Virus record (IMG/VR): IMGVR_UViG_3300034061_003581
Location: 1-41,416 of that record
Origin: a virus
Strand: one strand, 5' to 3'
Length of the DNA stretch: 41,416 nt
Positions 1-41,416 of the stretch are shown one piece after another (the first letter of the stretch is position 1; each line of letters opens with the position of its first letter). The position numbers were made by a program, and so were the translations under genes. The notes below the pieces were generated by a model. That model was not told the DNA's origin. It searched no databases and saw nothing but the letters and a program-made list of their open reading frames with translations.

Positions 1-19
1 CTGGCATAGTGTGTTTCAT
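1..19 (-). CDS. 5' end of a leftward gene (partial, only about 6 codons)
   Basis: Only the first codons are inside the window: read on the minus strand, an ATG at 19-17 opens M-K-H-T-M-P and runs off the left edge. An AGGAT Shine-Dalgarno-like sequence (30-26 on the minus strand) sits six bases before the ATG. The nearest upstream promoter (57-87) would start transcription near position 50, giving a leader of about 30 bases. The spacing of promoter, ribosome site and start codon is what makes this call reasonable. Product unknown. It is probably the gene that the three tandem promoters at 57-275 serve. Confidence 0.5.
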
Positions 20-56
20 AATTTTATCCTAATTGGTTGTTTCTAAACTTACTCTA

Positions 57-87
57 CAAATATACGGACTATTTTTGTAAGATCAAA
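57..87 (-). promoter_or_regulatory. Bacteroidota-type promoter, copy 1 of 3 (leftward)
   Basis: On the minus strand, TTTG (87-84) is followed by a 19-base spacer and TATATTTG (64-57). This matches the known Bacteroidota primary-sigma consensus of a -33 TTTG and a -7 TAnnTTTG. It is the copy closest to the leftward start codon at 19. Confidence 0.75.
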
Positions 88-149
88 GCATTATTTTTTA
101 TTTTTATCACTTTTTTATATGTCCGTTGGTTGTTCATCATCTTACATTA

Positions 150-180
150 CAAATATAACACATTTTTTGTTAAGATCAAA
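150..180 (-). promoter_or_regulatory. Bacteroidota-type promoter, copy 2 of 3 (leftward)
   Basis: On the minus strand, TTTG (180-177), a 19-base spacer and TATATTTG (157-150). Spacer length and both boxes are identical to the other two copies although the spacer sequence itself differs. Confidence 0.75.
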
Positions 181-244
181 GCACTTTTTGAAATAATTTT
201 GAAAATTTGTTTATATTTGTGTTGGTTGTCATCATTTTATACTA

Positions 245-275
245 CAAATATAAGACATTTTTTTGTAAGATCAAA
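245..275 (-). promoter_or_regulatory. Bacteroidota-type promoter, copy 3 of 3 (leftward)
   Basis: On the minus strand, TTTG (275-272), a 19-base spacer and TATATTTG (252-245). A transcript from here would pass through the other two promoter copies before reaching the leftward start codon at 19. Confidence 0.75.
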
Positions 276-350
276 GCATTATTTCAAAAAAAGTAAAAAA
301 AATGTAACTCATTGGTTTGTAAGGAGTTAAGTTTAATTGATATAAGTGTA

Positions 351-392
351 TAAAAATCAAGGACTTACATCAAAAATGACATAAATCCTTGA
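351..392 (-). terminator. Rho-independent terminator for the leftward genes ending at 418
   Basis: Two 16-base arms (357-372 and 377-392) pair over their whole length, with a few G-T wobbles, around a four-base loop. On the minus strand the hairpin is followed by a run of five T (356-352). It lies just downstream of the gene at 418-861 and before the promoter array, so it separates the two leftward transcription units. Confidence 0.85.
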
Positions 393-417
393 AAAATATA
401 GACTTAACCTATTTTGG

Positions 418-861
418 TTATAGTCCGTTCACAATAACATCAGGACGCTTGATAATTTCAACATTCCCCATGTCATCGTTGAACAAAACATTTTCTTTAT
501 CCCAAGAAACTATTTGATCTGGCACTAAACAAGCGTATCTTTGAAAATATGAACCATAATCATCAAACATTTTTTCAATATCCTCAAAATAAATTGATTC
601 ATCAAAAATAGGAATTTCACCTATAAGTGTTTTTGTATCAGAATCTACCCACAAATCATGCTCGTATTGGGCAAACTTTGTTAGACATTGACTTTTCGAT
701 TCATCATCTGGATTATTTTCCATTATCCATTCAAAAATTACTTCTCTTTTATTTTCAAAAGAAATGTAATGTTCTTTTAATTCTTCAAGATTTGCAGATT
801 TTTTTGCCAATTCAAAAATTGAACCAAATTCTTCTAACATTTTTTCAAAATTACTGTTCAT
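418..861 (-). CDS. Hypothetical acidic protein
   Basis: A protein of 147 residues that I do not recognise. It is rich in Glu, Asp and aromatic residues with no membrane segment or signal peptide, so it is probably cytoplasmic. The start at 861 gives M-N-S-N-F-E-K-M. A longer form would need a TTG at 876, which looks less likely; neither start has a clear ribosome site. The start overlaps the end of the gene at 851-1057 by 11 bases, which suggests coupled translation within a two-gene leftward operon. It is followed by a strong terminator at 351-392. Function unknown; an early host-takeover role is only a guess from its position. Confidence 0.7.
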   Translation of the reverse strand: MNSNFEKMLEEFGSIFELAKKSANLEELKEHYISFENKREVIFEWIMENNPDDESKSQCLTKFAQYEHDLWVDSDTKTLIGEIPIFDESIYFEDIEKMFDDYGSYFQRYACLVPDQIVSWDKENVLFNDDMGNVEIIKRPDVIVNGL

Positions 862-1057
862 TGATATAGTCCACAATTTTTGATTCAGAAATAGTTTTTA
901 CTTCAAATGGTTCGGTGCTGTCTTTTAGATACTTATTCACTTGAACTTCTGCATCTGTGACTGAAACCGCATCAACCATATAAGTGCGGTTATGTCTTTT
1001 GACTTTACCTTGTTCGTTTGTAATTTCAAACTGAACTTTTGCGAGGTAGAACGCCAT
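851..1057 (-). CDS. Small DUF4494-like protein
   Basis: A protein of 68 residues beginning M-A-F-Y-L-A-K-V-Q-F-E. The pattern of a KV.FE strand, a basic E..GK.KR turn, the block Y-M-V-D-A-V-S-V-T-D-A-E, and a closing F-E-V-K-T-I strand resembles DUF4494, a small family of unknown function found in Bacteroidota and their phages. The match is from memory of the pattern. The start at 1057 was chosen because AAGGAA lies a few bases upstream on the minus strand; the open frame extends further upstream (to 1171) but without a ribosome site or family similarity. It is the first gene of the leftward pair and its stop overlaps the start of the next gene. No TAnnTTTG box was found upstream on this strand. 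Confidence 0.75.
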   Translation of the reverse strand: MAFYLAKVQFEITNEQGKVKRHNRTYMVDAVSVTDAEVQVNKYLKDSTEPFEVKTISESKIVDYINEQ

Positions 1058-1066
1058 AACAATTCC

Positions 1067-1098
1067 TTTGGAAATGTGAGTTAAAATGTTTATATTTG
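1067..1098 (+). promoter_or_regulatory. Bacteroidota-type promoter for the phosphodiester glycosidase gene
   Basis: TTTG (1067-1070), a 20-base spacer and TATATTTG (1091-1098), facing right. Transcription would start near 1105, about 78 bases before the ATG at 1183. The TTTG overlaps the ribosome site of the leftward gene at 1057. Confidence 0.65.
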
Positions 1099-1182
1099 AT
1101 ACTAACATAATGAATTGTTGCGAAACAAGCAAGCACTTTTTGAAATTTTTTTTACTAATTATTATTTTCATTAGGGAAAACG

Positions 1183-1839
1183 ATGAAACGAATTATTGTA
1201 TTATTACTATTAGTAGTGTCACCGATGCTTTGGGGGAAAGAATGGGTGATTAAGTTGGCAGTCAAGGATGTTCAGGTATTCTCATCAGATACACTACGCC
1301 ATCCAAGTTGGTATTCTGTAAAGTATAAATTGAGAAACATGGTTAATCTTTCATTCTTCACTACAAAGACGGTTGTTCCACCATTTAAGAATCACGATAA
1401 GATTTATCCTAATAATCCACATAACTGGCCATTTGTTTCCATTGATGATCCACACGAATGGGGTGTACCGAATCTAACACCACACTTACACTTCAGCGGT
1501 CAAAGTGAGGTGCCAGCGATATGGTCAAAATACATCTTTGCGGGAACGCCATTACTTCTTAAAGACAGTATACCACAAAAGATATATCGGAACTCATTTA
1601 CAACAGCCAGAAGGCCGAGAACGGTGTTTGGCAGTCATCATAAGGATAGTGTATTTATCTACATCAGTGACGGCATTCGAGTGGTAGATTTACCAAAAAG
1701 ATTATTGGAATTGGGTTGCCGTGATGCAATCAACATGGATGGTGGTGGTTCAACATTTTTATATCGTGGAAACAAATATGACTATGTACAAACGCCAATT
1801 AAAAAAATGAGGAAATATCCAAATGTTCTTGCTTGGTAG
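1183..1839 (+). CDS. Secreted phosphodiester glycosidase-domain protein (NAGPA/DUF2233-like)
   Basis: A 218-residue protein with an N-terminal signal peptide (K-R then ten hydrophobic residues, cleavage around residue 18). The rest fits the phosphodiester glycosidase family, whose founding member removes GlcNAc from a phosphodiester on the mannose-6-phosphate marker; bacterial members are linked to exopolysaccharide or wall-glycan processing. Visible family features are A-G-T-P-L-L-L (120-126), R-T-V-F-G (146-150), S-D-G (162-164) and the signature N-M-D-G-G-G-S-T (184-191). It is close to the minimum length for the domain. An AGGG ribosome site lies seven bases before the ATG and a Bacteroidota-type promoter precedes it. 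It likely acts in the periplasm or on the cell surface. A second copy of this domain sits in the tail protein at 16295-18493. Confidence 0.8.
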   Translation: MKRIIVLLLLVVSPMLWGKEWVIKLAVKDVQVFSSDTLRHPSWYSVKYKLRNMVNLSFFTTKTVVPPFKNHDKIYPNNPHNWPFVSIDDPHEWGVPNLTPHLHFSGQSEVPAIWSKYIFAGTPLLLKDSIPQKIYRNSFTTARRPRTVFGSHHKDSVFIYISDGIRVVDLPKRLLELGCRDAINMDGGGSTFLYRGNKYDYVQTPIKKMRKYPNVLAW

Positions 1840-1921
1840 CAATTATTGCTTTGATCATATAGGTAAAATTGTTTATCTTGCTAGTGAACACGGAGAAAGT
1901 GTGAACACAGAGAAAATGCTA

Positions 1922-1968
1922 AGATCTAGATCTAATATAGATCTAATATAATATAGATCTATAGATCT
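1922..1968. repeat. Cluster of five AGATCT palindromes
   Basis: AGATCT occurs at 1922, 1928, 1939, 1955 and 1963, five times in 47 bases, embedded in A/T-rich sequence with repeated ATATAGATCTA units. It lies in the gap of about 300 bases between the genes at 1183 and 2137, upstream of the promoter at 1993-2023. The purpose is unknown; a protein-binding array, a cruciform-prone element or a product of slippage are possible. Confidence 0.85.
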
Positions 1969-1992
1969 AATAGATAATAGAATAAAAAATGC

Positions 1993-2023
1993 TTGCTTTA
2001 TATTTATATTTTCTGTATCTTTG
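1993..2023 (+). promoter_or_regulatory. Bacteroidota-type promoter for the lytic transglycosylase gene
   Basis: TTG (1993-1995), a 20-base spacer and TATCTTTG (2016-2023), facing right. The -7 box matches TAnnTTTG fully; the upstream box is the shorter TTG form accepted in Flavobacterium-type promoters. Transcription would start near 2030, about 107 bases before the ATG at 2137. Confidence 0.5.
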
Positions 2024-2053
2024 AATGATACTAAAATTTCGTTCTTTGAAAAC

Positions 2054-2066
2054 ATGGTCGGTATGT
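2054..2066. repeat. Left arm of a 13-bp inverted repeat flanking the transglycosylase gene
   Basis: ATGGTCGGTATGT here is the exact reverse complement of ACATACCGACCAT at 2705-2717. The arm is G+C-rich for this genome. It lies about 70 bases before the start at 2137, within the predicted leader. Confidence 0.85.
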
Positions 2067-2136
2067 GTTTCAACCATATTGTTGGCAACAACAGAATGGT
2101 TCGTTAAATATATTATCCAATAATGAGGAAAGGAAT

Positions 2137-2643
2137 ATGACTAACAAATGTAAACGGGTTATAGCATTATTCTTAATTGGCTTCTGTTTTCCATTAGTAG
2201 CAATGACTACCACAGTTAATAGAAGTGCTGAAATTAAATCATCAACAATGAAGAATGTGTTATATTCATCTATCGTTTGGGTTGAGTCTAAAGGCAATGC
2301 AACCGCACGATCAAAGGATGGTTCACTTGGAATAGCTCAAATTTTACCGGTAATGGTGAAGGAAGTGAACCGAATCTGTAAAATGAAAGGAATCAATAAA
2401 ACTTTTACTTTACAAGATAGGCTAAATCCTGAAAAGTCTGAACAAATGTTTTGGATTTTTCAGAATTTTTACAATCCCAACATTAACTGGGAAACCATCA
2501 CAATGAGTGATATGGAAATCATTGCACGGAAGTGGAATGGCGGTCCTAACGGACACAAAAAGGGTGCTACTAAGCACTATTGGAATAAAGTTTCAAAAAT
2601 GGTCTACAAAGACCTTAAATCAAGGGGATTTATCACTGGTTAA
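2137..2643 (+). CDS. Secreted lytic transglycosylase-like (SLT) protein
   Basis: A protein of 168 residues with a signal peptide (basic T-N-K-C-K-R then a long hydrophobic stretch, cleavage near A22-M23). The mature part resembles the SLT domain that cleaves peptidoglycan between MurNAc and GlcNAc. The likely catalytic Glu is in W-V-E-S-K-G-N, followed by the usual S-L-G-I-A-Q-I-L-P block and a later A-R-K-W-N-G-G-P-N-G and H-Y-W-N-K-V. The start at 2137 is preferred over the open-frame start at 2065 because it follows GAGGAAAGG and begins the signal peptide. It has its own promoter and ends in a strong terminator, so it forms a single-gene unit. Lysis, or local wall opening, is the likely job; no holin is recognised next to it. 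Confidence 0.8.
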   Translation: MTNKCKRVIALFLIGFCFPLVAMTTTVNRSAEIKSSTMKNVLYSSIVWVESKGNATARSKDGSLGIAQILPVMVKEVNRICKMKGINKTFTLQDRLNPEKSEQMFWIFQNFYNPNINWETITMSDMEIIARKWNGGPNGHKKGATKHYWNKVSKMVYKDLKSRGFITG

Positions 2644-2667
2644 TATCAGTTGATATACGAGAGATTT

Positions 2668-2704
2668 TTGTCTCAAATGTTTACTAAATTTGAGACAATT
2701 TTTT
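2668..2704 (+). terminator. Rho-independent terminator after the transglycosylase gene
   Basis: Perfect 11-bp stem (2668-2678 with 2688-2698), nine-base loop, followed by six T (2699-2704). Confidence 0.92.
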
Positions 2705-2717
2705 ACATACCGACCAT
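2705..2717. repeat. Right arm of the 13-bp inverted repeat flanking the transglycosylase gene
   Basis: ACATACCGACCAT, the exact reverse complement of 2054-2066, placed directly after the terminator's T run. Together the arms enclose the whole gene with its start region and terminator. Confidence 0.85.
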
Positions 2718-2736
2718 TTTTCTCTCGTAACATATC

Positions 2737-2744
2737 TATTTATC
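2737..2744 (+). promoter_or_regulatory. Putative late-promoter box (TATTTATC)
   Basis: TATTTATC ends 31 bases before the GTG start at 2776, directly after a terminator, so a promoter is needed here. The surrounding CTATTTATCTGAAAT resembles boxes at 5030, 7990, 29976, 30712 and 41007. No TAnnTTTG promoter is seen in this gap. Confidence 0.6.
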
Positions 2745-2775
2745 TGAAATGAAGTTTACAATTTTGGAGAATTAG

Positions 2776-3027
2776 GTGGAAATAGTATCATCATTCGTAT
2801 TAGGGTTTGTTGCTATGTGGGTTGCATTGAGATTTGGAATAATGAAACCAACTCATATTGAAAATAAACAAACAATGATTGAAATGGCAAACACATACGG
2901 AAATAATCAAAAAATCTGCAAAGAACTGAAAGATTATTCTATGAAACAAATAAAACATGGTAATTACGAGTTTATAGAAGTCATAGACACAATAAAAAGG
3001 CAAAGTAATGACAAAACAAGAACATAA
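2776..3027 (+). CDS. Small membrane-anchored protein, unknown function
   Basis: An 83-residue protein with one N-terminal hydrophobic segment (about residues 3-22) and a polar tail rich in Lys, Asn and Gln. It begins with GTG, with GGAGA six bases upstream. It is the first gene of the operon behind the box at 2737 and overlaps the next gene by 20 bases. I do not recognise a family. The single N-terminal segment would suit a small inner-membrane protein; a holin role is possible only by size and is not supported by motif. Confidence 0.7.
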   Translation: MEIVSSFVLGFVAMWVALRFGIMKPTHIENKQTMIEMANTYGNNQKICKELKDYSMKQIKHGNYEFIEVIDTIKRQSNDKTRT

Positions 3028-3484
3028 ATTAAAATCCATGCTGAATTACTATGAAGTAGATTTGCGTGGAAATAAAGATGAAAAGATGACTAAAAAGGCA
3101 TTGAATAGATTTTTAGACAACTTTAATCAGATTTATGATTTCTATACATTACAAGATATAATGAAAAAAATAAAAGATAAGAAAAAAGAAGAATTAGGGG
3201 ATGATGAAGAAAAAGATGATTTTATGATGCCAAGAAAAGATGATGATGAAGGTGATGATGATACATTTGAAAATGAAATGATGAAGAATCCAGAAGATTT
3301 TTTTGCTAAAAAAGATTCTCTTGATAAAGGTAAAAACTTTAATGATCCAATAGATACTGATATAAACAAATTTCTGAAATGGCTTACACTGATACTATAT
3401 TCAGGTGACCATTCGGTAATAATAACAGAAGATAAAACAGGAATCAATATAAAATTGATAAAAATAAACAAAGGTAAAAAATAA
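3008..3484 (+). CDS. Hypothetical protein with acidic middle region
   Basis: A 158-residue protein, unrecognised. Its first third is basic and helical, the middle (about 60-95) is very acidic with D-D-D-E-G-D-D-D, and the end forms a short K/I-rich segment. It has no signal peptide or membrane segment. The start overlaps the previous gene by 20 bases and the stop is three bases before thyX, consistent with coupled translation in one operon. The acidic block may be disordered. Confidence 0.7.
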   Translation: MTKQEHKLKSMLNYYEVDLRGNKDEKMTKKALNRFLDNFNQIYDFYTLQDIMKKIKDKKKEELGDDEEKDDFMMPRKDDDEGDDDTFENEMMKNPEDFFAKKDSLDKGKNFNDPIDTDINKFLKWLTLILYSGDHSVIITEDKTGINIKLIKINKGKK

Positions 3485-3487
3485 GTT

Positions 3488-4174
3488 ATGCTTTCAAGTG
3501 ATTTAAGAGATGCAGTAAGATTAGTTTCGGTTACAAACCCATCAGAATTAGTTAGATTTACCAATAAGGGTAAGACTAAAAAAGTTTCACCCGAAGAGTT
3601 AATAGTTTACATCGCAAGAGTAAGTAATCCAAGTAATCAGATGAACATGGAGACTGCTCCAAAATTGATAAACTATTTAATTAAACACAAACATTGGTCT
3701 CCATTTGAATTCGTAGATATGACAGTTGATATTGTTACGCGTAGAAGTATTGCGGCTCAAATTCTTCGTCATAAATCTTTTTCTTTCCAAGAATTTTCAC
3801 AACGATATTCAACTGCAACGGAAATACAAAAAATAGAATTGAGAAGACAAGGGAAAACAAATAGACAAAGTTCAGAAGAATTAGTTCCAGATTTCACATT
3901 AGATCGTGATATTGAACAACATATTGCAAATTCAAAAATGTTATACGATAAATTGATTAAACAAGGAATATCAAGAGAAACAGCTCGTGATGTTCTTCCA
4001 TTATCAACAGAAACAACTATGTATATGAAAGGTTCTGTTCGTAGTTGGATTCATTATTTGGATCTTCGTTGTTCGCCTGATACACAAAAGGAACATCGTT
4101 TGATTGCAGATGGTATAAAATCAATTTTTGTAAATAATTTTCCGAACATTTCGGAAGCATTAAATTGGAAATAA
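3488..4174 (+). CDS. thyX: Flavin-dependent thymidylate synthase ThyX
   Basis: A 228-residue protein that should make dTMP from dUMP using FAD, NADPH and methylene-tetrahydrofolate. The ThyX signature is seen as R94-H-K-S-F-S-F-Q-E-F-S-Q-R-Y107, a variant of RHRxxSxNExSxRY with Lys at the third place and Gln for Asn; S-F-Q-E-F-S-Q-R-Y forms are known in the family. Further support is the C-terminal block from about 160 to 210 (A-R-D-V-L-P, then H-Y-L-D-L-R and Q-K-E-H-R). The length is typical. It lies mid-operon among unknown small genes and supplies dTMP for phage DNA synthesis. Confidence 0.93.
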   Translation: MLSSDLRDAVRLVSVTNPSELVRFTNKGKTKKVSPEELIVYIARVSNPSNQMNMETAPKLINYLIKHKHWSPFEFVDMTVDIVTRRSIAAQILRHKSFSFQEFSQRYSTATEIQKIELRRQGKTNRQSSEELVPDFTLDRDIEQHIANSKMLYDKLIKQGISRETARDVLPLSTETTMYMKGSVRSWIHYLDLRCSPDTQKEHRLIADGIKSIFVNNFPNISEALNWK

Positions 4175-4187
4175 TTTAGGAAAAAAA

Positions 4188-4721
4188 ATGATAGAAGAAT
4201 ACCAATTAAAAAACATTCTTGCAAAAGAAATAATTTATTGTGGAATAGGACAATACGAAAGTGTTTTACACTTTGGTGCCTGTGATAAAGATTTGTTTTT
4301 ACTTGAAACTCTTGATGAATATGAATTAGATGTCCAATACACAGCAGTTGATACGAAAGAAGAAATTGAAACTATTTTTAGTAGGTTTCAACCAATGGAG
4401 AGAACTCTTTCTTGGATTTCTGTAAATGAGTCTATGCAAGAGCACATTGATAATATAACAGATGAAAAATACAACTGGACAATACTAACTGGTGTTTTTG
4501 ATAAACCAATTTACAGTGAAAGACAATATCAATTTATTGATACCACCATCCGTTCGTGTATGGATTTTTCCGATAATGTTGCATTTACAATATCGGAACA
4601 ACCAACACCTGTTTACAAATATAGTATGGTTTATCTTTTTCAACATTTTACACAGTTATACAACACGGTGACAATAAAAAAAATCTATGAAGGTAGATAT
4701 ATTTTTTCAATAACCAAATAA
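4188..4721 (+). CDS. Hypothetical protein, possibly methyltransferase-like fold
   Basis: A 177-residue soluble protein. Residues 24-55 read V-L-H-F-G-A-C-D followed, after a helix, by Y-T-A-V-D-T, which recalls the glycine loop and acidic strand-2 end of Rossmann-type SAM methyltransferases. The glycine loop is poor, and W-T-I-L-T-G-V-F-D (about 102-110) could be the strand-4 motif. This is only a hint. It follows thyX by 13 bases with a weak AGGA upstream, inside the same operon. Confidence 0.65.
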   Translation: MIEEYQLKNILAKEIIYCGIGQYESVLHFGACDKDLFLLETLDEYELDVQYTAVDTKEEIETIFSRFQPMERTLSWISVNESMQEHIDNITDEKYNWTILTGVFDKPIYSERQYQFIDTTIRSCMDFSDNVAFTISEQPTPVYKYSMVYLFQHFTQLYNTVTIKKIYEGRYIFSITK

Positions 4722-4734
4722 AAAGGAGAAGGTT

Positions 4735-5016
4735 ATGTTAGAACAAATTTTTGCAATACTATTACAATCTGTATTGCCGTTTTTAATTGGAGGCGGTGGA
4801 GTTTGGCTATATTATCGTAATAAATTTACGGAAGTATTAACCGAATTGGAAGATAAAAAAGTTATTATCAAAACTATCCATCAACACTCCGATGAAATTG
4901 AAAGATCAAATGTTAAGAAAATGGCAAAAGAGCATAATGCTAAAGTTGCTAAAGCCGTAAAAAATCAAAAGCCGGTAGAGAAACCAAAAAGAAAGTATAA
5001 AAAACAAGGTGTTTAA
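4735..5016 (+). CDS. Small membrane-anchored basic protein
   Basis: A 93-residue protein with one N-terminal membrane segment (about 5-26, ending G-G-G-G-V-W-L-Y-Y), a short helical stretch and a very basic tail (K-P-K-R-K-Y-K-K). The basic tail probably lies in the cytoplasm. A good AAGGAGAAGG ribosome site precedes the ATG. It is the last gene before the late-type box at 5030. I do not recognise a family; spanin or holin-like roles cannot be supported. Confidence 0.7.
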   Translation: MLEQIFAILLQSVLPFLIGGGGVWLYYRNKFTEVLTELEDKKVIIKTIHQHSDEIERSNVKKMAKEHNAKVAKAVKNQKPVEKPKRKYKKQGV

Positions 5017-5029
5017 TCTCTCTTTAACA

Positions 5030-5037
5030 TATTTATA
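5030..5037 (+). promoter_or_regulatory. Putative late-promoter box (TATTTATA)
   Basis: TATTTATA within ACATATTTATACTG, ending 36 bases before the ATG at 5074. Same box and similar spacing as those at 2737, 7990, 29976, 30712 and 41007. Confidence 0.6.
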
Positions 5038-5073
5038 CTGAGAATATCTATAAATTAAAAATAGGAGAATTTA

Positions 5074-5694
5074 ATGGCAGTTGTTCAAATCGGGTCACAA
5101 TTTTGGACAAAAAAAAATTTGGCAGTTGAATCATTCCAAGATGGAACCCCAATAACTGAATGTTCTAGCTCTGAACAATGGGCTGAACTTGCATCTACAA
5201 ATACGCCTGCTTGGTGTTATTACAATTTTGATCCTTCAAATGAAGAAGAATATGGTAAATTGTATAACTATTATGTAATTTCTTCATCAAAACAAATATC
5301 ACCATTAGGATTTAGAGTGCCAAGTTTAGGAGAATATAACGAACTTGCATCTGCTTTTGGTGGAAATTCTCTTGCCGGAAGAAAATTAAAAAACACTACT
5401 AATTGGAATACAATTCGTAGACAATCCGGAAATGGTGATAATCAATCCGGATTTACAGGTAATCCCAGTGGATATGTCAAAGAAAATGGCGAATTTTGGG
5501 ATTTCGGTTGGAGTTCAAACTATTGGACATCTGATTCAGGATCTATAGACGCAACATCAGTTAGATTATATTGGTCTAATACAAATGTTGTTTCTATTCC
5601 TGCAAATATGGACATGGGTCTTGCTATTAGATTGATATTTGGATCAGGTTCGTATACTGGAAGTTTAGACTTTGATCCATCACAAGATTTTTAA
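5074..5694 (+). CDS. FISUMP-domain protein (Fibrobacter succinogenes major paralogous domain type)
   Basis: A 206-residue protein in which nearly the whole length follows the FISUMP pattern: V-Q-I-G-S-Q-F-W-T-K-K-N-L (4-16), W-C-Y-Y-N-F (47-52), Y-G-K-L-Y-N-Y-Y (60-67), P-L-G-F-R-V-P (77-83), A-G-R-K-L-K (101-106), S-G-F-T-G-N-P-S-G-Y (125-134), N-Y-W-T-S (149-153) and A-I-R-L-I at 184. In FCB bacteria such domains are mostly on secreted proteins, but this one has no signal peptide, so it is more likely a virion component or folds in the cytoplasm. A surface-binding decoration is a reasonable guess. It begins a unit behind the box at 5030 and is 12 bases before a lipoprotein gene. Confidence 0.82.
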   Translation: MAVVQIGSQFWTKKNLAVESFQDGTPITECSSSEQWAELASTNTPAWCYYNFDPSNEEEYGKLYNYYVISSSKQISPLGFRVPSLGEYNELASAFGGNSLAGRKLKNTTNWNTIRRQSGNGDNQSGFTGNPSGYVKENGEFWDFGWSSNYWTSDSGSIDATSVRLYWSNTNVVSIPANMDMGLAIRLIFGSGSYTGSLDFDPSQDF

Positions 5695-5706
5695 TTTGGA
5701 GTTTTT

Positions 5707-6237
5707 ATGAAAAAGTTTTTATTGTTAGTAATTGCAAGTTTATCTATGATTGTAATTGGATGTAATGAAAATCCACTACCAACATCAGATACAACTATTT
5801 TTGAAAAAAGAACACCCGTTCAAAAAGATACGGTTAAAAGACGTATTCCTATTGAACAAGTATTGCCATGTTTAGGATTAACAAGACAACAAGATAGTGT
5901 AATACGATTGATTTTGAGAGAAGAAAAACAATGTATTATTGAATGTAAAAAAGAATTTCAAGAATCAATTAAAATACTTCGTGAAGAATATCAATCAAAA
6001 TTACAAAAATATCGCCGTGTTGAAAAAACAGATGAAATAAGAAAAGAAATAGAAATACTTACTTTTGAATTTCGTCAAACACAAAGAGACTTAGAAAAAG
6101 AATATAGAGAAAAAATGGCAGTATGTAATAAAAATCTAAATACTGATATTGAAGCTCTTTTGAGAAAAGACCAACTTACACTTTGGAATCTTTGGAAGGC
6201 AACTGGTAAAGTTCCATGTGATAGAGTTAAACCTTAA
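5707..6237 (+). CDS. Lipoprotein, possibly Spy/CpxP-like (LTxxQ)
   Basis: A 176-residue protein with a lipoprotein signal: K-K, a hydrophobic core and lipobox V16-I-G-C19. Beyond a short linker, L-G-L-T-R-Q-Q (56-62) followed by a long charged helix-helix region (about 63-160) resembles the LTxxQ periplasmic proteins related to Spy and CpxP. The repeated Glu/Arg/Lys pattern also fits a plain coiled coil. There are four further Cys (55, 76, 80, 140) and one near the end (171), unusual for a Spy-like protein. It sits between the FISUMP gene and a terminator. It is probably anchored in a cell membrane; an outer-membrane spanin subunit is an alternative, but no inner partner was recognised. Confidence 0.75.
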   Translation: MKKFLLLVIASLSMIVIGCNENPLPTSDTTIFEKRTPVQKDTVKRRIPIEQVLPCLGLTRQQDSVIRLILREEKQCIIECKKEFQESIKILREEYQSKLQKYRRVEKTDEIRKEIEILTFEFRQTQRDLEKEYREKMAVCNKNLNTDIEALLRKDQLTLWNLWKATGKVPCDRVKP

Positions 6238-6273
6238 TCCATGTTCGGAATGGAAAGGGTAAACCCCTAATGA

Positions 6274-6299
6274 CCCCTACAATTTGTAGGGGTTTTTTT
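6274..6299 (+). terminator. Rho-independent terminator
   Basis: A 9-bp perfect palindromic stem (CCCCTACAA at 6274-6282 with 6284-6292) followed by seven T (6293-6299). It closes the operon that ends at 6237. The next start codon is only 17 bases further on. Confidence 0.95.
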
Positions 6300-6316
6300 A
6301 TACAAAAGGTTGTGTT

Positions 6317-7000
6317 ATGAAACTTTCTGTAAATACACTTCATTGGGATAATGTAGATAATAGAATACTTCAATCCCATAAACAAGTTATGAAACATTTT
6401 GATATTCCGGTAGAATACCATAATATGAATATAGAACATGGTTTATGGATGAACGCAGTTTGCCGTAATACTGACGCTGATGTTTATGTATTTTTTGATA
6501 TTGATTGTGTTCCATTGAATCGTGAGGTATATGATGAGGCAATCCATTATGTAACTGAAAACGATAGTTTGTTTGGAAATGCACAAGTGTCAAACCATAT
6601 ACATCCAAAGACTCATGTATTTGCCGCTCCATCATTTTTTGCTATAACAAAATCTTGTTACGAATTACTTGGTAAACCAACATTTTATCCAACCATTCGT
6701 TCAGATGTTGCTGAAGAAATTAGTTATGTTGCTGATGAAATTGGAAAGAGATACCGTTGTTTATACCCAACAAAATTTGATGGAGTTCCAAAGAAAGATG
6801 GTGTTTGGAGATTATCAAATTATGGATATTATGGTATTGGAACACTTTACGAAAATAAAACATATCATCTTTTTGAAAGTAGATGGGGAGATCACATCGA
6901 ATTGTTCCAGAAAAGATGCCAACAAATTATTGCCAACCAATTTGACACGAATGGTATGTATGATAGTTTATCGGAGTTCTACGGACATAAAGTAAAATAA
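6317..7000 (+). CDS. Glycosyltransferase-like protein (GT-A type fold)
   Basis: A 227-residue soluble protein. The clearest element is D-V-Y-V-F-F-D-I-D-C-V-P-L (about 55-67), a buried strand ending in a DxD motif as in GT-A glycosyltransferases, where it binds the metal and the nucleotide sugar. The N-terminal M-K-L-S-V-N-T-L-H-W followed by an R-I-L-Q-S-H-K helix also fits the first Rossmann-like strand and helix. The acceptor is unknown: modified phage DNA, host glycans or virion proteins are possible. An AAAGG ribosome site is present. There is almost no room for a promoter between the terminator at 6299 and this ATG, so expression may rely on read-through. Confidence 0.7.
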   Translation: MKLSVNTLHWDNVDNRILQSHKQVMKHFDIPVEYHNMNIEHGLWMNAVCRNTDADVYVFFDIDCVPLNREVYDEAIHYVTENDSLFGNAQVSNHIHPKTHVFAAPSFFAITKSCYELLGKPTFYPTIRSDVAEEISYVADEIGKRYRCLYPTKFDGVPKKDGVWRLSNYGYYGIGTLYENKTYHLFESRWGDHIELFQKRCQQIIANQFDTNGMYDSLSEFYGHKVK

Positions 7001-7001
7001 T

Positions 7002-7032
7002 TTTGATCGTATTCATAAATTTCGTATATTGT
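7002..7032 (+). promoter_or_regulatory. Bacteroidota-type promoter for the UV endonuclease gene
   Basis: TTTG (7002-7005), a 19-base spacer and TATATTGT (7025-7032). The -7 box deviates from TAnnTTTG at one place, but the spacer equals that of the three copies at the left edge. The start codon is at 7064. Confidence 0.5.
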
Positions 7033-7063
7033 TTTATTATTCATTAAACATTAACGCCAACCT

Positions 7064-7969
7064 ATGAAACTCGGATATGCCTGCATCAACATGACTTTAT
7101 CAAAAGATAAAATCACTACCAACCGTTCCATGATTAAAAAAACATTTCTACAAAAAGGTTTAGACTACTGTTCTGAACTTGCATATATGAATGTTGTTGA
7201 TATGGAAAAAATTATCAAATGGAATGTTCAAAACGGTATTTACTTATTCCGCACATCTTCTAATGTATTTCCTTGGGGTTCTGAATATGACTTGGAACAA
7301 CTCAAAGATATTGATAAAATCAAGATTGTTCTCAAACGAATTGGTGATTATGCAAAAGAACATGGTGTTCGTCTATCATGTCATCCTGGACCCTTCAATG
7401 TTTTATGTTCACCAAATCCTAATGTTGTCAAGAATACTATAATTGACTTAGAATTGCACGGTAAAGTATTTGACATGATGGGACTATCACATACACCATA
7501 CAACAAAATCAATATACATTGTAACGGTGTCTATGGTGACAAGACCACATCACTTGATCGTTGGTGTCAAAACTTTCAATTACTATCCCACAGTGTTCGT
7601 TCAAGACTTACTATTGAGAATGATGATAAAGCAAGTATGTATTCTGTTAAAGACCTTATGAAAATTCACGAATGTTGTGGTATTCCTATTGTATTTGATT
7701 ATCACCATCACCAATTCTGCACCGGCGATTTGACTGAACAACAGGCACTTGAACTTGCCATATCAACATGGCCACAAGGTATTACACCTGCAGTTCATTA
7801 TTCTTCATCAAGACTTAAAGAGACTGGTAATCCAAAAGAAAAACCACAAGCTCATGCAGACTACATATTAGAAAAAATCAACACTTATGGACATGATATT
7901 GATATTATGTTAGAATGTAAAGCCAAAGAATTAGCTCTCAAACGATACCTAACAGAATACGGAATCTAA
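7064..7969 (+). CDS. uvsE: UV damage endonuclease (UvsE/UVDE family)
   Basis: A 301-residue TIM-barrel repair enzyme that nicks DNA 5' to UV photoproducts and other lesions. The metal ligands of the family can all be placed: H107 (S-C-H-P-G), H152 (N-I-H-C-N-G), E185 (T-I-E-N-D-D), D212 and H215 (F-D-Y-H-H), H245 (A-V-H-Y-S-S-S-R) and E284 (M-L-E-C-K). The order and spacing agree with the Thermus enzyme. The opening M-K-L-G-Y-A-C-I-N is typical. The position two residues before H245 is Ala, where the Thermus protein has a modified Lys. It has its own promoter and stands alone between the glycosyltransferase-like gene and the late-type box at 7990. Confidence 0.93.
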   Translation: MKLGYACINMTLSKDKITTNRSMIKKTFLQKGLDYCSELAYMNVVDMEKIIKWNVQNGIYLFRTSSNVFPWGSEYDLEQLKDIDKIKIVLKRIGDYAKEHGVRLSCHPGPFNVLCSPNPNVVKNTIIDLELHGKVFDMMGLSHTPYNKINIHCNGVYGDKTTSLDRWCQNFQLLSHSVRSRLTIENDDKASMYSVKDLMKIHECCGIPIVFDYHHHQFCTGDLTEQQALELAISTWPQGITPAVHYSSSRLKETGNPKEKPQAHADYILEKINTYGHDIDIMLECKAKELALKRYLTEYGI

Positions 7970-7989
7970 CCCAAAATCCCAAAAGTTCA

Positions 7990-7997
7990 TATTTATC
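7990..7997 (+). promoter_or_regulatory. Putative late-promoter box (TATTTATC)
   Basis: TATTTATC within TCATATTTATCTGTATG, ending 33 bases before the ATG at 8031, between two genes with no TAnnTTTG promoter. Confidence 0.6.
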
Positions 7998-8030
7998 TGT
8001 ATGTATTTATGAACAATAATTGGGATATAA

Positions 8031-9086
8031 ATGTCATACAAATTATTCTCTCTGAAAAATCTAATCTGGTTTTGTGCTATCGGATTGGCAGTATTTTCAG
8101 GTTACTACTCTGTTTACGGTATATCTAAATTATTTTCTGGTGGTTCTTGGTCAATCGTGGGGATGGCCGGAATGTTAGAATTTTCAAAATTAGTGGTTAT
8201 CACATTCCTACATGACCACTACAAAACTCTCAAAACTGCTTTCAAAGTATATCTGATGTCTTCCGCTGTTATTCTTATGATATTAACATCGGTTGGTGTT
8301 TATGGGTATCTAACCAATTCTTATCAAGAAACTGCAAAAGAAATATACGAAACACAAAATAAAATTGCATTGATTGATAAAAAGAAAGAAATCTTCCTTG
8401 AACAAAAATCACAAATAGATACTCTTGTAAAACAAAAGGGAGAGAGAATATCATCTTATGATCAATTAAGATTATCACAAGAAAATTCTCTTAATAACCA
8501 ACTGACACAGAAGAAGGGAACGAAGGGATTACAAAAAAATATCCAATCTGTTGATAATTCTACTCAAACTCTAAATACTGAAATATCGGAACTAAATCAA
8601 AAATCTATTGGTTTATCTGATAGTGTTGCTAAATTAGAACAAGAAAAGTTGGTTCTTGAAAATTCAACATTTACATCAGAGATAGGACCATTACTTTATT
8701 TGAGTAGATTAACCGGTGCCCCTATGGACATAATTGTTAATTGGTTCATACTCATATTAGTTTCAGTATTTGATCCACTTGCAGTTAGTTTAGTTATTGC
8801 AGCAAATCATTTGAGACACAAAGAATTGGAACAAAAAATTCCACCTGAAAATGATAACACACAACCACCACCAGAGAAAAAAGTTGTAGAAGATGTTGCA
8901 GATGTTTCAGTTCAACACGAAGAAATAAAAATACAAGATGTTGTTGCTACAAAAAAGAAAAAAGAAAAAAAACCTTTGGAAGTTATAGAAGAAAATGTTA
9001 TATTAGAACAAAATGAAATTGAAAAGGCATTCTATGAAGAACAACCTAAACCCAATTTTGGATATAGGAGAGGAATAACTTTATAG
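8031..9086 (+). CDS. Multi-pass membrane protein with central coiled coil
   Basis: A 351-residue protein. Three hydrophobic segments lie in the first 95 residues (about 10-33, 40-60, 72-94), then a long Gln/Lys/Ser-rich coiled coil (about 98-215), a fourth hydrophobic segment ending F-D-P-L-A-V-S-L-V-I-A-A-N (about 233-262), and a charged tail with P-P-P and K-K-K-K-E-K-K stretches. With this topology the coiled coil would form one large loop on one side of the membrane. I do not recognise the family, though FDPLA membrane segments recur in phage and bacterial coiled-coil membrane proteins. It is the first gene of a block that also holds a protease and a sigma-like factor. Confidence 0.75.
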   Translation: MSYKLFSLKNLIWFCAIGLAVFSGYYSVYGISKLFSGGSWSIVGMAGMLEFSKLVVITFLHDHYKTLKTAFKVYLMSSAVILMILTSVGVYGYLTNSYQETAKEIYETQNKIALIDKKKEIFLEQKSQIDTLVKQKGERISSYDQLRLSQENSLNNQLTQKKGTKGLQKNIQSVDNSTQTLNTEISELNQKSIGLSDSVAKLEQEKLVLENSTFTSEIGPLLYLSRLTGAPMDIIVNWFILILVSVFDPLAVSLVIAANHLRHKELEQKIPPENDNTQPPPEKKVVEDVADVSVQHEEIKIQDVVATKKKKEKKPLEVIEENVILEQNEIEKAFYEEQPKPNFGYRRGITL

Positions 9087-9122
9087 TAATGTCATTATTG
9101 TATTTTAACCAGGAGTTCTGTT

Positions 9123-9782
9123 ATGAACGATTTTTATGATGGTGAAGAAGTTGTTGAAAAAGAAACAACTAATAATAAATCAAAAGAAAATGAGAATGAC
9201 ATTCCAGTTAGATGGAAAGAAGCAACAACACAAATGGATTATGGAATTGATGTTGAGGCATCTTCTGTTTTGTTATTTGGTGAAATAATGGATGGTTCAT
9301 TGTATGATATTATTACTCGTATACGAGCAATTCTTCATATGAGAAAAGATGAAAATAAAAATGATCCAATCAATCTAATTATCAATTCTGATGGTGGTTC
9401 TGTTTATGAGGCACTTGGTATCATTGACTATATGCAAAGTCTCGATGTGAAGGTAAATACAATTTGTAGAGGTAGGGCAATGTCTGCTGCTGCTTTAATT
9501 CTATGTGCTGGAACAGGTACTCGTTTGGCTTCCCAACACTCTACTATTATGTTCCATGAGATTAGTTCTGATATTTACGGAAAATCTTCTGATATGAAGG
9601 CAAATGTGCAACACATGGAAAAATTAGAAGAAATTCTTTTGGGAATACTTAAATCAAATTCAAACAAAGATATAGAATTTTGGAAAAATGTTACTATAAA
9701 AGATTATTATATTACTCCGTCTGATGCATTGAATCTTGGTGTTATTGATGTAATAATTCCACCTAAACATAATAGAGGTTAA
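9123..9782 (+). CDS. ClpP-type serine protease (peptidase S14)
   Basis: A 219-residue protein with a complete ClpP-like triad: S121 in G-R-A-M-S-A-A-A, H145 in T-I-M-F-H-E and D194 in I-K-D-Y-Y-I-T. The N-S-D-G-G-S-V block (88-94) forms the substrate strand and oxyanion loop, and the end L-G-V-I-D-V-I is typical. The first 30 residues are charged and unlike the ClpP axial loop. Phage S14 proteases are often head maturation proteases, so one candidate role is cleaving head proteins; a ClpP-like role with the host ATPase is the alternative. An AGGAG ribosome site precedes the ATG. It is followed after one base by the gene at 9784. Confidence 0.88.
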   Translation: MNDFYDGEEVVEKETTNNKSKENENDIPVRWKEATTQMDYGIDVEASSVLLFGEIMDGSLYDIITRIRAILHMRKDENKNDPINLIINSDGGSVYEALGIIDYMQSLDVKVNTICRGRAMSAAALILCAGTGTRLASQHSTIMFHEISSDIYGKSSDMKANVQHMEKLEEILLGILKSNSNKDIEFWKNVTIKDYYITPSDALNLGVIDVIIPPKHNRG

Positions 9783-9783
9783 T

Positions 9784-10155
9784 ATGATGCTAACGATAAT
9801 TGTATTAACTATATGTCTCGGTATTTCAATTTTTGTTAATATAAATTTGACAAGAAAGTTTGACCATTTAGACGAAATGGCACAAGATAGTGTTGATACA
9901 CTATTAGAGAATGAGAAATTTTTAACAGAATTGCGAAACAGAATACGATCACAACAATCCTATTTAAGACAATTAGATAGAATTGGTTCATTTGAAGCAG
10001 ACGATGAAACTGGATATTTTTTCAAAGAAATGAAAGATATTATGAATGATATTGCTGTTTATTTTGGTGAGGAACCAATAGACGATGAAAAAAGAAGTAT
10101 TCTCGAAAACCAAAGGCAACCAGATGTTTCATTTCAAAAGGATTATTATTTATGA
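9784..10155 (+). CDS. Small membrane-anchored protein
   Basis: A 123-residue protein with an N-terminal membrane segment (about 2-21) and a soluble helical part. The stretch D-R-I-G-S-F-E-A-D-D-E-T-G-Y-F-F-K-E (about 73-90) has the look of a conserved block that I associate with small proteins of T4-like phages, but I cannot name a function. Its start follows the protease stop by one base and its stop overlaps the next start (ATGA), so the three genes are translationally linked. An ATG one codon later is an equally possible start. Confidence 0.72.
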   Translation: MMLTIIVLTICLGISIFVNINLTRKFDHLDEMAQDSVDTLLENEKFLTELRNRIRSQQSYLRQLDRIGSFEADDETGYFFKEMKDIMNDIAVYFGEEPIDDEKRSILENQRQPDVSFQKDYYL

Positions 10156-10886
10156 AACAAAAACGTAGTCCAAAGAAACCAAACATTTATTTTACGCAAG
10201 AAACAGAAGATGCGATAGTATTGTATAACAAATCAGAAGATGATATTCAAAGAAATTTGATATACACAAAAAAAATACACCCTGCATTTTACAAACTTGC
10301 TGAAATTATGATACATAGATTTAAGTTCTATAATTTTGATGTATCACATGAAGATGTCAAACATGAAGTTGTTTCATTTTTACATGAAAAAATTACAAAA
10401 TATAAAGCTGAAAACGGTAAGGCATTTTCGTATTTTTCTATTGTTGCTAAAAATTATCTTATTGCTGAGAACAACAAGAACTATTATCATTTCAAACGTA
10501 GTCAAGATATTGGTGCAATAGATTTGGAACGTAACATTGTAAACGAAAAACTTAGATTTGATTTGATAGAAGAAAGACGTGATTTCATAGATTTATTTGT
10601 TAATGTTATTGAAAAACATTTACCATTGTTCTTTTCAAAACAAAGAGATATACAAGTTGCAGACACCATATTGTATCTATTCAGAACTCGTGAAAACATA
10701 GAAAATTACAATAAAAAGGCAATATACATACTTGTAAGAGAAAGAACGGGAGTTAGCTCACAGTATATTACAAGTGTGATAAATAAAATAAAAGTATTAT
10801 ACAATAATTTATACCGAGAATATAAAGACGGAAAAAATATAGAAAAAATGTCTTGGTATGACATCCAACATATTATTAACAACTGA
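10152..10886 (+). CDS. Probable gp55-like late-transcription sigma factor
   Basis: A 244-residue protein. Residues 44-106 contain a helical region with H-E-D-V-K-H-E-V-V and then K-A-F-S-Y-F-S-I-V-A-K-N-Y-L-I (90-104). In T4-like phage gp55 proteins and sigma region 2 the equivalent is a helix entering a block like (N/K)AFxYF(T/S)xIIxxAF. The middle (about 150-200) is helical and could serve region-4-like or clamp contacts. T4 gp55 is a short sigma that directs host polymerase to late promoters. The start overlaps the upstream stop by four bases. The recurrent TATTTATA-type box near virion genes is the natural candidate target. The family call is by pattern and not by alignment. Confidence 0.65.
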   Translation: MKQKRSPKKPNIYFTQETEDAIVLYNKSEDDIQRNLIYTKKIHPAFYKLAEIMIHRFKFYNFDVSHEDVKHEVVSFLHEKITKYKAENGKAFSYFSIVAKNYLIAENNKNYYHFKRSQDIGAIDLERNIVNEKLRFDLIEERRDFIDLFVNVIEKHLPLFFSKQRDIQVADTILYLFRTRENIENYNKKAIYILVRERTGVSSQYITSVINKIKVLYNNLYREYKDGKNIEKMSWYDIQHIINN

Positions 10887-10894
10887 TATTTATA
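10887..10894 (+). promoter_or_regulatory. TATTTATA box directly before the gene at 10898 (doubtful as its promoter)
   Basis: GATATTTATAGT matches the late box, but it ends three bases before the ATG at 10898. If it acts as a -10 element, the transcript would start at or after that ATG and so would serve 11241 onwards. Overlap of the stop codon region of the previous gene with the box makes chance occurrence possible. Confidence 0.35.
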
Positions 10895-10897
10895 GTT

Positions 10898-11260
10898 ATG
10901 AAATTTGATGAAGAAATCTTTGGAAGTAAAAAATTCTCTGATTTATTGAAAGATATTTACGATAATCAGAAGAAAAAGGATCGTCAGATAAATCTTTTGA
11001 TTGCTGACTTAAAGCCCATGTTAAACAACATAAGTGATGCGGCAATACTAGTTCCTGCAATAAAAGATTTTATGGAGGTTTCGGTAAAAAATGATGAACA
11101 TTTAGTAAAACTAGCCGCAGTAATACAACGGGCAATGGGTGATAAAGGTGAAGAATCCTCCTCATTTTTGACTGATGAAGAAAAAGAAGCTCTATTAAAG
11201 GGCATACAAGAAATTCAAAACGATCAAGAGGAGAATGATAGTGAGCGGCCTACCGTTTAA
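10898..11260 (+). CDS. Hypothetical helical protein
   Basis: A 120-residue charged protein, mostly helical by composition, with no membrane segment or signal. It starts M-K-F-D-E-E-I-F-G-S-K and ends in an acidic tail. No ribosome site is visible before the ATG; the gap from the previous stop is 11 bases and is filled with the TATTTATA box. The last 20 bases overlap the next gene. Family unknown; a small baseplate or chaperone-like protein is possible from its position just before the spike gene. Confidence 0.68.
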   Translation: MKFDEEIFGSKKFSDLLKDIYDNQKKKDRQINLLIADLKPMLNNISDAAILVPAIKDFMEVSVKNDEHLVKLAAVIQRAMGDKGEESSSFLTDEEKEALLKGIQEIQNDQEENDSERPTV

Positions 11261-12737
11261 TCCGCAAGTAACAATAATTGATGGGTTTCCTCGTGAGTGG
11301 TTTCCTGCGGAAGTATTGGATGTAGATTACGAAGGCCGTGATAAAACTGCACTATACACGGTATTATGTAGATTATTGGGTGCAATGGGACAAGGACATA
11401 AAGATGTTATACGTGCTCGTGCATTTGATGCTAATATAAAAAATATGCCAATTAGGGGAGAGGTTGTTATGCTTACAAAGGCACCGTCTCCTTATGCTAG
11501 TGCAGGTGGTGTTTCACAAGAATACTACTATACAAATCCTGTTTCTGTTCAATCATCAATTCATCATAACGGCATTCCTGGAGTAACTTACTGGGTAGAA
11601 AGAACTTCACCTGGTAATCGTGCAAAAAGAAATGATGCAGAAGATGGTATTCCACACGAAACCAATACAAAATTTGATACCCATACAACTATTGATCCAA
11701 TTTTTGTAGAAAGAAAAGACATTTATCCTATACAACCATATTCTGGCGATATACTACTCGAAGGTAGATGGGGACAATCTATAAGATTTGGATCAACATT
11801 GGATGAAAGAAGAAAATATCCACAAGTTCCAACTTGGAAAAAAGGTTTAGGTCAAATAGGTAATCCAATTTTAATAATTTCTAACGGAACAAATCCAGAA
11901 TTAAAACCAAGAAATGAATTTATCTTAGAAAATATAGATGAAGACGATTCATCTATTTGGATGACATCTGGACAATATGTAAAATTTGAACCCGCATCCA
12001 CATATACACCATCAATAACAGATAAAAGTATAAATCTTTTTACTAAAAATGAGTTTGGTGGAAATGCTGTAATGATTGCGTCTGATAGAATAATTTTTAA
12101 TTCTCGTAAGCAAGAATTGATTGGTTTTAGTAAAGAAGGTATTGGTTTTTCTTCTGAAAAGGGTATATCTCTTGACGGAAAACAAGTAGTTGAAATTGAA
12201 TCAACACAAAAAATATCGTTAGGTATAAATGCAATAGAACCGATATTGTTAGGCAAAAGAACAATGACGTGGTTAAATGATTTATGTCAAATACTATTGA
12301 ATGTTACACGAGCAATTACACAACAAACTCATCCAACTGGAACAGGTCCATCCGGTGTTCCTATAAACATTTCTGATTTTTCAACAGCACATTCTGATTT
12401 ATCAGAGTTACAAAGTCAAATAGAAAAATTACCAAGCCAATTAGCATTTGTTAATGAAAAGTCTGGTGGTCCATCAGAAAAAGAAGTTCAACAATCCAAC
12501 GAAAAAATTCTACAAAGTCAATTCATCAAAGAAGGCGATAATTCTAATTTGTTGGTAGATACCGGTGAGGGAGCGTTGGAAAATGAGGATCCATTAACAC
12601 TTGTTGCAGATATTGCTGATATTGAACAAGAAAAAATAAAACTAATAGATCAAATTTTAGGTGATATTGATCCAACATTTGATTATGGAACATCACTAGT
12701 CGGTGACGATGCCGGTAATCCTGGAGGACCAGTGTAA
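11241..12737 (+). CDS. Baseplate central spike/hub protein, gp5-like
   Basis: A 499-residue protein beginning M-S-G-L-P-F-N-P-Q if read from the GTG at 11241. AGGAG lies six to seven bases before this GTG but directly abuts the ATG at 11235, so the GTG is the better start. Key features are the OB-like first part (about 25-80, with I-R-G-E-V-V-M-L), the block Y-P-I-Q-P-Y-S-G-D-I-L-L-E-G-R-W-G-Q-S-I (about 161-180), and a later Gly/Ile/Ser beta-rich part (about 285-335) of the kind that follows the OB fold in gp5-type spikes. No lysozyme domain is seen, unlike T4 gp5. Enzymatic functions may be on the next proteins. The last 130 residues are helical and acidic. Confidence 0.65.
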   Translation: MSGLPFNPQVTIIDGFPREWFPAEVLDVDYEGRDKTALYTVLCRLLGAMGQGHKDVIRARAFDANIKNMPIRGEVVMLTKAPSPYASAGGVSQEYYYTNPVSVQSSIHHNGIPGVTYWVERTSPGNRAKRNDAEDGIPHETNTKFDTHTTIDPIFVERKDIYPIQPYSGDILLEGRWGQSIRFGSTLDERRKYPQVPTWKKGLGQIGNPILIISNGTNPELKPRNEFILENIDEDDSSIWMTSGQYVKFEPASTYTPSITDKSINLFTKNEFGGNAVMIASDRIIFNSRKQELIGFSKEGIGFSSEKGISLDGKQVVEIESTQKISLGINAIEPILLGKRTMTWLNDLCQILLNVTRAITQQTHPTGTGPSGVPINISDFSTAHSDLSELQSQIEKLPSQLAFVNEKSGGPSEKEVQQSNEKILQSQFIKEGDNSNLLVDTGEGALENEDPLTLVADIADIEQEKIKLIDQILGDIDPTFDYGTSLVGDDAGNPGGPV

Positions 12738-12739
12738 TT

Positions 12740-15700
12740 ATGGGTATATCGTGGAATAAAAATTTAGTAAAACTTATACCAGGTTCTGCAACAGAACCTG
12801 ATAAATACGAAATTGAAATTTTTCAAGGAGATACTATAAATCTTCTTGACTATGTTGTATTTGAACCAGGTGGAACAAAAAATGCTCTTAATACATGGAA
12901 ATTAACTCTTGTTAATGCGGCACACTTTACAGATAACGGACCAACAGATCCTGGAGATTTATCACAATTTAGCGATTCTTTTTATGATGATTCAGAAGTA
13001 ACACAATATGCTTCAAAGTATGCTTTAGATTGGAATGCAGAAATAAAACCAATACCATTATCTATTCCATCAATTATTATAGATAAATTTGGAATACTGG
13101 AAACATCAAGTGCTGTATTTAGAGTTGCAAGTGAAATTGAAGTTTGGGTAAATTTTGGAAAAAAAGTACCAGGAGATTTAATTTTAGATCCACCAGCGGG
13201 TAAACCAACCGATGAAATAAAAAAATTAACAATTAAAATAAAATCAAATTCATTTTTAGGTGAAGGTGGTTTATTAAATGGTGTAACAGGATCAATTGAT
13301 GCATTTGTTACAGATTCACTAAAATATGTAACAAGTGCTCTTACCGGTGTTGTTGGATTCTTAGGAGAGGGAGTTGCTTGGGGTATAAGTCAAGTTGAAG
13401 GTTTATATCCATCTGGATCTAAAGGTTACAATGAAGAAGATGCTAAACAAAAATTAGAAGAAGAAAAAGATAGAGAAGCAAGTCTTTTTTCAACAGTAAT
13501 TGGTTATCCATTTACTGCATTAGATTTTTTAACTAAAAAACAAAATGCTTCATTGATTAAATCCGGATTAAAGGCATTATCTACTTCCGCAAAAATATAT
13601 CAATTATATGCTCAAGGAAAATCTACAATAGCAACTACTAGACTTCTTGCAAATTTAAGAACATTACTTGATTACGAAAAATTATCACCAGGATTACAAA
13701 TAAAAGTTGCTAATTTTTTAGGAACTAACCCAAAAACTATTAAGCGAATAATATGGGTTGTTAATAAGATATTAGAAATAGAACAAATGGTAAGTGATGG
13801 TAACTATGACGCTTTACAAGATTATGTATTAAGAGAGGCAGAGAATGTAAAATCATTAGATGATTTACCCAAAGAATTGAGAGAATTTGCAACCGGTGAA
13901 GCATTTTCAGAATTGTCTCCAGGATCGGTTGTAAATAAAAAATTACAAATCGTTGATAAAGACAATCTAAAACTTATAGTAGAAAATCCATCATATAGAA
14001 AAACAGAAGGTAATAATATAGTTTTGAATCAAATTATTATTAAATCTATAAATAAAGAAGGAGATTTTATACCGATAAAGTCAATCTCTATTGGAAAAAT
14101 AACATCTCCTGGATTTGTAGACGGATTTACCGCAAATGAATTATTTTATGACTATAACACGACTAGAGATATTTGCACCATAACGATACCAAATACTTAT
14201 GGATCAGAAACTGGTGCGGATCCAATATCCTCAGGATTGTTTCCAAATGGTAGTATGGAACTTAAAATAAATGTAGATAACACAAAATATCAACAACAAT
14301 ACGAAGGAACTAACCCTATACGATCTGGTGTAATTCCATTTCAAATAGATTACAAATTTATCGGAAACAGCATACCAAGATTGGTTTATAGAAAATTCAA
14401 TGCCGCTACAAAAGTTTATGAAGAAGTCAATGAAGATTTACCACATATTTTAGACAGAGGCGAAGAAGTAACTGAAACGATTTCATACGATAATGTAATT
14501 CCTGGTTCTTGGGCAGAACAAAATTTTGGTCAAAATCCAATTACATTAGAACAAGGTTTTGATATTGCAAAAAATGGATTGGCAGTTTACAACTTATACA
14601 AAAAGAAACAATTTTTATCTATATTCGATGCTGTAGATTTCAAAAATTTACCAGCACCCGTTCAAACATTTATTTTTAGCACGGCTGCACTTATTGGAAT
14701 TGATGAATCCGAAATAATCAGATACTATGAAGTTTTAAGTGGTGCAAAAAATTTGTATGAATTATCAACAAAGGGATTTCAACATTACAATTCTTTACCA
14801 CCAGAATTAAAGGCAAAAATCTCAAAACAATTAGGTGTTAGTGAAGAAGTATTGGGTGATGTGATTCCGATTGCAGGCGATATAACTGATTTAATATCTG
14901 GAAAAAGATTTAATGGACCTGGTGAGAAAGAAAAATTTGCCGAAGGTTTATTTGATAAGGTTGGACAAAGTTTATTAAACAAATGGGGTCCAAATGCAGA
15001 AGTTTGGGAAAACTATAATGCATATGACAAAAAAACTGGAAAAGTAACTCCAGGTGGTGGAACCCTTGATCCAAAAATGAAGCAAACTATTGCACTTTCA
15101 TTAGGATTTACCAACATAAAAGAGGCACCAAAACCGCATAAAGATGATCCAGTTTCTGGAAAACCAATAACACACACAGAAGTAAATGGTCTTGCTATAA
15201 TAAAATGTGGAATTGCTATAGATAAAGCGTTAAAATTCAAAAATTCTCTTGCAAAAGGTATAAGTGTTAAAAACCGATTATTGCAAAAGTATGAACAAGT
15301 AAAAAATTCACCGAATTTAATTGAAGATGAGGCACTTTTAACAGGCGTTTACGATGAATTGGTAGATACTAGAGAAGACTTTGAAAAAGAAGATTTCTTC
15401 AATGACATATACGATTCTGCAAAAGAATTGACAGAGGATCCTTATGCTGATTTATTAGATTCTGCCGGTTCATTGCCTCCGGGAGTTCCTGGTGCTGGTG
15501 ATCCAAATTGGAGACAAAAATACAATGTTGAAGACCGATATGTAGTTGAAGATTCAACAGGAGCGCCTCCAAGTGGTGTGAAGGGTGTATTGCAATATGG
15601 TACATACATAATATACACTCATCCATGGATTGAAGATATTGGACAGAATCCTGAAACAGGCTTGCCTGTATTTACGGGAACGCCTCCATCTGGATTTTTA

Positions 15701-16294
15701 TTCAAACAATCTGATATAAATTGGGTAGTTGATGGTGATCCAAATGTAAGTGAATCACAAAGAAAAACTCTTGGATTGACAAAAGAATTGAAATACAGAT
15801 ATGCTTTTTCCAGCGGTGATTTTAATTTATTAGAACCGTTTAGGGTAACAAAATATCTTCGTGGATTGGCAAGACTTGGTGTATACAATTCAAGTGGTGG
15901 AAGTTTCAATGAAAAATACTTCACACCAGCATCTATATTGATTCAAAAAATTAAGACAGGTAATCCAAACTATCCAACAAAACAACAAAGACCTATTTAT
16001 ATCGGTGATGAATTAGTTCCACTTGAAGTTACGAATAAAACAACAATTCCTGGCGGAGCAACATTTGATGAAAACGGAAAACAAATAAATAATGCAGATG
16101 CTGTAGAAGTTAAAGTTGTTAGAAAGGCTGAAACACGAATAACACCGGCAGGTACACCACTCGGTCTTGAAGGTTCAAAAACTGATAGTGCAACTACATC
16201 AACTACAAAGACACCATTAAAATTTGGCGAAGGTGGTATAGCATACACTCCTTTACCAGTCCCAACAATTAAAATATCATTGGAGATAGGTTAA
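12740..16294 (+). CDS. Large unrecognised tail/baseplate protein
   Basis: A protein of 1184 residues with no family I recognise. The N-terminus (1-165) is beta-rich; residues 170-225 form a Gly-rich amphipathic stretch (S-F-L-G-E-G-G and V-V-G-F-L-G-E-G-V-A-W) that could be hydrophobic enough to touch a membrane. Three related helical modules can be seen around 283-346, 611-668 and 669-714, with a shared A..(I/V/L)Y.L start and an L.P....K....LG.....I core. The last 280 residues are beta-rich again. It lies two bases after the spike gene and abuts the LRR/glycosidase gene with no gap, so it is surely made with them. A tape-measure role is unlikely given its mixed fold and position within the baseplate block; a hub-associated role is more likely. 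Confidence 0.7.
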   Translation: MGISWNKNLVKLIPGSATEPDKYEIEIFQGDTINLLDYVVFEPGGTKNALNTWKLTLVNAAHFTDNGPTDPGDLSQFSDSFYDDSEVTQYASKYALDWNAEIKPIPLSIPSIIIDKFGILETSSAVFRVASEIEVWVNFGKKVPGDLILDPPAGKPTDEIKKLTIKIKSNSFLGEGGLLNGVTGSIDAFVTDSLKYVTSALTGVVGFLGEGVAWGISQVEGLYPSGSKGYNEEDAKQKLEEEKDREASLFSTVIGYPFTALDFLTKKQNASLIKSGLKALSTSAKIYQLYAQGKSTIATTRLLANLRTLLDYEKLSPGLQIKVANFLGTNPKTIKRIIWVVNKILEIEQMVSDGNYDALQDYVLREAENVKSLDDLPKELREFATGEAFSELSPGSVVNKKLQIVDKDNLKLIVENPSYRKTEGNNIVLNQIIIKSINKEGDFIPIKSISIGKITSPGFVDGFTANELFYDYNTTRDICTITIPNTYGSETGADPISSGLFPNGSMELKINVDNTKYQQQYEGTNPIRSGVIPFQIDYKFIGNSIPRLVYRKFNAATKVYEEVNEDLPHILDRGEEVTETISYDNVIPGSWAEQNFGQNPITLEQGFDIAKNGLAVYNLYKKKQFLSIFDAVDFKNLPAPVQTFIFSTAALIGIDESEIIRYYEVLSGAKNLYELSTKGFQHYNSLPPELKAKISKQLGVSEEVLGDVIPIAGDITDLISGKRFNGPGEKEKFAEGLFDKVGQSLLNKWGPNAEVWENYNAYDKKTGKVTPGGGTLDPKMKQTIALSLGFTNIKEAPKPHKDDPVSGKPITHTEVNGLAIIKCGIAIDKALKFKNSLAKGISVKNRLLQKYEQVKNSPNLIEDEALLTGVYDELVDTREDFEKEDFFNDIYDSAKELTEDPYADLLDSAGSLPPGVPGAGDPNWRQKYNVEDRYVVEDSTGAPPSGVKGVLQYGTYIIYTHPWIEDIGQNPETGLPVFTGTPPSGFLFKQSDINWVVDGDPNVSESQRKTLGLTKELKYRYAFSSGDFNLLEPFRVTKYLRGLARLGVYNSSGGSFNEKYFTPASILIQKIKTGNPNYPTKQQRPIYIGDELVPLEVTNKTTIPGGATFDENGKQINNADAVEVKVVRKAETRITPAGTPLGLEGSKTDSATTSTTKTPLKFGEGGIAYTPLPVPTIKISLEIG

Positions 16295-18493
16295 ATGGCA
16301 AAGGTTACATTTGAATTTGATAATGAAGGGTATATCAATGTTCGTGGTGAAAAATACTCTGCACTTGAAATAGTAAATGATGCAGGTGATACTGCATTGG
16401 ATTGGATGTTAGCATCTGATAATGCTGAATTAGTTGCACTTGCAAGTACATGGGGATTGACTCCAGATAAAGATGATAAAACTGGATCGGTAGAAGAAAA
16501 ACCTGCAGATGATCCTGAAAATGAAGGAAATGTAGATGAGGCAGTTGATAAGTCTGATACAGGTAGTGGTGGATTATCCAATGAAGAAATTACAAGTTTA
16601 ACTGATAAACTTAATATATTGTTTGGGTATAAAGTTGTTAAAGGTGTTGTTCAAAAAGATAAAAATGGAAAACCAGTTATAGCAAACCAAAAGGCCGCCA
16701 TTAAAATTACAGGTGGTGCTGAACCAAAAATACAAGCAGACGGAACCATTGATATTGCAGGTGATGTTACCATAAATTTAGTTTCAGGGAATAAATCATT
16801 ACCGTCTGTAAAAGATGGTAAATTTACTGTAAAATTTGGAATTATTGGTGGTAATTTTATATGTAGAAGTGTAAAACTTTCATCACTCGAAGGTGGTCCT
16901 AAAAAAGTCAATGGTCAATTTGATATTTCAAAAAATGAATTAACTTCATTAGTTGGTTCTCCAAATGAAGTTGGTAGTTTTTTTGCTACTGATAATAAAA
17001 AATTAACATCATTGGCAGGTGGACCAAAAATAATAAAGGGAATAACTGATACAAATAAAAGTCAAAAAGAATATATCTATGATGTATCTGGTTGTGGATT
17101 AACAACATTAGAAGGAAATGGAATAACTTCTTTTGGTCCAGGCGGATTTAATTGTGGTGGTAATAAGATTACAAGTTTAGCAGGTTTGGGTGTTGTTACT
17201 TCAACTGGTGTAACACGATTTGATTGTTCTAACAATCAATTAACATCATTGAATGGAATACCAAAACCTATAAAAGATGTAAAAACCGGTAGACCTGGTA
17301 ACTATTGGATAAGCAATAACATTCAAATAACAGTATTTCCTGTTAATATGGCAGATTTTGAAGTTGATGGCTTTGTTGCAAGTGGGTTATCATTAACATC
17401 ACTTTCTTTTGCACCAAAACAAATATATGGAGATTTTGACTGTTCTGGCAATAAAGGTGCAAAAAAACTTACAAATCAAAGTATTGGTAAGGACAGGTTT
17501 GTATCTGGCGGTGGATTTGAAGCTGATGCTGGAAATCGTATTGTAAAAATAGATGGTGAATTTATTACAAGTGAAGGATCATGGAAAGATAAAACTTATG
17601 ATGTTAATACAACATTTAAGAAATCCGAAACACAAACACAATCAGGACTTGCAGGGCTAGCTCCATTAGGTTCTGGATCAATAGGTGGTGTTGAATATAT
17701 TGAAAATCCAACTAAAAAATTAAGTTCTGGTAAACCATCTAGACTTTGGTTACAAAAATTCAATCCATCCAATTTGAGAGCTGGTTATACTGCACCAAAA
17801 GCAGTTGGCAAAAATCAAATTGGAGAAAACAAATATCCATTTGGTTCAAAAAACACAGGTGGTTGGGTTGCAGCCGGATTCAAAAATTTCATAAATGCAG
17901 GACCATTTGAAGGATCTACTAATCCAACGTGGGGTTCGGGACAACCAAATGGTTTATTTATAGTTGATGGGAAAAATTATGGATCAAAATTGGCAGAGGC
18001 AAAAAATCTAAATAGTAACAATTCTGATATGCGATTTTTACCAATGGTTGTTGTTAAACCAAATCCTAACATAATATCAGATGGGTATGCAACAGAGGTA
18101 AGACCAGGTTCAACTGATGGCATACTTAAAAAAGGATGGGGTAATATACAAGTTGGAATACCGATGTATAACATTTGTATACGAAATAATGCAGTAAAAG
18201 ATGTTCATGCATCATTCAAAAAGCATTCTGGATGGCCGTTTATTGGAATACTTGGATCTGGAATGTGGTTTGCTGGTGCAACAGATATGGATGGTCCAAG
18301 AACATCAACTACTAGTTGGAATATACCAGAAATTTCAAATGCAGTTTTGAATCATTTTAATAAAAAAGGTGATACTGTAACAATTATGTCAGGCGGTGAT
18401 GGCGGAGGATCAACAAAACTTGTTGTCAATGGACAACTAGTTGGAGGATCTTTGGCAGAAAATAGAGCAGTTCCAACTATTTTAGCGTGGTAA
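16295..18493 (+). CDS. Leucine-rich repeat protein with C-terminal phosphodiester glycosidase domain
   Basis: A 732-residue protein with three parts. Residues 1-58 are a small module, F-E-F-D-N-E-G-Y-I-N-V to A-S-T-W-G-L-T-P-D, also found in the next protein. After an acidic linker, residues 190-390 hold leucine-rich repeats of about 21 residues built on L-T-S-L-x-G-x-P and N-N-Q-L-T-S-L. Residues 485-732 follow the phosphodiester glycosidase pattern: F-I-N-A-G-P-F (531-537), N-G-L-F-I-V-D-G-K (552-560), R669, and G-D-G-G-G-S-T (701-707), with the closing I-L-A-W. The secreted protein at 1183 ends similarly (V-L-A-W). It is likely a virion enzyme that cuts a surface polymer, with the repeats for binding. 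The start codon follows directly on the previous stop. Confidence 0.78.
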   Translation: MAKVTFEFDNEGYINVRGEKYSALEIVNDAGDTALDWMLASDNAELVALASTWGLTPDKDDKTGSVEEKPADDPENEGNVDEAVDKSDTGSGGLSNEEITSLTDKLNILFGYKVVKGVVQKDKNGKPVIANQKAAIKITGGAEPKIQADGTIDIAGDVTINLVSGNKSLPSVKDGKFTVKFGIIGGNFICRSVKLSSLEGGPKKVNGQFDISKNELTSLVGSPNEVGSFFATDNKKLTSLAGGPKIIKGITDTNKSQKEYIYDVSGCGLTTLEGNGITSFGPGGFNCGGNKITSLAGLGVVTSTGVTRFDCSNNQLTSLNGIPKPIKDVKTGRPGNYWISNNIQITVFPVNMADFEVDGFVASGLSLTSLSFAPKQIYGDFDCSGNKGAKKLTNQSIGKDRFVSGGGFEADAGNRIVKIDGEFITSEGSWKDKTYDVNTTFKKSETQTQSGLAGLAPLGSGSIGGVEYIENPTKKLSSGKPSRLWLQKFNPSNLRAGYTAPKAVGKNQIGENKYPFGSKNTGGWVAAGFKNFINAGPFEGSTNPTWGSGQPNGLFIVDGKNYGSKLAEAKNLNSNNSDMRFLPMVVVKPNPNIISDGYATEVRPGSTDGILKKGWGNIQVGIPMYNICIRNNAVKDVHASFKKHSGWPFIGILGSGMWFAGATDMDGPRTSTTSWNIPEISNAVLNHFNKKGDTVTIMSGGDGGGSTKLVVNGQLVGGSLAENRAVPTILAW

Positions 18494-18517
18494 TTAAAAT
18501 AATAACAGAGAAATCAT

Positions 18518-21067
18518 ATGCCAAGAACAGTAAATGATATAGAACAAGATAGTGCTCCTGATATTAGGGTTGCTAGACGTGCACTGAATAGCAATTTACA
18601 GGATAACACTAAAATTGATAGAGTTTCTGATGAAGTAAAAGATGATCAATCTAATAAAAGAACTGATGATGATGGTGGTCAAGATAAATCAAAAAATCCA
18701 GATAGTGTTTTCTATAAAGGAGACGATAATACATCTGAAGGTAATGACAGTTCTGGTGGAAATGATGATAGTTCTGATGATGAAAACTTAGGTAATTTTG
18801 TCAGAGATTTATTCGGAGATAAAAAAGATGATGATGAGGAAATTGAAAAACCCGCTGATAGGGGACCAACAAATGAAGAACTTGATAACGAAGAACCCGG
18901 TGGCAACGAACAATCAGGCGAAGAAGCCAATGAAGAAAGAACAGGACAATTTGGTTCAAATGTCAATTCCGGTGATGACAATACAAACGATCCACAAAAA
19001 CAAGATGAAAAAGTTAGTATAAATTTCTCCCGAAGAAATAGAAGTAAAGGTGTTACAGTAACATATAATGGTGTAACATATCAGGTAGATACAAAGGGAA
19101 CCGAATCTGATGTTGATATGGGTGGTTTACAAGAATGGTTAGATGATACATTTACTATTGGATCAACTGTAATAAATCTTTCTGAATTTTCAAGTAAGTC
19201 TGATTCTGAAAAATTAGAAATTGTTAAAAATGCTTTGGGTGAATCTGGTACACCAACAACTCCACCATCTGGAAAAAAATACAATGCTAATGGACTAGCT
19301 TGGTTTGTAAAAAGAGATTCTAAATATGGTGCCCGTGTTAGTATAGCCGATCCAGATGACACGAAAAAAAGTATATTTTTTGATGATACCGGCAATATAA
19401 CGGTGAAAGATGTAACGTATACGGCAAAAGAAGTATTTTATGAAAACGAATCTGCAGTTGCTTGGTTAAAAAAACAAGTTGATGATACAAAATCAGAGGA
19501 ATTGGCAGCACTTTATGCAGGATGGGGCTTTACACCAGATGCACCGCCGGCTGATATACCGAAAGATGAAAACCCAGCAACAAATCCTGATGATCCTGAG
19601 AAAAAATTTGAACCAAAATTAAAAGAAAATACAACACCAGAAGGTGCACCAACAAATGTAGAAAATAGTGCTGCACTTACAACTGGAAAATTAAGAGAAC
19701 TTAATGGTAAAATTGTTGCTCCTGGTGCAAGTATCAATATGTGGGCATCACATATAGATTACAAAGTGCCAAAATATCCAACATCAACTGGATATTATGG
19801 TATTCGTGATCAAAAAGCAAAAACAGATGGATTGGGATTCGCAAAAGACGAATACAATATCGAAACAAAACTTGTTGGTGCTGTAAAAGTTTATTTTAAT
19901 GCTCAATGGGAAAAGTTAATATCCGGTACTCCAATTCCTGTTGCAAAAAAATCTGAAGATCTAAATTTAATAGATTATCCAATAATAATGAATTTTACAG
20001 AAGTTGGTGTTTGGAATAAAAAAGTTCCTTATGTTGCTGATACACAAACAGAACAACATAGAATGTTATACAAAGGTTATAGTGGTGGGAGGTATAATAT
20101 GGATAAATGGGGGATAGGATCTTACGGTGCCGGTGAAAATAAAGGTGGATTTGCCAATTGGTCTGAACAACCACACTGGTGTGGTATATTTACACAACAT
20201 TGTATAAGTCATGGTGGATATACTTTTCCAGGAGAACCTGTTGGTTTAGCTGCTGCTAATAAAATTAACGATGTATATTTTAATTCTTCACTTAAAAAAT
20301 TAAAAGAAGTAGGATTAGAAGAAGCAAGTGAATGTTTTGCCAATGTTCCAACTTATTTGGATTCTGCTGGCAAAAGTATTCCAGTTAAAAAGTTTTTGGA
20401 TAAAAAGGGATTTGGTGTAAAAGGTGGAAAAAGTGATTATTTTACAGATGTATATGGTATTCTTTTAGAAAGTGCAACTTATTCAGAGACAACTGAAACA
20501 GAAGTTGTTATGATTCCAGATGGTAATAAATTAAAACCAAAAAAGAAAACAAAAGTAAATAGAGAAAAAATACCTGTTGCAGTTCGAGAATCATTATTAC
20601 CAAATCCAATAATGGTATACTTTATAGGTGGTATTCATTTTACAAAAGATGGATTAACTTCACAAGGAAAAAAATTATTAGAACATTTTTTATCACAAAG
20701 AGGGTGGGAAGTTTCTATAATAAGTCGTGGTGGACACATTGAAGTTTGTCCTTATATTAACCCTGATGGCACTATCGCTCGTTTTGGAGGAAACACTGGT
20801 GCAAGTTCATTTGTTAGTAGAGACGGTGGAAAATTTGCTGCAAAAGGTAGTTCAATATGGGCTTTTAGTGGTGGTGCAAAAGCTGGAACATTTGTTGTAT
20901 TTACAAAAGTTGTTCCAAAGGCTGGATCTCAAAAAGTTGAACCAACAATGAACGGACAATTCAGAAGAACGCCGATTGTTGATAGTTATTATAGAAGCAT
21001 AGATAACAAAACCATATTACCAACATTAAAAAACGTTTTATATGATCAAATTGTTGAAAAAGAATAA
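18518..21067 (+). CDS. Tail protein with CHAP-like amidase/endopeptidase domain
   Basis: An 849-residue protein. Residues 1-165 are acidic, low-complexity and probably disordered. Residues about 166-235 and 284-341 are two versions of the small module also at the start of the previous protein; the second ends E-E-L-A-A-L-Y-A-G-W-G-F-T-P-D. The last 310 residues hold a CHAP-like pattern: P-H-W-C555-G-I-F-T-Q-H as the nucleophile helix, R-G-G-H740-I-E-V as the His strand, and later D-G-T-I-A-R-F-G-G-N-T-G, like the closing GN.G of CHAP. The Cys-to-His distance (185 residues) is much longer than usual, with an insertion in between (roughly 595-690). CHAP domains cut peptidoglycan amide bonds, so it could open the wall during infection. 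It follows the LRR/glycosidase gene by 24 bases. Confidence 0.68.
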   Translation: MPRTVNDIEQDSAPDIRVARRALNSNLQDNTKIDRVSDEVKDDQSNKRTDDDGGQDKSKNPDSVFYKGDDNTSEGNDSSGGNDDSSDDENLGNFVRDLFGDKKDDDEEIEKPADRGPTNEELDNEEPGGNEQSGEEANEERTGQFGSNVNSGDDNTNDPQKQDEKVSINFSRRNRSKGVTVTYNGVTYQVDTKGTESDVDMGGLQEWLDDTFTIGSTVINLSEFSSKSDSEKLEIVKNALGESGTPTTPPSGKKYNANGLAWFVKRDSKYGARVSIADPDDTKKSIFFDDTGNITVKDVTYTAKEVFYENESAVAWLKKQVDDTKSEELAALYAGWGFTPDAPPADIPKDENPATNPDDPEKKFEPKLKENTTPEGAPTNVENSAALTTGKLRELNGKIVAPGASINMWASHIDYKVPKYPTSTGYYGIRDQKAKTDGLGFAKDEYNIETKLVGAVKVYFNAQWEKLISGTPIPVAKKSEDLNLIDYPIIMNFTEVGVWNKKVPYVADTQTEQHRMLYKGYSGGRYNMDKWGIGSYGAGENKGGFANWSEQPHWCGIFTQHCISHGGYTFPGEPVGLAAANKINDVYFNSSLKKLKEVGLEEASECFANVPTYLDSAGKSIPVKKFLDKKGFGVKGGKSDYFTDVYGILLESATYSETTETEVVMIPDGNKLKPKKKTKVNREKIPVAVRESLLPNPIMVYFIGGIHFTKDGLTSQGKKLLEHFLSQRGWEVSIISRGGHIEVCPYINPDGTIARFGGNTGASSFVSRDGGKFAAKGSSIWAFSGGAKAGTFVVFTKVVPKAGSQKVEPTMNGQFRRTPIVDSYYRSIDNKTILPTLKNVLYDQIVEKE

Positions 21068-21079
21068 GGAGTTTTTAGT

Positions 21080-21508
21080 ATGAACACGAAGAATTTTTTT
21101 ACTAAAATAAGAGAAATAATTAGAGAAGAAATTGAATATGCTCTTGAAAAGAAAATATCTCAAAAGCAAACAAAAAAAGATGATATTTCTGCATTAAAAC
21201 ATGGTCTATCTATGTATAATGAATCACAATCAACGAAAAAAGTAGTAAAACCAAAACAACAAAAAAGTGAATTTGGTTCTATAAAAGAATTGTTAGCAGA
21301 AACAAAAAGAAGTCTTCAAGACAGTTATGAAATGGAAGATGAATTTAGCTTTACTGCAGATATGGCAGAAGGATTTGGAAATGAAAGAGTAGGATCGGCT
21401 ATTCCAAATGGCTACAATAAAACAGAAATACCTAACGAAGTAATGAGTGCACTTACAAGAGATTATTCTGAACTTATGAAAAAAATTGATGAAAAAAAAG
21501 GGAGATAA
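21080..21508 (+). CDS. Hypothetical protein, charged helical
   Basis: A 142-residue protein rich in Lys and Glu, with a helical N-terminal third (K-I-R-E-I-I-R-E-E-I-E-Y) and a less ordered second half. It has no membrane segment. AAGGAG stands nine bases before the ATG, and the stop is three bases before the gp25-like gene's TTG. I do not recognise the family. From its position it is probably a small baseplate component or assembly protein. Confidence 0.68.
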   Translation: MNTKNFFTKIREIIREEIEYALEKKISQKQTKKDDISALKHGLSMYNESQSTKKVVKPKQQKSEFGSIKELLAETKRSLQDSYEMEDEFSFTADMAEGFGNERVGSAIPNGYNKTEIPNEVMSALTRDYSELMKKIDEKKGR

Positions 21509-21511
21509 TAA

Positions 21512-22021
21512 TTGAGACCACTTTCAAGATCTGAAAATAGAATAAATTATTTTCAAAAACCTATAAACGAAGGAAACGCCACACAAGGTAACAAATTTGT
21601 TGGTGTAACATTGCCTTTTAATAATCCAAAGGGTATTTTCTTTCAAAGTAGAACAAATGTAAAACAGTTGTTTTCAAATGTGAGAAACTTGTTATTAACA
21701 ACAAGAGGTGAGAGATATATGATTCCTGATTTTGGAACAAATCTAAAAAATATATTGTTTGAAAACATAACAAGCGAAGATCAATTTTTAGAAAGTATAA
21801 AATCAGATATTGTAGAGGCATTAAATACATGGATGCCTTTTTTAACAATAGAAAAATTAACAGTTAATATAAATCCAGATACATCAAATTTAGCCGAAAA
21901 TGATCATGCGATACAAATAGATTTAACTCTAAAACTTCGAGAAACAACAATATATTTACCAATAAGACTATTTATATCTACAATAGGTAGAATTGAAATT
22001 GCGGCAATAGAGCCGCGGTGA
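21512..22021 (+). CDS. Baseplate wedge protein, gp25-like
   Basis: A 169-residue protein of the GPW/gp25 family, a structural baseplate subunit that connects to the sheath and is related to a lysozyme-like fold. The signature is L-L-T-T-R-G-E-R-Y-M-I-P-D-F-G-T-N-L (61-78) followed by I-L-F-E-N. The start is TTG at 21512, with GGAG seven bases upstream; no ATG is near that position. It precedes the gp6-like gene, an order that is common in contractile phages. Length agrees with the family, with a modest N-terminal extension. Confidence 0.93.
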   Translation: MRPLSRSENRINYFQKPINEGNATQGNKFVGVTLPFNNPKGIFFQSRTNVKQLFSNVRNLLLTTRGERYMIPDFGTNLKNILFENITSEDQFLESIKSDIVEALNTWMPFLTIEKLTVNINPDTSNLAENDHAIQIDLTLKLRETTIYLPIRLFISTIGRIEIAAIEPR

Positions 22022-22038
22022 AAATATAGGTGATAAAA

Positions 22039-23928
22039 ATGGCTTTAATCCAAAAAGATATTCGTTATTCAAATAGAGATTTCAATTCATTAAAAAAATC
22101 TTTGATAGATTTTTCCAAAAATTATTTTCCAGATACATACCAAGATTTCAATGAAACCTCACCGGGAATGTTATTTTTGGAAATGGCAGCTTATGTTGGG
22201 GATGTTTTGTCATTTTATACAGATGTTACACTACAAGAATCAATGATTCTGTTTGCTAATGAACGTCAAAATATACTTAACATTGCACATTCTCTCGGTT
22301 ATGCACCAAAAAATAGGGTTGCAGCAAATACCGTATTAGATGTTTTTCAAGTTGTTCCTGCAAAAAAAGTAGGTCTTGAAATAGTTCCAGATTATGATTA
22401 TGCAATGGCAATAGAACCTGGAATGCGTGTATCACCAACAACCGATGGAACAATTACATTCAGAACAATAGATTATATTGATTTTAAGTCTAGTAGTAGT
22501 TTTGATTCAACAGAAGTAACTCCATATGAAATAGATAATACAACGGGAGAAGTTACATTTTGGCTTCTGAGAAAACAAGCGAAAGCTATTTCCGGAACAA
22601 TTAGATCTTCAACATTTAGTGCGGGTGATCCAAAACCATACGATAAATTTACAATAGAAGAAACGGATATAATAGAAATACTCTATGCAATAGATACAGA
22701 AGGAAACAAATGGGAACACGTTCCTAATTTGGCACAAGATACTGTATTTGAACCGGTGTTAAACATACCAAGAAATGATTCACAATTAAGTAAATATAGA
22801 TCAGAAACACCATACTTACTTAAATTGAGAAGAGTTCCTAGACGATTTACTTCAAGACAGATGGCAAATGGAAATGTGGAAATACAGTTTGGTGCGGGAA
22901 TCAGTGATGTAGATGATGAATTGTTAATTCCAAATCCAGATTTAGTCGGTGGTGCTTTGCCTATGACAAATCCAAATTTATCGATAAACATAGATCCTTC
23001 AAACTTTTTGTATACAAAAACATATGGTCTTGCACCAAACAATACAACATTGACATTCTTCTATACAATCGGTGGTGGAACCGAAGACAATGTTCCAAGT
23101 GAAGTATTAAATAATGTTTTGAATAGAATAGTAATTTTAGATTCAACTGGATTGGATCCAGTGTTATATGGTCAAATTGTATCCAGTTTGGCTGTAACAA
23201 ACCCAAGACCTGCAACAGGTGGTAAATTTCAAGAAGATATACAAGAGATTAGACAAAATGCCGTTGCTTCTTTTGCTGCACAAAATCGTGCAGTTACAAA
23301 AGAAGATTACATAATCCGTGCTTATAGTCTACCATCAAAGTATGGTTCTATTGCAAAGGCATATATTACGAAAGATACTCAATTAACGAAGGATTCTATA
23401 TTCAATAGTGATAGAGTTCAAAACGATTTAGCTCTAAACTTTTATGTTCTTGGTTATGACGTAAACGGTAAACTTACAACAGTAAACAATGCTACAAAGG
23501 AAAATCTAAAAAATTATTTGAATTGGTATAGAATACTAACAGATGCAATTAACATTAGAGATGCTTATATTATCAATGTAGGCGTAAATTTTGACATAAT
23601 AACTTTACCTGATCAAAATTCAAACCAAGTTGTTCTTCGTTGTATTGAAAGATTGAAACAATACTTTGATGTAAACAAATGGCAAATAAATCAACCGATT
23701 GCAATAAGCAACATATACACAGAATTAGATAGGGTTCCTGGTGTTCAAACTGTTGTAAATGTTAAAATTAGAAATTTATCTGATACGAACTTGGGTTACT
23801 CTCCTCATGCCTATAACATAGAACAAGCAACAAAAGATGGTGTTTTGTTCCCGTCATTAGATCCATCTATTTTTGAAATAAAATATCCAAACAATGATAT
23901 TGTTGGTAGAGCGAGGTCATTCGGATGA
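22039..23928 (+). CDS. Baseplate wedge protein, gp6-like (Baseplate_J family)
   Basis: A protein of 629 residues starting M-A-L-I-Q-K-D-I-R-Y-S-N-R-D-F. The N-terminal block E-T-S-P-G-M-L-F-L-E-M-A-A-Y-V-G-D-V-L-S is typical of gp6/J proteins, as are A-V-T-K-E-D-Y near residue 420 and the long beta-rich middle. Gp6 dimers make the wedge ring that ties the baseplate together. The start at 22039 is favoured over the GTG at 22030 because AGGTGA sits five bases before it and the N-terminus matches relatives. The last four bases overlap the start of the next gene. Confidence 0.92.
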   Translation: MALIQKDIRYSNRDFNSLKKSLIDFSKNYFPDTYQDFNETSPGMLFLEMAAYVGDVLSFYTDVTLQESMILFANERQNILNIAHSLGYAPKNRVAANTVLDVFQVVPAKKVGLEIVPDYDYAMAIEPGMRVSPTTDGTITFRTIDYIDFKSSSSFDSTEVTPYEIDNTTGEVTFWLLRKQAKAISGTIRSSTFSAGDPKPYDKFTIEETDIIEILYAIDTEGNKWEHVPNLAQDTVFEPVLNIPRNDSQLSKYRSETPYLLKLRRVPRRFTSRQMANGNVEIQFGAGISDVDDELLIPNPDLVGGALPMTNPNLSINIDPSNFLYTKTYGLAPNNTTLTFFYTIGGGTEDNVPSEVLNNVLNRIVILDSTGLDPVLYGQIVSSLAVTNPRPATGGKFQEDIQEIRQNAVASFAAQNRAVTKEDYIIRAYSLPSKYGSIAKAYITKDTQLTKDSIFNSDRVQNDLALNFYVLGYDVNGKLTTVNNATKENLKNYLNWYRILTDAINIRDAYIINVGVNFDIITLPDQNSNQVVLRCIERLKQYFDVNKWQINQPIAISNIYTELDRVPGVQTVVNVKIRNLSDTNLGYSPHAYNIEQATKDGVLFPSLDPSIFEIKYPNNDIVGRARSFG

Positions 23929-25103
23929 TATATTCTATTTTTGCACAGCGAGATGCTACAATTTATGAAAGACAATATACCATGAATACTGGTATAGATC
24001 CTTTATTGGAATTATCCCATGAAACACCAGGTTCAGGATCTTCAATTTACAATAGTAGAATACTTGTAAAGTTTGATATGTCAGATGTTGAAAATAGAAT
24101 TAACTCTGGTAAAATATCTGAAAATGCAAAATACTATCTATCTCTTATTACTGCAGATATTAGAGAAATTCCACAAGAATATGTTGTATATGCATACCCA
24201 TTGAGTTCATCTTGGACTAACGGAACTGGTAAATTTGTAAATTTACCATATACAACAGATGGAGTTTCTTGGAGATACCGAACATCAAAAACAGTTGGAA
24301 CCGAATGGGATATACCACCAACAGTTGATAGTTTAGAATGGGATGAAGTGTCACAGACATGGATTCAAGATGACGGGATATGGGGAAACAATACACCTAC
24401 TGCAACAGTTACATCATCGTATTTTACACATGAAGGCGGTGGAACATGGTGGGATTATGATAATTTGGAATGCACTCAATCATTTTCATTCCAATCGTCA
24501 GATATTTATATGGATGTCACAAATCTTGCAAGAAGATGGGTAACTGGATCAGGAAGATTTGAAAATGACGGAATGATTCTAAAATTCAGCAATGAAATGG
24601 AATCATCTCCTAATAATCTATTGAATAGTCTTAAATTTTTTGGAACGGATAGTAATACGATATATGTTCCAAGATTGAACATAGTTTGGGATGATTCTGA
24701 ATTTATTACTGGAAGTTTAGAATCAGTTGCTGAAGATAGCATAAATTTGAATGTTAAACTTAAAAAGTTTTATGCAGAAAAAGAAAGGGCAAAAATAAGA
24801 ATATATGCAAATTCTCGTTATCCACAAAAAAATTACACAACAACTGCATATCAAACTGTAAATTATTATTTACCATCATCTTCTTATTATGAAATCCGTG
24901 ATGCTCATAGTGATGAAATAATTCTTCCTTTTGATTACACTGGTTCAAAAATTAGTTGTGATGGAACAAGTAGTTATTTTAATCTGTGGATGGATTCATT
25001 TCAACCAGAAAGATTTTATAGAGTGGTAATAAAAATAGAAAGAGAAGATGGAGATAATGTTCAAATTTTTGACAACAATCATTACTTCAAGGTTGTAAGA
25101 TGA
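23925..25103 (+). CDS. Structural protein with DNRLRE-like beta domain
   Basis: A 392-residue protein. The start A-Q-R-D-A-T-I-Y-E-R followed by N-T-G-I-D-P-L-L-E-L and, at about 46-55, R-I-L-V-K-F-D-M-S, resembles the DNRLRE domain, a beta-sandwich found on secreted and virion proteins. The Trp/Ser/Thr-rich middle and the F-Y-R-V-V-I-K-I-E end suggest further beta domains. No enzyme motif. It overlaps both neighbours by four bases (ATGA), so its amount is probably tied to that of the gp6-like protein. A baseplate periphery or fibre-attachment role is likely. Confidence 0.68.
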   Translation: MIYSIFAQRDATIYERQYTMNTGIDPLLELSHETPGSGSSIYNSRILVKFDMSDVENRINSGKISENAKYYLSLITADIREIPQEYVVYAYPLSSSWTNGTGKFVNLPYTTDGVSWRYRTSKTVGTEWDIPPTVDSLEWDEVSQTWIQDDGIWGNNTPTATVTSSYFTHEGGGTWWDYDNLECTQSFSFQSSDIYMDVTNLARRWVTGSGRFENDGMILKFSNEMESSPNNLLNSLKFFGTDSNTIYVPRLNIVWDDSEFITGSLESVAEDSINLNVKLKKFYAEKERAKIRIYANSRYPQKNYTTTAYQTVNYYLPSSSYYEIRDAHSDEIILPFDYTGSKISCDGTSSYFNLWMDSFQPERFYRVVIKIEREDGDNVQIFDNNHYFKVVR

Positions 25104-25885
25104 GTGATTTACAAAGAGATTCTGCAACAAACAGAATAATAAGTTACATCGATGAACGTTCTGTTCAAAACAAAGGAAATATAGAAATACCGGTAGTTGA
25201 TCAAAGATTTTTAGCTGAAAGTTTTGATTTTGTTGTTAAATCAAATTTTACTTCTTTATCTGACGCTGTAAATGCAGAACAAAATTTGTTTAACCAATTA
25301 AAAAACATAGAAAATGGAATTTTTTCTGGAGTTCCATTGGGCAATCTTTCTGCAACTGATATTCAAAATGTTCAAGATATTGCTAAAAACGAATTGCTTC
25401 AAAATTTACAAAACATTGTAGAAAGTAATCCTAATAGTATTGCTAATTTAGAAAGAAGAATTGCCGAATTAGAGGCAATCGTAGATAGTCAAAGAGATCA
25501 ATTAGTAGATTGGCAAAATGCATCAGAAAGATGGCAAGAAACTGTTAGTCTTTGGGCACGTGAAAATGAAAATCAATCTGTTCGCGCTGATTCATTTGAG
25601 AGATTGAGTAATCAACTTTCTGCACAAAATGAACAAATTATTACAGAACTTAAAACTGAAATGGATCTACAAAACATAATTGCATCTGGATCAATATCTT
25701 CTCTTGCACAAAGAACCGATAAAACACTTAATACATTATTGACGGAAGTTGATACTATAAGAACTGTTGGTGGTATGTTTACTGATCCAGCAACAGGATA
25801 TGTAGGAAAATTATCGGAAAAAATCAATGTTGATTTTTTGAATGAATCTCCACCAGAAGAAAATGGTGATGATGAAGGTGGTTAA
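25100..25885 (+). CDS. Structural protein with coiled coil, unknown
   Basis: A 261-residue protein. Residues 110-215 form a predicted long helix or coiled coil (L-E-R-R-I-A-E-L-E-A-I-V-D-S-Q-R and following). The ends look less regular and the tail is acidic (P-E-E-N-G-D-D-E-G-G). It has no signal or membrane segment. The start overlaps the previous stop by four bases. Its position between the DNRLRE-like and gpI/gp7-like genes marks it as a baseplate or fibre-connector protein; I cannot name a family. Confidence 0.65.
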   Translation: MSDLQRDSATNRIISYIDERSVQNKGNIEIPVVDQRFLAESFDFVVKSNFTSLSDAVNAEQNLFNQLKNIENGIFSGVPLGNLSATDIQNVQDIAKNELLQNLQNIVESNPNSIANLERRIAELEAIVDSQRDQLVDWQNASERWQETVSLWARENENQSVRADSFERLSNQLSAQNEQIITELKTEMDLQNIIASGSISSLAQRTDKTLNTLLTEVDTIRTVGGMFTDPATGYVGKLSEKINVDFLNESPPEENGDDEGG

Positions 25886-25906
25886 TAAATAAGGTGATTT
25901 AATTTT

Positions 25907-28900
25907 ATGCCAAGTTTTTTATACAAAAATTTACTTGATATAGTAAGAACAAATCGTCCTATTAGGGGCGATAGGTATGACTATTCAAATTTTGCTAACA
26001 GCATTATTGTTCCAAAATTTTCTACATTAAATAATCCCGAAGATCCTTCTTCTCCGGGAACAAATGTAGAACTTCATATATTTTTGCCTAATTTTTCTTA
26101 TGTAGATACATTACATAATGCAAATTATGAAATAGATCCTCGTATAACAGAATCCGGTGATCCGTTACGGTATGTTGTATTACCTATACATAACCATATA
26201 AAACAATTAAATTTAGTTCCTGGACCATATAAGTTTGTTTACAACTTTTTTAGAGATTTAATTGGTTCTGCTGAAAATGAAAATAGATTGTTTGTTTCAG
26301 ACATTTCACAAGACAGACGAGAATTAAGATTAACTTTAACAAATCCAACTGATATAGAATCTTTGGAAAATTTAAGTAGTTTTGTTCTTGAATATATGAG
26401 GGGATCAAAATATAAACTACCAATAGTTCTAAATTTTGGCGAGAATAATTTAGTTGATGTGATAAATGTTACATCCGATGGAAACCCTACATATTTTTAT
26501 GTTCGTATTGCAGAACCGTTAGATACTGATGTTGATTTGTATTATCAATGTTGGCTTTCAAGTCAAATAATGAAGCCGTATATTGATTCAGTTCAAGTGG
26601 AAAAAGAGTTTGAAACACTATCACCAAAATTTATTAAAGGTCCAAATTACGAAGTTGAATATGAAAATTTCATTTCTGCAACAACAGAATATAAAAATTG
26701 GAATGATATTTTATCAACAAATTTACAAACATCACAACAAATACTTGATAAATACTTAACATCTTCTGGATCAAAAGTAGAATTAAACTATAATTTTACA
26801 GATTTTTCAAATTTTGTATTCTATTCATCAGCAGAAGAAAGAGTTGAAAATTTTTACTATAAAATGCGTTTAATTCAGCATTACAACAATCAACTTGCTG
26901 ATTTAGAATCATACACGGGTTCATTGGATTTGAACAAAACAAAAGTAAAAATGTTAAGAGAATCGGTTGTTTCTGGTTTTGATGAATTTGAAAAGTGGTT
27001 ATACTATGAAACAACTGCAAGTTTAAGATATACAAGTGAACTTACTGCATCAATACAACCATTTCCAAAATACGAAGTAACTGGAAGCACTTATCATATA
27101 TTAACAAGACAAGGTAAATTTAATTTATATTCAAGTTCAAGTATTCAAGTAGAAGAATGGTATAACACTGTTTTAGATGTAGCAACCGATTTTGATATGG
27201 TAAATGATTCTGCGTTGATTAAATCACTACCGGAACATATATTTGATAATCCCGATAATGAACAAATACTTACATTTGTAAACATGATTGGTCAGCACTT
27301 TGACATTTTATATTTTTATACTGACCACATATTAAAAAAGAATTTAAGAGAAGAACACCCAAAAGACGGGTTATCACAAGACCTTATTTATGAAGCAACA
27401 CGAAATTTAGGTTGGACTCTTTCTAGTGGAACAAGAACAAAAGATTTATGGGAATATGCATTAGGTGTAAGTGGTAGTGGTGAACCAATTTGGGCAGGAA
27501 GAAATACGGTAGGCAAAGAACATTCAAAAAGTGAAGAAGAAAGAACAAAAGAAGTTTGGCGTAGAGTATTGAACAATTTGCCTTACATTTACAAATCAAA
27601 GGGAACTGCTAGAGGTGTTAAGGCACTATTATCTGCTTATGGTATTCCACAAACACTATTAACTATTAGAGAATTTGGTGGACCGGATAATGCGGATTTG
27701 GGTGTTGTTCCTAGAGCAGAATGGGAAAAACATACATATTATTTGAATTTAGTTGGTAGTTTACAACAACCACCTACATCTAGTTATGTCAGATTGCCTT
27801 GGGAAAGAATTAACAATGAAAATAATCAGTGGCAATATCCAGATACACTAACTTTTAGATGGAAAATGAATCCATCACAGTTGTATCGTTATGAAAATAA
27901 CGAATTACAAACTGTTTTACAAAAAGAAACAACTGGTAGTAGATTGGATTGGTATGTTACTGTTCATAGAACTGGATCTGCAGAAAAAGGTGATTTGACT
28001 TTTTATTTGGGAGATGGGACAAGTTACAAATCTGCATCTATAAAAGACGAATATCTATATGATGATGTTCCATTGAACATAATGATTCGTAGAAATGAAT
28101 CAACTGATACACTTTCGTCTGATAATACATACGATTTTATATTAAAAACTTCAAAGTATGGAAAAATTGTAGTTGAGAGAAGTGCAAGTATTTCAATAAC
28201 GGGATCAATAGAATCAAATTACAACAATGCTTGGTCATCTGATGGATATTTATACATAGGTTCGGGATCAAATCCTCAAACTAATAAAATGTTATCGGGA
28301 TCTATTTTTGAATTGAGATATTGGGCAAAACCTTTAATAGAATCTTCTTTCAATAATCATGTAATGGGTGCCCGTGCATATAACGGTAACACATCAACAT
28401 CATCATTTTATGATTTACAAGCACAATGGAAATTTTGGCAACCTTTTAATGCTGAATTAACTTCCAGTATAAAAAGTATGCATCCCGATCAAACAAAATT
28501 TAATTTCTTCACTTCACCAAAGAATGCTTACTTCAATGGATTTAGTAGAGATTTGTTTGAATCAACCGTTGAAGTTTACAATATGGAAGTTGCAACTGTT
28601 GCAAATAATACACCATTCTCCGAAAAAATTAGGATAGATTCTGCATCACTTCAAGGATCTTTAACAAAAGATAGATCATCAACAGTAACTGCATTTGATA
28701 ATTTTTCAATAGATTCAAATAAGTTAATGGTTGCATTTTCGCCACAACACATAATAAATGAAGACATATATGAATCAATAGGTAATGCTGTAATAGATGA
28801 TTATTTTGGTGAATACGAAAATACAAAAAGAGACGAATATCCAAGATTAAAACAATTTGCAAGAGAGTATTGGAAAAAATATACAAATAGAAATGATTTT

Positions 28901-29941
28901 AGTTCGTATTTAAGATTGGTTTCTATATTTGATTTTAGTTTATTTGATCAAATACGCCAAACACTTCCTGTTCGTGCAAACGAAATACTTGGATTGGTTA
29001 TAGAACCAAACATACTTGAAAGATCAAAAGTAAAAACATCAAAAGATTTTGGTGGTTTGGGTTCGGATAGATATGTTAGAGATACATCTGAAATATCTGC
29101 TTCAGCTGTTATTATCGGTGATGTAAATAATTCAAAATCAACAACTGTTTTTGTTGGTTTCGATGAGGATATACCAAGTGAATTTACAAACATTGCCGGT
29201 GAATTTGATATAGAAGAAACATTTGAGGCGGAAACAGAAAACCTAGAAGATGATGTTGATGTTAATGCAAATTTAATAATTGATGCATCACTTACAGATG
29301 GAACTATTTCATCAAGACAACGAGAAATAATTGCAGAATCTTATGATCAAAGGGGAACTATAAACAAAGAACCTGCTAGATTTATCGATAATACTATAAC
29401 CAATATGACCGGACTTATTAAAGTTATAGGAAAAAATTCTTTGATTGGTAAGAACAATACAATACTTGATGTATTTGGCAGTTTGGATTTAGGGTTTTCA
29501 AACACATTTGATAGAACAAATGTAATACATGGAAGCACAACAGGATTGGGAACTGGATGGTATACTGTAAATAATTCCTTTAATAAAAGAACTTCTTTAT
29601 TTCAAATGATTAGTTCATCCCGCGATGAAAATTTTTACAAAACATTTAAGTTTTACTATACATCATCTTTGAATCCAGAAGGAACAAATTGGAGTTCTTT
29701 TGAGTATTTACCGGCAGGACAAATGAATCAAGGTAACTATACAACTTCTGTTCGTAATGCACGATTTGATGGATGTAAATTACCAGACAACGATGTTACA
29801 AACAAAATATCTTTTCCAATGTATACGCCAAACTATACATATTTGGATGCAAATGAAGATCCAAGTGCTTTAATTATTTTGGTTTTGCCTTTTGAAGTTT
29901 TACCAGAATGGTTACAAAGAATAAGATCACAAAGAAGATAA
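25907..29941 (+). CDS. Large baseplate wedge protein, gpI/gp7-like, with LamG-like insert
   Basis: A 1344-residue protein. Residues about 440-580 resemble the tail protein I/gp7 core: the I-G-Q-H-F-D-I-L-Y-F-Y-T-D-H block, then W-R-R-V-L-N-N-L-P-Y-I-Y-K-S-K-G-T-A-R-G and A-L-L-S-A-Y-G-I-P. Residues about 650-850 read as a concanavalin/LamG-like jelly roll (F-R-W-K-M-N-P-S at the start, G-Y-L-Y-I-G-S-G-S, then G-S-I-F-E-L-R-Y-W). T4 gp7 is of similar size (about 1030 residues) and joins wedge subunits. The first 400 residues carry beta-rich modules and the last 400 are mixed. It completes the run of baseplate genes; a gap of 79 bases with a late-type box follows. Confidence 0.75.
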   Translation: MPSFLYKNLLDIVRTNRPIRGDRYDYSNFANSIIVPKFSTLNNPEDPSSPGTNVELHIFLPNFSYVDTLHNANYEIDPRITESGDPLRYVVLPIHNHIKQLNLVPGPYKFVYNFFRDLIGSAENENRLFVSDISQDRRELRLTLTNPTDIESLENLSSFVLEYMRGSKYKLPIVLNFGENNLVDVINVTSDGNPTYFYVRIAEPLDTDVDLYYQCWLSSQIMKPYIDSVQVEKEFETLSPKFIKGPNYEVEYENFISATTEYKNWNDILSTNLQTSQQILDKYLTSSGSKVELNYNFTDFSNFVFYSSAEERVENFYYKMRLIQHYNNQLADLESYTGSLDLNKTKVKMLRESVVSGFDEFEKWLYYETTASLRYTSELTASIQPFPKYEVTGSTYHILTRQGKFNLYSSSSIQVEEWYNTVLDVATDFDMVNDSALIKSLPEHIFDNPDNEQILTFVNMIGQHFDILYFYTDHILKKNLREEHPKDGLSQDLIYEATRNLGWTLSSGTRTKDLWEYALGVSGSGEPIWAGRNTVGKEHSKSEEERTKEVWRRVLNNLPYIYKSKGTARGVKALLSAYGIPQTLLTIREFGGPDNADLGVVPRAEWEKHTYYLNLVGSLQQPPTSSYVRLPWERINNENNQWQYPDTLTFRWKMNPSQLYRYENNELQTVLQKETTGSRLDWYVTVHRTGSAEKGDLTFYLGDGTSYKSASIKDEYLYDDVPLNIMIRRNESTDTLSSDNTYDFILKTSKYGKIVVERSASISITGSIESNYNNAWSSDGYLYIGSGSNPQTNKMLSGSIFELRYWAKPLIESSFNNHVMGARAYNGNTSTSSFYDLQAQWKFWQPFNAELTSSIKSMHPDQTKFNFFTSPKNAYFNGFSRDLFESTVEVYNMEVATVANNTPFSEKIRIDSASLQGSLTKDRSSTVTAFDNFSIDSNKLMVAFSPQHIINEDIYESIGNAVIDDYFGEYENTKRDEYPRLKQFAREYWKKYTNRNDFSSYLRLVSIFDFSLFDQIRQTLPVRANEILGLVIEPNILERSKVKTSKDFGGLGSDRYVRDTSEISASAVIIGDVNNSKSTTVFVGFDEDIPSEFTNIAGEFDIEETFEAETENLEDDVDVNANLIIDASLTDGTISSRQREIIAESYDQRGTINKEPARFIDNTITNMTGLIKVIGKNSLIGKNNTILDVFGSLDLGFSNTFDRTNVIHGSTTGLGTGWYTVNNSFNKRTSLFQMISSSRDENFYKTFKFYYTSSLNPEGTNWSSFEYLPAGQMNQGNYTTSVRNARFDGCKLPDNDVTNKISFPMYTPNYTYLDANEDPSALIILVLPFEVLPEWLQRIRSQRR

Positions 29942-29975
29942 TCCAAAATAATTTGATATTTTTGAATAATTGTTA

Positions 29976-29983
29976 TATTTATA
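29976..29983 (+). promoter_or_regulatory. Putative late-promoter box (TATTTATA)
   Basis: TATTTATA within TTATATTTATAGAAG, ending 37 bases before the ATG at 30021. This is the only larger gap between structural genes here, and an AAGGAG ribosome site follows. Confidence 0.65.
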
Positions 29984-30020
29984 GAAGTATACGAATAATT
30001 TTCTAACAAGGAGTTTTACA

Positions 30021-30713
30021 ATGGGTTACTTAAACAATAATGTAGTTACAGTAGACGCAATCCTCACAAAAAAAGGTAGAGAACTTTTAGCAAGGGGAGC
30101 ATCATCTTTTAACATTACGCAATTTGCTCTTGCTGATGATGAGATTGATTATGATTTATGGAATCAAAGTCATCCATTGGGTGATGATAAAATGGGCATA
30201 GTTATTGAGAATTTGCCTATCACAGAAGCTGTTCCTGATGAAACACAATCAATGAAATACAAATTGATTACATTGAGTGAAGGAACAAAATCAATACCTT
30301 ATATTGAAGCTACACCAAGTTCATTAAACCTAACTTTTAATGGTGGTGCATTAGATTTGACACCGGATGATATAGATACCCCAAATCTTAAATTTTTGGT
30401 CAAACAATGGAATGAAACCGGTGGTGGAGGATCAGCGCTTAAAACTAATGCAGGTGGGTATACATTTACAATTTTAGATACAACATACTTCACAGTATTG
30501 GCTGTAAATGAAGGTGTACAACAACTTCCCATGTCTGGTAAATCAATCACATGGAATACTACCTCTGATAATGTTCCAGTATTGGATTTTGTAATTGGTA
30601 TAAATGGCCGTTGGCTGCCGGATACTCTTGATGGAAAATCCACAAAAATGATTGTTACAAATACAAGATATGGTTCAAGAATTGTAGTTCCTATTTCATT
30701 TAGTAATGTTTAA
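30021..30713 (+). CDS. Conserved phage structural protein
   Basis: A 230-residue protein starting M-G-Y-L-N-N-N-V-V-T-V-D-A-I-L-T-K-K-G-R-E. The first 55 residues, including F-N-I-T-Q-F-A-L-A-D-D-E-I-D-Y, look like a conserved block that I associate with virion proteins of T4-like marine phages, where its exact place in the particle is unclear. The rest is beta-rich with no enzyme motif. It is preceded by a late-type box and followed, after a second box, by the fibre paralogs. Strong ribosome site and monocistronic spacing suggest it is made in quantity. Confidence 0.75.
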   Translation: MGYLNNNVVTVDAILTKKGRELLARGASSFNITQFALADDEIDYDLWNQSHPLGDDKMGIVIENLPITEAVPDETQSMKYKLITLSEGTKSIPYIEATPSSLNLTFNGGALDLTPDDIDTPNLKFLVKQWNETGGGGSALKTNAGGYTFTILDTTYFTVLAVNEGVQQLPMSGKSITWNTTSDNVPVLDFVIGINGRWLPDTLDGKSTKMIVTNTRYGSRIVVPISFSNV

Positions 30714-30719
30714 TTTATA
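30712..30719 (+). promoter_or_regulatory. Putative late-promoter box (AATTTATA)
   Basis: TTTAATTTATAGTATAG, one mismatch from TATTTATA, ending 33 bases before the ATG at 30753. It begins inside the stop codon of the previous gene. Confidence 0.5.
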
Positions 30720-30752
30720 GTATAGAATTATTTAAGTTATAGAGGTTTAATT

Positions 30753-31898
30753 ATGGCCGTACAAGAACCAACATTTGCACAGATTTACAAGTTTTTCCCT
30801 CCAAATCAGGCAAAACCAACAACTACTGGAACTGCAAGAGGATTGTGGAATACTGGAACAGCAGAACTACTTACATTTTTTACAAGTTCTACTCAAACAG
30901 ATACTTCCAAAAATTATTATTATGAAATTTGGGGATCAGCTTCACTATCATGTGACGAAGAAAGAATGTTTTCTGTTGCATATGGTCACATCAGTGGTTC
31001 TGGATCTTTGAACGAAGGTGGTGAGGCAGATGATACACCATCTCGTGCAATTTATTCTCAATATAAATCAATGTGTCTTGACGGAGATGAAGGTGGATTT
31101 TATCTTTCTGGATCAAACGCTGATACAATAGATCCAAATCTTCCACTAGCCATTGAAGATTTTTATGTGATAAATATAAACAGAGATAAATTTGGCGATA
31201 AACTTGATCCTGGCAATTTTGAAATAAGTTTTGCTGAATTAAGTGGAAGTGGCAAGGCAAACAATGTTCATACTGGAAGTAATGTCCAAGTTTCAGGTTC
31301 AACACCGAAAATAATTACACTAATAGATGATTCAGGAGATGGTTTGGATCAACTTGAAACTCTTTCTCAAACGTCATATGTAAGAAACCTTGTTAGTGGA
31401 AGTTTGCAAAATGGAATTTATTCAGATTCAAGTAGACATTATTATGGAAAAGTTTATCCAAGTCAGGGTATCATTTTAATTTCCGCAAAGGCGTTAAATC
31501 ATTCTGCATCATTCAATAGTGTTACCGGTAGTAATATAAATGGTGATAATTCATATAAATTGTTTACATCTATATCAGGTGCTGCTTCAATTTATCAGGA
31601 AGGATTTACCGCTCGTGCAATATCTGTAAAACATTGTTCTTATTATTATTGTAGAGTCACAAACAGTGATTTTAACTATACAAGTAATCCAACATATGTT
31701 TATCAAGCTGGAAATGATAAAGGTTTAATAAAAAATAACAGATTCCATGATAATCCAGTAACATACATAACTTCTATTGGTTTGTATGGACCCGATATAA
31801 ATGGAAATGTGAGTTTGCTTGCCATTGCTAAAATGAGTAAACCAATTAAGAAAACTTATACAAATGAATTATCCGTTACTATAAAATTGGAGTATTGA
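30753..31898 (+). CDS. Fibre/adhesin family protein, paralog A
   Basis: A 381-residue virion protein sharing its whole length from about residue 45 with paralogs B, C (C-terminal part) and D. Shared blocks are F-S-V-A-Y-G-H-I-S-G-S-G-S (about 73-85), S-R-A-I-Y-S-Q-Y-K (96-104), D-P-G-N-F-E-I-S-F-A-E-L-S-G-S-G (about 151-166), I-T-L-I-D-D-S-G, L-F-T-S-I-S-G-A-A-S and the closing T-Y-I-T-S-I-G-L-Y with A-I-A-K-M-S-K-P-I-K-K. Composition (Gly, Ser, Thr, Tyr) and the gene context suggest a baseplate-attached fibre or decoration protein. No enzymatic motif. It is followed directly by paralog B. Confidence 0.72.
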   Translation: MAVQEPTFAQIYKFFPPNQAKPTTTGTARGLWNTGTAELLTFFTSSTQTDTSKNYYYEIWGSASLSCDEERMFSVAYGHISGSGSLNEGGEADDTPSRAIYSQYKSMCLDGDEGGFYLSGSNADTIDPNLPLAIEDFYVININRDKFGDKLDPGNFEISFAELSGSGKANNVHTGSNVQVSGSTPKIITLIDDSGDGLDQLETLSQTSYVRNLVSGSLQNGIYSDSSRHYYGKVYPSQGIILISAKALNHSASFNSVTGSNINGDNSYKLFTSISGAASIYQEGFTARAISVKHCSYYYCRVTNSDFNYTSNPTYVYQAGNDKGLIKNNRFHDNPVTYITSIGLYGPDINGNVSLLAIAKMSKPIKKTYTNELSVTIKLEY

Positions 31899-31903
31899 TT
31901 GTT

Positions 31904-32995
31904 ATGGCTGTTACACCTTTTGTATTAAAACGTTTTTCTAATGATGCTGTTGGTAGAAATCGTAGAGAATTGATTACTGCTCCATTGTGGACAGGAAACA
32001 ACACAGACCTGTATACTGTATTTACATCATCTGATCAGTCCGATGCAACAAAAAGATACTTTTATGAGGTATACAACAGCCAATCTAATTTTCCAAATGC
32101 TGAAGTTCAATTTAGTGTTGCGTTTGGTCATGCAAGGGGTAGTGGTTCATCTACTGGATCATATGGTGCTCAAGATTATGATTATCCAACACAAGCAATA
32201 TATTCACAATATAAACAAATGTTGCTTCCACCTGGAATAAATCAGTTTACATTTACAAATGGAACCGTTTCTGAAATATCAGAATACATATATGTTCTTA
32301 ATGTAAATAGATCTAGATATAAAGATAGAATGGACACTAATACATGGGAACTTTCACTTTCTCAATTAAAACCAGATGGAACAGTTGATGGTGCAAAAGA
32401 TGTAATCACATTGATTGATGATTCCGGCACAACAACAACTGAACTATCGGTTCAAGGTGGCAGAATATACAATGTTGTTAGTGGATCACTTACAACAGGA
32501 AAAGTAACATCAGATTCTACTCCTTGGGGTTTATATTATCCTGACCATGGCATGATTATCTTAAATGGTAAGGCAGCTGATGCATCTGCATCATTCATTA
32601 CATCTGCAAGTAGAGTTCCACTTTCAAGTGAAAATTACACAGGAAGTTTATTCGGTGACAACAATGCCATCAGATTGTTCACTTCTATAAGTGGTGCGAT
32701 GTCAATAGATAGTGCATCTTTTTCTTTCAAGGGAAGAACCAGTGAGGTTGTTGCTTCAACTTATTATTTTGTAAGAGTTTATTCCGATGAATACAATTAT
32801 ACTAATAATCCAAGTTTTTTCAATCAAAATAATGTGTTGAAATATGAAAGTATGATTATGGATCCAAAAGTCTATATCACAAGTATTGGTTTGTATGATG
32901 ATGCAAACAATTTAGTTGCTGTTGCTAAGCTAAGTAAACCAATACAAAAATCGTTTGACCGAGAAGTAGTTATTAAAGTAAAACTTGATTATTAA
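31904..32995 (+). CDS. Fibre/adhesin family protein, paralog B
   Basis: A protein of 363 residues from the ATG at 31904, M-A-V-T-P-F-V-L-K-R-F, chosen because paralog A also starts M-A-V and GGAG lies 11 bases upstream; a TTG at 31895 would add three residues. It matches paralog A over most of its length: F-S-V-A-F-G-H-A-R-G-S-G-S, Q-A-I-Y-S-Q-Y-K-Q-M, V-I-T-L-I-D-D-S-G, I-R-L-F-T-S-I-S-G-A and Y-I-T-S-I-G-L-Y-D-D with V-A-K-L-S-K-P-I. The two genes almost abut and look like a tandem duplication followed by divergence. Confidence 0.72.
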   Translation: MAVTPFVLKRFSNDAVGRNRRELITAPLWTGNNTDLYTVFTSSDQSDATKRYFYEVYNSQSNFPNAEVQFSVAFGHARGSGSSTGSYGAQDYDYPTQAIYSQYKQMLLPPGINQFTFTNGTVSEISEYIYVLNVNRSRYKDRMDTNTWELSLSQLKPDGTVDGAKDVITLIDDSGTTTTELSVQGGRIYNVVSGSLTTGKVTSDSTPWGLYYPDHGMIILNGKAADASASFITSASRVPLSSENYTGSLFGDNNAIRLFTSISGAMSIDSASFSFKGRTSEVVASTYYFVRVYSDEYNYTNNPSFFNQNNVLKYESMIMDPKVYITSIGLYDDANNLVAVAKLSKPIQKSFDREVVIKVKLDY

Positions 32996-33006
32996 GGAAA
33001 ATACGC

Positions 33007-36000
33007 ATGGATGTTCTATTAAATGACACCCTTAGATCTCTTCTAAACAATGGTATAAATGGTATACGGAATAATGATCTAAACTCAATTATTGCAGCAA
33101 TAGATTATCTGGATACTTTAATTGTAAATGCAAATTTTGCTATGAGTGATCCGTATTTATCTCAAAATGATACAATGGCGGTAACTAATACTAGATTAAG
33201 AGAAATTTATCTTCAATATCGTTTGTTGTTGGATGTATACCGAGTCTATCTTCAACAGACAGGAGGAAATGTAGTATACACTACTTGGTTAGCAACAAGG
33301 AACAGTTCTTCTCCATTTAATAATGAAACACCCGCAAATTATGTAAATAGACAACAACCTATTTGGTATGTTGCAATGGACACAAATGGAGATGGGGTTC
33401 TCGATGAAGTTGTACCAGAAATTGATGGATCAAATAGAACTAAAAATTGGACAGATTCTACCACAATGAGTGCAGGTTTATACAGATTATTGAGAGACAC
33501 AGTAGAACCAACCGGTGGAGGATTGTCTGGAAGAACTGTTAGAAAGAAAAAAGTCAAATTGGGTGGAACAAAAGTCGGTGTAAAAACGAGTGAAATGGGT
33601 AGTCTTGAATTTATAGATGGAACATATTTTGATCCAATAGGAGTTGATGATCCTGGATCGGATTTTGTAAGTGGCGGTGGTATTCGATGGGAAGGTGAAG
33701 GTCTGCGTGATCCAAGAACAGGCGAACTTATACCTGAAGAAGGCGAAAATCTTGGTGGCGGAAGACCAACCGAAGATGCTATCCGTAGAGAAAGATTGAG
33801 AAGGGAATATATTAGAACTCGTGGACGAATACTAACAGATACAAATTTAGGGCTAACCACATCAGGTGACCAAGTTGGAAGACCGGGTGCTAGACTTGGT
33901 GTTGGTAACAATATACCGATTGTCCCATTGGGATTTAATTTTGGAACACCTTTATCCAATGCCATAGCTGTTGCTCCTATGATGGCTCCAATGGGTGCAG
34001 CTGGTGCAGCTGGTGCAGCTGGTGCAGCTGGTGCAGCTGGTGCACCACTTTACTCAACATCGGCAACACCGGCATTATTTGCATCTGCTCCTGGATTGAG
34101 TCCTTCTACTTTTGGATTAACTGCCGGTGTACCACCACCTTTGACTGCTGGTGGAGCTGGTAATGCTGCAGCTCTTGTAAATTTAGGATCATGTGTTCCA
34201 CTTTATAGTTTCAAAATAAGACAAAAAAATTCTAGCAATAATCCAAGAAGGTTTTATGGGTTTAATATAAAACCTACACCACTACTTGATATATCAATGG
34301 TTGCTGCTTGTCCTGGCGGAACTGCAACAACATTATTTACTGTAACAATTGATCCAAACATTTATTACAATTTTGTTGAAAATTCTCGTGGTGATATTCA
34401 GATAGTAAACGGACAAAATTCTACCCAAAATTCTGTTGGTAAGATAAAATACAATTACTATTATGATTTCATAAGTATTTTACAAAAAATATATGAAAAG
34501 ATAACTGAAATAGAAGTTCTTCCTGGTGAAATAGTTTATGATAATATAACGGAACAATTATTAAATGGCTTTCTTCCATTTGTATCTGGAAATACTGGTG
34601 TTTTATCAAACTTTTCAAGATTACCAAAAGAAGAAACCTTTTTCAAATCTGGACCTATATTAACTGGCTTTGCAACAACATTACCAAAAATAGTCCAAGA
34701 TTACGATTATGCTGGTATAAATTGGTATCAGGATACAGCAGAACGTTCTGCTTCTGGAATGGGAATAATAGAAAACTTTTTCTATATGGCAAGAACTGAA
34801 TATGGTGGAATATCATATCAAGATGTTGTAACCAATACAACGTTAGTTGTAAAATACCCAACAAACGATAGACTTAATAATACTATAACATCATTGATTG
34901 ATTCAAAAGTTACAGGAGAAGTAGAAAATCTTTCAACCGGAAACGGAAACGGAAATCAAAATGGGACAATAGATGATGAGTTTGGAACAATAGATGAAAA
35001 TGGTGACATAGTCATAACATCTGATAAATTCAGAGGACAATATGTTGATAGATTTTATGGAAGATTGACTTGGGCTTTTGATATTGCATCATCAGTAGAC
35101 TGTACATCTCCGTATTATAGATCAAGTGCATCAGTTCAAGGACAGATGTGGAATATAGTATTAGATGATCAATTTGGTACATCTGATTATGAATATCCAT
35201 CTGCTTTAACAAGTCAAAATTTATTGAACTTGAATAGTATAAATCCAACAACAGGAGAAGTAACCGGACCAATAGTAGATATTTTAAGATCAAATGTAGA
35301 TGTTAAAACTTTACAAACAAATTATGGTCTTATACCATCGCTGTCAGTTCGAGGAACTACTTTTGAAACAATTCCTAACAATCCATGTTTAGAGGGTATT
35401 CCCGTTACATATAATTGGGGTGTAAGACGAATTAAAAAGGTTCCATTCAAAATTTTCTGTCAGCAACCTGGATTGGGTAGGGTAGAAATAAATTATAGAA
35501 CAAAGGGCAGTGATATTTGGAATTGGGTTGTTTCAGAACTGAAAAAATCTTCTGCATTTGGAGCAAGACAAAATTCAAATGGCGAATTGCTTACAACAAA
35601 AGATGGATATTTCTATTCAGAGGCAACCGAAACTGTGCTAATTACCGGTAGATTTCCGGGTGAACCTGGCACATCATGGAAACAATATGATTCGATTCAG
35701 TTAAATAGATCTAATCAAAATTGTCTTCCTGTGGAAACTGTTGAATCATCATGGCAAGTTGATTTAGATAATCCTTGTGGTTGTGATGAAGTTGAGATAT
35801 TAACCCATTATCTAACTTATCCAGAAATATCATTCAAAAATCCTTTGGATGATAACCCAACCGTTTATGCATCACGGAAAGAGTTGAACCAAAGATTTTT
35901 AGCTCCTGAACCAGGATCAAAAGCCGCTTCATATCGTTTAACGGTAGGTCAGAGTTTAACAGATAATAGACGCCAAAAACCGGATTGTTTTGAAGGAACT

Positions 36001-37113
36001 GGAATTGGAAGATTACATCATCCTTTCTTATATGGAACTGACATACTTCCTGGAATGCGTAAAAAATCTATAAAGGGTTTATTTAATTTATCACAATCAC
36101 TTGACTGTTATCATACATCTTCTACAAAAACTGTTACACAAAAAGAATACTACTATGAAGTAACTGATTGTGACGACTGTGGTAGAACTGCTTATTTTGC
36201 AGTTGCATACGGTAATTACAAAGGTTCTGGTTCAATATCAAGTGGTTATGAAAAAGATGATAGTCCAAGTAAAGCTATTTACTCACAATATAGACTATTG
36301 ACACTTGATCCACATGAGAAGAATTTTACATTCTATGATGGCGGAGAATTAAAAACTCCTGACGATATTTATGTGATAAACTATTATCGAAATGGTTTAA
36401 GTGACAAACTTGATATTGGAAATTTTGAAATAAACATTGCAGAATTGAGTGGTAGTGGTATAGAAAATAGTGTTCATACTGGCAGTAATGTTCAAGTTAG
36501 TTCATCGAATAAAATACTTTCTCTGATTGACAATTCTGCAATTTTTGAAAATGAAGATACTTGTGCAAATGATGATCCAAATTATTATTATGACATTGTT
36601 AGTGGTTCACTTTCTAATGGAATACATTCCAGTGGAGAAGGAACTATACAAACAAACGAAGATTTAACAACTTATGGTAAAGTATATCCAAATTTGGGCG
36701 TTATAGTTTTAGACGGACATAAATTGAATGTTTCTGCATCATTTAATTCTGTTAGTGGAAGTGGTATCAATGGTGATAATTCATTCAAACTATTTACTGC
36801 AATAAGTGGTGCCGCGGCTGTTGGAAAACCAATGCGTGCTAGAAATGTAAAATTCAAAACAACAAATCATTATTTTGTCAGAATACCATCCGGTGAGGCA
36901 AACTACAGCACAAATCCAACTTATGTTTATGATTCAGGTGAAAATAAAGGAAAAATAAAAAATGCCTGCTTTATTGATAACCCAATGACTTACATAACAA
37001 CCGTTGGTTTGTATAATAGTAAACGAGATTTGATTGCAGTTGCTAAATTGAGCAGACCAATAAAGAAAACAAAAGAAAATGATGTTTTAATAAAAATAAG
37101 ATTGAATTGGTAA
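33007..37113 (+). CDS. Giant virion protein with fibre-family C-terminal domain, paralog C
   Basis: A 1368-residue protein, the second longest gene here. Its N-terminal third is helical then Gly/Arg-rich; D125-T-N-G-D-G-V-L-D-E134 resembles a calcium-binding loop; a G-A-A tandem repeat lies at about 330-344, inside a Pro/Ala/Gly-rich linker of about 100 residues. The central part (about 395-1040) is unrecognised and includes several Cys pairs such as C-G-C-D. From about 1045 to the end it is a clear member of the fibre family, with F-A-V-A-Y-G-N-Y-K-G-S-G-S, A-I-Y-S-Q-Y-R, G-N-F-E-I-N-I-A-E-L-S-G-S-G and T-Y-I-T-T-V-G-L-Y. It is probably a long fibre or collar protein with the shared domain at its tip or foot. 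Confidence 0.72.
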   Translation: MDVLLNDTLRSLLNNGINGIRNNDLNSIIAAIDYLDTLIVNANFAMSDPYLSQNDTMAVTNTRLREIYLQYRLLLDVYRVYLQQTGGNVVYTTWLATRNSSSPFNNETPANYVNRQQPIWYVAMDTNGDGVLDEVVPEIDGSNRTKNWTDSTTMSAGLYRLLRDTVEPTGGGLSGRTVRKKKVKLGGTKVGVKTSEMGSLEFIDGTYFDPIGVDDPGSDFVSGGGIRWEGEGLRDPRTGELIPEEGENLGGGRPTEDAIRRERLRREYIRTRGRILTDTNLGLTTSGDQVGRPGARLGVGNNIPIVPLGFNFGTPLSNAIAVAPMMAPMGAAGAAGAAGAAGAAGAPLYSTSATPALFASAPGLSPSTFGLTAGVPPPLTAGGAGNAAALVNLGSCVPLYSFKIRQKNSSNNPRRFYGFNIKPTPLLDISMVAACPGGTATTLFTVTIDPNIYYNFVENSRGDIQIVNGQNSTQNSVGKIKYNYYYDFISILQKIYEKITEIEVLPGEIVYDNITEQLLNGFLPFVSGNTGVLSNFSRLPKEETFFKSGPILTGFATTLPKIVQDYDYAGINWYQDTAERSASGMGIIENFFYMARTEYGGISYQDVVTNTTLVVKYPTNDRLNNTITSLIDSKVTGEVENLSTGNGNGNQNGTIDDEFGTIDENGDIVITSDKFRGQYVDRFYGRLTWAFDIASSVDCTSPYYRSSASVQGQMWNIVLDDQFGTSDYEYPSALTSQNLLNLNSINPTTGEVTGPIVDILRSNVDVKTLQTNYGLIPSLSVRGTTFETIPNNPCLEGIPVTYNWGVRRIKKVPFKIFCQQPGLGRVEINYRTKGSDIWNWVVSELKKSSAFGARQNSNGELLTTKDGYFYSEATETVLITGRFPGEPGTSWKQYDSIQLNRSNQNCLPVETVESSWQVDLDNPCGCDEVEILTHYLTYPEISFKNPLDDNPTVYASRKELNQRFLAPEPGSKAASYRLTVGQSLTDNRRQKPDCFEGTGIGRLHHPFLYGTDILPGMRKKSIKGLFNLSQSLDCYHTSSTKTVTQKEYYYEVTDCDDCGRTAYFAVAYGNYKGSGSISSGYEKDDSPSKAIYSQYRLLTLDPHEKNFTFYDGGELKTPDDIYVINYYRNGLSDKLDIGNFEINIAELSGSGIENSVHTGSNVQVSSSNKILSLIDNSAIFENEDTCANDDPNYYYDIVSGSLSNGIHSSGEGTIQTNEDLTTYGKVYPNLGVIVLDGHKLNVSASFNSVSGSGINGDNSFKLFTAISGAAAVGKPMRARNVKFKTTNHYFVRIPSGEANYSTNPTYVYDSGENKGKIKNACFIDNPMTYITTVGLYNSKRDLIAVAKLSRPIKKTKENDVLIKIRLNW
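33994..34038 (+). repeat. Five exact tandem copies of a 9-bp unit (GGTGCAGCT)
   Basis: GGTGCAGCT repeats five times without change, from 33994 to 34038, inside the gene at 33007. It encodes (Gly-Ala-Ala)5. A nine-base unit can change copy number without a frameshift. The perfect identity suggests recent expansion or active slippage. Confidence 0.95.
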
Positions 37114-37114
37114 T

Positions 37115-37555
37115 ATGATAACTGAATCCGAAATAATAACAACCTTATCTGGATCATTTTTAGGAGACTACCCATCCGTTTTACCAGATATGGATGCGAG
37201 AACTATTGCTTTGAATCTTTTTAGAAAAATTTTCAACATAAATATAAATGGATCAGTAGATTCAATTTTATTTTATGAGGCAATAAATACAAATCCAAGT
37301 GCATTATCTTCTATACATTTAACTAGATTGGATAAGGCAATTTCAAATTTGGAAGATTTAGTAGATACATTACCACGAACCGTTCAAAAATTACCTTTCA
37401 TAATAGATGCTGAAAATTTAGAAAAATCTCCTATCGGTGTTACTATTACTGATGAAGTAAGGGCAGCTCTTATTCAAGAAAGAAATAGATTGGGTGAGAT
37501 ATTTAGAACTTTAGCAAATGTTCCAACTGTTTTATCAACAACTTTAATAAATTGA
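37115..37555 (+). CDS. Hypothetical helical virion-operon protein
   Basis: A 146-residue, mostly helical protein with no signal or membrane segment, starting M-I-T-E-S-E-I-I-T-T-L-S-G-S. It does not share the fibre-family blocks of its neighbours. The start follows the previous stop by one base and the next start follows its stop by one base, so it is clearly made with the fibre proteins. A small chaperone or connector for fibre assembly is one possibility, unsupported by motif. Confidence 0.7.
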   Translation: MITESEIITTLSGSFLGDYPSVLPDMDARTIALNLFRKIFNININGSVDSILFYEAINTNPSALSSIHLTRLDKAISNLEDLVDTLPRTVQKLPFIIDAENLEKSPIGVTITDEVRAALIQERNRLGEIFRTLANVPTVLSTTLIN

Positions 37556-37556
37556 T

Positions 37557-38837
37557 ATGAATGTATTAAGTTTTCAAATAAACAAGTATCTTCTTGAAAT
37601 GGTACGTTCATATGTTAAGTTTCAAGTTGATAATGGTTTCCCAACAAAAGATTCATATAGAGCGGTAATAAACAATGATGTTGTTACGTTTTTATTAGAA
37701 TCACCTCAATCTGCACCTGCTCCTCCAGAAGTTCCTTTGTTTACTCTAAAATCAAGAGTATTCAAAAAATTTAGATCACCAAGAGATTATTCAATAGTTC
37801 AACAAAAATATAGAAAATATGGTTTATTCAAATTTAGAGGAGAACGAGTAAACACATTTCACACATCTTCTACGTTTGGGGATTCAAGATATTTTTTAAG
37901 AATGTTGTCTTCTCCTGAAAATGAACAAAATTGTGAGACTCTTTGTGATATAACATACGGTCATATAAATGGATCTGGATCTGGTTATTATGCCGATGAA
38001 TTTACAAAAGTTTATCCATCAAAAATAATTTTCAAAAATTATTTGATGGAGTATTTTCATACAACAGAAGGAAAAGTGCCATTTAAGAATGGAAAGAATG
38101 GTGATTATTTTTATGCTATAAATTTTAATAGAAATCTTTTTCCAGAGATGATAGATCCTGGAAATATACAAATAACTCTTGCACCACTTTCATCTAGTGT
38201 GAATCAGTTATACAACACTGGAAGTAATTTTTATCCTCATCCAACATCAGATAAAATATACACATTGATTGATGATTCAGAAGATTTGGCAGATGTAAAT
38301 ACATTAAGAAAGGAATTACGAGAGTATTATTATTTGGTGTCTGGATCATTAAATGATGGTATTTATGGTAATAAAGAAGATGATGCTTGGGGTATATTTT
38401 TTCCTAGAAAAGGCATAATTGTATTAGACGGTGCAGTTTTAGATCAATCTTGCTCATTGAATACAGTTACCGGTTCTTTTGACGGTGACAACATAAGAAA
38501 ATTTTTCATGTCAATTAGTGCATCGTGTAACACAACAACAAATAGACCTATAACAGGATCTTGGTATGCTAGAGCATCCGAAGAAGTAAAAACACAAACA
38601 TACTTTTGTAGATTGCGAGAATACGAATTTAATTATAGCAACAATTATACATATTTATCTGGTAGTTATGGTGAATTTAGACATAAACAATTTATGGACA
38701 GTCCTATCTCATACATTACATCCGTTGGTTTGTATAACGATGATCGTGAATTGATTGCAGTTGGTAAATTACCAAAACCATTATTGAAAAAACCAAATGA
38801 AGAACACGTTATTCAAGTAAAATTAAGGTTAAACTGA
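37557..38837 (+). CDS. Fibre/adhesin family protein, paralog D
   Basis: A 426-residue protein. The first 95 residues are its own; from about 100 it follows the family: I-T-Y-G-H-I-N-G-S-G-S, Y-P-S-K-I-I-F-K-N-Y, Y-A-I-N-F-N-R-N, I-D-P-G-N-I-Q-I-T-L-A, Y-T-L-I-D-D-S-E, G-I-F-F-P-R-K-G-I-I-V-L-D-G and Y-I-T-S-V-G-L-Y-N-D-D. It is the most diverged of the four full-length copies. Adhesin or structural role is inferred from family and context only. Confidence 0.72.
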   Translation: MNVLSFQINKYLLEMVRSYVKFQVDNGFPTKDSYRAVINNDVVTFLLESPQSAPAPPEVPLFTLKSRVFKKFRSPRDYSIVQQKYRKYGLFKFRGERVNTFHTSSTFGDSRYFLRMLSSPENEQNCETLCDITYGHINGSGSGYYADEFTKVYPSKIIFKNYLMEYFHTTEGKVPFKNGKNGDYFYAINFNRNLFPEMIDPGNIQITLAPLSSSVNQLYNTGSNFYPHPTSDKIYTLIDDSEDLADVNTLRKELREYYYLVSGSLNDGIYGNKEDDAWGIFFPRKGIIVLDGAVLDQSCSLNTVTGSFDGDNIRKFFMSISASCNTTTNRPITGSWYARASEEVKTQTYFCRLREYEFNYSNNYTYLSGSYGEFRHKQFMDSPISYITSVGLYNDDRELIAVGKLPKPLLKKPNEEHVIQVKLRLN

Positions 38838-38838
38838 T

Positions 38839-40578
38839 ATGTCATTTCAAGGTCAAAATAGTAATTTAACTTTTACACATAAACGGTTAAAAGCTGGCGA
38901 TTTTACAATACGCCCATTTGAAGTTAATAAATTATGGAAAATATCATCTATTCATCCGGAAGTAGAACATTATCAAAAATTTGGAATACAAGTATATCGT
39001 GCGTTCTATCCTGAAAATCACAAGTATTTTGGTAATGTTGCAAATATATCGTCTTCTTTATATGAAAGAATTTTTACAACACAAAGTTTAGATCCAAAAA
39101 TTTTATGGTATTATTTGGATCATAATTACTATACAGAATATGATAATATAAAACAACCAACTTTTTTAACGGATGATAGTCAGATAACATATATGGCAGA
39201 ATCCGCATCTTTATTTGTAATTCCAGTTGGTGTATTTGGTGAGGGTATAAAAAAGAAATCAGTTAGTTTAGTAAACTACAATTCGGCTTCTTCTTACGAA
39301 TATACATTAGTTGATGATGGATTTGGTAATTTAAGAGACACATCTTTCGATGAAACAAAGATAGTAAATGCTGGTAATTGTATGATGTATGTTGGATTTA
39401 ACGAAAAATATCGTGAATACAATATGTCAAATAATAAATTGGATTTTGTATTAGACATGACACCACATCGTAATACAATAAATGTTTACAATAAAAAAAA
39501 TATAACATATACTCCTGGTATAGTATTAAATTCAACAAATACTCCAACTGGAGTTGCTGCTCGTATTAGTGGTTCTTATTTTAGAGTTGATCCAAAATTA
39601 GATTTTAATTTTAATAAAAATAATAATTTTGCTTTTAGTTTTTGGATGAAAAAAGACAGTAATCAACCCGATGGAATAAACGGTAAAAATTATCTTTTCA
39701 ACAAAAATTTAGTAAAAAAAGTATACAATGTGAATGAAACAACATTGCAACATACTTACGAGGAAGTTGAAAAAGAATCAAGTCAATATCCATTTGATAT
39801 ATCATATAACAATCACTTATCAACTAATAATGGAAGATTATCATTTAGACAGGGTTCTATAACCAAAATGATTGAAGTAACATCTAGCGTTTTATCAAGT
39901 GATACTTGGTATCATGTCTTGTGTCAAAAATCCGGAAGCAAATATCAAATATGGTTAGATGGACAACTCAATAGTGAAGTTATTGATAATATGAATGATA
40001 ATGTTGGTAATGAAAATGTATTTTTTATAGGCGGTAGCACAAACACATCAAGTCTTTTTTACGGAAGTTTAGATGAAATCAGAGTGTATAATTCTGCAAT
40101 TTCCGATGAACAAATTCCATATTTGGCAGATAATTCTCTAGAAACTGGTTATGCTTATCAAACATCTCGTGTTGGTAATGTTTTTTACAATACTGGATTT
40201 GCTGTCATTTCTGATCCAAGACCAAAGTATGCTAATGCATTTTTGGGTTCAAGTGGAAATTTTGATTACGATGGAATAACTAATGGGTTTAGAGGACAAT
40301 TTCGTTCAACTACTACTTTTTATGAATACGAAATTATTTGTAAAATAAGAAGAAAAGAATTTAATTTTACACAAAATCCATCGATTCGTGTAGATGAGGC
40401 ATCTACACGATCAAATGAAATTGAAAATTATGTAACATCTTCATATTTTAATCCATACATAACATCTATTGGTTTATATGATGATAGTGATAATTTGCTT
40501 GTCATTGCTAAATTAGCAAATCCAATAGAAAAAAGAGACGATGTTGATATGAATGTCATCATAAGGTTTGATATGTAA
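38839..40578 (+). CDS. Fibre/adhesin protein with LamG-like domain and family C-terminus, paralog E
   Basis: A 579-residue protein. Residues 1-220 are beta-rich and unassigned. Residues about 245-430 read as a LamG/concanavalin-like jelly roll: F-A-F-S-F-W-M-K-K, W-Y-H-V-L-C-Q-K, Y-Q-I-W-L-D-G-Q, F-F-I-G-G-S and G-S-L-D-E-I-R-V-Y-N. Such domains often bind carbohydrates. From about 444 (V-G-N-V-F-Y-N-T-G) to the end it shares the C-terminal family domain, with Y-I-T-S-I-G-L-Y-D-D and V-I-A-K-L-A-N-P-I. A receptor-binding role is plausible. Its stop overlaps the next start by one base. Confidence 0.75.
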   Translation: MSFQGQNSNLTFTHKRLKAGDFTIRPFEVNKLWKISSIHPEVEHYQKFGIQVYRAFYPENHKYFGNVANISSSLYERIFTTQSLDPKILWYYLDHNYYTEYDNIKQPTFLTDDSQITYMAESASLFVIPVGVFGEGIKKKSVSLVNYNSASSYEYTLVDDGFGNLRDTSFDETKIVNAGNCMMYVGFNEKYREYNMSNNKLDFVLDMTPHRNTINVYNKKNITYTPGIVLNSTNTPTGVAARISGSYFRVDPKLDFNFNKNNNFAFSFWMKKDSNQPDGINGKNYLFNKNLVKKVYNVNETTLQHTYEEVEKESSQYPFDISYNNHLSTNNGRLSFRQGSITKMIEVTSSVLSSDTWYHVLCQKSGSKYQIWLDGQLNSEVIDNMNDNVGNENVFFIGGSTNTSSLFYGSLDEIRVYNSAISDEQIPYLADNSLETGYAYQTSRVGNVFYNTGFAVISDPRPKYANAFLGSSGNFDYDGITNGFRGQFRSTTTFYEYEIICKIRRKEFNFTQNPSIRVDEASTRSNEIENYVTSSYFNPYITSIGLYDDSDNLLVIAKLANPIEKRDDVDMNVIIRFDM

Positions 40579-40991
40579 TGCGTAGAAATCAAGTTGCAAT
40601 AAAACATGGGTTTCGTAGTGGATTAGAAGATACCGTAAATGATTTGTTGAAAGAAAGTAAAAAATCATTTAGTTATGAAACTGAAAAAATATCTTACATA
40701 CAACCAGAAACTAAACACAATTATACGCCAGATTTTGTTCTAACAAAACAATCTGGTCAAAAGATGTATGTTGAAACAAAAGGTAGATGGGTAAAGACAG
40801 ACAGACTAAAATTCGATTTACTATTTGAACAATATCCCCAAATAGATATTCGTTTTGTATTCCAAAATCCTAATGCAAAACTATACAAAGGAAGTAAAAC
40901 AACCTATGCTCAATACTGTGACAAGAAGGGTTGGTTATGGGCGAAAAAAGAAATACCTAGAGAATGGTTAGATGAATGTTTGGATTTGTAA
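40578..40991 (+). CDS. T7-type endonuclease I (Holliday junction resolvase)
   Basis: A 137-residue protein with the active-site pattern of phage T7 endonuclease I, which resolves branched DNA before packaging: E17 in R-S-G-L-E, D52 in Y-T-P-D-F-V-L, E66 and K68 in V-E-T-K-G-R-W. The order and spacing match E20, D55, E65 and K67 of T7. The C-terminal Y-C-D-K-K-G-W-L-W and P-R-E-W-L also fit. It is close to T7's 149 residues. The start overlaps the stop of the fibre gene by one base, so this nuclease is expressed with late structural genes, as expected for a packaging-linked resolvase. Confidence 0.92.
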   Translation: MRRNQVAIKHGFRSGLEDTVNDLLKESKKSFSYETEKISYIQPETKHNYTPDFVLTKQSGQKMYVETKGRWVKTDRLKFDLLFEQYPQIDIRFVFQNPNAKLYKGSKTTYAQYCDKKGWLWAKKEIPREWLDECLDL

Positions 40992-41006
40992 AAAAAAATA
41001 AATGTA

Positions 41007-41014
41007 TATTTATT
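41007..41014 (+). promoter_or_regulatory. Putative late-promoter box (TATTTATT)
   Basis: TATTTATT within GTATATTTATTGTAAACTG, ending 44 bases before the ATG at 41059, in the 67-base gap after the endonuclease gene. Confidence 0.5.
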
Positions 41015-41058
41015 GTAAACTGAAATGATTTTTCTAAATTAAAGTGAGAGAAAAAAAT

Positions 41059-41416
41059 ATGTTGAAGCTTAAAGACATATTAACAGAAGCCGTAGAAGGA
41101 GAAATAAAATGGGAAACCGATCCAATGGTAGACGGCTTCAACGGATTATTTCTTGGTCCAGATGGCAAAAATTTTAGAATAAAGATTGGAAATATCCCAT
41201 TAGACTATATTACACCTGCAGACAAACAATTACTTGATACTTTATGGAAAGATAAAACATCTGAATCCAAATTTGATGATTATGGTTACATATGTCTATG
41301 TTATGATACAAAAACAAAGGGGCGTGGAAAATTGGATTCATCTACACTATCAAAAGTTTCAAATATGTTTGTAGATATTCTTTCTGCTAAACTTAAAGCA
41401 GATAGAGTAGAATATG
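41059..41416 (+). CDS. N-terminal part of an unknown, possibly head-targeted, protein (partial)
   Basis: The open frame runs from ATG 41059 off the right edge (119 residues seen). A GAGAG-like ribosome site and a late-type box precede it. The first eleven residues, M-L-K-L-K-D-I-L-T-E-A, resemble the short capsid-targeting peptides of T4 internal head proteins, which are amphipathic and are cut after a (L/I)xE motif; here L-T-E followed by Ala fits such a site at residue 10. The rest is soluble, with I-G-N-I-P-L-D-Y-I-T-P and Y-G-Y-I-C-L-C-Y-D-T, and is not recognised. The start is convincing, the function is not settled. Confidence 0.72.
   Translation, partial: MLKLKDILTEAVEGEIKWETDPMVDGFNGLFLGPDGKNFRIKIGNIPLDYITPADKQLLDTLWKDKTSESKFDDYGYICLCYDTKTKGRGKLDSSTLSKVSNMFVDILSAKLKADRVEY

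Follow-up and report, generated by a model that had tools for sequence, protein, structure and literature searches.

An exchangeable domain with a predicted phosphodiester glycosidase fold at the wall-hydrolase position of an environmental phage

Introduction

The phosphodiester glycosidase (NAGPA) type of sugar-phosphate-cutting fold is familiar from the human lysosome and is also known in bacteria, and the cleavage of sugar phosphodiesters is not, to our knowledge, among the activities usually listed for phage tail enzymes. In phages, domains of this family (PF09992; DUF2233) have previously been annotated or predicted, both in proteins of the tail block and in endolysins. Orf92 of Lactobacillus phage LP65, which lies in a baseplate block, matches PF09992 above cut-off at 67.2 bits, and the Staphylococcus phage protein vB_SscM-1_048, annotated as NAGPA, does so at 81.6 bits and adjoins one putative tail fibre gene in otherwise non-structural surroundings. 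Depolymerases of Curtobacterium prophages (cluster 2) have been predicted to adopt the NAGPA fold by superposition on 6PKU (PMC9862828), gut-phage endolysins with a CHAP-NAGPA-SH3_3 arrangement have been counted (PMC13284279), and NAGPA occurs with NlpC/p60 in Bacillota conflict proteins (PMC12419801). With the first four of these as candidate precedents, the statement of a first-pass annotation of the DNA studied here, that no virion enzyme of this class had been described, is too strong.

Here we describe a 732-aa protein encoded in the tail region of an environmental phage, within a stretch of 41,416 nt analysed as a whole (the window, to which its coordinates refer). It resembles the LP65 and Staphylococcus phage proteins in being a phage protein with a NAGPA domain, down to a motif (INAGPFE, against VNAGLFN in LP65), and differs from them in that they belong to phages of Gram-positive hosts, have no Pfam leucine-rich repeats (LRR) and carry a domain well above the Pfam cut-off. 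The predicted Curtobacterium depolymerases differ as products of Gram-positive prophages, for which the excerpted text of PMC9862828 makes no mention of exchange with peptidoglycan hydrolases. The CHAP-NAGPA-SH3_3 proteins share the combination of NAGPA with a peptidoglycan hydrolase, being endolysins rather than tail-region proteins (excerpts of PMC13284279). Across the NAGPA-family literature, in a broader search with thin coverage of subscription journals, we found no account of a baseplate slot in which such a domain is exchanged with peptidoglycan hydrolases, nor of a fusion to LRR.

Results

Architecture and position of the 732-aa protein

The protein consists of an N-terminal module, an acidic linker, an LRR part and a C-terminal domain (hereafter C-domain; Table 1). 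This open reading frame, which starts with ATG, lies exactly where the first-pass annotation had placed it, and the small N-terminal module and sequence marks named there are likewise borne out: residues 5–115 resemble a stretch of the protein encoded immediately downstream (window 19370–19720; 33% identity, E = 2.4e-7), and FINAGPF, NGLFIVDG and GDGGGST start at residues 532, 552 and 701, the last containing Asp702, with an Arg at 724. Its 21-residue leucine-rich repeats hold in part. Six L[TS][ST]L repeats start between residues 195 and 367, against a mean of 0.036 and a maximum of 2 in 2000 shuffles of residues 130–440, a motif count by which the LRR part is genuine; exact 21-residue spacing is confined to the first three, and Pfam LRR_4 stays under its cut-off (19.3 versus 27 bits). 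Hydropathy gives no hydrophobic N-terminus. The gene lies in the baseplate block, as had been proposed, upstream of genes for gp25-like and gp6-like wedge proteins.

Elsewhere the window encodes a UV-endonuclease UvdE (7064–7969; PF03851, 204.5 bits), here phage-encoded, and, near its right end, a protein with a laminin-G/concanavalin-like lectin domain (38839–40578; PF13385, 53.4 bits). Three very large proteins of 1184, 1344 and 1368 aa (12740–16294, 25907–29941 and 33007–37113) have no PHROG match at E ≤ 0.1.

Table 1 Features of the window discussed in the text
Feature	Coordinates	Strand	Evidence
Second NAGPA protein, 218 aa, hydrophobic at its N-terminus, with canonical RT and DGGGST	1183..1839	+	PF09992, 56.8 bits (cut-off 25)
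SLT transglycosylase adjoining second NAGPA gene, possible lysis region	2065..2643	+	PF01464, 28.8 bits (cut-off 21.3)
500-aa conserved protein, left edge of variable slot	11235..12737	+	Comparison of relatives' loci
1184-aa slot protein	12740..16294	+	No PHROG or Pfam match
732-aa tail-region protein	16295..18493	+	ATG start; N-module, acidic linker, LRR, predicted NAGPA-fold C-domain
N-terminal module (about residues 1–60)	16295..16474	+	Resembles part of adjoining 849-aa protein
Leucine-rich repeats (about residues 195–390)	16877..17464	+	Repeat count versus shuffles; kept in relatives
NAGPA-fold domain as modelled (residues 434–732; N534, D702–S706, R724)	17594..18490	+	AlphaFold2, Foldseek, VIA alignment, hhalign
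Exchanged cassette	17600..18493	+	DNA identity, window versus close relative L019
849-aa slot protein with N-module-like stretch	18518..21067	+	W-C-G and G-H-x-E invariant in relatives
142-aa protein, right edge of slot	21080..21508	+	Comparison of relatives' loci
gp25-like baseplate wedge protein	21512..22021	+	PHROG, E = 3e-12
gp6-like baseplate wedge protein	22030..23928	+	E = 1.2e-22

Predicted NAGPA fold of the C-domain

Direct sequence searches gave faint signals. PF09992 reached 13.7 bits against a curated cut-off of 25 (E = 0.074, residues 702–730 only), and no direct scan of the 732-aa protein, whether with Pfam, NCBIfam or PHROG, made a significant NAGPA call. Among PDB sequences, phmmer with the whole protein picked up nothing but designed LRR proteins, all weakly matched, and a profile of the window family had just two NAGPA hits, both weak (E = 0.095 and 0.17). 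Pfam alone being negative, we gathered relatives via the gp6-like gene (176 found, 80 kept), taking C-domain homologues among their open reading frames by phmmer and further ones by an alignment-based scan. The resulting alignment of 15 sequences (A2, the window's own included) served as input for a template-free AlphaFold2 model of the C-domain (pLDDT 78.8, pTM 0.81).

With this model Foldseek retrieved 15 PDB chains at E ≤ 1e-3, every one a member of the NAGPA family: 12 bear the name NAGPA or DUF2233, and the remaining three (5h3k, 6ozd), named as hypothetical or exported proteins, match the canonical NAGPA profile (E = 1.4e-8 and 2.7e-11, respectively). VIA alignment, whose candidates were Foldseek's own, so that missing other folds prove nothing there, gave Z 20.1 to guinea pig NAGPA (6pku_B; 219 residues, 3.0 Å), 19.8 to Bacteroides 3ohg and 18.8 to Synechocystis 5h3k, the best unrelated chain reaching Z 3.4. 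Profile–profile comparison by hhalign with a canonical set of eight sequences (four phage, four bacterial) returned 96.4% with E = 1.2e-9 over 161 columns, and a protein in contig G010 forms a bridge, the same stretch being matched by the window-family profile (28.3 bits) and, above cut-off, by PF09992 (33.1 bits). Where Pfam alone failed, profile–profile comparison and structure thus establish the NAGPA fold of the C-domain, a modelled fold that we regard as secure, and in its light we read the weak sequence matches as divergence. The first-pass assignment to PF09992 accordingly stands on the profile–profile comparison, the G010 bridge and the predicted structure, in which Asp702 is in place, and not on the direct Pfam scan.

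The likeness to NAGPA structures (among them 6pku and 3ohg) covers about 220 residues at Z about 20 and extends to the Asn, Asp-Gly-Gly-Gly-Ser and Arg positions, at a structural-alignment identity of 11–19%. As to the right-handed β-helix of tail depolymerases, the model speaks for the C-domain only, which has the NAGPA fold. BFVD structure matches include phage proteins named phosphodiester glycosidase, and others named CHAP, autolysin, PlyB-like or N-acetylmuramidase.

A partial active-site signature

Ten columns are invariant in the eight canonical sequences (N, R, T, G, D, G, G, G, S and R), and the 732-aa protein keeps eight of them: N534, G651, D702-G-G-G-S706 and R724. The other two, the Arg-Thr pair of the PRTaxG motif found in 8/8 canonical sequences, are replaced by Trp-Pro in the stretch WPFIG, and the pair occurs in none of the 15 aligned sequences, the window's included. 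The catalytic residues to which the first-pass annotation had pointed are therefore present for Asp702 (with N534, DGGGS and R724) and absent for this pair. Besides lacking it, the protein is set apart from members of the family by its LRR part and its phage tail context. Two accepted phage NAGPA members keep the R and lack the T.

Within A2, the N, D, S and R are invariant in 15/15 sequences, and DGGGS is kept in eight, with DGSASR in three and DPGGSY in four. The seven altered sequences (L024, L027, L030, L031, L043, L072 and L124) leave the Asp and Ser unchanged; a shift of chemistry or a loss of catalysis is possible in them. Lys565, invariant in all 15, is a candidate substitute for the Arg-Thr pair. 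As the pair is missing throughout and DGGGS has drifted in 7/15, catalysis or its chemistry may differ from that of canonical members; judged by the residues retained, catalysis by the C-domain is likely but not certain.

The variable slot and its occupants

The gene lies in a variable slot, defined in relatives as the genes between the 500-aa protein and the 142-aa/gp25-like pair. No known family was found for the 500-aa protein and it is not identifiable as a hub protein, so the 'hub' position of the 732-aa protein is one that we infer from neighbouring genes. The slot yielded 65 distinct open reading frames of at least 150 aa, 63 from gp6 loci and two from Microcystis phage Mel-JY01. At E ≤ 1e-3 the profile of A2, that of A3 or both recognise 15 of these, of which 12 belong to A2 and the L058 protein to A3 by construction; the other two are a truncated version of the 732-aa protein and one nearly identical to an A2 member.

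Pfam was run on chosen slot proteins among the 65, including two sets of ten. Peptidase_M15_4 exceeded its cut-off in eight of the first set and CHAP in one, the tenth having none, and GH19 matches in four proteins fell under the cut-off. In the second set one protein, from L043, exceeded a cut-off, that of Phage_lysozyme (75.3 bits), and narrowly missed the one for VanY; the other nine had no match above cut-off. An N-terminal part in L119, taken by eye for an M15 peptidase, had nothing above the Pfam cut-off and hence is not counted. The 849-aa neighbour was considered as a CHAP/NlpC-like (Cys-His) peptidase; since PDB sequence searches gave no support and its model reached a pLDDT of only 37.6, we make no peptidase claim for it.

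Several occupants bear directly on the C-domain. In L029 the same LRR scaffold ends in Phage_lysozyme instead (33.9 bits versus a cut-off of 22.3), an exchange with a lysozyme. L058 joins NAGPA (65.7 bits) to an N-terminal part common to the M15 slot proteins (residues 29–373, best E = 7.8e-87). A protein of L135 (1489–3129, minus strand) is a fusion of two domains that each exceed the cut-off, Phage_lysozyme2 (60.3 bits) and NAGPA (49.4 bits), on a contig that also encodes the signal-bearing NAGPA, and L161 (5441–9250, minus strand) has an open frame of 1270 codons with a NAGPA end, followed by 142-aa and gp25-like homologues. The L135 and G010 proteins lie in the same slot, as homologues of the 142-aa protein (E = 1.7e-43 or better) and the gp25-like protein (E = 2.2e-39 or better) come next. 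The Mel-JY01 slot protein, annotated as a putative chitinase, is homologous to the GH19-like part and has no Pfam match; the 41.9 kb searched of that phage has no match to the LRR part.

With lysozymes, M15 peptidases and CHAP in the slot of relatives, some of them fused to NAGPA, the NAGPA domain of the window sits where wall hydrolases sit in those relatives. In the 732-aa protein itself Pfam finds no peptidoglycan-cleaving domain, only LRR_4 and NAGPA, both under cut-off. Its likeness to tail-associated peptidoglycan hydrolases of the hub lysozyme type is thus one of gene slot beside baseplate genes, and the GH19-like plus M15 proteins of L045 and others, the L058 and L135 proteins and the GH19-like protein of Mel-JY01 occupy the same slot beside the gp25-like gene; these differ from it in their N-terminal parts, and in L058 and L135 the NAGPA domain is canonical.

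Exchange of the C-domain between close relatives

The close relative L019 has a gp6-like protein 97.6% identical to that of the window, and a slot protein whose N-module, linker and LRR part are 94–97% identical in amino acids, against 35% for the C-domain. In 50-base steps, DNA identity is 78–88% before 17600, 48–80% to 18499 and 88–98% after 18500, both edges being sharp and the right one falling just past the stop codon of the 732-aa gene. The exchanged unit is the whole C-terminal domain. That close relatives differ in this way points to a target that varies, which would suit a surface polymer equally well.

A second NAGPA gene, and relatives in other records

Relatives of the 218-aa NAGPA protein were found at 15 loci (83–100% identity, one partial), and Mel-JY01 has a homologue at 30.5% identity. 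PF09992 exceeds its cut-off in 6/11 related records and 9/13 others, counts that are no survey because many loci were chosen through the 218-aa gene itself: those nine, plus G002 and G009 of the six, came via loci found with it. With its signal-like N-terminus, the 218-aa protein probably acts on the same type of bond at lysis.

The C-domain occurs at 100% identity in six IMG/VR contigs. Searches for it among 50,697 phage records gave a single match, at chance level (E = 6); plasmids had no match at E ≤ 1, a peptide-pattern scan of genome contigs had none, and a scan of genome contigs for the L058 NAGPA domain was also empty; the whole 732-aa protein matches six phage records, mostly via the LRR part. 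By gp6 the nearest cultured relative is Mel-JY01 (68.4%), which carries a NAGPA gene and on which a literature search found no paper; Flavobacterium phage immuto is more distant (43.6%) and has no PF09992 match. The psbA and NblA families were found in 0/11 records, mostly fragments, a control cyanobacterium being positive for both. Shine-Dalgarno-like motifs precede 18/33 selected starts when a permissive motif list is applied with no shuffle control.

Discussion

The reading that we prefer, and to which we give an even chance, is that the 732-aa protein is a cell-envelope hydrolase of the tail tip (baseplate-hub slot) that carries an exchangeable NAGPA cassette and serves in crossing the wall. 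As a putative virion component, it would be docked to the tail by its N-terminal module, and the LRR part would act as a conserved scaffold or spacer. The C-domain would hydrolyse sugar-1-phosphate diester bonds in polymers on or around peptidoglycan of the presumed host, letting the tail cross the wall during infection; as an exchangeable cassette, it would replace, or in relatives be fused to, lysozymes and peptidases. A candidate substrate is the sugar-phosphodiester link described for cyanobacteria between wall polysaccharide and C6 of muramic acid. Our literature searches for this link did not find it, nor does the excerpted text of PMC12482097 contain it.

The first-pass annotation had envisaged attack on surface polymers. 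We retain its sugar-phosphodiester cleavage as a predicted activity and favour a wall-crossing enzyme at the tail tip, which fits better because several of the alternative slot occupants are peptidoglycan hydrolases. A depolymerase that strips capsule, sheath or LPS-like sugar-phosphodiester polymers at adsorption, and so sets host range, we consider unlikely: host-range modules typically show cassette exchange of the kind seen here among close relatives, NAGPA-fold depolymerases are predicted in Curtobacterium prophages (PMC9862828) and LP65 orf92 lies within a baseplate block, yet the slot of relatives often holds peptidoglycan hydrolases, and one copy of the very same LRR scaffold, in L029, ends in a lysozyme.

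That interchange with lysozyme also speaks against the C-domain being a non-catalytic, lectin-like descendant of NAGPA that binds sugar phosphates for attachment, as do the retention of N534, D702-G-G-G-S706 and R724 in the window copy and the fact that Asn, Asp, Ser and Arg do not vary across the 15-sequence alignment. We hold such a binder to be distinctly improbable, even with the Arg-Thr pair lost in 15/15, DGGGS drifted in 7/15 and a fusion to LRR, a common binding scaffold. Very improbable is a late-expressed helper of lysis or virion release outside the virion, as might be suggested by the second NAGPA gene, with its hydrophobic N-terminus, next to an SLT gene and by the CHAP-NAGPA-SH3_3 endolysins of gut phages (PMC13284279), since the 732-aa protein has no hydrophobic N-terminus, is encoded among baseplate genes and shares its N-module-like stretch with the next slot protein.

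The wall-crossing hydrolase could be extended, in a speculation that we ourselves think distinctly improbable, to a matched pair of phosphodiester glycosidases. One would work at the tail tip, the other be secreted at lysis, and both would free wall polysaccharides from peptidoglycan through cleavage of a link of the GlcNAc-1-phosphate-6-muramic-acid type, the tail cassette swapping fast and its active site diversifying with the wall polymer of the host. Such a pair would parallel, on the bacterial side, the uncovering reaction of lysosomes.

A conserved slot in which a NAGPA fold replaces or joins lysozymes and peptidases is a natural experiment, and it predicts a substrate in the cell wall. 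If active, these domains would offer tools for releasing wall polysaccharides and might be a possible determinant of host range among environmental relatives of a Microcystis phage. The NAGPA fold in a wall-hydrolase slot hints at a route through the cell envelope that has received little attention in phages.
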